Assembly: GCF_013201625.1 (NCBI RefSeq)
Contig: NZ_CP053839.1
Location: forward strand, 992,001-1,056,000
Reading direction: 5' to 3'
DNA from: Aliarcobacter lanthieri
GTDB lineage: Bacteria; Campylobacterota; Campylobacteria; Campylobacterales; Arcobacteraceae
Length of the DNA: 64,000 nt
Part shown: one piece after another, positions 1-64,000 of the stretch
Numbering within the stretch: the stretch's first letter is position 1
How the letters are laid out: the number at the start of each line of letters is the position of its first letter
Notes under the pieces: generated by a model
What the model was told of the DNA's origin: nothing
What the model saw: the letters and a program-made list of their open reading frames with translations, nothing else
Database searches by the model: none
Translations under genes and position numbers: made by a program

Positions 1-2
1 TG

Positions 3-1418
3 ATCATATCTGTTATTGTTTCTATTATTTTAATAGCAGTTATATCATATCTTATTTCAAAAAATATTATTTCTCCATTAGAAAAATTTGAGAGTGGACT
101 TTTAGGATTTTTTAAATATCTAAATAAAGAAACTAAAAATGTTGAAACAATAGATATAAAATCAGAAGATGAAATTGGCTCAATGGCAAAAGTTGTAAAT
201 GAAAATATCATAAAAACAGCTAAACTATTAAAAGAAGATGAATCTTTAATTGATAATGTTAAAGAAGTTGTAAATGAAATAAATAAAGGAAATTTACGAA
301 ATAGAATAGAAAATAGCACTGGAAATGAAAGTTTAGAAGAACTTAAAAATATATTAAATGAAATGTTAGAACTTATATCTAATAAAGTGAATAATGATTT
401 AGTTGTAATAGATCAAGTTCTGAAAAAATATGAACAAATGGATTTTAGAGCTAGAATTGAAAATCCTGTTGGAGAAGTTGCAAAAGAGATAAATGAGTTA
501 GCAGAAACTATAAATCATCTTCTTTTGGAAAATAAGATAAATGGACTTACTTTAGAAGATAGTTCTAAAATTCTTTTAGAAAATGTAAACAACTTAAATA
601 TTAGTTCAAATGAAGCAGCAGCTTCTTTAGAAGAAACGGCAGCTGCACTTGAAGAGATAACAAGTAATATAAGAAATAACACTCAAAATATTGCAAAAAT
701 GTCAAATCTTTCAACTGAAGTTACAAGATCTTCGAGACTTGGTGAAGAATTAGCAAATAAAACAACATTAGCAATGGATGAAATAAATACTCAAGTAAAT
801 CTAGTAAATGAAGCAATAGGAGTTATAGATAATATAGCATTCCAAACAAATATCTTAAGTTTAAATGCAGCAGTGGAAGCAGCAACAGCAGGAGAAGCAG
901 GAAAAGGTTTTGCAGTTGTAGCACAAGAAGTAAGAAATCTAGCAGCAAGAAGTGCAGAAGCAGCTAAAGAGATAAAAGATATAGTTGAAAAAGCAACAAT
1001 AAAAGCTAATGAAGGTAAAAATATTGCTACTACAATGATTGAAGGTTATAAAGGTTTAAATGATTCAATAACTCAAACAACAAATCTTATTTCTGATATT
1101 GAAATGTCAAGTAAAGAACAACTTTCTGGAATAGAACAAATTAATGATGCTGTAAATCAATTAGATAGACAAACTCAACAAAATGCTATGATCTCTTCTC
1201 AAACTCATGATATTGCTATGGAAACAGATAACATAGCTAAAGATGTAGTAAAAGAAGCTGATTCAAAAGAATTTTTAGGAAAAGATAGTGCTAAAGCTAA
1301 AAAGTTTGAGATTAAAAATATAAATACAACAAATGTAATTCCTAATAAATCAAAAAAGGAAGATAAAAAAACAATTGAAGATAATTCATCTAATGAAGAT
1401 GAATGGGAAAATTTCTAA
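3..1418 (+). CDS. methyl-accepting chemotaxis protein, 5' end outside window
   Basis: The open frame runs in from the window edge (472 codons visible), so the true start and the sensory domain are missing. The first residues are the end of a membrane helix ([18 protein letters not shown]), followed by a HAMP-like linker and the cytoplasmic signalling hairpin. The tip, with [19 protein letters not shown], lies near residue 290 of the visible part. It relays ligand signals to CheA/CheW. The protein ends in DEWENF, an xWxxF pentapeptide after a flexible Lys/Ser-rich linker, like the CheR/CheB tether of enteric receptors. It converges on the next MCP gene, and the two share long stretches of near-identical signalling-domain sequence. 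Confidence 0.95.
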
Positions 1419-1432
1419 AATTATAATAAATA

Positions 1433-1460
1433 TAGAATAGGGTGATTTATCCCTATTCTA
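1433..1460. terminator. bidirectional terminator between convergent MCP genes
   Basis: A perfect 10-bp stem (TAGAATAGGG / CCCTATTCTA) with an 8-nt loop sits between two genes that converge. AT-rich sequence flanks it on both sides, so it could end transcription in both directions. The U tracts are only moderate. Confidence 0.7.
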
Positions 1461-1480
1461 AAGTGTTGCTTATTTTAAAA

Positions 1481-3496
1481 TTAAAAGCTTTCCCATTCTT
1501 CATTTTTAATATTATTGTTTTTTATAATTTCTTGCTTTTTATATTTTGATTTAGATATTTTTTTATTTACTGTTTGTGTATGATTTATATTATTTGATTG
1601 GTTCTCTATATTTTTTCCTTTTACTTCATTCTTTCCTATAAACTCTTTTTCATTTGCATCTTTAACTATTAATTTAGCAATATTATCTGTTACTATTGCA
1701 ATATCATGAGCCTGTGCAGCTATATTTGCATTTTGTTGAGTTTGTTGGTCTAAAGTATTTACAGCATCATTTATCTGTTCTATCCCTAATAATTGCTCTT
1801 TACTTGAATTTTGAATATCTGATATTAAATCTATAGTTTGAGATACATTTGTATTTAACTCTTTATATCCTTCTATCATGCTATTTGCTATTTCTTTCCC
1901 TTCGTTTGCTTTTATTGTTGCATTTTCAACTATATCTTTTATCTCTTTAGCTGCTTCTGCACTTCTACTTGCTAGATTTCTTACTTCTTGTGCAACAACA
2001 GAAAAACCTAATCCAGCTTCTCCTGCTGTTGCTGCTTCTACAGCTGCATTTAAACTTAAGATATTTGTTTGGAATGCTATTTGATCGATTATTGAAATAG
2101 CTTCATTTACTAAATTTACTTGAGTATTTATTTCATCCATTGCTATTGTTGTCTTATTTGCTAGTTTTTCTCCTTCTTTTACAGATTTTGTAACACTATT
2201 TGATAGTTGTGACATTTTTGCAACATTACCTGTTGTATTTCTAATATTACTTGTTATCTCTTCAAGCGCAGCAGCTGTTTCTTCTAAAGAAGATGCAGCT
2301 TCATTTGAACTTATATTTAATTTATCTACATTATCAAGTAAGATATTTGAACTCTCATCTAATGTTAATCCATTTGATTTATTTTCAGATAAAATATAAG
2401 TTATAGAATTCCCTAATATATTAATACCATCTGCTAATTTTAAAAGATGCTCTTTTAATCCTTTAGAATCTATTTTATTTAAATAGTTATAATTTGCATA
2501 TTGTTCTAGAATTTTTAGTACATTATTGATATTATTTTCTAAATTATCTGCCATCTTATTTAATACAGATTTTAATTCCATTAATGATGGGTTATTAACA
2601 TTTAAATTTAATCTTTTACATAAATCTCCTTGTTCAAACTCACTTAAAACTGTTATTGTTTCATCTATTAATTTTCTATCTTCATCTATATTTTTTTGAG
2701 CTTTTAAAATATTGTGATTTAGTAAATTTGCCATTTCTCCAAATTCATCTTTTGTATTGATTGCTAAAAGAGTAATTGTAGATGTATCTTTATTTAAAAA
2801 ATTAAAAAATCCTTGTAAACCAATTTGTATTTTATTGATCATGTCTACTATATATCTAGAAATTAGATATGATATTATTGTTGCTAAAATAATCGCTATG
2901 AATAATAAAATAATCATAATAGTAGAAAAACCAGTTGCAACTTCTCTTATTTGAGAGAAGAATGTATGATTATTTGCTTCTTGATAATCAATAAATTCAT
3001 TTATAACTTTTAACCATTGAGTAAATAATGGACTAGCTTTATCTAAAAGTATATTTAATGCTTCTTCATTATTATCTTCTAATTTTAGTTTGATAATATT
3101 TTCTACTAATGGTAATGTATTACTCTCTACATTTCTTATTTTATTTAATATTATTAACTCTTCTTCTACAAAATTGTCTCTATTTGTAAATATTTTATCC
3201 ATTGATTGAGCAGAAGTACTATAAAAATCTTCTAGTTTTTTAATATCATCAATAGATTTTTTAAATAAAGAACTATCTTTACTATCAGATAATACAACAT
3301 CTCTTATAGAAATTGCTCTATCGTGAACACTTCCACGAAAATTGATTGCATATCTTTGTTTTGCAGAAGTAAGTTCTACATCATTTTTTAAAGTATTATC
3401 TATGATAGATACTCTATTTATCCCTATAACTGTCAGTAATATAATTAAAAAAATCATCAAACCAAAACTTGAATATAATTTTTTAGTAATCCTCAT
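1481..3496 (-). CDS. methyl-accepting chemotaxis protein, 4-helix-bundle-like sensor
   Basis: This is a 671-aa receptor. It has TM1 at about 11-27, a periplasmic region of about 160 residues that looks all-helical and MCP four-helix-bundle-like without Cache motifs, and TM2 at about 188-214. A HAMP/linker region and a long helical region with [14 protein letters not shown] follow. The signalling hairpin has its tip near 480-500 ([20 protein letters not shown]). It ends in EEWESF, an xWxxF tether motif like that of the upstream MCP. Its linker and signalling half are nearly the same as those of the receptor at 3706-5700. The ligand cannot be told from sequence. Confidence 0.95.
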
Positions 3497-3651
3497 ATAT
3501 TTAACCCCTTTTTTATAAAAATTGATAGTATTCTATTTTTGAATATAGATACTAATATTGTTTTAGATTTATACTATATGAAAATATTAAAAAAGTATTA
3601 TTTTGATATATTTAAAGGTTTTAATTATTATTTTTTTGTAGAAATATAACT

Positions 3652-3680
3652 AAAAGAGCCTAGAATAAACTAAACTCTTT
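3652..3680 (-). terminator. rho-independent terminator of the Cache MCP gene
   Basis: Read on the minus strand, AAAGAGTTTAG-TTTATT-CTAGGCTCTTTT forms an 11-bp stem (two G-U pairs) followed by a T-rich tract. It lies 25 bases past the stop of the 3706-5700 gene. Confidence 0.7.
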
Positions 3681-3705
3681 AATTATCTTAAATATTGAAT
3701 TTGAT

Positions 3706-5700
3706 TTAAGCTATTTCTTTTATGGGTAAAGTATCATTTTCATTTGAATCAAAAGTTTTAGCACAAACATCATTTTTCCCTATAAACTCTTTTTCGTTTG
3801 CATTACTTACTACTAATTTTGCAATATTGTTTGTTTGTATAGCAATATCGTTAGTTTGACTAGCAACCATAGCATTTTGTTGTGTTTGTTGATCCAACTG
3901 ATTTACTGCATCATTAATTTGTTCTATTCCCATTAGCTGCTCTTTACTTGACATCTCTATATCTGATATTAATGTTATTGTCTCTTCTATATTCTTACTT
4001 AATCCAACATATCCATTTATCATATTTGTTGCTATTTGTTTCCCTTCATCTGCTTTTACTGTTGCTCTTTCCACTATATCTTTTATCTCTTTTGCTGCTT
4101 CTGCTGAACGAGATGCTAAATTTCGTACTTCTTGTGCTACTACAGCGAACCCTTTCCCTGACTCTCCTGCTGTTGCTGCTTCTACTGCTGCATTTAAACT
4201 TAAGATATTTGTTTGAAATGCTATATTATCTATTACTCCTATTGCTTCACTTATTGCATTAACTTGTGCATTTATCTCATCCATTGCTGTTGTTGTTTTA
4301 TTCGCCAATTCTTCTCCTTCATTTACTGACTTAGTAACATCTGTTGAAAGATTTGACATCTTTGCTATATTATGTGTTGTATTCCTTATATTACTTGTTA
4401 TCTCTTCTAAGGCTGCTGCTGTCTCTTCTAAAGATGTTGCTGCTTCATTTGAGCTTACATTTAATATATCTACATTTGATAGAAGTATTTTTGAGCTATT
4501 CTCTAAAGTTAATCCATTTGATTTATTCTCTACTAGCATTGTTGTTATTGAATCTCCTAAATGGTTCACTCCTCTTGCTAGTTTTAACAAATGCTCTTTT
4601 AACCCTTTTTGATCTATCTTATTCAAGTAGTTATAATTTGCATATTGTTCTAATATATTTAATATATTATTTATATTTGATTCAAGATTCTCTCCCATAT
4701 TATTCAACATCTGTTTTAATTGCATTAAGGCTGGATTTGTTACTTCTATATTCAACCTTTGACACAAATCCCCTTGTTCAAATTCACTTAATACTGTTAT
4801 TGTCTCATCTATCAATCTTCTATCTTCTTCTATCCCTTTTTGTGTCTTCTTGATATTCTCATTTACTACTTTTGCCATCTCTCCAAACTCATCTTTTGAA
4901 GAATCTTTTAAAAGCTCTATATTATATACTTCTCTATTTAAGTATGCAAAAAATCCTAATAATCCATATTTAAAGCTTTTGATACTGTTTAATATATTAT
5001 TTGAGATAATCATTAAAATTACACCAATAATAGTCAATATAAGTAAAGTTATAATAGTTGATTTTATTATATTAGAATAAAATTGTTCATTTATATCATC
5101 AATATAAATACCGCTACCTAATATAAAACCCCACTCTTTAAATTTTTTAACATAAGATACTTTCTCATATAAATCTTCTGATTGACTATTCTTATTCCAT
5201 AAATAAGTTACAAATCCAGAGTTTTCTTTAGTTGTAACTTCTACCATCGTTTTAAACAAATTTTGTTTTGAAGATAGTTGTATCTCATCTTTTTTATCTC
5301 CATAAATAAATTTTGTAGCTACATTATAATTATCTGAATCTAATGTAGTTTTATTTAAAGCTGGATTTATTGGATGTTGAATCATCTTTGGATATGGATT
5401 TGTATCATCTATTATAAATATATACTCTTGATGACCAGCTGAGTTATATCTAAGCTTATTTATAGCAATCAAAGCATTGCTTTTTGCAGTTTCTTCATCT
5501 AAAATTCCATTATTAAAAGCTTGGTATTCAGCTTCGACTATACTATAAGCTAATTCAACTATATTTTTTAACTTTAGTCTCTTTTCTTCCAGCATTGTTT
5601 TTTTTTCACTAAATAAAAATATAGTACTTAATAGAATAAAACCTCCACAGACTAAGTATAATATTACCAATAACTTATTTTTTATACTAATATTCCCCAT
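3706..5700 (-). CDS. methyl-accepting chemotaxis protein with single Cache sensor
   Basis: This is a 664-aa receptor. It has TM1 at about 10-30 and a periplasmic region at 35-205 with sCache_2-type features ([18 protein letters not shown], later [14 protein letters not shown]). TM2 is at about 213-235, followed by a HAMP-like linker and a signalling hairpin with its tip near 500 ([20 protein letters not shown]). sCache_2 sensors often bind small organic acids, but the ligand here is unknown. Unlike the two other MCPs in this cluster it ends in PIKEIA, with no xWxxF tether. The linker and signalling half are close to identical with the neighbouring receptor, suggesting recent duplication or gene conversion. 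Confidence 0.95.
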
Positions 5701-5848
5701 TTTTCGTTCTCTCCCTTGTAAATGTTAAGATCTTATCTTATATTATCTTTCTATAATGGAACCAATTTATTTTTTTATTATTTTTTATTTGTGAGTATTT
5801 TAGAAACGATTTTGTAATTTATAAGTTCATTTTGGTAAAATATATTTT

Positions 5849-6934
5849 ATGAAAAATATCCCTTTTTATATGATTATAAATAAATTATATGTTATGAGTT
5901 TTAATAGATATGTTAAATATCTAAAAGAGCAAATATTAAATACTAAATGGTTTGAGAAAGCTTGCAAAGATAAAAAGGTGGTTATTAAATATCTATCAAA
6001 AGATTTTTTTACAGAAATATCATCTAATATTTATTTTAAATATGAAAATTTTAAAAGTTGTTTTTATAAATTATTATTAATTAAATTTGAATATAAAGAA
6101 GAGCTAGAAGATAATAATCACTTAAAATTATTGAATATAAATATAGTAAATGAAACTAGATTTAAAGTTATTGAATTTTTACTATCTATGCAAAAAAGAT
6201 TTTTAGAAACAAATCATTGTCTATATATGAAATTAATAGATAGAAAAGAGTTTGTTGATAATTTTTTCAAAGAATATAATAGATATTTAGATATTTCTAT
6301 ATTATCAAAAATATTAAATCATACGTATTTCTTTTTTAATAAAACTGTATACAAATTGGATTATTTAGTTCCTAAAAAAAGATTTATATATTCAATTTAC
6401 ATAAAAGACATTATAAATACGAATTTAAATATTTTAAAAAATGATACACAAATATCAAAATTAATATATGAAAAGTATGATACAAAATTATCACGAAGAG
6501 TAATTTGTGATATTAGAAAAAAATATTCAATTCCAAAAATTACAAAAGTTCAAAGATTTAATCAAAAAATGTTATTTACAAACTCTTTTTCTCAGAAAAG
6601 AGTTTTAAATAAAGAAAATATTGCACAATTACCTAATGATTTACAAGGAGTTTATGAACTTTCTTCAAGTAAATTAGAGATGTATCCTTTTTTAACAAAT
6701 AAAGTTATCTATATTGGTTCTTCAAAAAATATAAAAAGAAGATTGAGAGCTTATACAGAAAAATATGCTCATACAAAAGAGATAAAAGAATTTATTAAAA
6801 GTTGTGATAATGTTTATTTTAGAGTAGTAAAGAGTAAAGATTATAGAGTTTTTGAAAAAAGATTTATTGAATATTTTATATATTTACATGGTGAACTACC
6901 AAAATTTAATACTCAAAGAGTTCTTCTAAAATAA
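5849..6934 (+). CDS. GIY-YIG nuclease with a sigma-54-like DNA-binding region
   Basis: This is a 361-aa protein. The C-terminal part (about 265-355) is a GIY-YIG nuclease fold: GVY at 267-269, YIG at 288-290, basic RRLR at 297-300, a candidate catalytic Glu in VFEKRF, and Asn in PKFN at 354. The middle part resembles the DNA-binding half of sigma-54. Residues about 103-120 (RFKVIEFLLSMQKRF) match the segment before the HTH. Residues 147-185 align without gaps to the HTH stretch. Residues 214-230 (LSRRVICDIRKKYSIPK) match the RpoN box and the following IP motif. This similarity was recognised by eye. The gene stands alone and converges on 6962-7453. Its function is unknown; a sequence-targeted nuclease is one possibility. 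Confidence 0.75.
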   Translation: MKNIPFYMIINKLYVMSFNRYVKYLKEQILNTKWFEKACKDKKVVIKYLSKDFFTEISSNIYFKYENFKSCFYKLLLIKFEYKEELEDNNHLKLLNINIVNETRFKVIEFLLSMQKRFLETNHCLYMKLIDRKEFVDNFFKEYNRYLDISILSKILNHTYFFFNKTVYKLDYLVPKKRFIYSIYIKDIINTNLNILKNDTQISKLIYEKYDTKLSRRVICDIRKKYSIPKITKVQRFNQKMLFTNSFSQKRVLNKENIAQLPNDLQGVYELSSSKLEMYPFLTNKVIYIGSSKNIKRRLRAYTEKYAHTKEIKEFIKSCDNVYFRVVKSKDYRVFEKRFIEYFIYLHGELPKFNTQRVLLK

Positions 6935-6952
6935 TAAAATATTGATATTATT

Positions 6953-6978
6953 AAGAAGTTTTTATAATATAACTTCTT
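6953..6978. terminator. bidirectional terminator-like hairpin
   Basis: AAGAAGTT (6953-6960) and AACTTCTT (6971-6978) pair around a 10-nt AT loop between two convergent genes. T-rich sequence follows on both strands. The stem has only 8 bp. Confidence 0.5.
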
Positions 6979-7453
6979 GATTTTCTGTTTGTCTTACTTT
7001 ATCTATTGAAAAACATTCATTACTTAAATTTCTAACACTAGTATCTTTATATAAAGTTACTATTTTATGAATAGTTCTTAACTCATCTTTTGAGAAAATT
7101 CCTTCATCAAAATCTTCATCTAACTTTGAAAATTTTAATTCTTTAAAATTTTCTTTTTCAACTATTTCAATATCTAAAAAGTCCATGAGTTCTTGAATAA
7201 AATATACTCTATCATCTTCCTCATCTAGAATATCTTCATTTATAATAATTTCAAAAAGTTCACTTAAAACTACAGATTTTACACCTCTTTTATCTTTAAT
7301 AAATGTTTCATTTATGATTTTCTCATTACAGAAATTTAAGTGGTTATTTTCCATAAAAAATAGCATAAGTTCTATTTTTTTATTATTTAATGTTTTGGTT
7401 TGTTTGTGTAACATATATAAAATTATATTTGCAACTTTTGTCATATCTATCAT
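6962..7453 (-). CDS. Panacea-like (SocA/DUF4065-type) hypothetical protein
   Basis: This 163-aa acidic soluble protein has no signal peptide. The start (KVANIILYMLHKQ, then LNNKKIELMLFFME) and the later segment (TIHKIVTLYKDTSVRNLS) follow the pattern of Panacea/SocA-like domains. Those proteins serve as antitoxins or protease adaptors in several bacteria. The match is weak and by eye. No partner toxin lies beside it: the upstream gene is a J-domain protein, 10 bases away and likely co-transcribed. A chaperone-linked role is possible but unproven. Confidence 0.4.
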   Translation of the reverse strand: MIDMTKVANIILYMLHKQTKTLNNKKIELMLFFMENNHLNFCNEKIINETFIKDKRGVKSVVLSELFEIIINEDILDEEDDRVYFIQELMDFLDIEIVEKENFKELKFSKLDEDFDEGIFSKDELRTIHKIVTLYKDTSVRNLSNECFSIDKVRQTENQEVIL

Positions 7454-7462
7454 TTAAAATCC

Positions 7463-7969
7463 TTAATTACCATAAGCTTGTATTAAAATATCTCTATATT
7501 CATTTAGTTTTTTCATATTTTCATCATTACCACCATTTACATCTGGGTGATATTTCTTTGCTAATTCCTTATATCTTTTTTTTATCTCTTCTTTTGTTGG
7601 AGTTGAAGAAAAACCAAAAAAATCTTTTGCTTCGTCTAGTTTTGAACTTTGTGTATAAAAATTGCCTTGAAAGTTACTATTATTAAAGCTATTAAAATCA
7701 AAATTTTTAAATTCATTGTAGTTAAAACCTTGATTAGAAAAAGATGAGCTATCAAATTTAAACTCATAATGTTGAGCTTTTTTTAGTAATTGTTTTTTTA
7801 TGTAATATACTAAAATAGCAATTACAAGTATAAATCCACCTATAATCATTAAAAATGTTCCAAAGTTTGTGAATATTAAGTATAAAATTCCAAAAAATAT
7901 TATTAGTCTTATTAATGAGGCTAAAAAGTCCATAAAAATTACCTTTAAATAAATTTCGGTATTATACAA
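7463..7969 (-). CDS. membrane-anchored J-domain protein
   Basis: This is a 168-aa protein. It has an N-terminal hydrophobic region (about 10-58, one or two helices), a polar linker rich in Asn, Phe and Ser (about 75-105), and a C-terminal J domain (about 113-168) with the HPD motif in KKYHPDVNGGNDENMKKLNE. J domains stimulate DnaK ATPase, so this would recruit Hsp70 to the membrane. The layout resembles the DjlA/TIM14 type. It starts 41 bases from the divergent small J-domain gene at 8010. Confidence 0.85.
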   Translation of the reverse strand: MYNTEIYLKVIFMDFLASLIRLIIFFGILYLIFTNFGTFLMIIGGFILVIAILVYYIKKQLLKKAQHYEFKFDSSSFSNQGFNYNEFKNFDFNSFNNSNFQGNFYTQSSKLDEAKDFFGFSSTPTKEEIKKRYKELAKKYHPDVNGGNDENMKKLNEYRDILIQAYGN

Positions 7970-8009
7970 AAAGAAAATTAATCGTATATTTATAAAATAA
8001 AGGATTTTT

Positions 8010-8276
8010 GTGGATTATAGTGAGTTTGAAAAAGCTGTTGAAATGTTTGGAATTTTAACAAGAATATCAAAAAAAGATTTGAAAAATAAATATTTAAAAT
8101 TATCCAAAAAATATCATCCTGATATGCCAGATGGAAGTCATGAAAAATTTACAGAATTAAAAAAGAGTTATGATTTATTATGTCAATATATGGATAATTA
8201 TAGTTACTCTTTTGAAATTGAAGAGTTTAAACATCAGTTTCCATCATTTACAAGTTATAAAAATTGGGTTAAATAG
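8010..8276 (+). CDS. small soluble J-domain protein
   Basis: This 88-aa protein consists almost entirely of a J domain, with HPD in SKKYHPDMPDGSHEKF and a short C-terminal tail. The start is GTG at 8010 with AAAGGA about 6 bases upstream. It is divergent from the membrane J protein at 7463-7969 and followed 8 bases later by the NagZ-like gene. A DnaK co-chaperone role follows from the family; the client is unknown. Confidence 0.8.
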   Translation: MDYSEFEKAVEMFGILTRISKKDLKNKYLKLSKKYHPDMPDGSHEKFTELKKSYDLLCQYMDNYSYSFEIEEFKHQFPSFTSYKNWVK

Positions 8277-8284
8277 GAGAGAAA

Positions 8285-9367
8285 GTGAAAGTATTTATTT
8301 TATTAATATTATTTGTAGTATCAAGTTTTGGACAAAACTATTCAAAAAGTGATATTGAAAAAATGATAGCTAAAATGGTTATTTTAGGATTTAATGGTGA
8401 GATTTTAAGTAAAAATAGTCAAATATATAAAGATATAGAGTTTGGATTAGGGGGAGTTATATTATTTGATAAAGATCCTAATGATAAAACAAAAGTTAAA
8501 AATATACGAAATAAAGAACAATTAAAAAAACTAAATAATGAACTTCAATCTATATCAAAACAGAAATTACTTATCTCTATTGATCAAGAAGGAGGAGTCG
8601 TACAAAGGCTTAAAACTGATATGGGATTTGTAGATACTCTAAAAGCTAGTGAAGTTGCACAAGAAGGTGAAGAATTTGCTAAAAATAGTTATAAAGCTTT
8701 AGCAAAAGATTTAAATGATGTAGGAATAAATCTTGATTTTGCACCAGTTGTTGATTTAGCTTTAAACAAAAATAATAAAGTTATTGTAACAAGAGGGAGA
8801 AGTTTTGGAGAAAACTCAAGTGAAGTTATAAAATATTCTTCTATTTTTGTTGATGAATTAAAAAAAGAAAATATAATTTCTGTTTTAAAACATTTTCCAG
8901 GGCATGGTTCTTCTTTAGCTGATTCACATTTAGGTTTTGTAGATATTACAAAAACTTGGAATAAAAAAGAACTTGAACCATATAAATATTTTATAAATAA
9001 TAAAAAAGTAGATGTGATAATGACTGCTCATGTTTTTAATGAGAACTTAGATAAAAACTATCCTGCAACTTTATCATATAATGTAAATACAAAACTTTTA
9101 AGAGAAGAGTTAAAATATGATGGAGTTTTAATAACTGATGATTTACAAATGAGTGCTATTAGTAAACATTATGATTTAAGAACTACATTAAGATTAGCTA
9201 TAAATAGTGGTGTGAATTTATTGCTTTTTGCAAATCAATTAGCAAAACCAATAACATTAAAAGAGATTATTGATACAGTTTATAGTGATATTTTAAGTGA
9301 AAATATAAGTTTAGAAAAAATTATTGAATCAAATAAAAAGATAGATAAACTTTTAGGAAAAATATAA
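8285..9367 (+). CDS. nagZ: glycoside hydrolase family 3, beta-N-acetylhexosaminidase (NagZ-like)
   Basis: This is a 360-aa protein starting at GTG 8285 after AGGAGA. It has an N-terminal signal peptide (KVFILLILFVVSSFGQ), so it is likely exported, unlike cytoplasmic enteric NagZ. GH3 hallmarks are present: KHFPGHG at 202-208 with the downstream DSH motif (Asp213, His215), and the nucleophile region LITDDLQMSAI near 283-293. NagZ-type enzymes release GlcNAc from muropeptides in peptidoglycan recycling. The family call is firm. The substrate is inferred from length and motifs. Confidence 0.85.
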   Translation: MKVFILLILFVVSSFGQNYSKSDIEKMIAKMVILGFNGEILSKNSQIYKDIEFGLGGVILFDKDPNDKTKVKNIRNKEQLKKLNNELQSISKQKLLISIDQEGGVVQRLKTDMGFVDTLKASEVAQEGEEFAKNSYKALAKDLNDVGINLDFAPVVDLALNKNNKVIVTRGRSFGENSSEVIKYSSIFVDELKKENIISVLKHFPGHGSSLADSHLGFVDITKTWNKKELEPYKYFINNKKVDVIMTAHVFNENLDKNYPATLSYNVNTKLLREELKYDGVLITDDLQMSAISKHYDLRTTLRLAINSGVNLLLFANQLAKPITLKEIIDTVYSDILSENISLEKIIESNKKIDKLLGKI

Positions 9368-9379
9368 TCCTAAAAGTTT
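9347..9379. terminator. bidirectional terminator overlapping two stop codons
   Basis: This is a perfect 12-bp stem (AAACTTTTAGGA / TCCTAAAAGTTT) with a 9-nt loop. It spans the end of the NagZ-like gene and the end of the convergent ABC transporter gene. Confidence 0.75.
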
Positions 9380-11148
9380 TAAATTAATTGCTGTTTTACA
9401 AATTCCATATAATGACCATTTATTTTTTCTAATTCTTCGTGCGTTCCACTTTGAACAAGTTTTCCATCATCTAACATATATACAAAAGAAGCATTTTTAA
9501 CTGTACTTAATCTATGTGCTATTGTGATAACAGTTTTTGATTTTAAAAATTCTTCTAAATCATTGAAAAGTCTTGTTTCTGTTTGTACGTCAAGTGCTGA
9601 TGTTGATTCATCAAATATTACTACACTAGGATTTGCTATTATCATTCTTGCAATAGATAATCTTTGTCTTTGTCCTCCACTAAGCCTAACACCAAGTTTA
9701 CCTACTATAGTATCAAGTTTATTTGGCATATTTTCTACTGTTTCTAAAAGTTGAGCTATTTTTAGTGCTTTATATATATTTTCATCACTTATATTTTTAT
9801 CACCCATTGTTATGTTAAATCGTAATGTATTATTAAATAAAATTGGCATTTGTAAGACTAGAAATATATTCTCTCTTAGGCTTTGTTTATCAATATTATC
9901 AATACTTATATTGTTATATAAAATATCTCCACTATCTTTTGCATAAAAACCAGCAATGATTTGAGAAATTGTAGTTTTTCCACTTCCACTAGCTCCAATA
10001 ATTGCTATTTTTTCACCTGCTTTTATATTAAAACTTATATTTTTTAGAGTTTCTTTATCTTTTGTATATGAAAAATGTAAGTTTTTTATAGAAATATCAA
10101 CTTTTTTTGAGTTATCTAATTTTATATTTCCGTTTTTTTCACATTTTAAATCTAGTACTTTATTTATTCTTCCTATTGCTGCTTTTGCACTTGCTAATGA
10201 GTATTGAATAGATAAAATATCTTGAACTGGAGTCATAACAAACCAAATATATCCAAACATAGCAAACATAAGTCCAATTGACAAATCACTATAAGCTACT
10301 AATAAAAGTCCAGTTGCTCTAAAAATTTCGAAAGCAAAAAGGAATATTGTATATGAAAATTTTTCATAAGCTACACTTTTATAGTTAAATTCATTTGAAG
10401 CTATTTTTATGTCATTCGCTTTTAAAATTGATTCTTTAAAAAAATCTTTTTCTTTATTACTTGCTTTTATTTGTGAGAATAGATCTAAAGTTTCATTTAT
10501 ATTATTTTGAAATACTTCAATAGAAGCATTTTCTTCTTTTTTTAATTCACCAGTTTTTCTTGCAATTTGTTTAGAAATTATTGCTAATGTTGGTTGTATT
10601 AAAAGTATCATTAAGCCTAAAATTAGGTTTATTTTTATAATTACAATAGCAACTGCAATAAGGGTTAAAATAGAAGTTATAAGTTTACTAGCTACTGAAA
10701 CTATAAAATTATCTAAAGTATTTACATCTGTTATTAAATTTGCAGCTATTTTTCCACTACCTAATGATTCATACTCATTCATAGTTACTTTTTCTAAATG
10801 ATTTAATAATCTTTTTCTTATATCAAAAATAACAATCTTTGACACTTTTGTAAATATTTTTGTTGTAATGACACTAAAAATAAAGTGTAGAAATCTTAAA
10901 ATTATTACTATTGCTGTAACAATTGCAATATAATAAAATGCATCACCACTACCGAAAAATCTATCTATATTATTTATAAAAAAGTCAGGTTTATTAAGTA
11001 AAACTTCATCTACTAATAAAGGTAAAAGTAGAGGAATAGGAACACTAATTAAAATTGCAATTATTGTAAAAAACTGTCCAAATAACAATGATTTTTTATT
11101 TTTAATAAGAAGTTTGTATATATATTTTAAAGATATTTTTTCATTCAT
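9379..11148 (-). CDS. ABC transporter, fused permease and ATPase (MsbA/multidrug-type half transporter)
   Basis: This 589-aa protein has a six-helix exporter domain (about 15-310) followed by an ATPase. It shows Walker A GASGSGKTT (about 385), the signature LSGGQRQR (about 487), Walker B VVIFDEST, and an H-loop in IAHRLST. It would act as a homodimer in the inner membrane. The substrate is unknown. It is not the essential lipid flippase copy, because a better msbA candidate sits at 47868-49577 beside pyrD. It is single and divergent from the small secreted protein at 11234. Confidence 0.9.
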   Translation of the reverse strand: MNEKISLKYIYKLLIKNKKSLLFGQFFTIIAILISVPIPLLLPLLVDEVLLNKPDFFINNIDRFFGSGDAFYYIAIVTAIVIILRFLHFIFSVITTKIFTKVSKIVIFDIRKRLLNHLEKVTMNEYESLGSGKIAANLITDVNTLDNFIVSVASKLITSILTLIAVAIVIIKINLILGLMILLIQPTLAIISKQIARKTGELKKEENASIEVFQNNINETLDLFSQIKASNKEKDFFKESILKANDIKIASNEFNYKSVAYEKFSYTIFLFAFEIFRATGLLLVAYSDLSIGLMFAMFGYIWFVMTPVQDILSIQYSLASAKAAIGRINKVLDLKCEKNGNIKLDNSKKVDISIKNLHFSYTKDKETLKNISFNIKAGEKIAIIGASGSGKTTISQIIAGFYAKDSGDILYNNISIDNIDKQSLRENIFLVLQMPILFNNTLRFNITMGDKNISDENIYKALKIAQLLETVENMPNKLDTIVGKLGVRLSGGQRQRLSIARMIIANPSVVIFDESTSALDVQTETRLFNDLEEFLKSKTVITIAHRLSTVKNASFVYMLDDGKLVQSGTHEELEKINGHYMEFVKQQLI

Positions 11149-11233
11149 AGGCTTATTATACTATTTTTAGATATAATCTATATACAATTATTATACAGTT
11201 CTTATTTACAATAAAAATAAAAATTGGGGATTT

Positions 11234-11476
11234 ATGAAAAGGCTTTTTATTTTAATTGTTTTATTGACAAGCTTTTTATTTGCAAAAGAGAACTATAGTC
11301 AGATGAGTACTCAAGAGCTAATAGAAATTATTGGCTTTGTTAGTGAAAAAGATAAGGCATCTTTTCTAAAAGAGTTAGAAATAAGAGTTCCAAAAATGAA
11401 TGTGAACGAGAAGATTCAATATGAAAAGAGATTACAAGAAATACCAGAAAGTAAACCTATAGAAGATGAAGAGTAA
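11234..11476 (+). CDS. small periplasmic protein, DUF1104-like
   Basis: This 80-aa protein has a clear signal peptide (KRLFILIVLLTSFLFA). The mature part is about 60 residues, helical and charged (MSTQELIEIIGFVSEKDKAS, then EIRVPKMNVNEKI). It resembles the small DUF1104 proteins of Helicobacter and Campylobacter. Its 3' end overlaps the response regulator start by 11 bases, so translation is coupled. It may be a periplasmic input for the sensor kinase, which is inference from position only. Confidence 0.6.
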   Translation: MKRLFILIVLLTSFLFAKENYSQMSTQELIEIIGFVSEKDKASFLKELEIRVPKMNVNEKIQYEKRLQEIPESKPIEDEE

Positions 11477-12134
11477 AATTTTATTACTAGAAGATGATTA
11501 TAATCTTAGTGAAACTGTTGCTGAATATTTTGAAGAACAGGGCTTTGAAGTAGTTTGTGTATTTGATGGAGAAGATGCAGCTTTTAAAGCTTATGAAGAA
11601 AACTTTGATTTATATTTATTTGATGTAAATGTTCCTAAGAAAAGAGGTTTTGAAGTTTTAAAAGAACTGAGAGATGAAGGTAAAACAACTCCAGCTATTT
11701 TTATAACATCTTTGAACTCTATGGATTCACTTGAAGAGGGATTTTTAAGCGGTTGTGATGATTATATAAGAAAACCATTTGAATTAAAAGAACTACTTTT
11801 AAGAGTGCAAACTCTAATTAAAAAGGAGTTCTCAAAGAAAAATGAGATTATACAAATTACACCAAATATAACTTTTAATTCTATTTCAAATGAATTAAAA
11901 TGTGATAATGAAGAAATAAAATTAAATTTAAAAGAATTAAAACTTTTAAAACTATTTTTACAAAATCCAAATGAACTTTTATCTCATGATAGAATTTATG
12001 ATTTTGTTTGGGATTATGATGAAGAGTATAGTGATAACTCTTTAAGAACTTATATTAAAAATATTAGAAAAGTTTTAGGAAAAGATAAAATTGTTAGCCT
12101 TAAAAAGCTCGGGTATAGATTTAACCAAGAGTGA
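11466..12134 (+). CDS. OmpR-family response regulator
   Basis: This is a 222-aa regulator. The receiver domain (1-118) has the acidic pair E9/D10-D11, the phospho-acceptor Asp53 in LFDVNVP, Thr81 and Lys103. The C-terminal winged-helix DNA-binding domain (about 128-222) ends in SLRTYIKNIRKVLG and LGYRF. It overlaps the upstream small secreted protein gene and the downstream kinase gene, so all three form one operon with the cytochrome gene that follows. Confidence 0.92.
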   Translation: MKSKILLLEDDYNLSETVAEYFEEQGFEVVCVFDGEDAAFKAYEENFDLYLFDVNVPKKRGFEVLKELRDEGKTTPAIFITSLNSMDSLEEGFLSGCDDYIRKPFELKELLLRVQTLIKKEFSKKNEIIQITPNITFNSISNELKCDNEEIKLNLKELKLLKLFLQNPNELLSHDRIYDFVWDYDEEYSDNSLRTYIKNIRKVLGKDKIVSLKKLGYRFNQE

Positions 12135-13278
12135 GACTAGAACCCTTTTAGGGTTTAGTCTTTTATACTCTTTTTTAGTTCTTGTTATCTTAGGTGTAGT
12201 AACATTTTTATATTATAAATTCCAAAAAGATTTAATGCTACAAGAAAAAAGACAAATTCTGCAAAATTATTCAAATAATCTTATTTCAAATTTAAAAGAA
12301 CTTCATATAAATATAGATAAATCAAAAATTTATCCACGAGATGATAGATTTAACTCAGCTATATTTGATAGTTCAAAAAAAGAGATTTTTTCTACCTTAG
12401 ATTTAAGAAATGTTAATTTAAATGAAGTTATATATTTAAAAGATAATTATATACATTTTATTAAAGAACCTGAATCTTATTATTTAGGAAGTAAATATGT
12501 GATTGTTGAAATATCTGATGATAAAATTTGGTTTGAAAGCATTAAATATAAAATGATAATATCTTTTCTAATAGCTTTTTTATTTATGTTATTTATTGGA
12601 TATCTTATAGCAAAAATGTTTTTAAAACCAATGAGAGATGCTTTACATTTACTTGATAGATTTATAAAAGATACAACTCATGAATTAAATACTCCTGTTA
12701 CTGCAATAATTTCAAATATTCAAATGATAGATAAAAATAGTTTAGATGAAAAACTAGCTAAAAAGATAAATAGAATAGAAATAGGAGCTAAAACAATTTC
12801 AAATATTTATGAGGATTTAACTTTTATATCATTAAATAATCAAATTATCTCAAATAATATAGAAATAAATTTAAGTGAACTCTTAAAACAAAGAGTTGAT
12901 TTCTTTTCAAGTATTGCAAGTTCTAAAAAGCTTAGTTTTAAATTAGATATAAAAGATAATATATTGATAGTTAGTGATCATAAGAAAATATCAAAACTAA
13001 TAGATAATCTTTTATCAAATGCTATAAAATATAATAAATATCAAGGGTTTATAAAAGTAAATTTAAAAGAGAAACTTTTAATTATTGAAGACAGTGGAAA
13101 AGGAATGAGTAAAGATAATATAAAAAATTTATTTGTTAGATATAAAAGATTTGATACAAGTGTAGGTGGTTTTGGAATAGGGCTAAATATTGTATCTATG
13201 ATAGCAAAAGAGTATGATTTAAAAATTGATGTTATCTCTAAACTTGAAGTTGGAACAAGGATAAAAATAAGATGGTAA
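12091..13278 (+). CDS. sensor histidine kinase
   Basis: This is a 395-aa kinase. It has TM1 at about 20-42, a short periplasmic segment of about 105 residues, and TM2 at about 153-175. The H-box is DTTHELNTPV with His197. The N-box is LLSNAIKYN, G1 is EDSGKGMS, and G2 is GGFGIGLNIV. No HAMP domain is evident. The only plausible start is TTG 12091, which overlaps the regulator gene by 44 bases. No good ATG or GTG lies before TM1, so the start is uncertain by a few codons. It is the partner of the 11466 regulator. Confidence 0.88.
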   Translation: MLALKSSGIDLTKSETRTLLGFSLLYSFLVLVILGVVTFLYYKFQKDLMLQEKRQILQNYSNNLISNLKELHINIDKSKIYPRDDRFNSAIFDSSKKEIFSTLDLRNVNLNEVIYLKDNYIHFIKEPESYYLGSKYVIVEISDDKIWFESIKYKMIISFLIAFLFMLFIGYLIAKMFLKPMRDALHLLDRFIKDTTHELNTPVTAIISNIQMIDKNSLDEKLAKKINRIEIGAKTISNIYEDLTFISLNNQIISNNIEINLSELLKQRVDFFSSIASSKKLSFKLDIKDNILIVSDHKKISKLIDNLLSNAIKYNKYQGFIKVNLKEKLLIIEDSGKGMSKDNIKNLFVRYKRFDTSVGGFGIGLNIVSMIAKEYDLKIDVISKLEVGTRIKIRW

Positions 13279-13610
13279 GAATTATATTTATTTTATTTTT
13301 TATTTTTAATTTTTCTTTTTCAAGCCCAAAAAACATATATGAACGAAATTGTGTAACTTGCCACAACAGAATATCTGTAACAATAGATAAATACTTTTAT
13401 CGATATTTACTTGAACATAGTAGTGAAGAAGAAGTAAAAAAAGCTATGTTTGAATTCTTGAAAAATCCTACTAAAGAGAAAAGTTTGATGTCAGAAGCAC
13501 TTATAAAAAGGTTTGGTTTAAAGAAAAAGACAAAACTAAGTGATGAAGAACTAAAAGAGGCTTTGGATATATATTGGGAACATTATAATCTATTTGGTAA
13601 ACTAAAATAG
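13272..13610 (+). CDS. small monohaem c-type cytochrome
   Basis: This 112-aa protein has a signal peptide (IIFILFFIFNFSFS) and one CVTCH haem site just after it, in NIYERNCVTCHNR. The rest is helical and Lys/Glu-rich, and no distal Met ligand is certain. It overlaps the kinase stop by 7 bases, so it belongs to the same operon. A redox or respiratory input to the two-component system is possible, as inference from context. Confidence 0.8.
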   Translation: MVRIIFILFFIFNFSFSSPKNIYERNCVTCHNRISVTIDKYFYRYLLEHSSEEEVKKAMFEFLKNPTKEKSLMSEALIKRFGLKKKTKLSDEELKEALDIYWEHYNLFGKLK

Positions 13611-13641
13611 ATTTGAGATTTTTTAAATCTCAAATCTATTT
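13605..13641. terminator. strong bidirectional terminator
   Basis: This is a perfect 17-bp stem (13605-13621 with 13625-13641) with a 3-nt loop. A CTCTTTTGATTTT tract follows on the plus strand. It overlaps the last codons of the cytochrome gene and the stop of the convergent PAS gene. Confidence 0.85.
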
Positions 13642-14031
13642 CTCTTTTGATTTTAACTCTTTGTAAAGTTTATCATGAACTTGGATCTCTTCTACACTAG
13701 CTTTTCTTCTACACGATAAAAACCCTTTTGTTCCTTCACTTGTTATTGTTGGAAAAATTGTTGCATATACCCAATAGTAGTCTCCACCTTTTGTAGCATT
13801 TTTTACATATCCAGTCCAAATCTCACCTCTTTTTATTGTTGCCCATAAATCTTTAAAAGCTGCCTTTGGCATATCTTTATGTCTTACAATATTATGAGGT
13901 TGTCCAATAAGTTCATCTACACTATATTCTGCTATTGTACAAAAATCATCATTTGCAAATATAATATGACCTTTTTCATCTGTTTCACTTACTAAAAAAG
14001 CATAATCATCTAATAAAATCTCTTTTGACAT
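13636..14031 (-). CDS. cetB: PAS-domain energy-taxis sensor, CetB/Aer-like
   Basis: This 131-aa protein is a single PAS domain with no membrane segment. It has the Aer/CetB pattern: HIIFANDDFCTIAEYS, then RHKDMPKAAF, then IWTGYVKNATKGGDYYWVYA, the Trp-containing stretch seen in FAD-binding Aer PAS domains. In C. jejuni CetB binds FAD and signals through the separate receptor CetA. Here it lies 11 bases downstream of a CetA-like MCP gene on the same strand. A redox or energy-taxis role is therefore well supported by family and context. Confidence 0.85.
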   Translation of the reverse strand: MSKEILLDDYAFLVSETDEKGHIIFANDDFCTIAEYSVDELIGQPHNIVRHKDMPKAAFKDLWATIKRGEIWTGYVKNATKGGDYYWVYATIFPTITSEGTKGFLSCRRKASVEEIQVHDKLYKELKSKEK

Positions 14032-14042
14032 TAACTAACTCC

Positions 14043-15443
14043 TTAGTTTACTTTTTTTGTTTTTGCATCTTCTACTAGCAGTTGAGCCATTTGAAGAGTT
14101 TCATTAGCAATATTTGCAACATTATTTGCTTCTGCAGCATTTTCTTGAGTTACTCTATCAAGCATAGAAACTGCATCATTTATTTGTTCAATTCCTTTTA
14201 ACTGCTCACTTGAAGCTTGGCTAACATCTTGAATAATAGTTATAGTCTCACCTATGAGTCTATTAAGATTATTATATCCATCTCTCATTTCATCAGATAT
14301 CTTTTTTCCTTCATTTGTTTTTGATGTAGCATTTTCTACTAACTCTTTTATCTCCTTAGCAGCTTCTGCACTTCTATTTGCAAGATTTCTTACTTCTTGA
14401 GCTACTACTGCAAATCCTTTTCCGGCTTCTCCTGCTGTTGCTGCTTCTACTGCTGCATTTAAACTTAGGATATTTGTTTGGAATGCTATTTGATCAATTA
14501 CTTCTATAGCTTCATTTATAGATTCAACTTTAGAATTTATTTCATCCATCGACAATGCTGTTCTATTTGCTAATGTTTCACCTAAAATTACAGACTCTTT
14601 TACATCTTTGCTTAAATTTGACATTTTGAAAGCATTTTCAGTATTGTTTTTTGTAATAGATGTGATTTCTTCAAGTGCAGCAGCTGTTTCTTCTAAAGAA
14701 GCTGCTTGAGAGTTTGCTTTTGATGCTAAGTTTTCAACACTTTTATTCATAACTAAAGAATTTCTTTCTAAAAGATTACCATTTTTAAGATTTTGTTTTG
14801 CATTACTATTTAGTTCACTACCAAGTTGATTTATTCTTTCCATAGTAAGTTTCATTTTACCTTTTAAAATAGGATTAATATTTACTTGCTTACTATAATC
14901 ATGTTCAGCATATAAACCAACAATTTCGACTAAATCTTCCATATTTTTATTTGCTCTTGATAACATATTATTTACAATATTTTTTAAAGTATGTACCATA
15001 AAATTATTTGTATTAGAATGAATTTGAGTTTGATATATACCTTGGGCAACTTTATCTAAAGCAATAACCATTTCTCCAAGTACATGCATATCATCTTTTC
15101 TCATTTTGTCATATTTATCAAAATAACAGTTAAGCTCTCTTAGCATATCACCAATATCATCATCTTTTATATATTCAGCTTTTCTAATGTGGTTTGTTCT
15201 ATAAAATACAAAGTCCATTAGATCATCTATATACTCTTTTACTCTAGTTATACCACCTACAACTCTTTTCATAGAGTTATAATTTATATATCCAACAATA
15301 ATTGCAAACACTATATTTACAGTTAATATTGAGATAACTTGATGGTCACTTAAAATAGCAACAATGCTAATAACAGCAAACCCAATTTGGCTAATAATCA
15401 TATTTAGCAAAAATCTTTTTCTTGTTGGTAGATTTACGAACAC
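14043..15443 (-). CDS. cetA: MCP signal transducer, CetA-like
   Basis: This 466-aa receptor has no periplasmic sensor domain. Two hydrophobic helices (about 11-30 and 33-52) form a hairpin, followed by a HAMP-like region and a helical linker. The signalling domain has its tip in [20 protein letters not shown]. That is the layout of CetA, which receives signals from the cytoplasmic PAS protein CetB. The cetB-like gene follows 11 bases downstream. There is no xWxxF tail; it ends [11 protein letters not shown]. Confidence 0.85.
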
Positions 15444-15525
15444 TACGAAGTCCTTATTTTAGTCTTTAATATTGCTGAAATTATAAGATAATAATTCTTA
15501 AGTTTATGATAATTTTTTTCTTTTA

Positions 15526-16215
15526 CTATTTAAATAGAGTTGAACCAACTCTAATCATGTTTGATCCACATTCTATTGCTAAATCAAAATCATTGCTCAT
15601 CCCCATAGAACAATAAATTCCCCCTAAGATTTTAACATCATCGAATATCTTTTTGGTTACTAAAAAAGATTTTTTTATAGTTTCTCTATCTTCAGTATTT
15701 GCACCAATACTCATAATCCCTTTAAGAATAATATTTGGATAAAATTTAATAATTTTTTTATATATATCTAAAGCATCTTTTGGATCAACTCCAGATTTTG
15801 TATCTTCATAGGCAGAATTTATTTGAAGAAGACAAGACATTTTTTTATTTTTTATACTCAACTTTTTATTTAGTTCTTCGGCTAATTCTAAAGAATCTAA
15901 AGAGTGAACTAAAGTAGGGTTTAAATCTATAAGATTATTGATTTTATTTTTTTGTAAAGTACCTACAAAATGCCACTCAATAGGAAATTCTTCTAGTGCT
16001 TCACTTTTTATCTTTAAGTCTTGAACTTTATTTTCTCCAAAAGCTCTTTGACCAGCTTCATAAAGAGTTTTAATATCGTCAATAGTTGAATATTTTGAAA
16101 TTCCAATTATTTTTACAATGTGATGCTCTGATACTCTAAGTCTTGCTGCTTCAACTTTTGTTATCAAACTATCTAAATTTTTTGTTGCTCGTTTTTTATC
16201 CATTTTTTTATCCAT
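15526..16215 (-). CDS. yggS: PLP homeostasis protein, YggS/PROSC family
   Basis: This 229-aa protein is a fold-type III PLP-binding barrel with no second alanine-racemase domain. The PLP Lys lies in IIGISKYST. Other family motifs are AFGENKVQDL, WHFVGTLQKNKI, SMGMSNDFDLAI and the C-terminal RVGSTLF. The family buffers pyridoxal phosphate. Two in-frame starts exist because ATGGATAAAAAA is repeated in tandem. ATG 16215 lies inside the attachment-site repeat. ATG 16203 is just outside it and has a weak GGAT upstream. The gene was probably co-transcribed with rseP before the element inserted and may now depend on a promoter in the element's left end. Confidence 0.88.
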   Translation of the reverse strand: MDKKMDKKRATKNLDSLITKVEAARLRVSEHHIVKIIGISKYSTIDDIKTLYEAGQRAFGENKVQDLKIKSEALEEFPIEWHFVGTLQKNKINNLIDLNPTLVHSLDSLELAEELNKKLSIKNKKMSCLLQINSAYEDTKSGVDPKDALDIYKKIIKFYPNIILKGIMSIGANTEDRETIKKSFLVTKKIFDDVKILGGIYCSMGMSNDFDLAIECGSNMIRVGSTLFK

Positions 16216-16236
16216 TTAAAAATAATCTATTAATAT
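16208..16236. repeat. attL, 29-bp direct repeat (element/yggS junction)
   Basis: Identical to 42171-42199. Read on the minus strand it encodes the end of RseP (INRLFLNG-stop). Its right part holds the ATG of yggS at 16213-16215. On the element side, similarity to rseP continues past the core with a 3-bp gap (TGTAAAT against CATTGTAAAT). The element's own attP therefore carried a longer copy of the rseP 3' end. Confidence 0.85.
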
Positions 16237-16289
16237 TGTAAATAAATGCTTTGTATACCTTGTGTAATCGTATTTATTTATATTAATTA

Positions 16290-16329
16290 ATCCCTACTAA
16301 ATTAAATATTTTAGATAAAAAGTAGGGAT
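16290..16329. promoter_or_regulatory. inverted repeat near left end, candidate integrase arm site
   Basis: ATCCCTACT (16290-16298) pairs with AGTAGGGAT (16321-16329) around 22 bases. The same arms occur near the right end (42033-42072). In both places AAT and a TTATAG motif follow the right arm. Presence at both ends of the element suggests recombinase or excisionase binding, or an operator. Confidence 0.5.
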
Positions 16330-16465
16330 AATATTGTGTATTATAGAATATTATCTAACATACAATTAAATGTCCATAATTATATAAAATACTAGATTTG
16401 TATTACATGAATAGGATATAATCTTCACTGCAATTGATTGTAAGGAATATTTAAATACAATTTAA

Positions 16466-17283
16466 ACTAATAAAATTTATAAGAGTGAAGATATAGTTAT
16501 AAAGCAAGATTATAAAAAAATAGATCAGTTAAAGTTAAAATTAGATTCTTATCAACCATTAAATTCATCTATTATAAAAAATCTACATGAAGATTTAGTT
16601 CTTAGATGGACTTACCATTCAAATGCCATTGAAGGAAATACTTTAACACTAAAGAAACAAAAGTTACACTTGAAGGTATAACTATTGGAGGTAAAACTTT
16701 AAGAGAACATTTAGAAGCAATTAATCATAAAGATGAAATTTATTTTATAGAAGATTTAGCTCAAAAAGATGACAGATTATCTGAATATTCTATTAAACAA
16801 ATTCATTCTTTAATTCTAAAAAATATTGATGACGAAAATAAGGGTAAGTATAGAACAACTAATGTAATTATAAGTGGAGCAGAACATAAACCACCACAAA
16901 TTTTTGAAGTACAAAGCCAAATGCAAGAGTTTATAAAAAAGTACAATGAAAATATAACTAAATTACATCCAATAGAACTTGCTAGTTTTGTACATATTGA
17001 ATTTGTAAATATTCATCCTTTTATAGATGGAAATGGTAGAACTTCAAGACTTTTGATGAATTTAGAACTTATTAAAGCTGGTTTCCCACCTATTGTAATT
17101 GAGTTAGAAGATAGACTAGAATACTATAAAACTTTAGATATTACACTCACTACAAAAAAGATTATAAACCTTTTTTAGAACTTATGAAAAAAGTTATTGA
17201 AAAAAGTTATTGAAAAAAGTTATTGAAAAAAGTTATTGAAAAAAGTTATTGAAAAAAGTTTTGAACCATATTTTATGTTTTAA
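16466..17283 (+). pseudogene. broken Fic-domain AMP-transferase gene
   Basis: The conserved parts are IIKNLHEDLVLRWTYHSNAIEGNTLTL, the Fic motif HPFIDGNGRTSR near 17011-17046, and IVIELEDRLEYYKTLD. SNAIEG fits the N-terminal inhibitory motif (S/T)xxxE(G/N) of class II Fic proteins. Lesions are as follows. There is no ATG, GTG or TTG in the open frame before the conserved region. A 1-base deletion lies near 16651-16656. A second 1-base frameshift falls in the A run near 17155-17160, after which DYKPFLELMKKVIEKS continues in another frame. A 13-bp repeat expansion follows, before the remaining FEPYFMF-stop at 17283. It lies just inside the left end of the element. Confidence 0.88.
17186..17264 (+). 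repeat. 13-bp tandem repeat, five full copies
   Basis: The unit GTTATTGAAAAAA starts at 17193, 17206, 17219, 17232 and 17245. A partial unit lies before it, and a diverged unit (GTTTTGAA) lies at 17258. It falls in the 3' end of the broken fic gene. A single unit would encode the original VIEKSF, so the array looks like slippage expansion. The unit length is not a multiple of three, so each copy changes the frame. Confidence 0.9.
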
Positions 17284-17566
17284 ATCTTCAATAAAACTCA
17301 TTTCTTCTTTTTATACAAATTTTTATTCCATATCTTTTTAAAATATAGCTGTTATATAGACTTTATTATTAAAATTTAAATTATGTATCTTAAAATTATT
17401 AGTATAAAATTAATATTAAATAAATAATAATAAATTATAAATAGTATTTTTTTATTATAAATAATATAATTATTAGATATATTTAGTATTTATTTAATAA
17501 ATAATTAGTATAATATTAGTATGTAAAATTATATAATTATTATAAATACGTTATTTAAGGCATAAT
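17284..17566. other. extremely AT-rich non-coding stretch
   Basis: No gene is visible. The sequence is low-complexity, with repeated TTAGTAT and AATAATA words and almost no G or C between about 17340 and 17540. It may hold promoters for the small genes downstream or simply be untranslated spacer. I see no clear hairpin or iteron array. Confidence 0.5.
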
Positions 17567-17788
17567 ATGAGATATATTAAAATAATACTATCATATTCCA
17601 ATATAGATTGTGATAATAGTAAGAATTTAGAAATCTATAAATTTGACAAAAATAAGTCTGATTTAAATGAATTAAAAAAGATTGTTATTGATATAAATAA
17701 AAGTCAAAATGAAACTGTTTATTTGATAACAAATAAAGAAGATTTATTTGAATCTTTTAATAGGACTATTATCTTGTACAAAATATAA
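17567..17788 (+). CDS. small hypothetical protein
   Basis: This 73-aa protein is not recognised. It is soluble and Lys/Asn-rich, with beta-rich ends (IKIILSYS, TVYLITNK) and no signal or membrane segment. AAGG lies upstream of the ATG. It is followed 20 bases later by the 214-aa gene on the same strand, so the two probably form a transcription unit. Confidence 0.5.
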   Translation: MRYIKIILSYSNIDCDNSKNLEIYKFDKNKSDLNELKKIVIDINKSQNETVYLITNKEDLFESFNRTIILYKI

Positions 17789-17808
17789 TAATAAATTAGG
17801 AATAATAC

Positions 17809-18453
17809 ATGTCAATAGAATATAGTTTTGAAGAATTTTTTGAAAATATTCATCCGATTAATATCAACTTAAATAAGAATTTAGATAATTTAAATAAAGA
17901 TATTTTTAATATAAAAAATATTTTTATATTTAATATTGAACAAGTATTAAATAATTATGGAAGTATTTTTAAAATAGATATAAAAAGACTAGTAAAAGAT
18001 ACAGCATATAAAGTTAATAGCAAAAATGAATTGATAACTTTAATAAATGAAGACTTAATGTTAATAGATTTTAAACAGATAATTACTTCAAGATTGTGTA
18101 TAGTTTTTTATCGCTTAACCTATTTTGATATGGATGCTTCAAAAGCTTCTATTGGTAGGTTTTTTACTAATCTCTTTGGGAAAAGTGAATCTTTTAAAAT
18201 AAATTTGAATAGAAATACTGGTGGTTTGTTTTTCACAGATTTGAATAATAAAATTTTTAAGGGATATAGAATAAAAGATATTAAATTTGAAATACCATAT
18301 TCTATATATGATTTAAAAATTAGAATTGCAAAAAAACTTTTAAGTAATAATGTTAAAATAAACATAGTTGCAGATGCTGTTGATATAAAAGAGGAAGAAC
18401 TTAAAAATATTATTTATGGAAATTATTCTAATAAAATCCCAAATATTTTGTAA
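17809..18453 (+). CDS. hypothetical protein with C-terminal HTH-like segment
   Basis: This 214-aa protein is not recognised as a family. It has a good RBS (TAGGAA) and no signal peptide. The N-terminal part is Asn/Ile-rich. The middle has a Gly/Phe segment (ASIGRFFTNLFGKSES). The last 45 residues (RIAKKLLSNNVKINIVADAV, then IKEEELKNII) follow the pattern of an HTH or Rpn/transposase-associated tail in which the protein probes for a second helix. It is accessory cargo of the element. Confidence 0.55.
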   Translation: MSIEYSFEEFFENIHPININLNKNLDNLNKDIFNIKNIFIFNIEQVLNNYGSIFKIDIKRLVKDTAYKVNSKNELITLINEDLMLIDFKQIITSRLCIVFYRLTYFDMDASKASIGRFFTNLFGKSESFKINLNRNTGGLFFTDLNNKIFKGYRIKDIKFEIPYSIYDLKIRIAKKLLSNNVKINIVADAVDIKEEELKNIIYGNYSNKIPNIL

Positions 18454-18496
18454 AGTTATCTATATCCGTAAATATAAACACATTTTAAAATAGTAA

Positions 18497-18724
18497 TTAG
18501 TCTAAATCTTCTTTACTCTCATGAGATTTAATAGTATTTTCTACTAAAAATCTAATAAGTTCAGTTCTACTTATGTGGATTTTACTACCTATTTTTACAA
18601 CTTCTAATTCATTATTGTAAATTAACTTCTTTGCCATATCACTTTTTATAATCTTCATCTCTTCTATTTCTTTAAGATTAAAGATAACTCCTTGAGGTAT
18701 TAACATATCGTATTTTTCAAACAT
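18497..18724 (-). CDS. excisionase-like small HTH protein
   Basis: This 75-aa protein has a MerR/Xis-type helix-turn-helix pattern (SDMAKKLIYNNELEVVKIGS, then KIHISRTELIRFL). It is paralogous to the protein at 22326-22535, with the same order of motifs. The RBS AGGAG precedes the ATG. It is divergent from the 18871 gene, with the hairpin at 18823-18847 in between. It could direct excision of the element or regulate the module to its right. Confidence 0.65.
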   Translation of the reverse strand: MFEKYDMLIPQGVIFNLKEIEEMKIIKSDMAKKLIYNNELEVVKIGSKIHISRTELIRFLVENTIKSHESKEDLD

Positions 18725-18823
18725 TTTAAACTCCTATGAATATTTTTTCACTAAAGGGGTCTATAAATATTTTTTATAAATTTTTTAATTTCAATTTTTT
18801 TCAATCACATATCATAAGAGTAG

Positions 18824-18847
18824 ACAAGGATAAAAATAAGTCCTTGT
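18824..18847. promoter_or_regulatory. inverted repeat upstream of the 18871 gene
   Basis: ACAAGGA (18824-18830) and TCCTTGT (18841-18847) flank a 10-nt AT spacer, 23 bases before the ATG at 18871 and in a divergent intergenic region. It is an operator candidate for the adjacent HTH protein or an RNA leader hairpin. Confidence 0.4.
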
Positions 18848-18870
18848 AAATAAAAATCTTAGGAGATGAA

Positions 18871-19131
18871 ATGCAAATAGGAAGAAATCTAAAAAAAAGT
18901 AAAGAAAAAAATAGTTTGGTATTAAATATTCCTTCAAATTTAAACCAAAAAGTAATTGATGGCTATAGAGTTAAACTATTCGTAAAAATAAAAGATAGTT
19001 TGGACAAGAAAAAACTATCTTTGGAAAAAGAAGAATTAGAGTTTAAAGAGTGGATAAAAGATAAAACTATTATAGATATAAAAAAACTATCCATAAATAA
19101 TAGTTTTTATACTCCAATTTTAGGAGCTTAA
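18871..19131 (+). CDS. small hypothetical protein
   Basis: This 86-aa protein is not recognised. AGGAGA lies well placed before the ATG. The sequence is Lys-rich and soluble, with LVLNIPSNLNQKVIDGYRVKL early on and a helical charged middle. It is the first gene of a rightward run that continues with the replication/recombination-type genes, so an accessory DNA-metabolism or regulatory role is possible but not shown. Confidence 0.5.
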   Translation: MQIGRNLKKSKEKNSLVLNIPSNLNQKVIDGYRVKLFVKIKDSLDKKKLSLEKEELEFKEWIKDKTIIDIKKLSINNSFYTPILGA

Positions 19132-19132
19132 A

Positions 19133-19216
19133 ATGTCTCCTATGACAATACTATCTGTTGTAATTGCTGTTGCAACTGCAATAAAAGAAGCCTTAAAAGA
19201 TGAAGATGAAAAATAA
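19133..19216 (+). CDS. 27-aa hydrophobic micro-protein
   Basis: The 27-codon frame starts at ATG 19133 with AGGAG 7 bases upstream. It encodes an N-terminal hydrophobic helix (MTILSVVIAVATAIKEA) and a charged tail (LKDEDEK). It starts 1 base after the stop of the preceding gene. The size and shape fit small membrane peptides, including some toxins. The only support is the RBS, the spacing and the composition. Confidence 0.4.
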   Translation: MSPMTILSVVIAVATAIKEALKDEDEK

Positions 19217-19317
19217 GTTCAAAATGTTATGTATTTAAGTTGGTTAATTTAACTACAAAGAGTAATTAAAAGATAAACCTAACAATTTAAAAATCAAAAA
19301 ATAAATAAGGAAAAACC

Positions 19318-20139
19318 ATGTCAAAAAATATAAAACCCCTAACAAATGAAGAGTTAATTAGTGTTGCTCCATCAATCTTTAGTGAAAATCCAATTGAAGG
19401 TGTAAGTGATAAATATGCTTTTGTTCCAACATATAAACTTCTTGATACTTTTAGAGATGCTGGATACTATCCAATAATGGCAAGTGAGAGTAAAGTAAGA
19501 GATGAAGAAAACCAAGGTTATCAAAAACATATAATCCAATTTAGAAGTTTAGAAAATCTTCTTAGACCAAATGCAAAAGATGAATATGAAGATATTGTTT
19601 TAACAAACTCTCATAATAGAACATCTAGCTTTATTGTTGATTTGGCAATCTTTAGAATAGTTTGCTCTAATATGCTTGTTGTTCCATCTAAAAGCTTTGT
19701 TCATACCTCTATTGTTCATGTGGGCTTTACTCAAGAAAAAGTAAAATATGCAATTGAAGAAGTAACTTCTTATATTCCAAAAATAAAAGAGCAAGTGTCA
19801 ATCTTTAAATCAATATATCTAACAAATGCAGAGATGCAAATGTTAGCTAATGCTGCAATAGATATTAGATTTGATACAAATACACACTATATTAAAGCTG
19901 ATGAACTTTTAAAAGTAAACTATGAAGAAGATGAAGTAAATACTCTTTGGAGTACTTATAATAGAATCCAAGAATCAATGATTAGAGGTGGTGTTAAAAT
20001 GAAGAATCTAGTAACTAATAAAAACTTCACTTCAAAAGCTATCAATGGAATTGATGCAACTATTAAATTTAATAAAGAACTCTTTAGTGCAGTTGAACAA
20101 GTTGCACAACTTAAATGTGATGGTTATTTAGTAGCTTAA
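19318..20139 (+). CDS. DUF932 family phage/plasmid-like protein
   Basis: This 273-aa protein has the DUF932 layout: an N-terminal SDKYAFVPTYKLLDTFRDAG, then HIIQFRSLE, a central NSHNRTSSFIVDLAIFRIVC, VGFTQEKV, and a C-terminal NRIQESMIRGG. This family is found in phages, plasmids and integrative elements. It often sits beside recombination genes, as here, and its biochemical function is unknown. AAGGAAA precedes the ATG. The downstream genes are 10 bases and about 100 bases away, forming one module. Confidence 0.8.
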   Translation: MSKNIKPLTNEELISVAPSIFSENPIEGVSDKYAFVPTYKLLDTFRDAGYYPIMASESKVRDEENQGYQKHIIQFRSLENLLRPNAKDEYEDIVLTNSHNRTSSFIVDLAIFRIVCSNMLVVPSKSFVHTSIVHVGFTQEKVKYAIEEVTSYIPKIKEQVSIFKSIYLTNAEMQMLANAAIDIRFDTNTHYIKADELLKVNYEEDEVNTLWSTYNRIQESMIRGGVKMKNLVTNKNFTSKAINGIDATIKFNKELFSAVEQVAQLKCDGYLVA

Positions 20140-20149
20140 AGGATCGTGT

Positions 20150-20761
20150 ATGAGATTAGTAAATTATAAACTTCAAACACAAATGGAAAATTTAAATGAA
20201 AATAGTGATAATAAATACTTTAAAGAGTATTTAAAATCTATTTTAGAAGATCCTAATACCCCTTACTTTCAAAAAGCTGATTATATTGGATTATGCTTAC
20301 AAGAGATAAATTCAAAAGTAGAGTATATAGCTAATGATATAAAAGAGCTACAAGCTTATAAAAAGAGACTTCAAACTGCACTAACTCTAGCAAAAGAGTT
20401 AGTTGCAGATGTTTTAATTCAAAATGGTGTAGATAGAGTTGATGGAAATGTAATATCTTCAATAACTTTATTATCCGAATCAATAACTACTAAAAAAGAG
20501 ATTGTTGTTCTTGATGAAAATGCTGTTATGACTTTGGGATATGTAAAGTTTGAACCAGATATTGAAGCAATAAAAGTAGCACTAGAAACCCCAAAAGGTA
20601 AAAAAGAGTTAAAAGATATTGTAACTCTTATTACAGAAACTTCAATAAATAAAGCAAAAGTTAAAGTAAATGCTAAAAAGAAGAGTTTATCTAATGAAGC
20701 TATAACTATTGAGCTTCTAAGTAATGATATAGATGATGACTCTTTAAAAGATGTTGCTTAA
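20150..20761 (+). CDS. Gp157-like phage protein
   Basis: This 203-aa protein has a central coiled coil (EINSKVEYIANDIKELQAYK) followed by a segment ending in MTLGYVKFEPDIEAIKVALE. The coiled coil plus C-terminal basic strand pattern matches the siphovirus Gp157 family seen beside annealing proteins and single-strand-binding functions. It lies 10 bases after the DUF932 gene with AAAGGA upstream. The family call is by eye. Confidence 0.6.
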   Translation: MRLVNYKLQTQMENLNENSDNKYFKEYLKSILEDPNTPYFQKADYIGLCLQEINSKVEYIANDIKELQAYKKRLQTALTLAKELVADVLIQNGVDRVDGNVISSITLLSESITTKKEIVVLDENAVMTLGYVKFEPDIEAIKVALETPKGKKELKDIVTLITETSINKAKVKVNAKKKSLSNEAITIELLSNDIDDDSLKDVA

Positions 20762-20859
20762 GTAATATTCCCATCAAATAAGCAATAACTAAAAACTTTA
20801 ATTATTTTCAAAAATACATAAATAAAAATCAATAAAAAAAATATATAAAGGAGAATAAA

Positions 20860-21582
20860 ATGTTCACAAAAGAACAAATAGAGTCTTTAAATAAAGAACT
20901 CGATAGTAAAAGAGTTAAAAATAGAAGTAAAGGAAATATCAATCTTTCATATTTAGAAGGGTTTGATATATTTGAAACTGCAAACTCTATATTTGGGTTT
21001 GGTAATTGGAGTTATACAATTACTAAATTAGAACAAGTAAGCCAAGAGTATAATCAAAATGAAAATGTTGTTTTATGCTATAAGGCAATAGTAAATTTAA
21101 AAGTTTATAACCAAACTCATACAACTTTTATAGAAAAAGAAGATGTAGGCTTTGGTACAGGAATTTCTAAAACTTTAGCAGATGCAAATGAATCAGCCTC
21201 AAAAGAAGCTGTAACAGATGCAATTAAAAGAGCTTTTAGAAGCTTTGGTAATCAGTTTGGGAACTCTTTGTACGATAAAAGTAGAAATTTAAATCAAATT
21301 GATACATCATCTACTTATCAACAAGAATCAAACCATAATCAAAACCAACAAAGAAATAATCAATACTCTCATCCAAATATAAAACAAAATCAATCAACTT
21401 CATTTAATCAATATGAGTATCAATCACTTTATAATCTTGGATTAAATCTTGTTGAACAAAATGGATTTTTAATTGTAACAGGTGATGATATATACTCTAA
21501 GAAAGATTCAATTAAAGCTTGTGGATTTAGATTTGATAGTAAATCAAAGAGTTGGTATAAAACCATAGAAAATGTTGCTTAA
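20860..21582 (+). CDS. Rad52-family single-strand annealing protein
   Basis: This is a 240-aa protein. The N-terminal core (1-145) has Rad52/Rad22 features: LSYLEGFDIFETANSIFGFG, the strand EDVGFGTGIS, and the helix SASKEAVTDAIKRAFRSFG. A Gln/Asn-rich linker (about 148-190) leads to a small C-terminal domain (about 195-240) with LIVTGDDIYSKKDSIKACGF and WYK, similar to DUF5710-type modules. Such proteins anneal single strands in phage and plasmid recombination. AAGGAG precedes the ATG. Confidence 0.85.
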   Translation: MFTKEQIESLNKELDSKRVKNRSKGNINLSYLEGFDIFETANSIFGFGNWSYTITKLEQVSQEYNQNENVVLCYKAIVNLKVYNQTHTTFIEKEDVGFGTGISKTLADANESASKEAVTDAIKRAFRSFGNQFGNSLYDKSRNLNQIDTSSTYQQESNHNQNQQRNNQYSHPNIKQNQSTSFNQYEYQSLYNLGLNLVEQNGFLIVTGDDIYSKKDSIKACGFRFDSKSKSWYKTIENVA

Positions 21583-21594
21583 AGTGGAGCTTCT

Positions 21595-21822
21595 ATGAAA
21601 AACTATATATTTTACACTCAAGAGGGATTTACATACGATAAGTCCCATAAGTTTACACATAATATGCAACTGTTAGGAACTGGAAAAGGAAATGCTATTG
21701 AAGAAGCATTTAAGAATTTCAAAGATGAACAATCTTATTTATTACATCAAGATTATGACAAAGTAATAGCTGTACAAATAGTTTCTAGTTCAATAATGAA
21801 TTTAAGATTAAAAGGAATATAG
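21595..21822 (+). CDS. small hypothetical protein
   Basis: This 75-aa protein is not recognised. It has a compact alpha/beta pattern: YIFYTQEGFTYD, a helix IEEAFKNFKDEQSYL, and a strand VIAVQIVSSS. There is no signal. It lies 12 bases after the Rad52-family gene, and its stop directly abuts the next start. It is part of the phage-like module. Confidence 0.55.
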   Translation: MKNYIFYTQEGFTYDKSHKFTHNMQLLGTGKGNAIEEAFKNFKDEQSYLLHQDYDKVIAVQIVSSSIMNLRLKGI

Positions 21823-22152
21823 ATGCATAATAGTAAATTACTAACAGAAGAACAACTTCAAACAATTCCAGAATTATATGCTTCAATAACTCTAAAAGAC
21901 CCAATATGTAGATTTAAAATATTTTTACCAAACTCAAACTGGACTTGGTACATAATAGAAATTGATAAATCAGATAATAACACTTGTTATGGTTTAGTAG
22001 ATGGCTTTGAAACAGAACTTGGATATTTTTCATTGGGTGAACTTGAAAGTATAAAGGATAGCTTTGGATTAGGTGTTGAACTTGATAGTAGCTTTAAACC
22101 TACAAAATTATCAAAAATCAAACAAGAACTAAAATATAGTAAAGGATCTTAA
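21823..22152 (+). CDS. DUF2958 family protein
   Basis: This 109-aa protein has the full DUF2958 pattern: LLTEEQLQTIPELYAS, FLPNSNWTWYIIEIDKSD, CYGLVDGFETELGYFSLGEL, and GLGVELDSSF. The family is carried by plasmids, phages and integrative elements, and its function is unknown. It starts right after the stop of the 75-aa gene. Confidence 0.85.
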   Translation: MHNSKLLTEEQLQTIPELYASITLKDPICRFKIFLPNSNWTWYIIEIDKSDNNTCYGLVDGFETELGYFSLGELESIKDSFGLGVELDSSFKPTKLSKIKQELKYSKGS

Positions 22153-22153
22153 A

Positions 22154-22315
22154 ATGTTGGCATTTGACTACTACATAATCAAAGAGAGCAAAAACAGGTT
22201 CAAAGATTGGACAAAAGCAGGATTAGAATACTTGCAAAAAGAGTATAAAAAACTCCAAGATGAAAAAGAGAGAAAACGAATCAAAAAGATTTTAGAGGGT
22301 TTAAATAGAAAATAA
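22154..22315 (+). CDS. 53-aa basic hypothetical protein
   Basis: The 53-codon frame has AAAGGA upstream of ATG 22154. It starts 1 base after the DUF2958 stop and ends 10 bases before the next start. It is strongly basic and helical: KNRFKDWTKAGLEYLQKEYK, then KERKRIKKILEG. It could be a small DNA- or RNA-binding protein. The family is not recognised. Confidence 0.55.
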   Translation: MLAFDYYIIKESKNRFKDWTKAGLEYLQKEYKKLQDEKERKRIKKILEGLNRK

Positions 22316-22325
22316 AGGATCTAAA

Positions 22326-22535
22326 ATGAATACAAATTATAATTTGCTACTTCCAAATAAAGTACTTTTTAATCTCAAAGATATAGAAGATTTAGGGGTT
22401 ATAAAAATAGATATGGCAAAAAAGCTTGTCTATAATGGAGTTTTAGAAGTAGTTAAAATTGGAAATAAAATTCATATTTCAAGAGATGAATTAATTAAGT
22501 ATTTAGAAACAAATACATCAAAAAATATAGCCTAG
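22326..22535 (+). CDS. excisionase-like small HTH protein
   Basis: This 69-aa protein is paralogous to 18497-18724. It has VLFNLKDIEDLGVIKIDMAK, LVYNGVLEVVKIGNKIHISR, and DELIKYL. It fits the MerR/Xis-type HTH used by excisionases. It is the last gene of the phage-like module and overlaps the terminator hairpin at 22524-22558. Confidence 0.65.
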   Translation: MNTNYNLLLPNKVLFNLKDIEDLGVIKIDMAKKLVYNGVLEVVKIGNKIHISRDELIKYLETNTSKNIA

Positions 22536-22558
22536 ACCTATTTGTTTTAGGCTATATT
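22524..22558 (+). terminator. rho-independent terminator of the phage-like module
   Basis: AATATAGCCTA (22524-22534) pairs with TAGGCTATATT (22548-22558), giving an 11-bp stem and a 13-nt loop. GAATTCTTTTATTTTT follows. It overlaps the stop codon of the small HTH gene. Confidence 0.8.
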
Positions 22559-22898
22559 GAATTCTTTTATTTTTTCCATAACTTTGTATATCACATATAA
22601 ATCAAAAATATTCACAAAACCTCTAAATCTAATAATCTGTATATACAGTTATATAAGGATTTTATAAAACAATAATTTAGGTTTTAATGTTATAAATTAA
22701 TTATATTATATATAAGATAAAGATAATAGAAGAAGAGTATAAAGCTACTATAGAAGTAGAAGATAGATAGTCTTAGTAAGATGATTAGACTATAGATCTA
22801 GATTATATAGATAGTTAAAATATAAGAATAGATTATTGATGTTATAAAAAGATTTGTATACATACCTTTATATGAAATAAAAATATAAAGGATAGAAA
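22559..22898. other. intergenic region with palindromes before the YfjJ-like gene
   Basis: No gene is visible in 340 bases. It holds the 12-bp palindrome CTGTATATACAG (22637-22648) and an inverted repeat ATAGTCT (22767-22773) / AGACTAT (22787-22793). A purine-rich stretch with repeated TAGAAGTAGAAGATAGATAG-like words lies around 22725-22770. Because it precedes a gene with HUH-like motifs, it is a candidate origin, nick site or operator region. That is inference. Confidence 0.4.
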
Positions 22899-23495
22899 AT
22901 GCTTAACAGTAACAACAAAAAAACTAATAATAGGTTAGATAGCACAAAAAAATATATAGATGATTTATCTAAAAATTACTCTAAGTTAAATATCGTAAGA
23001 GTAGATTTAAGCTATACAAAAAAAGATAGTAAAAAAGTAACTTTTGAAGATGCAAGTAAAGATTTAAATAAAATGTTAAATAATAGAAGAGGTAAATCAT
23101 CTGTATTTGGTGAAATGGTTGGGTATATAGCAAAAAAAGAAGTAGGAGAAGATAAAGGAGTTCATATTCATGCTGCAATTATTTACGATGGTAATAAAGT
23201 AAGAGAAGATATCACAAAAGCAGAACAAATAGGAGAGTATTGGAAAAATAATATTACAAAAGGTAAAGGATTATTTCATAACTGTAGTAAAAATGAATAT
23301 AAAAATAAAGGTGTAGGTATTTTAGACCATAGAGATAAAGAAAAGAGGAATACACTTGATGAGAATGTTTTACCTTACTTATGCAAAGATGAACAAAATG
23401 AAAATACTTTAAAAACCAATAGTAAAGATAGAATATTTACAAGAGGTATAGTAAAAAAGACAAAAAGTAATGCAGGAAGACCTAGAAATAAATAA
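22899..23495 (+). CDS. YagK/YfjJ-type (inovirus Gp2-like) protein with HUH-like motifs
   Basis: This is a 198-aa protein. It has NIVRVDLSYTK near 31, FGEMVGYIAKKEVG near 70, and the HUH-like GVHIHAAI with His89 and His91. EYWKNNIT follows, then LPYLCKDEQ with Tyr160 and Lys163 in a YxxK arrangement, then RIFTRG. The order fits the YagK/YfjJ C-terminal family related to inovirus Gp2 replication proteins. AAAGGA precedes the ATG. Nicking or replication initiation is suggested by the motifs, not shown. The Lys/Arg-rich tail may bind nucleic acid. Confidence 0.65.
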   Translation: MLNSNNKKTNNRLDSTKKYIDDLSKNYSKLNIVRVDLSYTKKDSKKVTFEDASKDLNKMLNNRRGKSSVFGEMVGYIAKKEVGEDKGVHIHAAIIYDGNKVREDITKAEQIGEYWKNNITKGKGLFHNCSKNEYKNKGVGILDHRDKEKRNTLDENVLPYLCKDEQNENTLKTNSKDRIFTRGIVKKTKSNAGRPRNK

Positions 23496-23585
23496 TTAAA
23501 TATTTTTTTATTTTAATTACTATATATTAAATAAATTTAAGTAAAATAGATAAAAATTATATTTTAATAGGGATGTATTATCATT

Positions 23586-23750
23586 ATGTCGCAAGAATCA
23601 AGCATTAAGTGTCCAAATTGTGGTGAATTAATAGATGTTAATGAAATACTTTATCATCAACTAGAAAATGAGTTTAAACAAAAACTCCAAAAAGAAATAC
23701 TTAAAAAACAAAGTGAATCAACAGTACTTATTAAAAAGAGTTATAACTAA
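23586..23750 (+). pseudogene. 5' stub of a DUF2130-type zinc-ribbon gene
   Basis: A 54-codon frame begins with SSIKCPNCGELIDVNEILYH and QLENEFKQKLQKEI. This is the standard start of DUF2130 proteins, which are normally several hundred residues long. Here it stops after KSYN with no continuation downstream. It is most likely the remnant of a deletion that brought the hsdM promoter region next to it. A functional 54-aa zinc-ribbon peptide cannot be excluded. Confidence 0.65.
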
Positions 23751-23903
23751 GTATTTCAAAAGTTTACAAGAGTAGTTTATGAAATTTATTAAGTATAAGA
23801 AGATTATTATATAAAGTATTTCTGATAATTTTTAATCTTAATTTTACAAGAGTATAACAACAAAAAAGGTAAAATATTATAATTAATAATTAACGGGATT
23901 TTT

Positions 23904-26339
23904 ATGGCAATCAAAAAAACAGAACTATATAGCTCATTATGGGCAAGTGCAGATGAACTAAGAGGTGGAATGGATGCAAGTGAGTATAAAAACTATGTAC
24001 TTACTTTGTTATTTATGAAATATGTATCAGATAAAAAAGATGATGCTAATAGTCTTATTGATGTTCCTAAAGGTGTTAGTTTTGAAGATATGATAGCCTT
24101 AGATGGTGATAAAGAAATTGGTGATAAAATAAATAAGATTATCGCTAAACTTGCAGAAGAAAATGACTTAAAAGGTGTGATTGATACCGCAGATTTCAAT
24201 GATAGCACAAAACTTGGTAGTGGTAAACAAATGGTTGATACATTATCAAAACTTATCAAGATTTTTGATAATCTTAATCTTACATCAAACACAGCAGAGG
24301 GAGATGATTTACTTGGCGATGCTTATGAATATCTTATGCGACACTTTGCGACAGAATCAGGAAAAAGTAAAGGTCAGTTTTATACTCCATCAGAAGTTTC
24401 TACAATCCTACCTCAAATTATAGGTATAGATGAAAATACAACTCCAAGACAAACTATCTATGACCCAACTTGTGGAAGTGGTTCACTACTTTTAAAAGCT
24501 TCATCATTAGCTCCAAATGGTCTTAGTATCTATGGACAAGAAAAAGAGGTATCTACAACTGCACTTTGTAAAATGAATATGATTTTACATAATAATGCTA
24601 GTGCAGTTATTGCTCCTGGTGGTCAAAGTACTCTTGCAAATCCATTTTTTGAAGATGAACCAAATGTAAAACTTACAACTTTTGACTTTGTAGTAGCTAA
24701 TCCTCCTTTTTCACTAAAAGCTTGGACAAATGGAGTGGAAAGTCCTGATAAATACTCAAGATTTGAAGGTTTTGTAACACCTCCTGAAAAAAATGGTGAC
24801 TATGCTTTTTTACTTCATATTTGTAAATCTATGAAATCAGATGGAAAGGGTGCTGTTATTCTTCCTCATGGTGTTTTATTTAGAGGAAATGCAGAAGGAG
24901 TTATTAGAGAAAAGCTTATTAGAAAAGGTTGGATAAAAGGAATCATTGGACTACCTGCAAACCTTTTTTATGGTACAGGAATTCCTGCTTGTATTATAGT
25001 TCTTGATAAAGAAAATGCTCAAAATAGAACGGGAATTTTTATGATAGATGCCTCAAAAGGCTTTAAAAAAGATGGAAATAAAAATAGACTTAGAAGTCAA
25101 GATGTACATAAAATCGTAGATACGTTTAATAAAACTCTTGAAATAAAAAAATACTCTAAAATGGTAACTCTAAGAGATATTGAACTAAATGAATATAACC
25201 TAAATATTCCAAGATATATAGATAGTAGTGAAAGTGAAGATATACAAGATTTATATGCCCACTTAAACGGTGGAATACCAAATGTTGATATTGAAAATCT
25301 AAAAGAGTATTGGGATGTATTTAAAACTTTAAAATCAGAACTATTTGAACCAAGTGTTAAAGATGGATATTCAAATGCAAAGATAGAATCAAATGAAATA
25401 AAAAGCTTTATTTTAAATCATGATGAATTTAAAAAGTTTAGTAATGATGTATTTGATTTATATAAAAAATGGGATTATTCTGAAAGATTTTGTAATTTAG
25501 ATATTGGTTTTAAACCAAAAGAGTTAATCTATGAAATAAGTGAATCAATGCTTGAAAAATTTAAAGATGTAAAACTTATAAGTAAATATGATATTTACCA
25601 AATACTTATGGATTATTGGGCTGAAACTATGCAAGATGATTGTTATTTGATTTCTCAAGGTGGTTGGGATATTGGCTCAAACTTAAGAGAACTAATCCCT
25701 TCAAAAGACAAAAATGATAAAAATGTATATAAAGAGGCTCACGATTTTGAGTTTAATAAAATTAGATATGTAGCAGATTTAATACCTCCAAAACTTTTGA
25801 TAAATAGATATTTCCAAGAAGAACAAAAAGCTATTGATGAACTTCAATCAAAACTAGATAGTGCTTCAAGTGAACTTGAAAACTACATAGAAGAAAATAG
25901 TGGAGAAGAGGGGCTTCTTGAAGAGGCTAAAAATGATAAAGGAAATATCAGTAAAAAATCTATTGATGATAGACTAAAAAACACAAAAGATAAAGATGAA
26001 ATTAAAGCTTTAAAAGAGTGTAAAAAACTAATTGAACTTGAAGCAAAAGCAAAAATAGAATTAAGAATTGCAGTTGATAAACTAACTCTTGCAGTATTTA
26101 AAAAATATCCAACATTAAAAATAGAAGATATAAAAGAGATAGTAATAGAGGATAAATGGTTAAAACATATCAGTAACCAAATAAAAGAAGAGATAAATCG
26201 AGTAACTACAAGTTTGGCAAATAGAATCAAAATTTTAGAAGATAGATATAAAGAACCACTAAAAACTATCGAAAATGACGTAAATATTTTAAGTAAAAAA
26301 GTGGAAGAACATCTAAAAGCTATGGCGCTTTCATGGTAA
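23904..26339 (+). CDS. hsdM: type I restriction-modification system, DNA methyltransferase subunit
   Basis: This is an 811-aa protein. It has an N-terminal HsdM helical domain (about 5-150) and an N6-adenine methyltransferase domain with SAM motif DPTCGSGSLLL (about 190) and catalytic NPPF in VVANPPFSLKAW (about 263-266). Beyond about 480 it has a long extra region, with coiled coil at about 640-740. That makes it some 300 residues longer than typical HsdM, as in some Campylobacter-type loci. It is the first gene of an eight-gene operon in which every junction overlaps. Its end overlaps hsdS by 7 bases. The RBS is weak. Confidence 0.95.
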   Translation: MAIKKTELYSSLWASADELRGGMDASEYKNYVLTLLFMKYVSDKKDDANSLIDVPKGVSFEDMIALDGDKEIGDKINKIIAKLAEENDLKGVIDTADFNDSTKLGSGKQMVDTLSKLIKIFDNLNLTSNTAEGDDLLGDAYEYLMRHFATESGKSKGQFYTPSEVSTILPQIIGIDENTTPRQTIYDPTCGSGSLLLKASSLAPNGLSIYGQEKEVSTTALCKMNMILHNNASAVIAPGGQSTLANPFFEDEPNVKLTTFDFVVANPPFSLKAWTNGVESPDKYSRFEGFVTPPEKNGDYAFLLHICKSMKSDGKGAVILPHGVLFRGNAEGVIREKLIRKGWIKGIIGLPANLFYGTGIPACIIVLDKENAQNRTGIFMIDASKGFKKDGNKNRLRSQDVHKIVDTFNKTLEIKKYSKMVTLRDIELNEYNLNIPRYIDSSESEDIQDLYAHLNGGIPNVDIENLKEYWDVFKTLKSELFEPSVKDGYSNAKIESNEIKSFILNHDEFKKFSNDVFDLYKKWDYSERFCNLDIGFKPKELIYEISESMLEKFKDVKLISKYDIYQILMDYWAETMQDDCYLISQGGWDIGSNLRELIPSKDKNDKNVYKEAHDFEFNKIRYVADLIPPKLLINRYFQEEQKAIDELQSKLDSASSELENYIEENSGEEGLLEEAKNDKGNISKKSIDDRLKNTKDKDEIKALKECKKLIELEAKAKIELRIAVDKLTLAVFKKYPTLKIEDIKEIVIEDKWLKHISNQIKEEINRVTTSLANRIKILEDRYKEPLKTIENDVNILSKKVEEHLKAMALSW

Positions 26340-27559
26340 ATCTAAAAGATTGGCAAGAGATAAATATTGGGAGTGACACTACTTTAAAAGCTAGGATTGG
26401 TTGGCAAGGTTTAACAACTGGTGAATACAAAGATAGTGGAGAATATTATCTTGTAACTGGAACTGATTTTGAAAATGGTTTAGTAAATTGGGATACTTGT
26501 CATTTTGTAAATAAATGGAGATTTGACCAAGATAAAAATATTCAATTAAAAGTTAATGATGTACTTATCACAAAAGATGGAACTATTGGTAAAGCTGGTT
26601 TTATTGATACTATTAAGTTGCCAACAACTTTAAATAGTGGGGTGTTTGTAATAAGAACAAATAGTAATAAATTAGACCAAAAGTATCTGTATTATATTTT
26701 TACATCTGAAATTTTTGTTGAATTTTTGAATAGATTAACAGCAGGTTCTACAATCAATCACTTGTATCAAAAAGACTTTATACACTTTACTTTTAAAGCT
26801 CCAAATATTGAAGAACAAAAAGCAATAGCAAAAGCTTTAAGTGATACAGATGAACTTATTACAACACTAGAAAAACTAATATCAAAAAAAGAAGCTATCA
26901 AACAAGGCACTATGCAACAACTACTAACTGGTAAAAAAAGATTAAGTGGATTTAGTGATGAGTGGGAAGAAAAAGGGCTTGGAGAAATTGCTATTTTTAG
27001 AAGAGGGAGTTTCCCTCAACCATATGGGTTATCTAAATGGTATGATGAATCCAATGGATTACCTTTTATACAAGTTTATGATGTTGATAAAAATATGAAG
27101 CTCAAAAATGATACAAAACAGCATATAAGTGATATAGCAAAAAAATTAAGTGTTTTTGTTAAAAAAGGTACTGTAATTCTTACTATTCAAGGAAGTATAG
27201 GAAGAATAGCAATAACTCAATATGATGCATATATTGATAGAACATTGTTGATTTTTACTGATTTTTTAGTTCAAATGGATAAAATTTTCTTTTCTTATGT
27301 TGTTCAAGAGTTATTCAGAATTGAAAAAGAGAAAGCTGCAGGTGGAACAATTAAGACAATAACAAAAGAAGAATTATCTAGTTTTAGTGTAATGATTCCA
27401 AGATTTTTAGAACAACAAGCAATAGCTCAAATTCTATCAGATATGGACAATGAAATAGAAATTTTAAAATCAAAACTCTCAAAAACAAAAGCCATCAAAG
27501 ATGGTATAATAAGTGAACTTCTTACTGGAAAAACTAGATTAAAGGTAAAAGATGAGTAA
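26333..27559 (+). CDS. hsdS: type I restriction-modification system, specificity subunit
   Basis: This 408-aa protein has two target-recognition domains (about 1-155 and 210-355). Each is followed by a conserved helical spacer: EEQKAIAKALSDTDELITTL then QQLLTGKKRL, and EQQAIAQILSDMDNEIEIL then SELLTGKTRL. It selects the bipartite methylation and restriction site for HsdM and HsdR. Both TRDs look full length and the frame is intact. It overlaps the 50-aa antitoxin-like gene by 8 bases. Confidence 0.95.
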   Translation: MVNLKDWQEINIGSDTTLKARIGWQGLTTGEYKDSGEYYLVTGTDFENGLVNWDTCHFVNKWRFDQDKNIQLKVNDVLITKDGTIGKAGFIDTIKLPTTLNSGVFVIRTNSNKLDQKYLYYIFTSEIFVEFLNRLTAGSTINHLYQKDFIHFTFKAPNIEEQKAIAKALSDTDELITTLEKLISKKEAIKQGTMQQLLTGKKRLSGFSDEWEEKGLGEIAIFRRGSFPQPYGLSKWYDESNGLPFIQVYDVDKNMKLKNDTKQHISDIAKKLSVFVKKGTVILTIQGSIGRIAITQYDAYIDRTLLIFTDFLVQMDKIFFSYVVQELFRIEKEKAAGGTIKTITKEELSSFSVMIPRFLEQQAIAQILSDMDNEIEILKSKLSKTKAIKDGIISELLTGKTRLKVKDE

Positions 27560-27704
27560 AAATCCTATAAATAAAACACTACTAAGCCAAACTATAAAAA
27601 CAACTCAAGCAATAGAGGGATATAAAGAAGCAAATAAACAAACTATCCAAAAAGCTCAAAGTCTAAGGGAAAAGTATGGTATCAAAGTATCAGCTAAAAG
27701 ATAA
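27552..27704 (+). CDS. 50-aa Fic antitoxin-like protein (class I, VbhA type)
   Basis: The 50-codon frame overlaps hsdS by 8 bases and the fic gene by 29 bases. It contains TQAIEG (Thr18-xxx-Glu22-Gly23), which fits the Fic inhibitory motif (S/T)xxxE(G/N). In class I Fic systems a separate small antitoxin places this Glu in the active site. The second half (QTIQKAQSLREKYGIKVSAK) is basic. The assignment rests on the motif and on its position directly before fic. Confidence 0.7.
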   Translation: MSKNPINKTLLSQTIKTTQAIEGYKEANKQTIQKAQSLREKYGIKVSAKR

Positions 27705-28287
27705 CTCTTTTTATATAAAAGACACTGATATTCCTATCAATAAATATAATATTGATGATAGTGAAACATTACATGAAATCGAAAAAGAGCTTCTTGAAGA
27801 AGCTTATCTTATTTTTTTTGATGAGTTAGATGAGAGTACAGTTTTTCATGAAAACTATCTAAAAGAATTACATAAAAGAACATTTGAATCACTTTATGAA
27901 TGGGCTGGAGTTTTTAGAGACTTTAATATGGCAAAAGGTGATAGTAGATTTTGTCAAGGTGCGTATGTACAAAATGAATCAAAAAAAATATTTGAAGCTT
28001 TGAAAAAAGAAAATTATCTAAAAGATTTTGAAAATAGACCCAAAGAAGAGTTTGCAAATAGATTGGCATATTTTCAATGTGAACTGATAGCATTACATCC
28101 CTTTTATGAACTAAATGGAAGAATCACTCGTATGTTCTTTGATATGATAGTTGCATATAATGGATATAAATTTATAAACTATTCAAACTTTACACCTAAA
28201 AAATATATTCAAGCATCAATAGATTGCGTACAACTTGCAGATTGTGACAACTTAGAAAAAATTATATTAAATGGACTTGAAAAGTGA
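27676..28287 (+). CDS. fic: Fic-domain protein (putative AMP-transferase toxin)
   Basis: This 203-aa protein has the flap-like segment LYEWAGVFRDFNMAKGDSRF (73-92) and the core motif HPFYELNGRITR starting at His141. The canonical form is HPFx(D/E)GNGRxxR; here Leu replaces the first Gly. His141, Glu145, Asn147 and the Arg residues are present. It has no N-terminal inhibitory helix, consistent with control by the preceding 50-aa protein. It is translationally coupled on both sides. Fic enzymes add AMP or related groups to target proteins; the target is unknown. Confidence 0.85.
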   Translation: MVSKYQLKDNSFYIKDTDIPINKYNIDDSETLHEIEKELLEEAYLIFFDELDESTVFHENYLKELHKRTFESLYEWAGVFRDFNMAKGDSRFCQGAYVQNESKKIFEALKKENYLKDFENRPKEEFANRLAYFQCELIALHPFYELNGRITRMFFDMIVAYNGYKFINYSNFTPKKYIQASIDCVQLADCDNLEKIILNGLEK

Positions 28288-29759
28288 CAAAAGATGTTAA
28301 AGTATTTGTAAATAGTTTTGATGAGTTTATAAGTAATTTGCCATTTCAATTAGCGATTGACAGCTACCAAAGACCATATGTATGGGGTGAAGGAAAAGTA
28401 AATGAGCTAATAGATGATTTAAAAGAGTATTTGTATAATCCTAAAAGTCTTAGTTACTATATGGGAACTATACTTTTACATAAAAAGACAGATGATAAAA
28501 ATCAAACAAAATACTATATTATTGATGGTCAACAGCGACTAACAACCTTGATGATTTTGTATTTTGTTCATTTCAATAACTTACCTAAAAATACTTCTTT
28601 AAGTTATAATTCGCCTGTTTCTGTTAAATACATTCAGGAAGTGAAAAGTAAGTTTATAAATAATCAAACCATTTTTAAAAATCATATGAATGATTTATTC
28701 AATAAAATTTCATTTACTTTTGTAATTACTAATTCAGAAGATTTAGCTTTTACTTTTTTTGATACACAAAATAATAGAGGTGTAAAATTAAGTACTACTG
28801 ATTTACTTAAAGCATATCATTTAAGAGCAATCGATGGTAATTCAAAAGAAGAATTACAAATAAAATACGCAAAAGAATGGGAAACTATCCAAAGACAAGA
28901 AAGTATTTTACCTACAAGTTACGATTTTGTATCTCAACTTTATGAAAAATTTATTTATAGAGTAAGAAACTGGACAGGACAAAAAAATATAATTAAAGAA
29001 AATAGAGAACAAATAATAAAAGAATTTCAAACAGATACACTCTCAACTAAAGATAATTTAGTAAATCTTTATAACAATATAAATAATCAAAAGTATTTAA
29101 ATATTAGATTTGAAGATAACAAGATGGTTCAGAATTTTACAAAAGAACTTTATAATAAAAATAGTATAGATTTACCTTTTACATTAAGACAGCCTATTGA
29201 TAAAGGAGTAGGCTTTTTTCTATTTACAAAGAAATATGCTCAAATTTTAGATTATATTTTTATGCAAAATAACAAAGATATTTTGGATACAAATATCTTA
29301 GAGTTTAGAAAATTTTATAATATAGTTTATAAGCATTTATCAATTTATCTAAAAGAATTATTTATTATTTCTATTTTAATTTTTTATGATAAATTCAAAA
29401 GTAATAAGCTTTTAGAGTTTGCTTTATGTCTTGATTATAATTTAGGTGCAATTAGACTTGAAAAAACATATGTTTTTGAACAAGCACCTATTAAATTTTT
29501 AAAAGAGAGTTCTCTTAATTTATTTGATTTAATAAGTTTTAGCTTTAGATCTGAAGAAGTAATAAATTATTTAAAATCTGAAGGAAAAAGAATTAGTGTA
29601 TATGAAAAAGAAAACATTAAACCAAATGAAGGTGTTCAAGGTAGATATAAAGCATCAGTATTAAAATATTTTGAAAAAGAATTTAAAGAAGAAAAATTGA
29701 ATTATTTAAAAGATAGAGAATATTGGAATGACTATAAGATAAAGGGATTAAATGGTTAA
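28284..29759 (+). CDS. DUF262 protein (GmrSD-like N-terminal domain)
   Basis: This 491-aa protein starts at GTG 28284, overlapping the fic stop by 4 bases. The N-terminal part has the DUF262 (ParB-like) features YQRPYVWGEGKVNELIDDL and YYIIDGQQRLTTLMILYF (about 75-92), with FFDTQNNRGVKLSTTDLLKA near 160. The rest is helical and no HNH-type motif is seen. In GmrSD-type enzymes the DUF262 domain hydrolyses nucleotide and partners with a DUF1524 nuclease. Here the next gene encodes both domains, so the two may form a complex. Confidence 0.85.
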   Translation: MTKDVKVFVNSFDEFISNLPFQLAIDSYQRPYVWGEGKVNELIDDLKEYLYNPKSLSYYMGTILLHKKTDDKNQTKYYIIDGQQRLTTLMILYFVHFNNLPKNTSLSYNSPVSVKYIQEVKSKFINNQTIFKNHMNDLFNKISFTFVITNSEDLAFTFFDTQNNRGVKLSTTDLLKAYHLRAIDGNSKEELQIKYAKEWETIQRQESILPTSYDFVSQLYEKFIYRVRNWTGQKNIIKENREQIIKEFQTDTLSTKDNLVNLYNNINNQKYLNIRFEDNKMVQNFTKELYNKNSIDLPFTLRQPIDKGVGFFLFTKKYAQILDYIFMQNNKDILDTNILEFRKFYNIVYKHLSIYLKELFIISILIFYDKFKSNKLLEFALCLDYNLGAIRLEKTYVFEQAPIKFLKESSLNLFDLISFSFRSEEVINYLKSEGKRISVYEKENIKPNEGVQGRYKASVLKYFEKEFKEEKLNYLKDREYWNDYKIKGLNG

Positions 29760-31656
29760 ATCAAAATTATTTACTATAAATGATATTGTAGAAAAAGATT
29801 TTAGCTTTGAAATTCCTATTTATCAAAGACTTTATGTTTGGAAAGATGAGCAAGTAAAAATACTTTTGGATGATTTGTATGAAGCATTTAAATCAAATAA
29901 GGATATTTTTTATCTTGGAAATGTTTTGGTTGTAGAAAATAGTAATAACAAACATTTTGATTTAATAGATGGACAGCAAAGATTTACAACTTTATGGATG
30001 TTTTCTATTGTTTTTAAAGAAGCAATGGAATCCTTTATTTATAAGAATGGAAATTTTAGACTAAATTTCTCTATTCGTGATGAAGTAAAAAACTTTTTTA
30101 ATTCATTTTTGATGGATAAAGATACTAATTTGAGAATTGATGAAAATATATCAAAAGCATTAGTAGAGATTAAAAACTATTTTCAAAATAAGAATAAAGA
30201 TATATTTGAGTTTACAAAGTTTTTAATGCAAAAAGTACAATTGTTATTTACTATTGTGCCTAAAGAAACTGATTTAAATAAGCTTTTTGAACTTATTAAT
30301 AATCGAGGAGTGCAACTACAACATCATGAAATTCTAAAAGCAAAGATTTTAAAGAAAATTGATGATAATGAAAAATTAAAATATAGTAATTTATGGGATT
30401 CTTGTTCCTATATGGATAATTACGTGGAAAAAAATCTTAGAGATATTGCAAAAGTAAAAATATCTCAAATTTTTTCTAATAAAAAATCAAAAAAAGATGT
30501 TGAACCTCTAGCTATTGCTGAAGAAGTTTTAAAATTAATTAATAATACTAAATTAACAAAGTTTGAGCCATTATCATTAGAACAGATTTTAAAAGACAAT
30601 AAAAATATATCTGAAACAGTAGAAGATAATCTAGATGAATATAAATCCAATAGTAATGTAAGAAGTATCATTACATTTTCAATGCTATTACAACATACTT
30701 TAAGAATTTATTTAATAAAAAAAGAATCTAAAGATATTCAAAAGATATTGGATAAAGAATTACTAAATATTTTTGATAGTTATTTCTTTTTTGATTCTAA
30801 TAATAAAGAAGATGTAAAATACTTTATAGAATTGTTATGGAGAGTTAGGTACATGTTTGATAAATATATTATCAAATGGGTAGAAACTGAAGATGGTGAA
30901 ACACATCTGATTAATCAGCTTTATTTAAATCATAATAAAATTAAAAAGTCAAAAAGTCTAGTAAGAGGAGAACCTGAATCAAATGAAGGTGTAGCATTGC
31001 TTCAAAGTATGATATATCATTCACAACAACTTACAACACATTATTGGTTAACTCCATATTTGTATTATTTATATTTAAACGGTGGAAACAATAAAAAACA
31101 TTATGAGTATTTAAGATATTTGGATAATAATTTATTATCTAATAGAAGCGAAGAGACCTTAATGCAACGAACATATAAGTTTACAAAAGATTTTAGTTAC
31201 AGCGAAAATTATGATTATACTGAACTTAGAGAAGCAAAAGGTGTTAGATTTTCTCATTATTGGTTTTACAAATTAGAATTTGTTTTGTGGTATTTATTAA
31301 AAGATAAAAAAGATAAAAAATGGGAAAAATTTAGATTTACTGCAAAAAACTCAGTTGAACATATTTCTCCACAGCATCCTAAAGAGGAAGATACAAATAA
31401 AGTATCAAAAGATATTTTAGATACTTTTGGTAATACATCTCTTGTATCAAGAAGTATAAATTCTGAATACAGTAACTTACCATATAATGAGAAGAGACAA
31501 AGATTTTTTAATAAAAATAAAGAAAAACTAGATTCTTTAAAAATGGACTTGATATACCAAAATAAAGAATGGAATGATAACTTAGCAATAGAACATCAAA
31601 AAAAGATGTTTGAGTATCTAGAAGAATATTTTGAAAGTGAGATAATATATGAGTGA
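29752..31656 (+). CDS. DUF262-DUF1524 protein (GmrSD/type IV restriction-like)
   Basis: This is a 634-aa protein. The N-terminal DUF262 domain has IPIYQRLYVWKDEQVKILLD and DLIDGQQRFTTLWM (about 65-78). FELINNRGVQLQHHEILKAK follows near 180. The C-terminal DUF1524 HNH-like domain begins near 530 with SVEHISPQHPKEED and continues with FGNTSLVSRSINSEYSN. Fused forms such as GmrSD cut modified phage DNA. It overlaps both neighbours by 8 bases, inside the type I operon. Its substrate is unknown. Confidence 0.88.
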   Translation: MVKSKLFTINDIVEKDFSFEIPIYQRLYVWKDEQVKILLDDLYEAFKSNKDIFYLGNVLVVENSNNKHFDLIDGQQRFTTLWMFSIVFKEAMESFIYKNGNFRLNFSIRDEVKNFFNSFLMDKDTNLRIDENISKALVEIKNYFQNKNKDIFEFTKFLMQKVQLLFTIVPKETDLNKLFELINNRGVQLQHHEILKAKILKKIDDNEKLKYSNLWDSCSYMDNYVEKNLRDIAKVKISQIFSNKKSKKDVEPLAIAEEVLKLINNTKLTKFEPLSLEQILKDNKNISETVEDNLDEYKSNSNVRSIITFSMLLQHTLRIYLIKKESKDIQKILDKELLNIFDSYFFFDSNNKEDVKYFIELLWRVRYMFDKYIIKWVETEDGETHLINQLYLNHNKIKKSKSLVRGEPESNEGVALLQSMIYHSQQLTTHYWLTPYLYYLYLNGGNNKKHYEYLRYLDNNLLSNRSEETLMQRTYKFTKDFSYSENYDYTELREAKGVRFSHYWFYKLEFVLWYLLKDKKDKKWEKFRFTAKNSVEHISPQHPKEEDTNKVSKDILDTFGNTSLVSRSINSEYSNLPYNEKRQRFFNKNKEKLDSLKMDLIYQNKEWNDNLAIEHQKKMFEYLEEYFESEIIYE

Positions 31657-34600
31657 TGTAGGACAAAATGAAAGAGCAACCCAAAATCGTGTAGTAAAAC
31701 TTATTTCTAAAAAACTAGGTTATAAATATCTTGGAGATTTTCAAGATAGAGCAAATAATCAAAATATAGAAAAAGAGATACTAAAAAAGTGGCTTTTAAG
31801 TCGTGGAGTTAGTGAAGCTTTATATACAAAAGTTGAGCGACAAATAGAACAATCTATTGCTTTAGGTGGTGGAAGAAAATTATATGAAGCAAATAAAGAG
31901 TTCTACTCACTTTTAAGATATGGTGTAAAAGATAAAGAAAATCAAAATGATAAAAATGAAACAGTATGGCTAATTGATTGGAAAAATATTGATCATAATG
32001 AATTTGCAATTGCTGAAGAAGTAACAATTAAAGGGCAAAATACAAAAAGACCTGATATTGTACTTTATGTAAATGGAATAGCATTAGGAGTACTTGAATT
32101 AAAACGCTCAAAAGTAGGGGTAACTGAAGGTATTAGACAAAATCTTGATAATCAAAAAGCTACTTTTATTAGAGATTTTTTTGCTACTATTCAACTTATA
32201 ATGGCAGGTAATGCCTCTCAAGGTTTAAGATATGGAACTATTGAAACTACTGAAAAATATTATCTTAGTTGGAAAGAAGAAAATCCTTACTATAACTCAA
32301 AAATAGACTCTAAAGATAAAAAATATTTAAGTGCTTTAGAGTTTGGATGTGATGGAGAAGCAGTAAGTGGAATTTTAGATTTTGACATCATAAGATTACT
32401 GAATAAAAAAAGATTTTTAGAACTAATTCATGATTTTATAGTTTATGATAGTGGAACTAAAAAAACTTGCAGACAAAATCAATATTTTGGAATAAAAAAA
32501 GCTCAAGAACATATAGCTAAAAGAGAAGGTGGAATTATTTGGCATACTCAAGGAAGTGGTAAATCACTTACTATGGTGTGGTTAGCTAAATGGATTAGAG
32601 AAAATGTACAAAAATCAAGAGTTTTAATCATCACAGATAGAACAGAATTAGACCAACAAATAGAAAAAGTATTTACAGGAGTTGAAGAACAAATTTATAG
32701 AACAAAAAGTGGAAGAGATTTAATTGGTGTTTTAAATGACTCAAAAGAGTGGTTGATGTGTTCACTTGTTCATAAATTTGGAACAGATGAGAAAAAGTCA
32801 AGTGAAGCAACAGATGAATATATAAAAGAGCTTCAAAGTATGCTTCCAAAAGATTTTAGTGCTAAAGGCGAACTTTTTGTATTTGTAGATGAGTGTCATA
32901 GAACACAATCAGGACAATTACATGATGCTATGAAAAAAATCTTACCTAATGCCATGTTTATAGGTTTTACAGGAACACCACTTTTAAAAGATGATAAACA
33001 AAAAAGTATAGAAGTATTTGGTGGATATATTCATACTTATAAATTTGATGAAGCTGTAAAAGATGGAGTTGTTCTTGATTTGCAATATGAAGCAAGAGAT
33101 ATAGACCAATATATTGGTAATCAAAAGAAAATTGATGAATGGTTTGATTTAAAAACTAAAGATTTATCAGATGTCGCAAAAGCACAATTAAAACAAAAGT
33201 GGGGAACTATGCAAAAAGTTCTCTCTTCAAAACAAAGACTTGATTTAATTGTTCAAGATATATTATTAGATATGGAAAGAAAACCTAGACTTATTGATGG
33301 TAGAGGTAATGCAATGCTTGTATCTGATAGTATTTACAATGCTTGCCAATTTTATGAATTGTTTGAACAAACAGACCTAAAAGGTAAAACAGCAATAGTT
33401 ACAAGTTATGTTCCATCGGAAGCAGATATAAAAGGCGAAGAAAGTGGTGAGGGGAAAACAGAAGCTATAAGAAAATATGAAATATATCGAAAAATGTTAG
33501 CTAACTATTTTGAAATAGATGAAAATGAAGCATCTAAAAAAGTAGATGAATTTGAAAAACAAGTAAAAGAGAAATTTAGCAAAGAACCTGGGCAAATGAG
33601 ATTATTGATAGTTGTTGATAAACTTCTAACTGGATTTGATGCTCCAAGTGCTACATATCTTTATATAGATAAACAATTAAAAGACCATGGATTATTTCAA
33701 GCTATTTGTAGAGTAAATAGACTTGATGGTGAAGATAAAGAGTATGGATATATTATAGATTATAAAGATTTATTTCATAAATTAGAAGGTGCAGTTGAAG
33801 ATTATACAAGTGGTGCATTAGATGGATATGAGAAAGAAGATATTCAAGGTTTACTTACAGATAGACTTAAAAAATCTAAAGAGAGATTAGAAGAAGCAAG
33901 AGAAAGTATAAAAGCTTTATGTGAAGCTGTAAATGAACCAAAAAATGAATTGGACTATCAACGATATTTTTGTGGTGATACAAGTAATAAAGATGCTTTA
34001 AAAGAGAATGAACAAAAAAGAATAGCACTTTATAAATTTACAGTTAGTCTAATCAGGGCTTATGCAAATTTAGCAAATGAATTTAGTGAAGCTGGATATT
34101 CTAAAAATGAGTTTGAAACTATAAAAAAAGAAGTAATATACTATACAAATATTAGAGATTTAATCAAAAATTCAAGTGGTGATTATATTGATTTGAAAAA
34201 ATATGAAGCTGATATGAGAAGATTGATTGATACTTATATAAAAGCTGATGATAGTGAAGTTGTTGCAACATTTGAAGATATGGGGATTATCGAATTACTT
34301 GTAAATAATAGTAGTGATGATTTTGAGAAAAAGATTCCAAAAGGTATGAATCAAACAAAAGAATCAATGGCTGAAAGTATAGAAAATAATGTTAGAAAAC
34401 TTATTATTGATGAATCACCAACAAATCCAAAATATTATGAAAAAATGTCTGAACTTCTTGATGCACTTATTAAAGAGAGAAAAGAAAATGCAATCGAATA
34501 TAAAAAATATTTAGAAAAAATAAAAGATTTAGCAAAACAATCTAAACCAAAAGGAAATCATACTTCGGGAAATTATCCAAAAGATATAAATACAAGTGGT

Positions 34601-34807
34601 AAAAGAGCATTGTATGATAATTTAGAGCAAAATGAGGATTTAGTATTGAGATTAGATACAGTTTTAGAAATAAGTATTACAGATAACTGGATTGGTAATA
34701 AAATAAAAGAGAAAAAGGTTCGAAAATCAATAGCACTTATAATTGATAACGAAGAACAAATAGATAAAATTATGAATATTATAAAAGAGCAAGATGAGTA
34801 TAAATAG
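31649..34807 (+). CDS. hsdR: type I restriction-modification system, restriction/translocase subunit
   Basis: This is a 1052-aa protein. The N-terminal nuclease has the PD-(D/E)xK pattern RPDIVLYVN followed by GVLELKRSK (about 134-155). The SF2 motor has Walker A HTQGSGKS (about 303), the motif II variant DECHRTQSG, FIGFTGTPLL, and the late motif FQAICRVNRLDG. The C-terminal region is helical. It cuts unmethylated DNA after translocation, together with HsdM and HsdS. It is separated from hsdS by four inserted genes and overlaps the YgjP-type gene by 14 bases. Confidence 0.95.
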   Translation: MSDVGQNERATQNRVVKLISKKLGYKYLGDFQDRANNQNIEKEILKKWLLSRGVSEALYTKVERQIEQSIALGGGRKLYEANKEFYSLLRYGVKDKENQNDKNETVWLIDWKNIDHNEFAIAEEVTIKGQNTKRPDIVLYVNGIALGVLELKRSKVGVTEGIRQNLDNQKATFIRDFFATIQLIMAGNASQGLRYGTIETTEKYYLSWKEENPYYNSKIDSKDKKYLSALEFGCDGEAVSGILDFDIIRLLNKKRFLELIHDFIVYDSGTKKTCRQNQYFGIKKAQEHIAKREGGIIWHTQGSGKSLTMVWLAKWIRENVQKSRVLIITDRTELDQQIEKVFTGVEEQIYRTKSGRDLIGVLNDSKEWLMCSLVHKFGTDEKKSSEATDEYIKELQSMLPKDFSAKGELFVFVDECHRTQSGQLHDAMKKILPNAMFIGFTGTPLLKDDKQKSIEVFGGYIHTYKFDEAVKDGVVLDLQYEARDIDQYIGNQKKIDEWFDLKTKDLSDVAKAQLKQKWGTMQKVLSSKQRLDLIVQDILLDMERKPRLIDGRGNAMLVSDSIYNACQFYELFEQTDLKGKTAIVTSYVPSEADIKGEESGEGKTEAIRKYEIYRKMLANYFEIDENEASKKVDEFEKQVKEKFSKEPGQMRLLIVVDKLLTGFDAPSATYLYIDKQLKDHGLFQAICRVNRLDGEDKEYGYIIDYKDLFHKLEGAVEDYTSGALDGYEKEDIQGLLTDRLKKSKERLEEARESIKALCEAVNEPKNELDYQRYFCGDTSNKDALKENEQKRIALYKFTVSLIRAYANLANEFSEAGYSKNEFETIKKEVIYYTNIRDLIKNSSGDYIDLKKYEADMRRLIDTYIKADDSEVVATFEDMGIIELLVNNSSDDFEKKIPKGMNQTKESMAESIENNVRKLIIDESPTNPKYYEKMSELLDALIKERKENAIEYKKYLEKIKDLAKQSKPKGNHTSGNYPKDINTSGKRALYDNLEQNEDLVLRLDTVLEISITDNWIGNKIKEKKVRKSIALIIDNEEQIDKIMNIIKEQDEYK

Positions 34808-35507
34808 TTTTAGTAATATCGTTGTTAGTGGATTAGAAATAGTCATTGAACGAAAAGATATAAAAAATCTTCATATTGGAGTATATCCTCCAAATGGGAA
34901 AATTAGAGTAGCAACTCCTATAAAACTAAATGATGAAGCTGTAAGACTTGCTGTTATATCAAGATTATCTTGGATTAAAAAACAACAACAAAGTTTTTTA
35001 AAACAACCAAGACAAACAAAAAGAGAAATGGTATCGGGAGAGAGTCATTATCTTTTTGGAAAAAGATATTTATTAGATGTTAAATATGAAAATACAAAGC
35101 ATTCAATAATAAAAAAACATTCTAAATTATTAATATCTGTAAAAGAGAATACAACAAGAGAAAATAGACTTAAGGTACTTGAAAAATATTATAGAGAACA
35201 TTTAACTATTGAACTTGAAAAGTTTATAGAAAAATGGAAAAATATAATAGGTGTTAATATAGACTCATGGAAAATTCAAAAAATGAAAACAAAGTGGGGA
35301 AGTTGTAATATTGAGGATAAACGATTACTTTTTAATCTTGAATTGGCAAAAGTACCAGTAGAGTGTATAGAATATATTGTAGTACATGAAATGATACATT
35401 TACAAGAAAGACATCACAATGATAATTTTAAAGCTTTAATGGATAAATACATAATTGATTGGGAAAGTAGAAAAGAGCGTTTAAAACAGTGTCCTATAGG
35501 TTATTAA
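34794..35507 (+). CDS. YgjP/DUF45-type zinc metallopeptidase
   Basis: This 237-aa protein has the C-terminal zinc motif HEMIHLQERHH (near 200), preceded by MKTKWGSCN and the aliphatic VPVECIEYIVV, as in the YgjP/SprT-like family. It has no signal peptide. Genes of this family are often found next to type I restriction subunits; a regulatory or proteolytic role there is suspected but unproven. It is the last gene of the overlapping operon. Confidence 0.88.
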   Translation: MSINSFSNIVVSGLEIVIERKDIKNLHIGVYPPNGKIRVATPIKLNDEAVRLAVISRLSWIKKQQQSFLKQPRQTKREMVSGESHYLFGKRYLLDVKYENTKHSIIKKHSKLLISVKENTTRENRLKVLEKYYREHLTIELEKFIEKWKNIIGVNIDSWKIQKMKTKWGSCNIEDKRLLFNLELAKVPVECIEYIVVHEMIHLQERHHNDNFKALMDKYIIDWESRKERLKQCPIGY

Positions 35508-35648
35508 ATAATAAATAAAAAAGAATCTGTGGCATATAATATAAACCTAATTATAAAAAATAACTTTATTTAATTGTGTATAATTTTAACATTTGTTTAT
35601 AATAAAATAAAACTATGAATACATTTGAGTTGAATTAATAAAACAAAT

Positions 35649-35906
35649 TTATTTCTCTTCCCTAAAAAACTCACAAACATCAACTTCAAGAACATAAGCT
35701 ATTTTTAGTAGGTGTTCTATATTAAAATGGTTATTTTTATGATTTATCTCTGCACAAGATATGATACTTACTGACTTATGCCCAATTCTATGGGATAAGT
35801 CTAATTGGCTAATACCTTTTTCTTTTCTTAATCTTTTGACATTTTGACCAATTATTTTATGAAAATCATTTATATAAGTTTCACTTATATCGTCGATATG
35901 TTTCAA
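35649..35906 (-). CDS. XRE-family HTH repressor
   Basis: This 85-aa protein has a Cro/C1-type helix-turn-helix at about 18-75: IGQNVKRLRKEKGISQLDLS, then IEHLLKIAYVLEVDVCEFF. It is divergent from the four-gene cargo module that starts at 36009. The intergenic region carries two copies of TTGTRATAGCAAG, so it probably controls that module and itself. Confidence 0.85.
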   Translation of the reverse strand: MKHIDDISETYINDFHKIIGQNVKRLRKEKGISQLDLSHRIGHKSVSIISCAEINHKNNHFNIEHLLKIAYVLEVDVCEFFREEK

Positions 35907-35923
35907 TTTTCACCTTTTTTACA

Positions 35924-35984
35924 TTGTAATAGCAAGTTTTAAGTTTAATAAGATAAAATTATTTTTACAACTTGTGATAGCAAG
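35924..35984. promoter_or_regulatory. paired operator-like repeats
   Basis: TTGTAATAGCAAG (35924-35936) and TTGTGATAGCAAG (35972-35984) are direct repeats 48 bases apart. They lie between the divergent XRE gene and the 36009 gene. The second sits in a partial dyad CTTG-N6-CAAG. They are candidate binding sites for the XRE protein. Confidence 0.6.
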
Positions 35985-36008
35985 AGAAATTTTAAAGGGA
36001 GAATTTTT

Positions 36009-36998
36009 ATGAAGAGATTTAAAGTATTACTTATTTTTATGTTTTGTATTATTATTTATAGTAATTTAGGAGCTAATGGTTATCCTAATATAACTGTTAT
36101 TGATAAAATAAGTGAAAATAAGCCAAAATTTAATAGTTTAGCTGAAGAGGAAGCCTACAATAAACAAGAAAAAGAAAGAGAAAAACTTAAAGCTCAAGAA
36201 TCTAACTCGATAATTGAAGAAACAAAAAAAGAAATTAATCAATACTACAAAGATAGAATTGATTTTTTTAAATCATTTCTTGTTAAAAAAAATGAATCTA
36301 AAGAATCTATTGATAAAAAATATCAAAATAGTGAAAAGATTGTTAATGAAATAAAACAAAACTATGCAAAATTAATAGAAAAGGCAAATAAATATAATAT
36401 TGGTAAGCATTATAGCCAACAAGACAGAAATAGTACTAAAAATAGAGAGTTATATGAAGCTTTAAATGATTATATAGTAGGTCTTCCTATGAATTTTATT
36501 CATAACCTTAATATAGATGTATTTACTACTATTTACTACCAAGAGTATCTAAAAGAGCAATATGAAACTTTTGATTATAGAGATAAAATAAGAAAAGAGG
36601 AAGAATTAAGATTAATCGAAAAAGAGAAATCAAAAATTAAATATCAAAAATTAGCAGAAGAACAAAAGAAAAAAGCTGAAGAAGAAAAAATACAAAAACA
36701 AATTGAGCTTGAAAATAAAAATAAAAAAATTGAACTAGAAAGAAAAAAAGTTCAAAAAGTTTGTGCTGATTGGTTAGAAAAATCTCATAAGGAAGTTTAT
36801 TCTCTTGGTGTTGGAGAATTGATCTTAAGTGTAAGAAATGGTCAAATAGGTAAAGAATTTCAAATTTATAATGTAGAGAAAAATACTTTTCTTGTAGGAA
36901 ATCCTTCAACATCAAGAGATAACTTTTATATTTATAAGAGTGATTCTATACCATATAATTCTATAGAAAATGCTCCTAGTGAATATTGTTATAAGTAA
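36009..36998 (+). CDS. secreted coiled-coil hypothetical protein
   Basis: This 329-aa protein has a signal peptide (FKVLLIFMFCIIIYSNLGA). Two long Lys/Glu-rich helical stretches follow (about 45-125 and 185-250). The C-terminal domain of about 80 residues has two or more Cys (KVCADWLEKSHKEVYSLGVG, and CYK at the end). No family is recognised. AAGGGAG precedes the ATG. It is the first gene of a four-gene run of exported or membrane proteins divergent from an XRE repressor. Confidence 0.55.
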   Translation: MKRFKVLLIFMFCIIIYSNLGANGYPNITVIDKISENKPKFNSLAEEEAYNKQEKEREKLKAQESNSIIEETKKEINQYYKDRIDFFKSFLVKKNESKESIDKKYQNSEKIVNEIKQNYAKLIEKANKYNIGKHYSQQDRNSTKNRELYEALNDYIVGLPMNFIHNLNIDVFTTIYYQEYLKEQYETFDYRDKIRKEEELRLIEKEKSKIKYQKLAEEQKKKAEEEKIQKQIELENKNKKIELERKKVQKVCADWLEKSHKEVYSLGVGELILSVRNGQIGKEFQIYNVEKNTFLVGNPSTSRDNFYIYKSDSIPYNSIENAPSEYCYK

Positions 36999-37014
36999 AA
37001 ATAAAGGTATATAA

Positions 37015-37809
37015 ATGAGAAAAATATTTTTAATGATATTTTTATTAGTTAATCAAATTATTGCAGATAGTTGGATTAGTGGTTGGGAAATAGGTGGTAT
37101 TAATACTTATGAAGTATCAAATTTTAAAGGTGATACTTTAAAAATATTTTGTTCTGATAATTTTAGTAGTTTTTCTTTAAATGACAAAGCTACTTTAGAA
37201 GATGATATAACAATTATTACAAATGATAACAGAAAAGTTGTAGCAATATCTCATTTGAGTAATGGAAGTGAAGGAATATCTACGGAATTAGCTTTTGATA
37301 ATTTACTTTATGAGCTTAGTCAAACTGGAAAGCTGAAAGTTATATTAGGAAACGAAATAGCTGAATTTGATATTTTTAAGAATAATATTAATGCTGAAAT
37401 TATTCCAAGTTGTGGATATGAAAGATTTTATGAGAAAGATAATTCTTCTAATATTAGCAATTGGCAAAGTTTTATAGAAAATGGTATTAATTCTTATGTA
37501 TTACTTAATGATAATGCAGATAGTCTAAGTTTAGCTTGTAATAGTAACCACACTGTAATTTTATTTAACAATGAAGGTGGAAATAAAAACATTATTATAG
37601 CCATTAATGAGAATAATTTTAAATTTGAAACTAAAACATTAATTGAAAATAAATTAACTGCAATTAATAAAGATGCAGCTTTAAATTATTTTCTACACGA
37701 GATTAGCAAAGAGGGTAATATAACTATCAAATTTAATGGTAATAGTGCTAGTTTCAATGTTGGAGTGAATAATATAAATAGTGAAATTATTCAAAATTGT
37801 GGTTATTAA
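37015..37809 (+). CDS. secreted protein with two internal repeats
   Basis: This 264-aa protein has a signal peptide (RKIFLMIFLLVNQIIA). The mature part is two copies of a domain of about 115 residues (20-134 and 150-264). Both share GIN(T/S)Y near the start, a Cys around 25 residues further on (Cys46, Cys175), a K-rich beta segment, NxxLxEhS-like helices, and an ending of NIN(A/S)EII then CGY (Cys133, Cys262). One disulphide per repeat is likely. The family is not recognised. It follows the 36009 gene by 16 bases. Confidence 0.6.
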   Translation: MRKIFLMIFLLVNQIIADSWISGWEIGGINTYEVSNFKGDTLKIFCSDNFSSFSLNDKATLEDDITIITNDNRKVVAISHLSNGSEGISTELAFDNLLYELSQTGKLKVILGNEIAEFDIFKNNINAEIIPSCGYERFYEKDNSSNISNWQSFIENGINSYVLLNDNADSLSLACNSNHTVILFNNEGGNKNIIIAINENNFKFETKTLIENKLTAINKDAALNYFLHEISKEGNITIKFNGNSASFNVGVNNINSEIIQNCGY

Positions 37810-37845
37810 TTTATTTAATATCATTTATTATTTAAGGAGTAAGAT

Positions 37846-38280
37846 ATGATTAAAAATGAACAAACCAATATTATTGATTCTATATTAAATCTTGGACAAA
37901 AGATCATCCCTTTATTATTGATATTGTCTTTTATATATGTATTTTATATAGTTCCAACATATCCAAAAATTGATAAAACTTTACCTTATGATGTAATTTC
38001 AAATAAAATCGAAGAAGTCGTATTGAAAAATATATCTTATTCATCTCTTGAATACTCTAGCGATTCAAGAAAGTTATTAAAATTTAGAAAAGCTGTATAT
38101 AAATCAGGAAATAATATGGATAAATGTAAAACAAAAGAGTGTTTAGTTGATGAATATGAGAATTTTATGGATGATTGGGCTTCTACACAAATTAAGCAAC
38201 AAACTAGATATTATTATTTAATGGATTTAGGGATAATTGGAGAAATACTTATTACTATGTATAAAGATTTAATGCGATAA
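37846..38280 (+). CDS. membrane-anchored small protein
   Basis: This 144-aa protein has one membrane helix at about 14-36 (ILNLGQKIIPLLLILSFIYV). A soluble domain follows, probably periplasmic, with a close Cys pair (MDKCKTKECLVDEYENFMDD). The family is not recognised. AAGGAG precedes the ATG. It is the third gene of the cargo module. Confidence 0.5.
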   Translation: MIKNEQTNIIDSILNLGQKIIPLLLILSFIYVFYIVPTYPKIDKTLPYDVISNKIEEVVLKNISYSSLEYSSDSRKLLKFRKAVYKSGNNMDKCKTKECLVDEYENFMDDWASTQIKQQTRYYYLMDLGIIGEILITMYKDLMR

Positions 38281-38293
38281 AAGAGGTTAATAT

Positions 38294-38932
38294 ATGAAAA
38301 GATTATTTAAGGTTATTATTTTTATTTCTATAGGTTGGATAGGATTTGAATATTTTAAATATACATTTTTTACATACGATGGTACAGATAAATCTATAGA
38401 AAGAATGTTGAAATTAGTTCCTCTAAGCCAAAAGACAGAATTTATTAATAATTTTGATTTAGTTTTAGCTAATTATTATAGAAAAGAATTTGAATTAGAT
38501 GGTTTCAATGTAGATGAGATAAGAAATGAAGCAATAAAAATTAAACGTAATATTGCTAATAACAATATTAAGTTTTTAAATAAATATATTGAGTATCTAC
38601 AAAATAATAATAAAAAAGATTCTTATTTAGATTTTTCAGAATATGGAGTAATATCTGCACCAAAACAAGGATATATTTATAGTAAAAAGTTTTCAATAAA
38701 GGAGATGAAGGATATTATAAAACACAAAGGAGATTATCAGTTTTATAAGTATATGTTAGAGTATAAAATTGGATTTTTCGAAGTTTGTAAATATGAATTA
38801 TGCCAATGTGTTTTTGATGAAATAATAAAAAGATATTCTTTACGAGAAATAAGAGATTTTGAGAAATTGTCTGATAAAGAGATGTCAAAAATTCTATTGG
38901 ATTTAGTAAATAGTTGTAAAAATAGCTCTTAA
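38294..38932 (+). CDS. membrane-anchored hypothetical protein
   Basis: This 212-aa protein has an N-terminal hydrophobic helix (FKVIIFISIGWIGFEYFKYT) that may be an anchor. A helical charged domain follows, with a Cys cluster near 170-178 (EVCKYELCQCVFDEI). The family is not recognised. AGAGG precedes the ATG, and it is 13 bases after the preceding gene. It is the last gene of the cargo module. Confidence 0.5.
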   Translation: MKRLFKVIIFISIGWIGFEYFKYTFFTYDGTDKSIERMLKLVPLSQKTEFINNFDLVLANYYRKEFELDGFNVDEIRNEAIKIKRNIANNNIKFLNKYIEYLQNNNKKDSYLDFSEYGVISAPKQGYIYSKKFSIKEMKDIIKHKGDYQFYKYMLEYKIGFFEVCKYELCQCVFDEIIKRYSLREIRDFEKLSDKEMSKILLDLVNSCKNSS

Positions 38933-39013
38933 CAAACATTTATATATTTTGGGAGTAATTATAATAAATTAGTATTATCAGATAAAATAATATCAAGGAT
39001 TGACACTGAATTA

Positions 39014-39186
39014 CTAACATTCCTTATTAATCTCATACCTAACATTTCTCTCAGCAGTACCTTATGTTTTATACATCCAAATTTTAAAAAAGCAGCTATA
39101 TCCCTAACTGCTGTAGCTTTACTAACTTTTGTTAAAGAAATATGTTTTTTGATATTTAATTGATGTTCAAATTTATAATATTTTTT
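39014..39186 (-). pseudogene. 3' remnant of a Fic-family gene (winged-helix end)
   Basis: On the minus strand the frame reads FEHQLNIKKHISLTKVSKAT, then AVRDIAAFLKFGCIK. After a 1-base frameshift near 39058-39064 it continues as GTAERNVRYEINKEC-stop. This is the typical C-terminal winged helix of long Fic proteins (SKATAxRDL...G...R...Y). No Fic catalytic motif remains upstream, where the frame is closed by TAG at 39187-39189. It is a second decayed fic in the element. Confidence 0.75.
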
Positions 39187-39300
39187 CTATATTTAAATCT
39201 TTGAATCGAATAATTAATATAATAGTCTCATAGAATGAGCCGATTAAAGTTTATAATTGTATGGTTATTCTATTTTCTTAAGTTTATATGTATAAAATAT

Positions 39301-39329
39301 TTGACAAAAATTAATATAAACAGTATTAT
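39301..39329 (+). promoter_or_regulatory. sigma-70 promoter for hipBA
   Basis: TTGACA (39301-39306) and TATTAT (39324-39329) are 17 bases apart, 30 bases before the likely hipB start. TAATATAA occurs twice around the -10 region and may serve as an autoregulatory operator. Confidence 0.6.
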
Positions 39330-39358
39330 TGACTAATATAATATACAAAAGGTTTTTC

Positions 39359-39598
39359 ATGGATTTTTATGAATTAGGAAAAGAGTTAGCAACTTTACGA
39401 AAAAGTAAGAATATATCTCAACAAGCTATTTCAAAAGATTTGAATATCTCAAGAGCAACTATTAGTAATTTTGAATTAGGTACAAGTTCTGATATAGGAT
39501 TAAAAAAAGTTTTACAGATAATTGATTACTTAGGATATGAAATAAATCTAAAGGAAAAATCACCTTTTCCTGTTTTTGAGGATGTTGTAAATGGATAA
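39359..39598 (+). CDS. hipB: HipB-like antitoxin, XRE family
   Basis: The preferred start is ATG 39359 with AAAAGG upstream, giving 79 aa. A longer frame from 39329 would begin inside the promoter. The HTH covers about 5-60: LGKELATLRKSKNISQQAIS, then DLNISRATISNFELG. The C-terminal tail is LKEKSPFPVFEDVVNG. It overlaps hipA by 8 bases. HipB represses the operon and neutralises HipA. Confidence 0.82.
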   Translation: MDFYELGKELATLRKSKNISQQAISKDLNISRATISNFELGTSSDIGLKKVLQIIDYLGYEINLKEKSPFPVFEDVVNG

Positions 39599-40733
39599 AT
39601 TAAATATAAAAGTAGATTTAAGTAATATAGGAAAATTAGTAAAAGAGAATGATGAGTTTATATTTTTATATACAAGTGAGAATATAAAAGATTTTATCTC
39701 TTTGATTATGCCTGTTCGTCAAAAGCCATATATTCATAATAAACTTCACCCAATTTTTGAAATGCATTTACCAGAAGGATATTTATTATCTATTATTAAA
39801 AAACATTTTTCAAAGCTTCAAAAAACTGATGATTTTGGGCTTTTAAATATAATGTCAAGCTCTATAAATGGAAGAATATCTTATGAAACAGATTTTATAA
39901 AAGTTGCAAATAATCTGACTTTAGATGATTTACTTCATCCTAAAAGTGATACTTTATTTGATGAACTTGTAAACAAATTTGCATTAAATTCAGCTCTTAG
40001 TGGAGTTCAACCAAAGGTATTAGCAACTATTGAAAATAAGGCTACTTTAAAAATTGATGATTATATTGTTAAATCTTGGGGAGAGGATTATCAAGAATTA
40101 GCTTTGAATGAATATTACTGTATGAAAATAGTAAAACTTGCGAATATTGAAGTTCCAGAATTTTTTATTTCTGATGATGAAAAACTTTTTATTATGAAAC
40201 GATTTGATAAAATTGAAGATAGGTATATTGGATTTGAAGATATGTGTGTGCTAATGGGTAAACAAAGAGACGATAAATATGAAGGTTCTCTTGAACAAAT
40301 AGTAAAAACTATAAAAACATTTGTTTCTTCACAACATAAAAAATCTTCTTTGGTACAATTTTTTAAAATGACTTATTTAAATTATAGATTAAAAAATGGT
40401 GATGCTCATTTAAAAAATTTTGGATTAATTTATAATGGTATAGATGATATAAAATTAGCTCCTGCCTATGATGTTGTATCAACTGTAGTTTACATAAAAA
40501 ATGATATTCCAGCTCTTTTATTACTTGGTAGTAAAAAATGGTGGGATAGAAAATATCTTGAGAAATTTGGTATTCAAACTTGTTCTTTGACTCAAAAAGA
40601 AGTAGAAAATGCGATTTCTCAATGTGAAAATACTATAAATATAGTCAGAGATGAACTTTTAGAAAGATTGAAAGTAGAAAAAAATAAAAATAAAATAGAA
40701 GTTTTACAGAAATTAATAGAAGTTATCAATTAA
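39591..40733 (+). CDS. hipA: HipA-like serine/threonine kinase toxin
   Basis: This 380-aa protein has an N-terminal subdomain (about 1-115) and a kinase core with LSGVQPKVLA (about 140). It has NGDAHLKNFGL (about 268-278, catalytic loop) and PAYDVVST (the metal-binding Asp). All key HipA motifs are present, so it looks active. HipA kinases phosphorylate glutamyl-tRNA synthetase or other targets and slow growth. The gene converges on the integrase gene with an 8-base overlap of the two 3' ends. Confidence 0.88.
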   Translation: MDKLNIKVDLSNIGKLVKENDEFIFLYTSENIKDFISLIMPVRQKPYIHNKLHPIFEMHLPEGYLLSIIKKHFSKLQKTDDFGLLNIMSSSINGRISYETDFIKVANNLTLDDLLHPKSDTLFDELVNKFALNSALSGVQPKVLATIENKATLKIDDYIVKSWGEDYQELALNEYYCMKIVKLANIEVPEFFISDDEKLFIMKRFDKIEDRYIGFEDMCVLMGKQRDDKYEGSLEQIVKTIKTFVSSQHKKSSLVQFFKMTYLNYRLKNGDAHLKNFGLIYNGIDDIKLAPAYDVVSTVVYIKNDIPALLLLGSKKWWDRKYLEKFGIQTCSLTQKEVENAISQCENTINIVRDELLERLKVEKNKNKIEVLQKLIEVIN

Positions 40734-42012
40734 TTTCTAAAATACTTATTGCTTTTTTTATTTGTTCTTCTGTTGCATTTGGATAAAGATTTTTTATAGC
40801 TAAAAATTTATCATCTTCAATTTCAACATTTATTATTTTTTCATCATTAATTAGCATTTCAATGGTTGATTGAGCTTTTAATGCTAATTCTGAGCCATCA
40901 GTAAGATAAGAACGCTGAGTTGTACTTAGATTAGTATGAGACAGCATCTTTGAAACTGAAAATATATCTGCACCATTTCTTAGTGAAACTACTCCTACCA
41001 TACTTCTTAAATCATGCATAACCATATTATGTATATCAATACTTCTCATACATTTTTTAAAATGATAAATTGTATTATCTCTACCCATAGGAAAAATTCT
41101 TCCAGTTGTTGTTTTTTGCTCTTTAATTGCTTTATATAAAATGGGTAATAACTTAAATGTATGTTCTTTTTTATTTTTTGAATTTTCAGCAACTATTGTA
41201 AAAGTATTATCTTTATAGTTAATATGTTCGTGTTTTAGCTGTAGAACTTCATTAACTCTTCTTCCTGTAAGTAAAAAAGAGAATATTCCTCTCATGATTG
41301 GATGTTCATATGTTAATAGGGCTTTAGCTATTTTAAGTGCATCTTCATCACTACCTTTAAACTTTCTTTCTCCCGTATGTTTAGGAAATACAATTTTTTT
41401 CCAATTAAGCATTATATCATTAACTTCAAGAATAGGTTGCATAACTACTTTAATAGTTTTAATTGTTGTTGGCTTTTTCTTTTTTTCTATAGCTTCATTT
41501 ATTAAATTTTGTATATGAGTTTCTGTTATATCATCAATAAGCATTTTGTCAAAAGTTTTAGATAAATAGTTTTTATAACAAACTTCATAAACTCTTATGG
41601 TGTTAGCCCTTTTATCAATTTTTTTAACATTTATCCAAGCTTGATACACATTTTTAAAACTTCTATCTTTTGGATCTATTTTAGGTAATTTTATATTCTC
41701 TGTTTTTAAAGTACCTTTTTCTTTTAATATTGCAATCATTTCATTTCGTTTTGAAATCATACTTTCAACAGCTCTAATAATAGATGTTCCTTTTGTAATA
41801 TTAAAAACTTTTTTACCCCTACATCTTTTATTTTTATATATAGCTTCAACCGCTATTTCAATTTTATAATTTTGATTTGGTGTAGCTGTTACACCTTTAG
41901 CAGTATATTTTTCTTCACTTGGTTTTAAAAGAATATACATCCCTTGAGCTCTTTTATCACCAGCTTCTAACTTAATTTTAAATGGTAAGGTTTTTTCTTC
42001 TAAAGTATCCAT
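40726..42012 (-). CDS. int: tyrosine recombinase (phage-type integrase)
   Basis: The start chosen is ATG 42012 (428 aa), because AAAGG sits about 7 bases upstream. The frame extends to TTG 42033, but that codon lies in the inverted repeat. The N-terminal part is a SAM-like arm and core-binding region with SFKNVYQAWINVKK. The catalytic core has TGRRVNEVLQLKHEHI (first Arg), HDLRSM (His-x-x-Arg), LSHTNLSTTQRSYL (second His and the Tyr nucleophile). It lies about 160 bases inside the right repeat and most likely drives integration at the rseP end. Confidence 0.93.
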   Translation of the reverse strand: MDTLEEKTLPFKIKLEAGDKRAQGMYILLKPSEEKYTAKGVTATPNQNYKIEIAVEAIYKNKRCRGKKVFNITKGTSIIRAVESMISKRNEMIAILKEKGTLKTENIKLPKIDPKDRSFKNVYQAWINVKKIDKRANTIRVYEVCYKNYLSKTFDKMLIDDITETHIQNLINEAIEKKKKPTTIKTIKVVMQPILEVNDIMLNWKKIVFPKHTGERKFKGSDEDALKIAKALLTYEHPIMRGIFSFLLTGRRVNEVLQLKHEHINYKDNTFTIVAENSKNKKEHTFKLLPILYKAIKEQKTTTGRIFPMGRDNTIYHFKKCMRSIDIHNMVMHDLRSMVGVVSLRNGADIFSVSKMLSHTNLSTTQRSYLTDGSELALKAQSTIEMLINDEKIINVEIEDDKFLAIKNLYPNATEEQIKKAISILEIN

Positions 42013-42032
42013 ATTTACACCTTTGGAGTTCA

Positions 42033-42072
42033 ATCCCTACTTTTTTATAAAAAATCGTAAAAAAGTAGGGAT
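42033..42072. promoter_or_regulatory. inverted repeat upstream of the integrase, candidate arm site
   Basis: ATCCCTACTTTTTT (42033-42046) pairs perfectly with AAAAAAGTAGGGAT (42059-42072). The outer 9 bases match the repeat at 16290-16329 near the left end. It lies directly before the integrase start, so it could be a recombinase site, an operator, or both. Confidence 0.55.
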
Positions 42073-42127
42073 AATTGTAGGAAATTGTATTTTATTATAG
42101 CTGAATATTAGTTTTAATTTAGTAATA

Positions 42128-42147
42128 AAAGCCTTAAATAAGGCTTT
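42128..42147 (-). terminator. terminator supplied by the element to rseP
   Basis: AAAGCCTT (42128-42135) and AAGGCTTT (42140-42147) form an 8-bp GC-containing stem with a 4-nt loop. On the minus strand TATTACT follows. It lies 24 bases past the rseP stop but outside the repeat, so it belongs to the element. It would cut rseP transcription off from yggS. Confidence 0.65.
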
Positions 42148-42170
42148 ATAGTTAGTTGTAATTATTTATA

Positions 42171-42199
42171 TTATCCATTTAAAAATAATCTATTAATAT
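42171..42199. repeat. attR, 29-bp direct repeat (rseP/element junction)
   Basis: Identical to 16208-16236. It forms the last codons and stop of the intact rseP gene, with rseP sequence on its right and element DNA on its left. Confidence 0.85.
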
Positions 42200-43229
42200 C
42201 ATTGTAAATTCCAAGAAGCATTAAGCATCCTAAAATTAACCATCCCATAATTGTTAAAAACATAAAAACTTGTTCACTTGGTTTTCTTCTAGTAATCATT
42301 TCGTATAAATTAAACATTATATGACCACCATCAAGAGCTGGAATTGGTAAAAGATTTAAAACTCCTAGATTAACTGAAATTAATGCAGTTATTGTAAGAA
42401 GTGCTATAAAAGAATTTTCACTAGCATCTGATATAACTTTTCCAATAGTTATAACTCCTCCAATCTCACTAGATGGTATAATTCCAGAAATTAATTTCTG
42501 AACACCTTGAAAAATCATAGTTGAAGCAAATATAGTTTTTTCATAAGCATAAACTAAAGCTTGAGAAATATTTAATTGTAATGTTATTATCTTTCCAGAA
42601 GGAGATATTCCTATCATCCTTTTTTGAATTTTTTCATTAAACATGTTCTGACTATCACTAATATGAGGTGCTATAGTTTTTACTAATATTTGATTATCTC
42701 TTTTTACAAAAAATTGTAATGAACCTTGTGTTGTTGTGATAATTTTTCCTATTTCATCCCAAGATTTTATATCTTTATCATTTATTCTTATTATTTCATC
42801 ATTTTTCATAAGTCCAGCATAAAAAGCAGGAGAATTTTCTTGAACAGTTCCTATTTGTGCAGCCCAAGTATTTGCTCCCATTAATGCAATTGTAAAATAA
42901 AGAATGGCAGCTAAAATAAAGTTTGCAAAAGGTCCAGCAAAAAGTATAATTATTCTTTGCCAAGGTTTTTTAGTATTATATGAATCCTCTCCATTTTCAA
43001 CTAAAGTTGGTTTTGAATCATCTTGTCCTTTCATTTGAACATATCCACCAAGTGGTATCATAGCAAATTGCCAAGTTGTACCTGCCCAATATTTTGAATA
43101 TATAGCTTTACCAAATCCTATTGAAAACTTTTCAACTTTCACTCCAAAATATTTTGCTGCTAAGAAGTGTCCTAATTCATGGAAAAAAACTAAAAAAGAT
43201 AAAACTAATATAAAAGTAATAGTACCCAA
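42171..43229 (-). CDS. rseP: RIP/site-2 zinc metalloprotease
   Basis: This 352-aa inner-membrane protein has HELGH at about 18-22, a PDZ domain at about 115-190, and the second active-site segment LLPIPALDGGHIMF near 300. Site-2 proteases cut membrane anti-sigma factors or remnant signal peptides. The last 10 codons lie in the attachment repeat and were restored by integration, so the protein remains full length. It follows pgsA by 9 bases on the same strand. Confidence 0.93.
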   Translation of the reverse strand: MGTITFILVLSFLVFFHELGHFLAAKYFGVKVEKFSIGFGKAIYSKYWAGTTWQFAMIPLGGYVQMKGQDDSKPTLVENGEDSYNTKKPWQRIIILFAGPFANFILAAILYFTIALMGANTWAAQIGTVQENSPAFYAGLMKNDEIIRINDKDIKSWDEIGKIITTTQGSLQFFVKRDNQILVKTIAPHISDSQNMFNEKIQKRMIGISPSGKIITLQLNISQALVYAYEKTIFASTMIFQGVQKLISGIIPSSEIGGVITIGKVISDASENSFIALLTITALISVNLGVLNLLPIPALDGGHIMFNLYEMITRRKPSEQVFMFLTIMGWLILGCLMLLGIYNDINRLFLNG

Positions 43230-43238
43230 GAAAAGCCT

Positions 43239-43781
43239 TTAATTTTTAAAATAATCTCTTGTATATTCATATCCAGAATATAAAGTTAAAAAAACAGCAA
43301 GCCACAATATAGCTGTTGCATAAGGCCAGTTCATAATTAAAAATCCAATAGCAAACATTTGTACAACTGTTTTTACTTTTCCAGCCATTGTTGCAGCTAC
43401 ATCTTTCCCTTCTGCTACGGCAACAACTCTAAGTCCTGTTATAAAAAATTCTCTTGAAAGTATCAAAAATACAGCCCAAACACTTGCTCTATCTATTGCA
43501 ATAAGTCCTAAAAAACCAGCAAGAACAAGCATCTTATCAGCAAGAGGATCTAAAATCCCACCTAATTTTGTCATTTGATCCCAACTTCTCGCAATAAAGC
43601 CATCAAAAAAATCTGTAACTGAAGCTATCACAAAAATAAGTCCAGCAAAATAGTCAAACCAAGATATATGCCAAGATGAAAATATAGGATTTTCTCTATC
43701 AATAAAAAACCATAGCATTAGTGGAGCTAATGCTATTCTAAATAGAGCTAAAGTATTTGGAAGGTTTAGTGATTTTGGCAT
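43239..43781 (-). CDS. pgsA: CDP-diacylglycerol-glycerol-3-phosphate 3-phosphatidyltransferase
   Basis: This 180-aa membrane protein has the CDP-alcohol phosphotransferase motif DFFDGFIARSWDQMTKLGG then ILDPLADK. It makes phosphatidylglycerophosphate, the first committed step to phosphatidylglycerol. Its start overlaps the stop of the SDR gene by 1 base, so the two are coupled. Confidence 0.93.
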   Translation of the reverse strand: MPKSLNLPNTLALFRIALAPLMLWFFIDRENPIFSSWHISWFDYFAGLIFVIASVTDFFDGFIARSWDQMTKLGGILDPLADKMLVLAGFLGLIAIDRASVWAVFLILSREFFITGLRVVAVAEGKDVAATMAGKVKTVVQMFAIGFLIMNWPYATAILWLAVFLTLYSGYEYTRDYFKN

Positions 43782-44563
43782 TATCTAAATGTTGTCCCAC
43801 CGTCAACTATCAATGTATGCCCAGTTATCCAAGAAGCATCATTTGTACATAAGAAATAACAAGATTGAGCTAAATCTTCAGGTTGTCCTATTCTATTTAA
43901 TGGAGAATATTCAGCAGTTTTTGCTTTTACTTCTTCATAATTTGTAAATGCTTTTAAGGCATCAGTATCAATAGGACCACCAGAAACTGCATTTACTCTA
44001 ATATTAAATTCACCTAGTTCATTTGCTGCATATCTAACCATTGCTTCAACAGCAGCTTTATTTGTTCCATGACCTGCGTAGTTTTCAATATATACTAAAT
44101 TTCCAGTTGAAGACAATGAAACTATTGCTCCTCCACCAATTTTTTGCATTCTTTTTGCTGCTTGTTGAGATCCACATACAAAAGCATTTACTGTTGCTGT
44201 ATAAATATTATTTAATCCTCTAGGCTTTAATTTCATAAATTTACCATATCCACCAACAACTGCTCTTCCATAAATCATTGCATTTGAAATAAAGAAATCA
44301 ACTCTATCAAAGTCTTTATCAATTTCTTCAAAAAGTTCAACGTATTTTTCTGGTTCTAAGATATTAAAAGGATATGCACAACATTTTACTCCAAACTTTG
44401 TTTCAACATCTTTGCATATTTCTTGTGCTATTTCACCATTTGAATTATATGTAAATGCTACATTTACACCATTACTTGCAAATTTATAAACACACTCTTT
44501 ACCAATACCTTTTGTACCACCAGAAATTACTAATGTTTTCCCTTTCATATTACAACAACTCAT
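43781..44563 (-). CDS. short-chain dehydrogenase, FabL-like enoyl-ACP reductase
   Basis: This 260-aa protein has the cofactor motif GGTKGIGK and the catalytic segment ENYAGHGTNKAAVEAM. The Tyr and Lys there are six residues apart (Y-x6-K, as in FabI and FabL rather than the usual Y-x3-K). NAVSGGPIDTDALKAF and IVDGG follow, as in Bacillus FabL. The likely reaction is NAD(P)H-dependent enoyl-ACP reduction in fatty-acid synthesis. It sits beside pgsA and dapA. The C. jejuni equivalent, as I recall, is next to dapA too. Confidence 0.8.
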   Translation of the reverse strand: MSCCNMKGKTLVISGGTKGIGKECVYKFASNGVNVAFTYNSNGEIAQEICKDVETKFGVKCCAYPFNILEPEKYVELFEEIDKDFDRVDFFISNAMIYGRAVVGGYGKFMKLKPRGLNNIYTATVNAFVCGSQQAAKRMQKIGGGAIVSLSSTGNLVYIENYAGHGTNKAAVEAMVRYAANELGEFNIRVNAVSGGPIDTDALKAFTNYEEVKAKTAEYSPLNRIGQPEDLAQSCYFLCTNDASWITGHTLIVDGGTTFR

Positions 44564-45450
44564 TATTTTATTACCTCATATTTTATTAAAATTTCTTCTA
44601 GTTTTTTTATAGTTTCTATACTTGGCTCTGTTAATGGAAGCCTAAATTCTAAGCTATCCAATAATCCAGATAAATACATCGCAGCTTTTATTGGAATTGG
44701 ATTGCTCTCACAAAATAGAACTTTATTTAAAGGATAAAGCTCATTATGGATATTTAAAGCAGTTTTAAAATCTCCTTGTAAAGCACTACTTACAAGTTTT
44801 GACTTTAAATTTGGAAGTAAATTTGAAGTTACAGATATTATACCTTTTGCACCACTAGCAAGCATTGGAAAATCTACACTATCATCACCAGAAATTACAA
44901 CAAAATTTTCTCTTTGAGATATTATTGAAGTTGCACGTTCTAGTGAACCAGTTGCTTCTTTTATACCTTTAATATTTTCTATATCATCAAATAGCCTAAT
45001 TGCAGTTTCAGGTAATAAATCAACTCCAGTTCTTCCTGGAACATTATATAAAACAAAAGGGATATCTACAGATTGTGCTATTGCTTTATAGTGTTGATAA
45101 AGTCCTTCTTGAGTTGGTTTATTATAATATGGAGCAATTGATAAAATCCCATCTGCTCCAATATCTTGAGCAAATTTTGCAATATCACATGCTTCATGAG
45201 TTGCATTTGAACCAGCACCAGCAATAACTCTAACTCCACTGTTTTTACAAGTTGCAACAGCAACTTCAATACATTCTTTATGCTCTTTATGAGATAAAGT
45301 TGCACTTTCTCCAGTTGTTCCAACTGGAGAAACAGCATTTATACCTTGTGCTATTTGTCTTTTAATAAGTTGTTCATATTTTACTAAATCTACTTTTCCA
45401 TTTTTAAATGGGGTAACAAGTGCAGTCATTGAGCCAATAACGGTTTCCAT
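44563..45450 (-). CDS. dapA: 4-hydroxy-tetrahydrodipicolinate synthase
   Basis: This 295-aa TIM-barrel protein has GTTGESATLSHKEH, the active-site Tyr in YNVPGRTGVD, and the Schiff-base Lys in IKGIKEATGS. It condenses pyruvate with aspartate semialdehyde in lysine/diaminopimelate synthesis. Its end overlaps the SDR start by one base, and it follows the M16 peptidase gene by 9 bases. Confidence 0.95.
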   Translation of the reverse strand: METVIGSMTALVTPFKNGKVDLVKYEQLIKRQIAQGINAVSPVGTTGESATLSHKEHKECIEVAVATCKNSGVRVIAGAGSNATHEACDIAKFAQDIGADGILSIAPYYNKPTQEGLYQHYKAIAQSVDIPFVLYNVPGRTGVDLLPETAIRLFDDIENIKGIKEATGSLERATSIISQRENFVVISGDDSVDFPMLASGAKGIISVTSNLLPNLKSKLVSSALQGDFKTALNIHNELYPLNKVLFCESNPIPIKAAMYLSGLLDSLEFRLPLTEPSIETIKKLEEILIKYEVIK

Positions 45451-45459
45451 ACTTTTCCT

Positions 45460-46776
45460 TTATTTTTTGTCTTCTTTTAAAATCAGAGTTGTTGAATTTG
45501 ATTTTATTAAGTATTTTTTTACAACTTCAACAATATCTTCAATCTTTAAATTCTCAAGATTTTTTTCATAATCTAAAAGAGGTTTTATGTTATCTCTTAC
45601 AAGATATGTTCCATATAAAGATGCAACTTCACTTGAGCTTTCTAGTGAAAAAATAAAATCAGCTTTTGTATTGATTTTGATTTTATCTAAATCTTTTTGT
45701 GAAACTTCACCCTTTTGAATTTTCGCAATTATATCTAAAATCTCTTTTTCTATTTTTAAAGCATCAATATTTTCATTCGCAACAGCTAAAAACATAAATA
45801 CTCCAGGATCTTTTAACTCCATATTATAAGCGTAAACTGAATTAGCTAATCTTTTTTCATCAACTAAGACTTTTTGTAAAATAGAACTTTTACCACTGCT
45901 TAGTAGTTGAGATAAAGTACTTAAAGCAATTTGATCTTTATGTTCAAAATTTGGAATATGATAAGTGATTGCTAACATTTCAACTGCAGATTCTTTGTTA
46001 ATAATTGCTCTTCTTTCTCCATCTTGCTTTGGTTCAATTGTATGAATGTTTGTTTGTATATCTTTTTTATTTTTTATTTTTTTAAAATGATTTTCAGCTA
46101 ATTTAAATACTTCATCTTTTGAAATATCACCAGCAACTACAACAATTGCATTTTGTGGCTGATAATAAGTTGAGTGAAAATCTTTTATATCTTCAATAGT
46201 CCAGTTTTGAATATCATCCATAAATCCAATAGGAGTCCAATGATATGGATGATAAATATATGCTGTATTAAATAATCTAAACTGTAAATATCCCATAGGA
46301 TTATTGTCTGTTCTCCATCTTCTTTCTTCTGCTACAACATCACGTTCTGGTTGAAATTCTTCATCTTTTAGAGTTAAGTTTTGCATAAGTTCTGCAAATA
46401 ATTCCAAAGATTTATCAGCATTTTTCGAAGATGATTTTATAAAATAGTGTGTATAGTCAAAGCTAGTACCTGCATTATTTATTCCACCAAAACCTTTTAC
46501 AATTTCATCAAACTCACCAGCATCTAAATTTTTTGTAGATTTAAAATTTAAATGCTCTAACATATGAGCAATTCCACTTTTACCCATCACTTCGTTTCTA
46601 CTTCCAACTTTGTAAAAAATATCAGTAGAAATTACATTTGAATTATTTTCCATAGGAATTGCTACTATTTGTAGACCATTATCTAAAGTTTTTGTATAAT
46701 ATTTTGGCAAGCTATTTGCACTCATTAATTCTCCCATAAATATAAAAAATATAAAAAATTTAAAAACAAAATTCAT
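45460..46776 (-). CDS. M16 zinc peptidase, secreted
   Basis: This 438-aa protein has a signal peptide (FVFKFFIFFIFMGELMSANS). The inverted zinc motif HMLEHL is near 66, and the third ligand region is RDVVAEERRWR. The second M16 domain (C-terminal half) lacks the motif, as in the YmxG/PqqL group. It is likely periplasmic peptide or protein turnover. Its 3' neighbour is dapA and its 5' neighbour pyrD, which overlaps by 1 base. Confidence 0.88.
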   Translation of the reverse strand: MNFVFKFFIFFIFMGELMSANSLPKYYTKTLDNGLQIVAIPMENNSNVISTDIFYKVGSRNEVMGKSGIAHMLEHLNFKSTKNLDAGEFDEIVKGFGGINNAGTSFDYTHYFIKSSSKNADKSLELFAELMQNLTLKDEEFQPERDVVAEERRWRTDNNPMGYLQFRLFNTAYIYHPYHWTPIGFMDDIQNWTIEDIKDFHSTYYQPQNAIVVVAGDISKDEVFKLAENHFKKIKNKKDIQTNIHTIEPKQDGERRAIINKESAVEMLAITYHIPNFEHKDQIALSTLSQLLSSGKSSILQKVLVDEKRLANSVYAYNMELKDPGVFMFLAVANENIDALKIEKEILDIIAKIQKGEVSQKDLDKIKINTKADFIFSLESSSEVASLYGTYLVRDNIKPLLDYEKNLENLKIEDIVEVVKKYLIKSNSTTLILKEDKK

Positions 46777-47834
46777 TATCTTAAATTTGCTCCAATTGCT
46801 TCACTAATTGAGTTAAATCCATCTTCTTTTAGAAGTTCTAAAATTTCTTCATTGATTTTTCTCACCATTGATGGTCCTTCAAAAATAAGTCCAGAATAAG
46901 CTTGAACTAGAGAAGCTCCATCTTTTATTCTTTCATATGCTTCTTTACCATTTGAAATTCCACCAACACTTATTAAAATTGTTTTACCATATAACTCTTT
47001 TCCTATTGCTTTAAAAAGTTGAGCAGATTTTTTAGTTAAACAAGCCCCACTTAATCCACCAAAATCTTTACAATTATGTACTAAACTATAATCAATAGTT
47101 GTATTTGTTGCTATTATTCCATCTGCTCCATTAGAAATAGCAGTTTTACATAATTCTATTGCTTGATTTTCTTCCATATCAGGAGCAATTTTTAATAAAA
47201 TTGGTTTTTGTGTTAAATTTTTTGCCATAGTAAAAAGTTCACTAATAAATTTCTCATTTTGTAAATCTCTTAAATTTGGAGTATTTGGACTAGAGATATT
47301 TATTACTAAATAATCACTATGCTCTCTAAACTTTTTGATTAAACTTTTATAATCATTTAGTGCAAATTCTTCAGGAGTAGTTTTGTTTTTTCCAATATTT
47401 GCACCAATCGGTATAGAAAAAGGATAAATTTTTTTTAAGTTTTTTAAAACAGTATGAGAACCTAAATTATTAAATCCCATTGCATTTTGAACACTTTTTT
47501 GTTCTGGATATCTAAACATTCTAGGTTTTGGATTTCCATCTTGTGGCATAGGTGTCATAGTACCAATTTCAGTAAAACCAAATCCCATGCTTTTCATAGA
47601 TTTTATCATAGTTGCATTCTTATCAAAACCAGCGGCAAGTCCAACTGGATTTTCAAATTTTAATCCAAAAATTTCTTGATGTAATTTTTCATTATTTATA
47701 TAATTTCTTTTTTCCATATATGAACTTAAAATTTTGCATCCACCAACTGTTTTTAAGCTAAATTCAGCAATGTGATGTGCTCTTTCTGGATCAAATAAAA
47801 ATAGTATTTTCTTTAATGTTTCATAGTTAAACAA
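46776..47834 (-). CDS. pyrD: dihydroorotate dehydrogenase (quinone), class 2
   Basis: This 352-aa protein has the N-terminal helical extension of membrane-linked class 2 enzymes (LFLFDPERAHHIAEFSLK). FMN-site motifs include GLAAGFDKNATMI, NISSPNTPNLRDLQ, GIIATNTTID, and ISVGGISNGKEAYE. It oxidises dihydroorotate to orotate with quinone in pyrimidine synthesis. Confidence 0.95.
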   Translation of the reverse strand: MFNYETLKKILFLFDPERAHHIAEFSLKTVGGCKILSSYMEKRNYINNEKLHQEIFGLKFENPVGLAAGFDKNATMIKSMKSMGFGFTEIGTMTPMPQDGNPKPRMFRYPEQKSVQNAMGFNNLGSHTVLKNLKKIYPFSIPIGANIGKNKTTPEEFALNDYKSLIKKFREHSDYLVINISSPNTPNLRDLQNEKFISELFTMAKNLTQKPILLKIAPDMEENQAIELCKTAISNGADGIIATNTTIDYSLVHNCKDFGGLSGACLTKKSAQLFKAIGKELYGKTILISVGGISNGKEAYERIKDGASLVQAYSGLIFEGPSMVRKINEEILELLKEDGFNSISEAIGANLR

Positions 47835-47867
47835 AATTTTTCCTTTTTAAAAAATTAAATTATATTA

Positions 47868-49577
47868 TCAAAAATTTGCTGAATTATATAGCCTTTGGTA
47901 CTCTTTACTATTCTTCAAAAGTTCTTCTTGAGTGCCAATATCTACAATCTCACCACTTTTAAATACAGCAATTTTTGAAGCATTTTTTATAGTACTTAGC
48001 CTATGTGCAATAACAATAGTTATTCTATTTGGGCTTACTTCATTTATAACCTCACTAATAATTGATTCACTTTTATTATCTAAGGCTGAAGTAGCTTCAT
48101 CTAATATTAAAATTTTTGGTTCTTTATATAAAGCTCTTGCAATTGCAATTCTTTGTCTTTGACCACCACTTAAGTTTGTTCCAAATTCATCTAAAGTTGT
48201 ATGAATACCTTTTTTCATTTTTGATACAAACTCATAAGCATGAGCTTTTTTTAATGATTCTATAACTTTAATTTCATCAACTTCTTGTCCATAAGCAACA
48301 TTTGAAGCTATTGTATCATTAAAAATATATACTCTTTGAGTAACAATTGAAATGCTATCTCTTAGAGTTTTTAAATCAAAATCTTTTATATTTTGATTGT
48401 CTATTGATATTTGACCACTATTTACATCATAAAATCTTACAAGAAGATTTATAAGTGAAGATTTACCTCCACCACTATCACCAACTAAAGCGATAATTTC
48501 ACCTTTATTTGCTTCAAGATTTATATTCTTAAGTGCTTCTAAATCATCATATTTTAGACTAACATTTGAAAATCTTATATTTTTTATATCTTCAATTTGA
48601 GTAATTTGTCCTGAAACAATATTAGGTTTTATAGCAAAAATATTATTTATTCTCTCATTTGCAGCAAAAGCATCTTGCATTTTATTGTATAAAGATGAAA
48701 TTCTTTTAATTGGAGTATAAAGCATAAAAAGTGCAGCAATAAATGAGCTAAATTCACCAGTAGTAAGTTCTCCACTTACAACTTTACTTCCACCTACTAA
48801 AATAACAGTACCAAATGCAATTGCTCCTAATGTTTCCATTAAAGGTGAAGTTAGTTCATTTGTTTTAACCGCTTTCATATTATATTTAAAGAATATCATA
48901 TTAAAAACTGAGAATTTTTTTGTTTCTATATTTTCTGTAGAATTTGCTTTTATGATTTCAATATTATTAAATGATTCAGTTAAAGATGAAGTAATATCAG
49001 AGTTGCTTTCTTGGGATTTAAAAGATAGTTTTTTCATCCTTTTTGCTAATCTTGTTAATGGATAAATAGCAAGAGGAAGTATAACTAAACCATAAAAAGC
49101 AAGTTCAGGAGAACGATAAATAACTAAAGCGACTAAAGCAACAATAGTTAAACTTTCTCTAATGATTTCTGCTAAATTGTTTGAAACGGCACTTTGAATT
49201 CTATTTATATCATTTATTATTCTACTAACAAGTTCACCACCATGAGTTTTTTGAAAAAATGAAATATCTAATTTTAATACATGTGAAAATAGTTTATCCC
49301 TTACAATTCTTGTAATATCTTGACCAATATAAGAAATGAAATATGCTTGAATATAACCACCAAAACCTTTAATGGCATATAAACCTACAACAATAAAAGG
49401 CATAATATAAAGCATATTTACATCTTTATTTATAAAAATATCATCTAAAAGTGGTTGAATTGCATAAGCTGTTCCAGCTGTTGCTGAAGCAACCATTAGT
49501 ATTCCTATAAAGGCATAAAATATTTCTAATTTATAATTTTTATAAAATGGTGAGTATTGTTTAAAAAAATCTTTCAT
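47868..49577 (-). CDS. msbA: lipid A/phospholipid ABC exporter
   Basis: This 569-aa half transporter has six membrane helices (about 15-310) and an ATPase with GDSGGGKSSL (Walker A), LSGGQRQRIAIARAL, ILDEATSALD and IAHRLST. Its place next to pyrD matches the msbA-pyrD order that I recall from C. jejuni. It would flip lipid A core across the inner membrane. It lies 33 bases upstream of pyrD. Confidence 0.85.
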   Translation of the reverse strand: MKDFFKQYSPFYKNYKLEIFYAFIGILMVASATAGTAYAIQPLLDDIFINKDVNMLYIMPFIVVGLYAIKGFGGYIQAYFISYIGQDITRIVRDKLFSHVLKLDISFFQKTHGGELVSRIINDINRIQSAVSNNLAEIIRESLTIVALVALVIYRSPELAFYGLVILPLAIYPLTRLAKRMKKLSFKSQESNSDITSSLTESFNNIEIIKANSTENIETKKFSVFNMIFFKYNMKAVKTNELTSPLMETLGAIAFGTVILVGGSKVVSGELTTGEFSSFIAALFMLYTPIKRISSLYNKMQDAFAANERINNIFAIKPNIVSGQITQIEDIKNIRFSNVSLKYDDLEALKNINLEANKGEIIALVGDSGGGKSSLINLLVRFYDVNSGQISIDNQNIKDFDLKTLRDSISIVTQRVYIFNDTIASNVAYGQEVDEIKVIESLKKAHAYEFVSKMKKGIHTTLDEFGTNLSGGQRQRIAIARALYKEPKILILDEATSALDNKSESIISEVINEVSPNRITIVIAHRLSTIKNASKIAVFKSGEIVDIGTQEELLKNSKEYQRLYNSANF

Positions 49578-49633
49578 ATAAATCCTAGATAAATTGCATA
49601 AAAAGTTATGGATTTTATCAAAAAATACCTAAA

Positions 49634-50956
49634 TTAAGACTTTTTAAACATTTTAATAAAATTATTAAATCCAAAGGCTTTGATAGTAAGGTAGAATAGT
49701 ATAAATCCACTAATAGTACTAGCAAAAGCAAGTCCTGCTGCTTGAAAAGGATATATTAAAGCTAATGAAAAAACTATATTCCAAAGTAAACTTTTCATTG
49801 ATATTTTAGCAGTAAGCATTTGTTGTTCTTTTGCATAAAGCCATAATGAAAAAATTTTTGCTAAACCAAATGGAATTAAACCTATTAAATACATAGTTAA
49901 AATTAAAGCTGTATTTTTAGTATCTTCGTTTGTAAAAGCTCCTCTTTCAAATAGAAGTTTTATAATAAAATTATCAAAAATTATACCTATAATCATAGAA
50001 ATACTTAGAACAGCTAGTAAAATAAGAGATGATTTTTTCATCAATTTTAAAGCTTGATTTTCATCTTTATTTTTTATTGCACGTGCTACCATAGGAAATA
50101 GGGCTATTGAAGTTGCTATTGCAAAAATTGCTAATGGTAGCTGAAAAACTCTATTTGCATAATATAAGTATGATATTGACCCACTTACTAAAAATGATGC
50201 TAACCATGTATCTATAAAAGCAGAAATATGTAAAGTTGAAGAACCAAAGGTTGCCGCTAGAAAATTCTTATAAAATTTATTTTCTTCCTTTTTTTTATGT
50301 TTTCTAAAAGTAAATATTTTACATAGATTTGCTTTTTTTATAGCTATTAAATGTACTATTACTTGTAAAATTCCGCCAGCAATAACTCCAAAAGATAGAT
50401 AAAAAGTAATTGTATAATTATCTAAGCCTTTTGCAATTATTAAACTAGCAATCATTGAAAGATTTAAAAGTGCAGTTGAGTAAGCAGTTGTTGCAAAATG
50501 GTTTTTATATTGAAGTAATGCTCCCATAAAAGTAACAATAAATATTAAAGGAAGATAATAAAAATTTATAGCAAAAAGTGGTGCTGCTAGATCAACTGTT
50601 TCTTTTGTAAACCCAATAGCAAAAGCTTTTGCTACAATATGAGAGAAGAGTGTAACAAATAAAGATAAAACAATTAAAAAACCTATTAATTGTAAAAATA
50701 TAATAGATGAAAAACGAATTTTGTATTTTGATTTTGCATAAGAGGGGATAAAAGCTTGTGTAAAAGCACCATCTGCAAATATACTTCTAAATAAATTTGG
50801 AAATTTAAAAGCAATAAAAAATATATCTGAATATATATTTGCTCCTAATATTGACGCAGTCATTAAATCTCTTACAAATCCAGTGATTCTAGATACTAAA
50901 ATACCAGTGCTATTTGTAAAAATTGATTTTATTAATTTTATATTTCCTATTTTCAT
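49634..50956 (-). CDS. murJ: lipid II flippase
   Basis: This 440-aa polytopic protein of the MOP/MVF superfamily has RITGFVRDLMTASILGA at the start, FADGAFTQAFIPSYA, and YYANRVFQLPLAIFAIATS. About 12-13 hydrophobic helices are seen. It moves lipid II outward for peptidoglycan synthesis. It is a little shorter than typical MurJ (about 480-520), at the C-terminal end. It overlaps the nuclease gene upstream by 4 bases. Confidence 0.92.
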   Translation of the reverse strand: MKIGNIKLIKSIFTNSTGILVSRITGFVRDLMTASILGANIYSDIFFIAFKFPNLFRSIFADGAFTQAFIPSYAKSKYKIRFSSIIFLQLIGFLIVLSLFVTLFSHIVAKAFAIGFTKETVDLAAPLFAINFYYLPLIFIVTFMGALLQYKNHFATTAYSTALLNLSMIASLIIAKGLDNYTITFYLSFGVIAGGILQVIVHLIAIKKANLCKIFTFRKHKKKEENKFYKNFLAATFGSSTLHISAFIDTWLASFLVSGSISYLYYANRVFQLPLAIFAIATSIALFPMVARAIKNKDENQALKLMKKSSLILLAVLSISMIIGIIFDNFIIKLLFERGAFTNEDTKNTALILTMYLIGLIPFGLAKIFSLWLYAKEQQMLTAKISMKSLLWNIVFSLALIYPFQAAGLAFASTISGFILFYLTIKAFGFNNFIKMFKKS

Positions 50957-52524
50957 TTTTCTACTTTATAATCTGTTTTTTTATGGAAAACTATTTGTAT
51001 ATTTCCTTTAAAAGAAGCAAGTTGTGCTTCTATAATAGTTATTTTTTCACCATCTTTTGGAAGTATTGATTTATCCTTTGCAAAAAGTTTAATAGTTTTA
51101 TTATTAAAAAATAGCTTTCCTTTTCTTATTTCTCCACTTAGATTAGTGATAATTTCATTCTCATATTTAAAGTCAAAAATATTAATTTTTGAAGCATCTA
51201 AAAATAATGATTTATAATTTTTGATTTCATCATTTTCTTTTAAAATTATAAATTCTTTTATCTCTTTTAATCCATAAAAATCATATATTTCATTTACTTG
51301 AATATTATAAGAATATCCTAATTTTAAGTCTTTTGCATCTTTAAAAATATATATAGCTCTATCATTGTTTATTTTGATTATTGCTTGATTTTCATTTTTA
51401 TAAATTACTATGACATTATTTAAAAAAGCAGGTAAAACAAGCTTATTCTTATCATATAAGGTTTTAATATCAGTTATTTGTTGATTTATATTTATTTTAT
51501 TTATAGGATTTATATCATCAATTTTAAGTGAGAATTCTGCAAATATTGGTAAATGATCAGAAAAACCTTCTCCTTTATGTATTTTATTTTTTATTCCTTC
51601 ACTCATTTTCCATCTATTGATTTCACCATTTTTATAAAGATAATCTGGTTTAAAAACTGAAAAACTATTTGGAGTATATGATAGTTTTTTATTATCAAAA
51701 AGAGAAGCTGGAATTATAATATTATCAGGAGTATTATTTTGATTTTTAAATTTTGTTGAAAATCTTTCAAAACCTTTTAGATCTAACCATAAATTATAGT
51801 GAATTCTTTTATTATTTCCTAAAATATTTTCTAAAGTTATAAATTCATTATCAATAGTTGTATTTAAAATATGGTTTATCCCTGTAATACCATTTGTATG
51901 ATTTAACTTTATATTTTTTTTAAATGTTTCAAATTCATTATAATCAGAGTTAAAATCTCCAAGTAAAATATAGTCATAGTCATTAGGTAGTTTTTTTAAT
52001 CTATCTTGCAAAGTTTTTGCATATTTTACTCTATACGTTTCACTTGCTCTTTTAGATGGCCAGTGATTATTAAATATCTTAAATTCAATTCCATCTTTTA
52101 TAAAAGTTGTTTCTAAAATAGGTCGATATATAGCATTTGTAAACTTTACATCAATAGAAGCTGAATTTTTTATCTCTATCTTTGACAAAAAACCTAAACC
52201 AACAGCTGAATTTTGGTATTTAATGAAACTATAATAATTATACTTTGTAAGTTTTTGTTTTAGAAGTTTCATCAAACTTTCATTCTCAATTTCTTGTAAT
52301 GCTATAATATCTGCATCTATATCTTCTATTACTTTAACTATATTATTTAATTTTATGTTAAAATTTTTTTGATTCCATAAAAAACTGTTATTTGGTATAA
52401 ATTCATTATATTCTGTTTTATCATATTTTAAATCAAAAAAGTTTTCAACATTATATGAAGCAATTTTTAAATTTTGAGCATTTAAAAATAGACTAAAAAT
52501 AAAAATAATCAAATATTTATACAA
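50953..52524 (-). CDS. secreted endonuclease/exonuclease/phosphatase-fold protein
   Basis: This 523-aa protein has a signal peptide (YLIIFIFSLFLNAQN). The EEP catalytic pattern is complete: SYNVENFFD, ALQEIEN (metal Glu), NNHWPSKRA, LLGDFNSD and SDHLPIFAEF. The C-terminal 180 residues (about 340-523) are beta-rich and OB-like, with two similar segments. It is probably an extracellular or periplasmic nuclease for DNA uptake as nutrient. It overlaps murJ by 4 bases. Confidence 0.85.
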   Translation of the reverse strand: MYKYLIIFIFSLFLNAQNLKIASYNVENFFDLKYDKTEYNEFIPNNSFLWNQKNFNIKLNNIVKVIEDIDADIIALQEIENESLMKLLKQKLTKYNYYSFIKYQNSAVGLGFLSKIEIKNSASIDVKFTNAIYRPILETTFIKDGIEFKIFNNHWPSKRASETYRVKYAKTLQDRLKKLPNDYDYILLGDFNSDYNEFETFKKNIKLNHTNGITGINHILNTTIDNEFITLENILGNNKRIHYNLWLDLKGFERFSTKFKNQNNTPDNIIIPASLFDNKKLSYTPNSFSVFKPDYLYKNGEINRWKMSEGIKNKIHKGEGFSDHLPIFAEFSLKIDDINPINKININQQITDIKTLYDKNKLVLPAFLNNVIVIYKNENQAIIKINNDRAIYIFKDAKDLKLGYSYNIQVNEIYDFYGLKEIKEFIILKENDEIKNYKSLFLDASKINIFDFKYENEIITNLSGEIRKGKLFFNNKTIKLFAKDKSILPKDGEKITIIEAQLASFKGNIQIVFHKKTDYKVEK

Positions 52525-52714
52525 ATTTTATTCCTGAATTTTTTGAAATATTATCCAAATAAAGTTTTTTAAGAGTTAAAAATAGTGGGAAATTCACTAT
52601 TTATTAAATATTTTTTTAATAAATTTTATTTATTTACAAAAAAAGGTAAAAAATGGTATACTAAATTCAAAATTAATTAATTGATATAATTTATTAAAAT
52701 TACAAAGGAAAATT

Positions 52715-53119
52715 ATGACAAATTTTGCAAATTTGCTCAAAGAGTATGATCTAAAAGTAACACCACAAAGAGTTGCTATTGTAGAAGAACTCTATAAAAA
52801 TGGGCATATGAATATTGACGATTTATATAAAAAATTGTTAGAAAGATTTCCATCGGTTTCTTTAGCAACAATTTATAAAAACATTAATTCAATGGTTGAA
52901 AAAGTATTTTTAAGTGAAGTAAAAATTCCAAATGCAAGAACAGTTTATGAATTAGTAAAAGCTGAACATGCTCATCTTGTTTGTTCTCAATGTGGATTTA
53001 TTGAAGATATTATGCTTGATACTAGTGATGTTATAGAACAAGTTTCAAAAATAAGTTCTTTTAAAGTTGACTACACAAATATTGTTTTAAATGGTATTTG
53101 TTCTAATTGTTCTAAATAG
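52715..53119 (+). CDS. Fur-family regulator, PerR-like
   Basis: This 134-aa protein has a winged-helix N-terminal domain (VTPQRVAIVEELYKNGHMNI, then SLATIYKNIN). The C-terminal metal domain has His residues in EHAHLVCSQCG and a second CSNC at the end, forming the structural zinc site. Conserved His/Asp positions fit Fur or PerR. The peroxide-sensor choice is a guess from length and the missing HHHDH motif. AAAGGA precedes the ATG. Confidence 0.85.
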   Translation: MTNFANLLKEYDLKVTPQRVAIVEELYKNGHMNIDDLYKKLLERFPSVSLATIYKNINSMVEKVFLSEVKIPNARTVYELVKAEHAHLVCSQCGFIEDIMLDTSDVIEQVSKISSFKVDYTNIVLNGICSNCSK

Positions 53120-53138
53120 TCTAAAATTTAGACTATTT
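53114..53138. terminator. bidirectional terminator between fur-family gene and ybeY
   Basis: AAATAGTCTAAA (53114-53125) and TTTAGACTATTT (53127-53138) are perfect inverted repeats. The effective hairpin is a 9-bp stem with an A/T loop. It overlaps the stop codons of the two convergent genes. Confidence 0.7.
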
Positions 53139-53556
53139 ATGAATTTCTAACTATTAAACTATTTGGAAGATTAAATTTTTTTATTAATTCTTCTTCTTTT
53201 TGTCTGTGTTCTCCCATATCAATTTCATGGTCATACCCTAAAAGATGTAAAAGTCCGTGAATAAATAGTAAACTTAACTCATCTTCATCTTTGTGATTAT
53301 ATTCTGTTGCTTTTTCTTTTACAAAATCTATTGAGATTACTATTGTTCCTAAAGGAAGATGTTCAAAATCTCCTTCAAAAGGGAAACTTAAAACATCTGT
53401 TGGTTTGTCTTTTTGTCTATATTCTTTATTTATTTCTTGTATTGTAGGATTATATACAATTAATAACTCAATCTCTCTTTTTGTTAATAATGAACTTATT
53501 TCTTCTAATTTACTTAAATTTATATCAAAATTTGTTTGATTATCTAAATCTATCAT
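53137..53556 (-). CDS. ybeY: endoribonuclease YbeY, 16S rRNA maturation
   Basis: This 139-aa protein has the zinc motif HGLLHLLGYDHE (H-x3-H-x5-H), with TDVLSFPFEGD upstream. It takes part in 16S rRNA 3'-end processing and ribosome quality control. It lies about 55 bases after radA on the same strand. Confidence 0.93.
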   Translation of the reverse strand: MIDLDNQTNFDINLSKLEEISSLLTKREIELLIVYNPTIQEINKEYRQKDKPTDVLSFPFEGDFEHLPLGTIVISIDFVKEKATEYNHKDEDELSLLFIHGLLHLLGYDHEIDMGEHRQKEEELIKKFNLPNSLIVRNS

Positions 53557-53611
53557 TTCTATCCTAGTTTTAAATTAATTTTATTGGTAGTATATAGTTT
53601 TTATACATAAA

Positions 53612-54961
53612 TTAAAATAGTTCAATCATCTTTGAGACTTCATCTACTGCAAAAGTTTTTAAATCTAGTTTTAAATTGATTTTTTGAGCAATTATTGCTT
53701 TTTTTATACCTTGTGCTTGAGCCTCTTTTAGTCTTAAATCAATAGAATAAACTTCTTTTATTTCTCCTGTTAGACTCACTTCACCTATAAAAACAGATTC
53801 TTTTGAAATTGGCCTATCTCTAAAACTAGATATTATTGCAGCAATTACAGCTAAATCAGCACTACTTTCTTTTATTTTTATACCTCCACTAATATTTATA
53901 AAAACATCGTAGTGATTAAAAGGTAAATCCAATTTTTTTTCTAAAAGTGCTAAAAGCATAGTTAAACGGTTTGTATCAAATCCTGTTGCACTTCTTTTTG
54001 GATTTGGAAATGTTGTTTCACAAACTAATGCTTGAACTTCCAGTATTATCGCACGACTTCCTTCCATACTTACAGTTAAACTTGATCCACTTTGAGATTT
54101 ATTTTTATCAAAAAATTTTGAAGCGATATCTTTTGCACTTATTAAGCCTTCTGATGTCATTTCAAAAATACCAATTTCACTTGTACTTCCAAATCTATTT
54201 TTAAATCCACGAAGCATTCTTAATTCACGACTTGCTTCTCCTTCAAAATATAAAACTGTATCAACCATATGTTCTAAAACTCTAGGTCCTGCAATACTTC
54301 CATCTTTTGTAATATGCCCAATAATAAACATAGCAAGATTTGATTCTTTTGCTTTTCTCATAAGTTCAAATGTTATTTCTCTAACTTGAGATACACTTCC
54401 TGGTGCTGATGTAAGATTTGAAGAATATATTGTTTGAATAGAATCAATAATACAAACTTCATAATCAATTCTAAGAAGTTCATCTAAAATTTCTTCAAGT
54501 TTTATTTCGCTTAATAAAAATAGATTTTCACTATTTGCTTCAAGTCTATTTGCTCTTAATTTTATCTGTCCTGCACTTTCTTCTCCTGAAACATAAAGAA
54601 CTTTTTTACCACTATTTGCAATGCTTCCTGCAACTTTCAATAAAAGTGTAGATTTACCAACTCCTGGACTTCCTCCTATTAAAGTAAGGCTTCCTGGAAC
54701 TATCCCTCCACCTAAAACTAAATCAAATTCATAGTTGAAAGATGAAAATCTTGTAACATCATCTTGTAAAATTTCTGTAATTGGTTTTGCTTTTGAAGTA
54801 GAACTAGAAACTTTTATAGATTGTTTTAGAATTTCTTGCTGCTCTTGATTTAATTCTATAAAGCTATCCCAAGAACCACAATTTGGACATTTACCAAGCC
54901 ATTTTGTAGATTGTTCTCCACAATGTTGACACTCAAAAAGTGTAATTTTCTTTTTTGCCAT
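53612..54961 (-). CDS. radA: DNA repair protein RadA
   Basis: This 449-aa protein has an N-terminal zinc ribbon (CQHCGEQSTKWLGKCPNCGS), an ATPase with GGSPGVGKSTL (about 91), the RadA-specific KNRFGSTSEIG (about 254), and a C-terminal Lon-like domain. It drives branch migration in recombinational repair. Confidence 0.96.
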   Translation of the reverse strand: MAKKKITLFECQHCGEQSTKWLGKCPNCGSWDSFIELNQEQQEILKQSIKVSSSTSKAKPITEILQDDVTRFSSFNYEFDLVLGGGIVPGSLTLIGGSPGVGKSTLLLKVAGSIANSGKKVLYVSGEESAGQIKLRANRLEANSENLFLLSEIKLEEILDELLRIDYEVCIIDSIQTIYSSNLTSAPGSVSQVREITFELMRKAKESNLAMFIIGHITKDGSIAGPRVLEHMVDTVLYFEGEASRELRMLRGFKNRFGSTSEIGIFEMTSEGLISAKDIASKFFDKNKSQSGSSLTVSMEGSRAIILEVQALVCETTFPNPKRSATGFDTNRLTMLLALLEKKLDLPFNHYDVFINISGGIKIKESSADLAVIAAIISSFRDRPISKESVFIGEVSLTGEIKEVYSIDLRLKEAQAQGIKKAIIAQKINLKLDLKTFAVDEVSKMIELF

Positions 54962-55077
54962 TTAAAAACCTTTTAAAATTTAATTGATTGTATCAAATTT
55001 TTTTTTATATCTATTAAAATATTTCAATTTGTAATCTTTTTTTGACTAAAATTATAAAAAACTTTCAAGGATTAAAT

Positions 55078-55638
55078 ATGATTATATATATTCATGGATT
55101 TTCAAGTTCAGGTTTTGGAAAAAAAGCTTTAGAGTTTAAGGAATATTTTCAAGATAAACTTATTCATATCTCTTTACCTACAATTCCTTTTTTAGCTATA
55201 AATAATCTTGAACAAATTATTGAAACTTTTTTAAGCCTAAATGAAAAAGTATATCTAGTAGGTTCATCTTTAGGTGGCTATTATGCTTTATATTTAGCAA
55301 ATAAGTATAATTTAAAAGCAGTTTTAATAAATCCAGCTATTAAACCTTTAAATACATTAAGTCATTATGAAGGAGTTAAATATATAAAAAATTACTATGA
55401 TAATTCAAAATTTGAGTTTACAAAAGAACATATAGAATCTTTAAAAAAATATGAAGTAACTAATTTAAAAAATCCTAAGAATATTATGACTTTGTTACAA
55501 AAAGGAGATGAAATTTTAGATTATAAAATTTCAAGAAATATATTAAAAGATACAAATATTATTATTGAAGATGGTGGAAATCATTCATTTATAAATATAA
55601 ATAGATATTTTCATATAATAGAAGATTTTTATATATAA
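55078..55638 (+). CDS. YqiA-like alpha/beta hydrolase (esterase)
   Basis: The start chosen is ATG 55078 (186 aa) because AAGG sits 8 bases upstream. The frame is open back to TTG 55042 but has no RBS there. It has HGFSSSGFGKKA at the start, the nucleophile elbow GSSLGGYYA, and the catalytic His in DGGNHSFI. The YqiA/YcfP family consists of short esterases. It is divergent from radA. Confidence 0.8.
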   Translation: MIIYIHGFSSSGFGKKALEFKEYFQDKLIHISLPTIPFLAINNLEQIIETFLSLNEKVYLVGSSLGGYYALYLANKYNLKAVLINPAIKPLNTLSHYEGVKYIKNYYDNSKFEFTKEHIESLKKYEVTNLKNPKNIMTLLQKGDEILDYKISRNILKDTNIIIEDGGNHSFININRYFHIIEDFYI

Positions 55639-55700
55639 ATTTGTTAAGTATTCATAAAACAATATATGATATAATTTATATTATTATGTTTTAGGACCAT

Positions 55701-56615
55701 TTGTTGAAAAACTTTTTTAAATTGGTAATTTTTTTTAGTATATATTTATATTCAAATGAACCAATCAAACCAATTCCATTAGAAATTAATCTTGACGTAA
55801 AAAAAGTAAATTTAGGAAAAGAACTTTTTTTTGATACATCTTTATCAAGAACAAATACCATATCTTGCCATAGTTGCCATAATTTAGAACAAGGTGGAGT
55901 TGATAATTTACAGTTTTCTTTTGGAGTTGATGGTAAAATAGGTAATATAAATACCCCAACAGTTTTTAATTCTACTTTTAATTTTGTTCAATTTTGGAAT
56001 GGAAGAGCTAAAAATTTAAAAGAACAAGTTCATGGTCCTATAACTAATCCTGTTGAAATGGATATTAGCTTTGAAGAGTTAATAGAAAAAATAAGAACTA
56101 CTAAATATGAAAATAAATTTAAAGAAATATATCAAGATGGAATTACGAAAGATAATATTTCAGATGCAATAGCTGAATATGAAAAGAGTTTAATAACACC
56201 AAATTCACCTTTTGATAAATATTTAAGGGGAGATGAAAATGCTATATCAAATAAAGCAAAAAATGGTTATAAACTTTTTAAAGAACAAGGTTGTATTGCA
56301 TGTCATCATGGAGTAAATATTGGTGGTAATTTATATTCAAAATTTGGTACTTTAATTGATATAGAAAGTGATTCAAAAGGAAGATTTGAAGTGACAAATA
56401 ATGAAATAGATAAATATTACTTTAAAGTACCAACTTTAAGAAATATTGAACTTACATTTCCATATTTACATAATGGAAGTATTGATAATTTGGAAGACAC
56501 TGTAAAATTTATGGCAAATTATCAATTAGGACAATCTTTAACACAAGATGAAATAAATAATATTGTAGCATTTCTACTATCTTTAACTGGTGAATTATAT
56601 GAAGTTAAAAAATAA
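55701..56615 (+). CDS. dihaem cytochrome c peroxidase
   Basis: This 304-aa protein starts at TTG 55701 with TTAGGA upstream. It has a signal peptide (LKNFFKLVIFFSIYLYS). Two haem sites are present: CHSCH (56-60) and CIACH (near 198-202). The CCP/MauG features NTPTVFNSTFNFVQFWNGRA and VPTLRNIELTFPYLHNGSID are seen. It reduces hydrogen peroxide in the periplasm. It is shorter than usual CCPs (about 330-340). Its end overlaps the PAS-GGDEF gene. Confidence 0.9.
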   Translation: MLKNFFKLVIFFSIYLYSNEPIKPIPLEINLDVKKVNLGKELFFDTSLSRTNTISCHSCHNLEQGGVDNLQFSFGVDGKIGNINTPTVFNSTFNFVQFWNGRAKNLKEQVHGPITNPVEMDISFEELIEKIRTTKYENKFKEIYQDGITKDNISDAIAEYEKSLITPNSPFDKYLRGDENAISNKAKNGYKLFKEQGCIACHHGVNIGGNLYSKFGTLIDIESDSKGRFEVTNNEIDKYYFKVPTLRNIELTFPYLHNGSIDNLEDTVKFMANYQLGQSLTQDEINNIVAFLLSLTGELYEVKK

Positions 56616-58305
56616 AATAAAATATTTTTTAGATCCACTTTTTATTGTTCTTTTTTTATTTATTATTACTATAGGTTCATTTATATTTAATCAAAATGAT
56701 ATAGATACAAAAGTAAAACAATATAATCATTCTATTAATCTTATTTATAGAATACAAATGTTACATAATGAAGTAGAAGCATTTATTAGAAATAGTGCAA
56801 GTTTTATGAATTATGATGAAATTGTTACAAAAATTGAGCTAAATAATCAACTAATAGAAGAACTGAAGAATGAAGAACTATATACAAATTTTAAAAATAT
56901 AATAGATGATATTGATAGACAATGGAAATTGAAAATTGAAAGAGTTGAAAGATATAAATCAACAAATTCTTTAATAATTAGCCTTTCAAGTTATATTATT
57001 GAGCTTAGTAAAAAAATTAAAAGTAATTATATGCAAAATAATATTGAAGATATTTTATTGTTAGACAAATCATTAATCAATATTTTTACTATTTTTATAA
57101 ATAAAGATAATTTTAATAATATTATGGTTGATGAAAGTCTAAAAAAAATATATAATCTATATATAAAATATGATAATAAAGACTTTGAATTTTTATATAA
57201 AAGATTAGATTTATTAGTAAAATCTTTTAGTTTATTAAATAGTTTAAGATTAGAGATTAAATCTTTTAGTTTAGAAGAGAATATTAATTTAGTTACAAAT
57301 AAACTGTATATAATGAAAGATTTAGATATGAAAGAACAACAAAATCTTGCTATAGTTTTATTCTTATTATCTATACTTATTTTAATAATTTTATTTGTAG
57401 TTTATAATAATTTTTTAAAAATAAGAAAAGAGTTGAAATCTTTTAAATATGCTGTTGAAAATAGTGATAACTTAATAGTTATTACAAATGAAAATAAAGA
57501 GATTACCTATGTTAATGAAGCTTTTGAAAAAATAACAGGATATACAAAAGATGAAGTTTTAGGTAAAAATCCAAATATATTAAAATCTGGGAAAATGTCA
57601 GCAGAATATTATAAAAATATAAATAATACTATTAATAGTGGCAAAAAATGGACTGGAGAGTTTATTAATATAAATAAATTTAAAGAGGTATATTATGAAA
57701 CTGCTTCAATAACACCAATAAAGAATGATGGTGAGATAATAGGGTTTCTAGCTATAAAACTTGATGTTACTGATTATATAAAAGAGAAAGAAAAAGCTAG
57801 ATTCTTAGCTTATCATGATAGTTTAACTCATTTACCAAATAGAAGATATTTAGAGATAAAAATGGATGAATTTATAAAATCTTCTAGAAGAGAAAATAAA
57901 AAATTTGCTATTCTTTTTCTTGATTTAGATGGTTTTAAAATTGTAAATGATTCTTTAGGACATGATTATGGTGATATATTATTAAAAGAGGTTTCAAATA
58001 GATTTAAGTTATTATTAAGAGATACAGATTATGTTTTTAGAGTTGCAGGAGATGAGTTTGTTATGATTATTAACTATAAAAATGATAATGACATAGATAT
58101 AGTTTCAAGAAAAATTATTGATGCTATAAACTTAGAATTTAAAATTAAAGAAAAAATAGTAAATATTGGCTGTAGTATTGGTATATCAAAGTTTCCAGAT
58201 GATGCAAATAATTTAGATGATTTATTAAGATGTTCTGATCTTGCTATGTATCAAGCAAAAGAACAAGGTAAAAATAGATTTATATTTTATTCTAAAGAGA
58301 GTTGA
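56599..58305 (+). CDS. membrane PAS-GGDEF diguanylate cyclase
   Basis: ATG 56599 is chosen (568 aa); GTG 56590 is an alternative. It has TM1 at about 10-31, a helical periplasmic region of about 215 residues, and TM2 at about 250-272. A PAS domain at about 285-395 has VNEAFEKITGYTKDEVLGKN. A GGDEF domain at about 405-565 has the active-site variant AGDEF in FRVAGDEFVMI and LFLDLDGFKIVNDSLGHDYG. It probably makes c-di-GMP. It is coupled with the peroxidase gene, so it may respond to oxidative or redox signals. Confidence 0.9.
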   Translation: MKLKNKIKYFLDPLFIVLFLFIITIGSFIFNQNDIDTKVKQYNHSINLIYRIQMLHNEVEAFIRNSASFMNYDEIVTKIELNNQLIEELKNEELYTNFKNIIDDIDRQWKLKIERVERYKSTNSLIISLSSYIIELSKKIKSNYMQNNIEDILLLDKSLINIFTIFINKDNFNNIMVDESLKKIYNLYIKYDNKDFEFLYKRLDLLVKSFSLLNSLRLEIKSFSLEENINLVTNKLYIMKDLDMKEQQNLAIVLFLLSILILIILFVVYNNFLKIRKELKSFKYAVENSDNLIVITNENKEITYVNEAFEKITGYTKDEVLGKNPNILKSGKMSAEYYKNINNTINSGKKWTGEFININKFKEVYYETASITPIKNDGEIIGFLAIKLDVTDYIKEKEKARFLAYHDSLTHLPNRRYLEIKMDEFIKSSRRENKKFAILFLDLDGFKIVNDSLGHDYGDILLKEVSNRFKLLLRDTDYVFRVAGDEFVMIINYKNDNDIDIVSRKIIDAINLEFKIKEKIVNIGCSIGISKFPDDANNLDDLLRCSDLAMYQAKEQGKNRFIFYSKES

Positions 58306-58319
58306 ACCTTTCTTTAGAA
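58290..58319. terminator. bidirectional terminator-like hairpin
   Basis: TTCTAAAGA (58290-58298) and TCTTTAGAA (58311-58319) form a 9-bp stem with a 12-nt loop between two convergent genes. TCTATTTTC follows. It overlaps both gene ends. Confidence 0.6.
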
Positions 58320-59180
58320 GTCTATTTTCATTCTGTAATATCTAGGGAAATTAATTTTTAAATTATCTTCAATTTTTAAAGGAAAAACTTGCTCAATTGA
58401 ATTTTTTATTAAATTAAAGTAATTAGAATTACCACTAATTAAAGTTAATTGTTCATATCTTCCATCTTTTAAAATAGTAATTCTAATGCTTAGTGATTCA
58501 CCTTTTATAAAATTTGATTTATCAACATTTTTATCTATATTTGAGAGTACTTTTTTTTCAAAATTATGGAAAAAATCATCTATATTTGTAATTGAAGAAG
58601 TATGTTCTTGATCATTATCACTATTTTCATCTGTTTTTATTTCAATTAGAGGTTTTGTATTTGAAACTTCTTCTTTTTTAATATTTTCATGATTTTCCTC
58701 TTCTGTAATGATTTTTTCAGGAATATCTTCGTGTGATGTTTTACTTTCTAATTGTTCTTTTCTTTGCTCTTCTCTTTGTTTATCTAAAGAGTTAATATTT
58801 TCTTCATTAATGATACTTTGTGATTCAGAATTATTTGTATCTTCAGTTTGATTTGTAGTATTTTGTAATCTATTTTCTGATCTTTGCATATGAATACTAT
58901 TTTGAACAGGTTTTTCTGCATCTTCTACTTTTAATTCATTTGAGTTTAACTCTTGTTTATCATCTTCAAATAATTTTTCTTTGATTTCTTCATAAACAGT
59001 AATTAAAAAACTTTTTTCATTCTCTATTGTATTTGTTGATAGTGTTTGTGTAGTTGAAGTATTTATTTCTTCAACATCAGAGTTTTGTGAAAATAAGAAA
59101 AAATATATTAAATACATAATAAATAATACAATAATAACTATAATTGTATCTTCAATAAAATTCTTTGTTCTTCTTTTCAT
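58314..59180 (-). CDS. TonB-like C-terminal domain protein
   Basis: This 288-aa protein has one N-terminal membrane helix (12-31), a long disordered Glu/Asn/Ser/Thr-rich middle (about 40-200), and a C-terminal domain of about 75 residues. That domain has LSIRITILKDGRYEQLTLIS, then SGNSNYFNLIKNSIEQVFPL and YYRMKIDF, as in the TonB/TolA C-terminal fold. No ExbBD genes lie beside it. It lies 14 bases after ftsY, on the same strand. Confidence 0.75.
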   Translation of the reverse strand: MKRRTKNFIEDTIIVIIVLFIMYLIYFFLFSQNSDVEEINTSTTQTLSTNTIENEKSFLITVYEEIKEKLFEDDKQELNSNELKVEDAEKPVQNSIHMQRSENRLQNTTNQTEDTNNSESQSIINEENINSLDKQREEQRKEQLESKTSHEDIPEKIITEEENHENIKKEEVSNTKPLIEIKTDENSDNDQEHTSSITNIDDFFHNFEKKVLSNIDKNVDKSNFIKGESLSIRITILKDGRYEQLTLISGNSNYFNLIKNSIEQVFPLKIEDNLKINFPRYYRMKIDF

Positions 59181-59194
59181 ATTTTTCCCTTAAA

Positions 59195-60127
59195 TTAATC
59201 TTTTATATAAATTTCATCTAATAAACTATCAACAAAGTTATCAGGACTAAACTCTATTAAATCATCTTCTTTTTCGCCTATACCAATGTAAAAGATAGGT
59301 AATTCAAGTTGATTCGATATAGAAAATAATGCTCCACCTTTTGCTGTTCCATCAAGTTTTGTTACTATTATACCATCTATTCCAACAATTTCATTAAAAG
59401 CTTTTGCTTGAGAAATAGCACTATTTCCTTGAGTTCCATCTAAAATCATAAGTTTTTGATGTGGAGCATCATTTAATGCTTTAGAACAGACTTTTACAAT
59501 TTTTTTTAATTCATTATTTAAGTTTGTTTGAGTTTGTAGTCTTCCAGCTGTATCAATTATTACATTATCTATATTTCTAGCTATTGCAGCACTTATTGTA
59601 TCATATGCAACAGCACTTGCATCATGACCTTGTTTTGTTTTAATAATTGGAATATCAAGTTTATTTGCCCATGTAGAAAGTTGTTCTATTGCAGCGGCTC
59701 TAAATGTATCTCCTGCACCTAATATAACTGATTGATTTTCTTTTTTTAATTTAGCAGCTAATTTTGCAATTGTTGTTGTTTTACCAGCACCATTTACTCC
59801 AATGATAAGTCTTACAAATGGTTTGATTTTTTGTAAATTTACTTCTGGAGCATGTTCAAAAAGCATTACAAGTCTATGTCTTAATTGCTTCCTTGTAATC
59901 ATATCTGGTAAACCATTCATAGCTTTTTCTATTATTTCATACTCAACATCAGCTTCTATTAAAAGCTCTTCAATCTCATCAAAAGATATTTTCTCTTTTT
60001 TTTGAGGAACTACATTTTTTATTGATGAAAATGTTTTACTAAGTGCTTTTGAAAGAAAATTTTTATTTTCTTGTTCTTGTAAATTATTATTTTCTTCAGT
60101 TTTATCTTTTTTTAAGAAGCTAAACAT
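59195..60127 (-). CDS. ftsY: signal recognition particle receptor FtsY
   Basis: This 310-aa protein has a short acidic/basic N-terminal segment and an NG domain. The GTPase motifs are GVNGAGKTTTIAKLA, DTFRAAAIEQL, DTAGRLQTQTNL and TKLDGTAKGG. It docks the SRP-ribosome complex at the membrane. It is shorter than E. coli FtsY because the acidic A domain is nearly absent, as is usual in Campylobacterota. Confidence 0.95.
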   Translation of the reverse strand: MFSFLKKDKTEENNNLQEQENKNFLSKALSKTFSSIKNVVPQKKEKISFDEIEELLIEADVEYEIIEKAMNGLPDMITRKQLRHRLVMLFEHAPEVNLQKIKPFVRLIIGVNGAGKTTTIAKLAAKLKKENQSVILGAGDTFRAAAIEQLSTWANKLDIPIIKTKQGHDASAVAYDTISAAIARNIDNVIIDTAGRLQTQTNLNNELKKIVKVCSKALNDAPHQKLMILDGTQGNSAISQAKAFNEIVGIDGIIVTKLDGTAKGGALFSISNQLELPIFYIGIGEKEDDLIEFSPDNFVDSLLDEIYIKD

Positions 60128-60135
60128 CTATTATC

Positions 60136-60684
60136 CTATTTTTCTAAAAGCTTTTTTATATCTATTTCTAACATTTCATTTGGAACGATTCCTACATATT
60201 TTTGAAAAATAGTTCCATCTTTATCAACTAAAAATATAGTTGGAATTGCTTTGAGTCCACCTAATGCTTTTGCTAAATCAAAACCTTCTGGAGAGTTTGT
60301 TATTGTATAATTTATATTAAATTCACTTAAAATTTTTGAAATTTCTTCATTTGATTTAAAATCTTCTAATAATATACCTACAACTATAATATCATTTTGG
60401 TAGTCATTTTGAAGATCTACTAAATTTGGTATTTTGACTTTACAAGCAGGGCACCAAGTTGCAAAAAAATTAACCAAAATTAATTTATTATCTGAATCTT
60501 TTAAAAATAATTTATTATCTTTTAAATCAATTTCGATAGTGCTATTATCTATAGTATTTAAAGTAAATATTGTTTGATTATCATTTAAAGATGAACTATC
60601 TTCTTTTTTTTCGCCTTTTGAATCACAACCAGCAAAAAATAAAATTGAAAAAATTGAGAAAATCACTAAAGTTTTAAACTTCAT
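60136..60684 (-). CDS. TlpA/ResA-like thioredoxin lipoprotein
   Basis: This 182-aa protein has a lipoprotein signal (IFSILFFAGC, lipid Cys20). A thioredoxin fold follows, with redox motif CPAC in FFATWCPACKVKIPNL and cis-Pro region LGGLKAIPTIFLVDKDG. It probably reduces apocytochrome or other disulphides in the periplasm. It is 8 bases upstream of ftsY. Confidence 0.9.
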   Translation of the reverse strand: MKFKTLVIFSIFSILFFAGCDSKGEKKEDSSSLNDNQTIFTLNTIDNSTIEIDLKDNKLFLKDSDNKLILVNFFATWCPACKVKIPNLVDLQNDYQNDIIVVGILLEDFKSNEEISKILSEFNINYTITNSPEGFDLAKALGGLKAIPTIFLVDKDGTIFQKYVGIVPNEMLEIDIKKLLEK

Positions 60685-60743
60685 TTTAATTCCTTTAGGT
60701 AAAATTATTAACTAGGTAGAGATTTTACCTAAGTGAGGCTTAA

Positions 60744-61280
60744 ATGAACACAAATCACAAAAGTGATTTTCGAAAATTGTGTATTAAAAGATTAAAATCA
60801 ATTACGCTTTTTTCAAAGTATTATAAAAATAAGATTGTTGTTAAAAATTTAGAAAAGTTTATTTTAAAAAATGAGTTTGAAAATATACTTCTATACTTAC
60901 CTTTAGATATTGAAGTAGATATAAAGCCGTTAATTAATAGTTTAAGAAAAATAAAAAAAAATGTCTATGTTCCTTATATGTATGGTGATAGTTTTAAAAT
61001 AGTAAAATATAGGCTACCACTAAAAAAGAAGAAGTTTGGTATATTTGAGCCAAATAATTCTTTTCTCAAGCCAAATAAAATTGATGTTGCTATCGTTCCA
61101 ATTGTTGGGATTGATGCTTTAAATAAGAGGATTGGTTATGGAAAAGGGATGTATGATAGATTTTTTTATAGGTTAAAATATAAACCAATTATAGTTTTTA
61201 CACAATTAGAACTTTGTAAAAGTAAAGAGATTTTAAGTGATAATTACGATATTAAAGCAGATTTTATAATTACGGGATAG
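60744..61280 (+). CDS. 5-formyltetrahydrofolate cyclo-ligase
   Basis: This 178-aa protein has the C-terminal family motif RIGYGKGMYDRFF and the N-terminal DFRKLCIKRLKSI. It converts 5-formyl-THF to 5,10-methenyl-THF with ATP. It is divergent from the thioredoxin gene and 7 bases upstream of rny. Confidence 0.9.
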   Translation: MNTNHKSDFRKLCIKRLKSITLFSKYYKNKIVVKNLEKFILKNEFENILLYLPLDIEVDIKPLINSLRKIKKNVYVPYMYGDSFKIVKYRLPLKKKKFGIFEPNNSFLKPNKIDVAIVPIVGIDALNKRIGYGKGMYDRFFYRLKYKPIIVFTQLELCKSKEILSDNYDIKADFIITG

Positions 61281-61287
61281 GAAATAA

Positions 61288-62832
61288 ATGGAAAATATAA
61301 TAATAGCTTTAATTGCTGCTGCTCTTAGTTCAGTAATTACTATTCTTGTTACAAAGAAGATAAACAAAGCAAAATTTGAAGTCTTTATTGAACAAGCAAA
61401 AGCAAAAGCAAAGATAATAGAGCATGAAGCTGAAGTGGCTTTAAAAGATGCTCAATTAAGAGCAAAAATGGAGTGTGATAGGGAATTTAAAAGTGCTAGA
61501 AAAGAGTATGAAACAATGCTTTTTAAAATAGAGAAAAAAGAAAAAGATCTAAATGAGCATCTAGAAAATGAACTAAAACATATAAATAAAGAAAAAGAGC
61601 AAATAGAGGAAAATAATAGAAGAATTACTATATTAAAAGATGGGATTGAAGAACAAAAAAGGACTTACGAACAAAAAACTCTAGAAGCTATAAAGATACT
61701 TGAAAATGCTAGTGGATTAACTCAAATTGAAGCAAAAGAACTTATGCTTGAAAAAATTAAAGAAGATTCAAGAGCTCAAATAGCTTCAATTTTTAGAAAA
61801 AAATATAAACTTGCTGAGCAAAACTCAAAACAAGAAGTAAATAATATTTTATCACAAGCAGTTACAAGATATGCAGGAGAATTTGCAGCTGAAAGGCTTA
61901 TAAATAATATTCCTTTAAATGATGAAGAAACAAAAGGAAAAATTATAGGAAAAGAAGGGAGAAATATAAAAGCATTAGAGATGCTTTTAGGAGTGGATAT
62001 TATAATAGATGATACTCCAAATACTATTACTGTTTCTTCTTTTAATCTATATAGAAGAGCAATAGCTACAAAAACAATTCAAGAATTGCTTGAAGATGGA
62101 AGAATTCAACCTGCAAGAATTGAAGAAATTTATAAGAAAGTAAAATCAGAATTCGATAAAAACATTCAAAAAGAGGGTGAAGATGTGATTATGGAACTTG
62201 GAATAAAATCTATGCATCCAGAATTAATTAAACTTGTTGGAAGACTCAGATATAGAGCAAGTTATGGGCAAAATGCACTTGCTCATACTCTTGAAGTTGC
62301 ACATTTATCTGGTTTGATTGCTTCTCAAATGGGAGGAGATACAATATTAGCAAGAAGAGCAGGAATTATGCATGATATTGGTAAAGCTCTAACTCATGAA
62401 GCACCAGGAAGCCATGTAGATTTAGGTGCTGAAATCTGTAAAAGATATGGAGAATGTGAAACAGTAATAAATGCAATATATGCTCATCATGGACATGAAG
62501 AGCCTATAAATGTAGAGAGTGCTGCTGTTTGTGCTGCTGATGCTCTAAGTGCTGCAAGACCAGGAGCTAGAAGAGAAGTTTTAGAAAGTTTTCTAAAAAG
62601 AGTAGAGGAGGTTGAAAATATCTCTACAAGTAAAGTTGGTGTTACAAATGCATATGCAATAAATGCAGGACGTGAAGTAAGAGTAATTGTAAGTGCGGAG
62701 CTTATAAACGACGATGAAGCTATACTTCTAGCAACAGAAATAGCAAAAGATATTGAAGAAAAAGTTCAATATCCTGGAGAAATTAAAGTAAATGTTATAA
62801 GAGAATTAAGAGCTGAAAGTTATGCAAGATAA
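61288..62832 (+). CDS. rny: ribonuclease Y
   Basis: This 514-aa protein has an N-terminal membrane helix (IIIALIAAALSSVITILVT) and a long coiled coil (about 25-190). A KH domain follows with IIGKEGRNIKALE, and an HD domain with IMHDIGKALTHE and AHHGHEEP. It is a membrane-bound endoribonuclease that starts mRNA decay. It overlaps the annotated upstream limit of the rsmD frame. Confidence 0.96.
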   Translation: MENIIIALIAAALSSVITILVTKKINKAKFEVFIEQAKAKAKIIEHEAEVALKDAQLRAKMECDREFKSARKEYETMLFKIEKKEKDLNEHLENELKHINKEKEQIEENNRRITILKDGIEEQKRTYEQKTLEAIKILENASGLTQIEAKELMLEKIKEDSRAQIASIFRKKYKLAEQNSKQEVNNILSQAVTRYAGEFAAERLINNIPLNDEETKGKIIGKEGRNIKALEMLLGVDIIIDDTPNTITVSSFNLYRRAIATKTIQELLEDGRIQPARIEEIYKKVKSEFDKNIQKEGEDVIMELGIKSMHPELIKLVGRLRYRASYGQNALAHTLEVAHLSGLIASQMGGDTILARRAGIMHDIGKALTHEAPGSHVDLGAEICKRYGECETVINAIYAHHGHEEPINVESAAVCAADALSAARPGARREVLESFLKRVEEVENISTSKVGVTNAYAINAGREVRVIVSAELINDDEAILLATEIAKDIEEKVQYPGEIKVNVIRELRAESYAR

Positions 62833-62842
62833 GGGGCTTAAT

Positions 62843-63439
62843 ATGAAAAATGACAAACCAACAACAAAAATCATAGCAGGTGCTTACAAAGGAAAAGTTT
62901 TAGAGTTACCATCCCTTGATGTTACAAGGAGCTCTAAGGCTATGCTTAAAGAGTCAGTTTTTAATGTTTTACAGTTTGATATAATTGATAAAATTTTTAT
63001 AGAATCATTTGCTGGAAGTGGTTCTATAGGACTTGAAGCAATAAGTAGAGGAGCAAAAAGAGCTTATTTTATAGAACTTGATAAAAACTCATATTCAATA
63101 CTCCTTAGAAATTGTAAAAAAGTTGATATTGAAAAGTGTCAAACTATACAAGGGAATGCATTTGTTCAAACTCCACTTATTTTGGATTTTATGAAAAATT
63201 CTAAAGATGAAGTTATTTTGTATGTTGATCCACCTTTTGATTTTAGAGATGGAATGGAAGATATTTATGAAAAATCTTTTAGAATGATTGCAAATATTGA
63301 AGTTGATAATATTTTTAAAGTTATTGTAGAACATCTTTCAAGTACAGAAGTACCACAAGTTTTAGGAAAATTTAGTTTAGAAAAAACTAGAAAGTTTGGT
63401 AAAAGTTCGTTATCATATTATAGTTACACACAGAACTAA
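62843..63439 (+). CDS. rsmD: 16S rRNA (guanine-966-N2)-methyltransferase
   Basis: ATG 62843 is chosen (198 aa) because AAGGGG lies upstream. An earlier ATG at 62822 lies inside rny and has no RBS. It has KIIAGAYKGKVLELP at the start, SAM motif FAGSGSIGLEAISRGA, and catalytic DPPF in LYVDPPFDF. It methylates G966 of 16S rRNA. Confidence 0.92.
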   Translation: MKNDKPTTKIIAGAYKGKVLELPSLDVTRSSKAMLKESVFNVLQFDIIDKIFIESFAGSGSIGLEAISRGAKRAYFIELDKNSYSILLRNCKKVDIEKCQTIQGNAFVQTPLILDFMKNSKDEVILYVDPPFDFRDGMEDIYEKSFRMIANIEVDNIFKVIVEHLSSTEVPQVLGKFSLEKTRKFGKSSLSYYSYTQN

Positions 63440-63440
63440 A

Positions 63441-64000
63441 ATGTTTAAATTTGCCCTATATTTACTTATAGTTACAGTTTTATTAGTATTTTTATTACCA
63501 ATTTTTTATACAGTTTCACCATATACATTGGATCCTCAAAAAATACTGTTACCTCCATCATTAGAACATATCATGGGTACTGATAGATTGGGACGAGATA
63601 TATTAGCAAGAGTTCTAGAAGGTGGTCAAACTTCATTAATTATAGGATTTTTAGCAGCTAGTTTTTCTTCACTTCTAGGGCTTATTGTAGGAATAACAGC
63701 TGGATTCTTAAAAGGAAATATTGATAAAGCTATAACTATTATAATTGACCTATTTTTAACTTTTCCTACATTTTTCTTACTTCTAGCGCTTGTTTCATAT
63801 ATTGAAGCAAATACAGTTATCTTAATAGTAGTTATTTCTATAACTGGTTGGATGGGAATATCAAGAATGATAAGAAGTGAGAGTTTTGCTATAGGGAATA
63901 GACCCTTTATAAAGGTTTTAAAACTAGCAAATGTTAGTAAAATAAAAATTATTTTAAAATATTTTGCACCACTTTTAGCTCCTATTTTTTTAATATCATT
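63441..64000 (+). CDS. ABC transporter permease, DppC/OppC/NikC type, 3' end outside window
   Basis: The frame opens at ATG 63441, 1 base after the rsmD stop, and runs off the window (186 codons visible). It has the first membrane helix (ALYLLIVTVLLVFLLPIFY) and the family signature HIMGTDRLGRDILARVLEGG, followed by further helices. It is a permease subunit for peptide or nickel import. The rest of the transporter is beyond the window. Confidence 0.88.
   Translation, partial: MFKFALYLLIVTVLLVFLLPIFYTVSPYTLDPQKILLPPSLEHIMGTDRLGRDILARVLEGGQTSLIIGFLAASFSSLLGLIVGITAGFLKGNIDKAITIIIDLFLTFPTFFLLLALVSYIEANTVILIVVISITGWMGISRMIRSESFAIGNRPFIKVLKLANVSKIKIILKYFAPLLAPIFLIS

Follow-up and report, generated by a model that had tools for sequence, protein, structure and literature searches.

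What does a nuclease do with part of a sigma factor? The gene at positions 5849 to 6934 of the window, by which we mean the whole stretch of 64,000 nucleotides from Aliarcobacter lanthieri analysed here, encodes a GIY-YIG nuclease joined to a region that resembles the DNA-binding domain of sigma-54 (RpoN). We know of no sigma-54 DNA-binding domain that works outside a sigma factor. An earlier note, made from the DNA letters of this locus, suggested that such a protein might cut at or near -24/-12 promoter elements, or might have reused an RpoN fragment to select its sites. We ask here whether the likeness is real, which sites the protein would recognize, and what it would do at those sites.

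Domains of the protein

The gene and its parts are as follows, in window coordinates.

5849..6934, plus strand: sigma-54-DBD/GIY-YIG gene (open reading frame of 361 amino acids with an ATG start; homologues, n=14)
5849..6097, plus strand: N-terminal domain, residues 1-83 (region I and the core-binding domain of RpoN absent)
6098..6541, plus strand: sigma-54 DNA-binding domain homologue, residues 84-231 (PF04552, hhalign, Foldseek, secondary structure)
6491..6520, plus strand: RpoN-box equivalent SRRVICDIRK, residues 215-224 (hhalign and alignment)
6542..6646, plus strand: linker, residues 232-266 (233-242 predicted disordered, pLDDT <50)
6647..6910, plus strand: GIY-YIG nuclease domain, residues 267-354 (PF01541, catalytic residues, UvrC fold match)

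The nuclease domain is readily recognized. The Pfam family PF01541 matches residues 268-340 of the window protein above its curated cut-off (E = 2.5e-6), as the earlier note's reading of the C-terminal motif residues had suggested, and it is found in all ten family members scanned. That note had also asked whether the catalytic residues are lost across homologues; Y269, Y288-I289-G290, R298, E336 and N354 are instead invariant in 14 homologues, with identity down to 29%. With these residues intact, the domain is predicted to cleave DNA.

The sigma-54 likeness requires more sensitive comparisons. In the window protein alone, Sigma54_DBD (PF04552) falls below the HMMER threshold of the Pfam scan; the same family matches 7 of 10 relatives, with a best E-value of 2.8e-6. 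A search of the genomes with PF04552 gives 26.9 bits for the copy in genome G029 and 27.1 bits for the G013 copy with its neighbours, both above the curated cut-off of 22.8 bits. When the family is aligned by hhalign with the RpoN proteins of Campylobacterota, residues 84-231 correspond to the whole RpoN DNA-binding domain at about 23% identity (E = 2.9e-5 at full length, 5.8e-6 for the DNA-binding domain alone). The helix-turn-helix (HTH), at about residues 149-179, aligns to RpoN without gaps, in agreement with the gapless alignment proposed earlier for residues 147-185. The RpoN box that had been suspected at residues 214-230 is likewise in place: SRRVICDIRK at 215-224, followed by IPK. This counterpart of the ARRTVAKYRE-like box reads SRRVICDIRK or SRRTVCDIRN in the members that we call g1, and is lost in four members from a genus that we call g33. 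Sigma54_AID and Sigma54_CBD have no Pfam match in ten members.

Structure prediction points the same way. AlphaFold models were built from ten sequences (pLDDT 69) and from fourteen (pLDDT 86, pTM 0.79), and in Foldseek searches with both models sigma-54 chains rank first in the PDB and the UvrC GIY-YIG domain second. A comparison of this kind with RpoN is the check that had been proposed for the locus, and an RpoN-like fold was indeed recovered over the region in doubt, residues 100-235. In the secondary structure of the model, residues 84-231 comprise a long helix (87-114), the HTH and the RpoN-box subdomain. A sequence-profile search of the PDB gave no match at an E-value of 0.01. From the sequence and profile comparisons, together with the predicted fold, we conclude that the whole sigma-54 DNA-binding domain has its homologue in residues 84-231.

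We also considered whether the N-terminal domain is a remnant of RpoN, and set this aside because residues 1-83 find no hhalign match in RpoN. The alignments of the better model to sigma-54 chains extend over more than 210 columns, so a remnant at the level of structure is conceivable.

Distribution of the family

Of 104 Arcobacteraceae genomes, 14 from three genera carry the family, which is absent from other bacterial families among 397 genomes sampled across the phylum. A single-sequence search of genome contigs found no relatives, and an alignment-based search of the contigs found A. vitoriensis only (G027, a carrier in the same genus). The window's genome (G000) has a second copy, 65% identical, at G000:C1:2026012. 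The A. cloacae member (G018; 44% identical) lies on a 189-kb plasmid, NZ_CP053834.1, where RefSeq names it 'GIY-YIG nuclease family protein'; that annotation thus covers the nuclease half only, and leaves the sigma-54 domain and the element described below unrecorded.

The distribution is patchy, with variable positions, one plasmid copy and two decayed copies. One of the latter, in G333, is frameshifted. The other is the second copy of G029, where residues 1-130 survive with six stops (L021:7034 onward; G029:C1:612033), still adjoined by a perfect element and a chemoreceptor. Gene neighbours differ in almost every genome. For most copies the divergent neighbour is a chemoreceptor gene, in head-to-head orientation; at the 3' end there is usually an unrelated gene close by, tail-to-tail. 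No phage or viral homologues were found; a viral-structure search returned one weak unnamed match (199 columns, rmsd 17), the rest being mostly GIY-YIG endonucleases.

By the PF04552 search, rpoN is missing from seven of the nine same-genus carriers, the window's genome included; only G013 and G029 have it. Loss of RpoN, FlgRS and FliA has been described in Arcobacter, where the regulation of flagellar and motility genes is unexplained (PMC2147049, PMC9321776).

A 38-bp element accompanies the gene

Next to the window gene lie the following features.

5728..5765, minus strand: 38-bp sigma-54-like element TTGGTTCCATTATAGAAAGATAATATAAGATAAGATCT, proposed binding site (motif; co-occurrence with the gene)
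3706..5700, minus strand: methyl-accepting chemotaxis protein, proposed target gene (Pfam MCPsignal and Cache; downstream of the element)
6962..7453, minus strand: SocA/Panacea-domain gene (tail-to-tail with the nuclease gene; marker of an insertion/deletion junction in relatives)

The element sits 83 bp ahead of the nuclease gene, and its 29-mer core ends 37 bp ahead of the start of the chemoreceptor gene. The SocA/Panacea gene is tail-to-tail with the nuclease gene in A. vitoriensis as well (L015). At a locus in G006 the SocA/Panacea gene is followed directly by the element, and the nuclease gene is absent.

The same element is found upstream of 10 of 12 copies of the family gene. On the strand that leads into the chemoreceptor gene, its core is TTGG-N10-GAAAGATAAGATAAGATAAGATAA, 38 bp in all, with TATAAT or ATTAAT inside it. 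Sigma-54 promoters carry GG and GC ten bases apart. The element likewise has GG with a G ten bases on, where the next base is usually A or G in place of the sigma-54 C; three sites in A. vitoriensis are exactly GG-N10-GC.

To count sites we used the relaxed pattern TTGG-N10-GAAAGATAAGATAAG with up to 3 mismatches. A control pattern matches nearly as often at 3 mismatches, and such matches are therefore mostly chance; hence we accepted sites with 0-2 mismatches, or with 3 if they had the TAAT core and complete repeats. Among the 104 genomes, at no more than 3 mismatches, the element occurs in 14 of 14 carriers versus 1 of 90 non-carriers (Fisher, 2e-16), part of the 14 being so by construction, because the motif was first noticed beside the gene in some carriers. 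We therefore define an independent set of carriers, which either played no part in motif discovery or have no site next to the gene (G001, G005 and four g33 genomes); of these, 6 of 6 have the element. Within the genus, the comparison is 9 of 9 carriers versus 0 of 22 non-carriers (Fisher, 5e-8). The lone non-carrier match has 3 mismatches and disrupted repeats, and looks like chance. Orthologues of two target genes in non-carriers have no element.

The number of copies reaches 12 in G006, 7 in the window's genome and 4 each in G005 and A. vitoriensis. All the confident sites that we examined point towards a downstream gene. At the 21 sites measured, the gap between the 29-mer and the start codon has a median of 48 bp, and falls between 31 and 56 bp at 15 of them; several of the larger gaps hold a small open reading frame. 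MCPsignal is present in 28 of 37 downstream products, counted over open reading frames of at least roughly 100 amino acids; response regulators and GGDEF, PAS and Cache proteins are among the rest. In G001 and G005 there is no site beside the gene, and sites lie ahead of chemoreceptors elsewhere.

We considered whether the element travels as part of a long copied cassette, and rejected the idea: most pairs of sites within one genome share little beyond the 38-bp core, and their flanks are unrelated. Unrelated flanks around a shared core imply that the core is held by selection rather than by the copying of blocks.

Some of the loci have features of their own. Small open reading frames of about 55-78 amino acids, with a motif like FLKDIL..LHEIR in common, lie between the element and the chemoreceptor start at L076, L079, L081, L097, L093, L098, L139 and L140; read in the receptor direction, they are probably co-transcribed with the receptor, and they possibly encode a small receptor-associated protein. 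At G006:C1:1348555-1360315 (L142, L194, L195, L208, L210) there is a tandem array of chemoreceptor/PAS-receptor units, 98-100% identical, each preceded by the 38-bp element. In G011, four chemoreceptor signalling domains (G011:C1:1106739, 1110173, 1225774 and 1260147), two of which flank the nuclease gene, are 99.4-100% identical and show signs of gene conversion among receptors.

Covariation of protein and element

If the protein reads the element, then changes in one should be accompanied by changes in the other. The RpoN box of sigma-54 reads the GG of the -24 element (PMC7057263). All ten g1 proteins have Arg-Arg in the box, and their elements have GG, the sole exception being TTGC at one of the seven sites in the window's genome. 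The four g33 proteins have STVQ or SSVQ in place of SRRxV, and so lack Arg-Arg; in their elements TT takes the place of GG, with the TAAT core and AAGAT repeats retained. Joint loss of GG and Arg-Arg, a single lineage event, is the change that would be predicted if the RpoN-derived domain reads that base step.

A proposed promoter-binding nuclease acting in trans

What, then, is the protein likely to do? With modest confidence we favour an RpoN-derived, promoter-binding nuclease whose action on chemoreceptor genes would be in trans and most probably regulatory. Its DNA-binding domain would have been taken from an RpoN-like sigma factor and would work without the regions that bind RNA polymerase. 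Its targets would be a small set of sites in trans, the 38-bp elements at the promoters of chemoreceptor and other signalling genes. Within each element, the -24-like GG is probably recognized by the RpoN box and the -12-like G(A/G/C) by the HTH; the AAGAT repeats farther on may be read by the N-terminal domain. The protein would control a variable chemoreceptor regulon, together with its own divergent promoter where gene and element are neighbours, and would probably do so as a repressor that covers the -10/start region. The nuclease would be a second, conditional activity, comparable to that of I-TevI.

Several observations recommend this reading. Every carrier genome has the element, and the protein therefore probably recognizes element-bearing promoters. 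Gene and conserved element co-occur, and the element stands at promoter position ahead of functionally coherent genes, which is a pattern like that of an operator. The sites of G001 and G005, away from the gene, imply action in trans. A shared core within unrelated flanks is as expected of a bound site. We infer binding of the element, regulation and its direction, and cleavage from the sequences.

These results separate the two proposals of the earlier note. The domain homology and the element's tracking of the gene lend good support to the idea that an RpoN fragment was reused to select sites. The suggested cleavage at or near -24/-12 promoters is only half right: the element is a derivative, in which GA or GG usually stands where sigma-54 promoters have GC, and without rpoN the window's genome and most same-genus carriers would have no true sigma-54 promoters to cut.

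Two points sit less easily with a regulator. The invariance of the catalytic residues implies that cutting is under selection, and a nuclease is superfluous for a pure repressor. Moreover the patchiness, the varied positions, the frameshift in G333 and the decay in G029 suggest a mobile gene rather more than a settled regulator.

Alternative explanations

The protein could instead be a site-specific nuclease that nicks or breaks DNA at or near the element, so that repair from other receptor genes reshuffles or duplicates the repertoire. Apart from the invariant catalytic residues, this would account for a 1,853-bp patch in A. cloacae, 99.3% identical between a receptor beside the plasmid-borne nuclease gene and a chromosomal chemoreceptor (L020:8259-10111 versus L193:6408-8260), which starts 16 bp ahead of the ATG of the former and has unrelated flanks. 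Similarly, in G006 the sequences at sites 1351576 and 1561839 are 98.5% identical over at least 1,200 bp to one side, and the match breaks off 31 bp beyond the motif. Near-identical signalling domains occur in 10 of 19 element-bearing receptors versus 6 of 46 other receptors of three carriers (Fisher, 0.0015), and receptor domains of equal score make up 25 of 125 in five carriers versus 4 of 119 in seven non-carriers; these comparisons are confounded and not independent, because duplicates bring their own promoter. However, receptors duplicate and undergo homologous exchange without any dedicated nuclease, at least half of the near-identical receptors in G000 and G011 have no element, and free cutting would come at a cost in genomes with as many as 12 intact sites. 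We therefore regard a recombination nuclease as unlikely, though it deserves to be kept in mind.

A related and rather doubtful possibility combines regulation with recombination: the sigma-54 reading domain, freed from RNA polymerase, would target a nuclease that marks chemoreceptor genes after the loss of sigma-54, and controlled cutting would both regulate and reshuffle them.

Another explanation is that the gene is a selfish, free-standing homing endonuclease, the element being its own operator and the chemoreceptor promoters chance landing spots. Selfish spread would suit the patchy occurrence with different neighbours nearly everywhere, the two copies each in G000 and G029, the decayed and plasmid-borne copies, the tail-to-tail placement of the 3' end near an unrelated gene, and the nuclease-free Panacea-element-receptor junction in G006. 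Yet the 90 non-carriers have no intact element, hence no naive target of that sequence; for this reason we reject homing into pre-existing sites as the main reading, although a target of unrelated sequence elsewhere is conceivable. Furthermore, the element beside the gene is intact and uninterrupted by insertion, many elements have no adjoining nuclease gene and are always directed at a downstream signalling gene, and the search for phage or viral homologues was empty. A selfish homing gene thus seems to us improbable.

Finally, the RpoN likeness might be chance in an AT-rich, Lys/Ile-rich protein, with the element an unrelated host promoter, as the window protein's sub-threshold Pfam score, the low identity and the empty PDB profile search would allow; this we consider highly improbable, given that independent members exceed the curated cut-off in the right position, that profile-profile and structure comparisons concur, and that the element has sigma-54 geometry and tracks the gene.

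Comparison with known systems

It is useful to set the favoured promoter-binding nuclease beside the systems that it most resembles. With RpoN the family shares the long helix, the HTH and the RpoN box over the whole length of PF04552, and the GG-N10-G spacing of the proposed target. It differs from RpoN in its diverged recognition residues, in the fused nuclease, and in occurring, within the genus, mostly in genomes without rpoN; lacking region I and the core-binding domain, it is not a sigma factor as known.

In the phage T4 intron endonuclease I-TevI, too, a linker connects the GIY-YIG domain with a separate DNA-binding domain; the protein is both nuclease and autorepressor, cutting one class of site and repressing at another (PMC2988022). 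In I-TevI, however, the nuclease is N-terminal, the DNA-binding domain is of another kind, the home is an intron, and repression is of itself only, whereas the present family has the reverse domain order and many sites in trans ahead of chemoreceptor genes. The closest solved fold of the nuclease domain is the N-terminal GIY-YIG domain of UvrC (1yd6, TM about 0.7 on the target), but the other parts of UvrC are absent, and the family protein is no repair protein.

Significance

A limited literature search turned up no publication that connects GIY-YIG proteins with sigma-54, Arcobacter or chemoreceptors in such a sense. The analysis points to a sigma-54 DNA-binding domain housed in a stand-alone nuclease, with sigma-54-shaped sites ahead of chemotaxis genes in bacteria that mostly lack sigma-54. 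A stand-alone reading module of the sigma-54 type would be useful for understanding how the residues of the RpoN box specify the -24 element, and the hypothesis of a bound site is easy to test at the bench. For Arcobacter itself, the family would provide a candidate regulator, with its sites listed, for part of the chemotaxis set.

Follow-up and report, generated by a model that had tools for sequence, protein, structure and literature searches.

Genes resembling inovirus Gp2 have been reported as part of the core of the Pseudomonas islands I23, I44, and I55, and a jumbo phage transduces one of these islands; the portion of that report available to us does not discuss an origin in them (PMC12595487). 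For the PICMI satellites of Vibrionaceae, helper-induced copying consistent with a rolling circle is described in the accessible part of the source (PMC10803314). SGI1, as presented in the sections at hand, carries its own RepA and oriV and is thus an earlier example of an integrated island with plasmid-like replication once excised (PMC7826253). Among open-licence papers, we found no work describing an origin for the YagK/YfjJ (inovirus Gp2) family, and neither the database records nor the paper listings that we consulted gave an assigned function for E. coli K-12 YfjJ or YagK. Among viruses, the Rep of CRESS-DNA viruses and geminiviruses is an HUH protein with a YxxK motif, its binding sites lie upstream of rep, and the viral sequence is NANTATTAC.

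Here, we analyzed a stretch of 64,000 nucleotides from Aliarcobacter lanthieri (the window), which encodes a member of the YagK/YfjJ family, referred to below as REP. Sequence comparisons lead us to propose, with a probability of roughly 60%, that REP and the region upstream of its gene represent an HUH initiator and its cognate origin, used after excision of the surrounding element.

Results

REP is encoded within an integrative element

The REP gene lies in an element of ~26 kb integrated at the 3′ end of rseP. The element is bounded by 29-bp direct att repeats of perfect identity, attL at 16208 to 16236 and attR, which forms the 3′ end of rseP, at 42171 to 42199. A tyrosine recombinase (integrase) is encoded at 40726 to 42033 on the minus strand. 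In 22 of the 27 same-genus loci that we checked, yggS lies directly beside rseP (both names being assigned from the protein sequences) at a distance of 9 to 21 bp, the expected empty site. In the remaining five, yggS was out of reach in four and separated from rseP by 764 bp in one; two of these five loci contained related integrase pieces at the site. The integrase, the direct att repeats, and the empty site in relatives are thus all present, and the element is integrative. The initial annotation had suggested that, if the protein is a nickase, the element may circularize and replicate or be mobilized. Of this view, an integrative element with att repeats and integrase stands, as does the importance of the upstream region, where a conserved cis element is associated with the REP gene. 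Similar CCCTACT...AGTAGGG inverted repeats were also seen just within both ends of the element (16282 to 16330 and 42030 to 42080) and are likely to be integrase sites.

Upstream of REP, a conserved operon on the plus strand encodes a DUF932 protein (19318 to 20139), a Gp157/Mu Gam–like protein (20150 to 20761), a Rad52/22-family annealing protein (20860 to 21582), and a DUF2958 protein (21823 to 22152). It is followed, in an AlpA-like position, by a small HTH_17/excisionase-like protein (22326 to 22535, plus strand); a second such protein is encoded at 18497 to 18724 on the minus strand. Both remain under the curated cutoffs, and when the element's HTH was tested for membership in the AlpA family of regulators, it scored 22.8 bits against a cutoff of 27 for HTH_17 and 20 against 28.8 for the TIGR01764 excisionase model. 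By eye, a perfect inverted repeat with 8-bp arms (ATAGCCTA/TAGGCTAT) and the T-rich run behind it, at 22527 to 22555 (plus strand), resemble a terminator and may mark the end of the upstream operon; a terminator scan allowing loops of 3 to 8 listed none. The cargo downstream of REP consists of type I restriction-modification genes on the plus strand (23904 to 34807), comprising hsdM (23904 to 26339), hsdS (26333 to 27559), and hsdR (31649 to 34807). One Fic-like and two DUF262-like genes are located inside this cluster (27676 to 31656).

REP carries the active-site residues of a single-tyrosine HUH nuclease

The REP open reading frame (22899 to 23495, plus strand) encodes 198 amino acids and is present in a single copy in the genome. 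It contains H89-I-H91 and Y160-L-C-K163, exactly as the initial annotation had read them, and we found that these residues together with E81 are invariant in 20 of 20 aligned sequences (that of the window and 19 relatives 44 to 65% identical to it, including one nearly identical pair). The motifs are therefore more than a chance occurrence. Among 47 further, mostly distant members, which include YfjJ and YagK of E. coli K-12, the glutamate, both histidines, and the tyrosine were retained in all, and the lysine in 45, while the residue between the two histidines varied. Because of this invariance, the HUH active-site residues can be regarded as kept in every examined member, with the lysine as the exception in two.

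Profile searches placed REP in the same family. It scored 33.8 bits with PF11726, the YagK/YfjJ C-terminal domain (curated cutoff of 25.8), and 33.7 bits when the whole genome was searched. PF23343, a replication-associated protein ORF2/G2P family, was matched by a narrow margin (28.1 bits versus a cutoff of 27.8). The earlier description of a YfjJ-type, HUH-like protein is thus backed by both families and by the invariant Glu...His-x-His...Tyr-x-x-Lys set.

The AlphaFold2 model of REP was of good quality (pLDDT of 86 and pTM of 0.83). The initial annotation had named a comparison with HUH folds as a check of its reading, and the best named Protein Data Bank (PDB) matches, headed by AAV Rep68 and parvovirus NS1 (B19 and MVM) and including Helitron transposase, agreed with it, albeit at modest scores: the best Foldseek E value was 0.017, with none below 0.001, and VIA Z reached at most 8.0, where unrelated folds reach 6 to 7. 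A profile search of PDB sequences with REP returned parvovirus NS1 only (two chains, E of 0.33 and 0.38). In a library of viral structures, inovirus Gp2 ranked first (E of 4.2e-9). HUH families missing from the fold-library lists were not counted as evidence. The predicted fold backs the motif evidence but would not suffice by itself. Together, Pfam matches, predicted fold, and motif order agree that REP belongs to the YagK/YfjJ (inovirus Gp2) family and has a predicted single-tyrosine HUH nuclease active site.

The upstream region contains four conserved blocks

The DNA preceding REP had been described as noncoding, and indeed no open reading frame of 50 amino acids or more was found on the plus strand between 22535 and 22899. 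The same annotation had highlighted a palindrome and a separate inverted repeat, which fared less well as evidence. A 12-bp perfect palindrome, CTGTATATACAG, is present at about 22637 to 22648; however, when 22559 to 22898 was shuffled 1000 times with dinucleotides preserved, 448 of the shuffles contained a palindrome at least as long, and we rejected it as chance level. Inverted repeats were rejected likewise, as they are abundant in this AT-rich DNA (25 listed pairs). A search of 22300 to 23000 gave no Rfam match up to an E value of 1 that would indicate a structured RNA, and a promoter scan was uninformative (10 found versus 11.5 expected).

What does exceed chance are four conserved blocks, absent from the initial description, through which the region appears to matter. 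The upstream regions of 12 loci, which are otherwise hard to align, share block A (CCTAACTTTGTATAT), block B (TTTGTATAC with its flanks), block C (TTTAGGTTATTAATATTATT), and, close to the start codon, block D (TTTGTATACATACCTTTA). In the window, all on the plus strand, block A is ATAACTTTGTATATC (22578 to 22592); block B (22636 to 22653) contains the palindrome CTGTATATACAG, which coincides with the window's version of a block that is TTTGTATACnAAG-like in relatives; block C is TTTAGGTTTTAATGTTATAAAT (22676 to 22697) and may be the site of nicking or unwinding; and block D is TTTGTATACATACCTTTATATGAAAT (22853 to 22878), located ~45 bp before the start codon, where it could serve as an autoregulatory REP site. 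In many loci, block C contains TAATATTAT or TAGTATTAT, the window version being TAATGTTAT. With further loci added, the blocks can be followed before the REP gene in a total of 30, from Campylobacterota and Betaproteobacteria, two different phyla; the fit is weak or partial in L022, L038, L041, and L045.

A profile model of the whole A-C region matched the window at 22572 to 22704 on the plus strand (53.8 bits, E of 1.9e-14), the window being one of its training members. We found that a profile built from 22 Campylobacterota sites recovered five of the six betaproteobacterial sites in 1.45 Mb, with E values from 4e-7 to 2e-4; the sixth was partial (E of 4.2, the best reversed control having an E of 4). 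The reverse cross-test was weak, as the six-site betaproteobacterial model found its best Campylobacterota site at an E of 0.011 and 4 of 24 below 0.1, with the best reversed control at 0.25. The profile models were built without L041 and L045; of these, the full model recovered L045 at 8.8e-8 and L041 poorly (E of 1.8). All hits of the full model with an E value below 0.001 lay upstream of REP. When the order's 398 genomes were searched with a strict A..C pattern, 7 contained it, invariably in front of REP, and none contained its reversal; the window itself fails this pattern because of its variant block C.

The window holds few copies of the hexamer GTATAC (4 versus about 20 expected), and across ten 20-kb loci 18 of its 22 copies fell in the REP upstream region. 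Within the element it occurs only twice, at 16253 beside attL (CTTTGTATACCTTG) and at 22856 in block D.

Folding of the DNA did not emerge as a general feature. The comparisons used here cover three loci, L058, L059, and that of the window; in the last, block C folded no better than shuffled sequences (z of 0.17). Pairing of the GGTT of block C with an AACC partner is possible in five of six betaproteobacterial loci and in 1 of 24 Campylobacterota loci (L052), and the window contains no such partner; we therefore rejected a CRESS-style stem-loop as a common element. The window's block C, lacking a stable stem and an AACC partner, thus differs from a CRESS-type origin, in which the nonanucleotide sits in a stem loop.

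Blocks A to C form a rigid unit that covaries with REP

In the 28 of the 30 loci for which the spacing was summarized, the distance between blocks A and C was 86 to 87 bp (3 loci), 97 to 99 bp (23 loci), or 108 bp (2 loci), so that the classes step by about one helical turn; for the window, the position of block C was set by its sequence, here and in the scoring of distant members described below. Blocks A and B were separated by 48 to 58 bp in 29 of the 30 loci. In contrast, the distance from block C to the start codon varied from 144 to 330 bp. Because the A-C spacing is fixed while the distance to the gene varies, A-C behaves as an independent, rigid unit rather than as a promoter at a fixed distance. 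This geometry speaks for a rigid DNA-protein complex, presumably formed independently of the promoter.

Divergence of the cis region correlated with that of REP (Mantel r of 0.60, P = 0.0002, 15 loci) and, over the same loci, not with that of Rad52 (r of −0.07) or DUF932 (r of 0.11). The partial correlation between the cis region and REP was 0.53 when controlling for DUF2958 (15 loci) and 0.51 when controlling for h22154 (11 loci), these two being the closest genes upstream. The residual correlations of the cis region to these two genes, 0.21 for DUF2958 and 0.35 for h22154, were smaller than that to REP, as linkage would give. Plain proximity may account for part of the covariation.

The main alternative to an origin is a regulatory region, in which A-C would contain operators bound by the AlpA-like HTH protein or by REP acting as a repressor and would control rep and perhaps excision. 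It would suit the palindromic GTATAC core, which is what a dimeric regulator would be expected to bind, the position of block D ~45 bp from the start codon, the GTATAC copy beside attL, and the HTH gene directly upstream of REP. We nevertheless consider it unlikely, since the spacing of A-C is rigid even though its distance to the gene is not, block C is not a palindrome but AT-rich, and A-C divergence follows that of REP more closely than that of the upstream genes compared (the HTH gene at 22326 to 22535 being outside this comparison). The covariation with REP and the variable distance to the gene make a purely regulatory A-C less probable.

REP relatives occur in diverse contexts

REP matches were found in 14 of the order's 398 genomes (12 of them strong, with that of the window counted), in 15 of 104 genomes of the family, and in 5 of 44 of a second family; a scan of genome contigs gave 42 REP loci. 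Betaproteobacterial REPs (Dechloromonas, Rhodocyclaceae, Zoogloeaceae, and Nitrosomonas) were 47 to 53% identical to that of the window, and distant ones 29 to 42%. We read 11 relatives at length, one of which lies on a short contig. In all of them REP is preceded by the DUF932-Gp157-Rad52-DUF2958 operon, in whole or in part, and the genes that follow differ and are restriction-modification–like in several. A relative of the HTH protein at 22326 to 22535 adjoins REP in only 1 of these 11. No gene of the operon was found in the six betaproteobacterial loci; in four of five tested, a DUF3987 gene lies upstream of rep, and the fifth has an AAA-domain protein instead. In one relative (L059, 6366 to 7511), a second, weakly matching YagK/YfjJ protein is encoded directly upstream of the conserved one.

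REP relatives were also detected on plasmids and in phages. Plasmids of Acinetobacter, Allochromatium, and Psychrobacter (L036, L037, and L127) carry Gp2-type genes close to genes for lambda exonuclease and for DUF932 or RecT proteins, neighborhoods that echo the Rad52/DUF932 operon of the window. Two plasmids with REP relatives carry their own annotated Rep, and none was seen in the examined part of plasmid pALVIN02. The Campylobacterota plasmids that we searched contained no REP relative, and E. coli genomes gave no match to REP at the DNA level. Phage matches were restricted to two records, both of a single Acinetobacter phage, and one relative was found among viral contigs. None of the six short contigs checked had the terminal overlap that would be a sign of a circular contig.

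We scored blocks A and C jointly in 33 distant members and obtained P ≤ 0.05 in 10 of the 18 loci already inspected and in 5 of the 15 others. The matrix for block A was built without L045, L041, and L022, and that for block C additionally without L038, the window, L042, L023, L024, and L018. A TAACT...GGTT spacing test, which was picked after looking at the data, was positive in 11 of 33 (1.0 expected), mostly at 97 to 104 bp, with only 2 positives among the 15 loci not inspected beforehand. In E. coli M11, GGTTAATTAGTATTATTAAT is located some 620 bp ahead of gp2, and the regions upstream of K-12 yfjJ and yagK gave no significant match to A+C. Thus, the A-C architecture is clear only in the clade of 30 loci and partly recognizable beyond it, and for a family-wide origin these data are no more than suggestive.

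A further possibility is that REP is a mobilization relaxase and A-C an oriT, so that the excised element would be nicked and moved by a helper conjugative system. HUH nucleases include relaxases, and no transfer genes were recognized among the element genes that we scanned, as in mobilizable elements. However, the nearest experimentally studied carriers of Gp2-like genes that we found are islands, and the one whose transfer is described in the available part of the report travels by phage and not by conjugation (PMC12595487). The curated match of REP is, moreover, to the replication-associated ORF2/G2P family, and we consider the relaxase improbable.

Block A is ATAACTTTGTATA in the window and ATAACTTCGTATA upstream of REP in L023 and L024, the latter being the same as a loxP arm. 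DUF932, Gp157, and Rad52 of the window are 96 to 98% identical to those of one relative (L023/L026), but REP is only 50% identical, which indicates that the rep module has been exchanged separately. A lox/dif-like site-specific recombination site that has A, B, and D as its arms and exchanges rep or the cargo module is very improbable: the likeness of ATAACTTYGTATA in block A to a loxP arm and the differing histories of operon and rep (L023 versus the window: distance of 0.03 for Rad52 and 0.51 for REP) would fit, but there is no inverted partner arm 6 to 8 bp away, A and B being 48 to 58 bp apart, and block C would be left without an explanation. Both the oriT and the recombination site are less likely than an origin used by REP.

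Discussion

In the model that we favor, REP would be a single-domain HUH endonuclease that acts as the replication initiator of the ~26-kb integrative element. The integrase would first excise the element at the rseP att site. REP would then bind the GTATAC-type sites A and B within the fixed-geometry region at 22578 to 22697 and nick at or near the AT-rich block C, where the DNA would also be melted. Tyr160 would covalently hold the 5′ end, and rolling-circle–type copying of the circle would begin, probably with the assistance of a host helicase because REP has none. Block D, located beside the start codon, could let REP limit its own expression.

Tentatively, this proposal may be extended to YagK/YfjJ/inovirus Gp2 proteins at large, which are named by similarity alone and are encoded in cryptic islands from CP4-57 of E. 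coli to Campylobacterota; they would then be dedicated HUH initiators, each with a cognate upstream A-B-C origin of fixed helical geometry; we regard this generalization as less probable than the reading of the window itself. If true, a widespread class of chromosomal islands would replicate by rolling circle when excised. It would also explain how a large group of defense-carrying islands multiplies before spreading and would provide a sequence tag with which to find them. The conserved geometry of the candidate origin makes a direct test possible, both of the cutting of DNA by REP and of the self-copying of the island.

Within its own family, REP shares the E-HxH-Y residues with PF11726 members such as YfjJ in CP4-57 and YagK in CP4-6 of E. 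coli K-12; the N-terminal extension of most distant members is missing from the 198–amino acid REP. Compared with CRESS-DNA viruses and geminiviruses, the TAATATTAT or TAGTATTAT of block C in many loci, and TAATGTTAT in the window, stand against the viral NANTATTAC, and REP differs in having no helicase domain and the region in having no conserved stem-loop. To our knowledge, there is no helper phage for the window element.

Among chromosomal islands, the AlpA-type Pseudomonas islands I23, I44, and I55 are described, in the portion of the report at hand, as combining an integrase, AlpA/HTH, recombination, and inovirus Gp2–like core with defense cargo, as does the window element with its candidate AlpA-like HTH gene; it has Rad52, Gp157, and DUF932 where these islands are reported to have YqaJ and RadC (PMC12595487). 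PICMI satellites have an integrase and AlpA, of which the window element has the integrase and an AlpA-like candidate, and their primase family, DUF3987, is the one found upstream of rep in four of five betaproteobacterial loci; however, in the available text a primase and not an HUH initiator is described for PICMI, and the window element has no DUF3987 among the 10 proteins scanned with Pfam (PMC10803314). Last, the RepA of SGI1 is related to that of IncN2/N3 and is not described as an HUH protein in the part of the source available, so that SGI1 and the window element would share replication after excision while differing in the type of initiator (PMC7826253).
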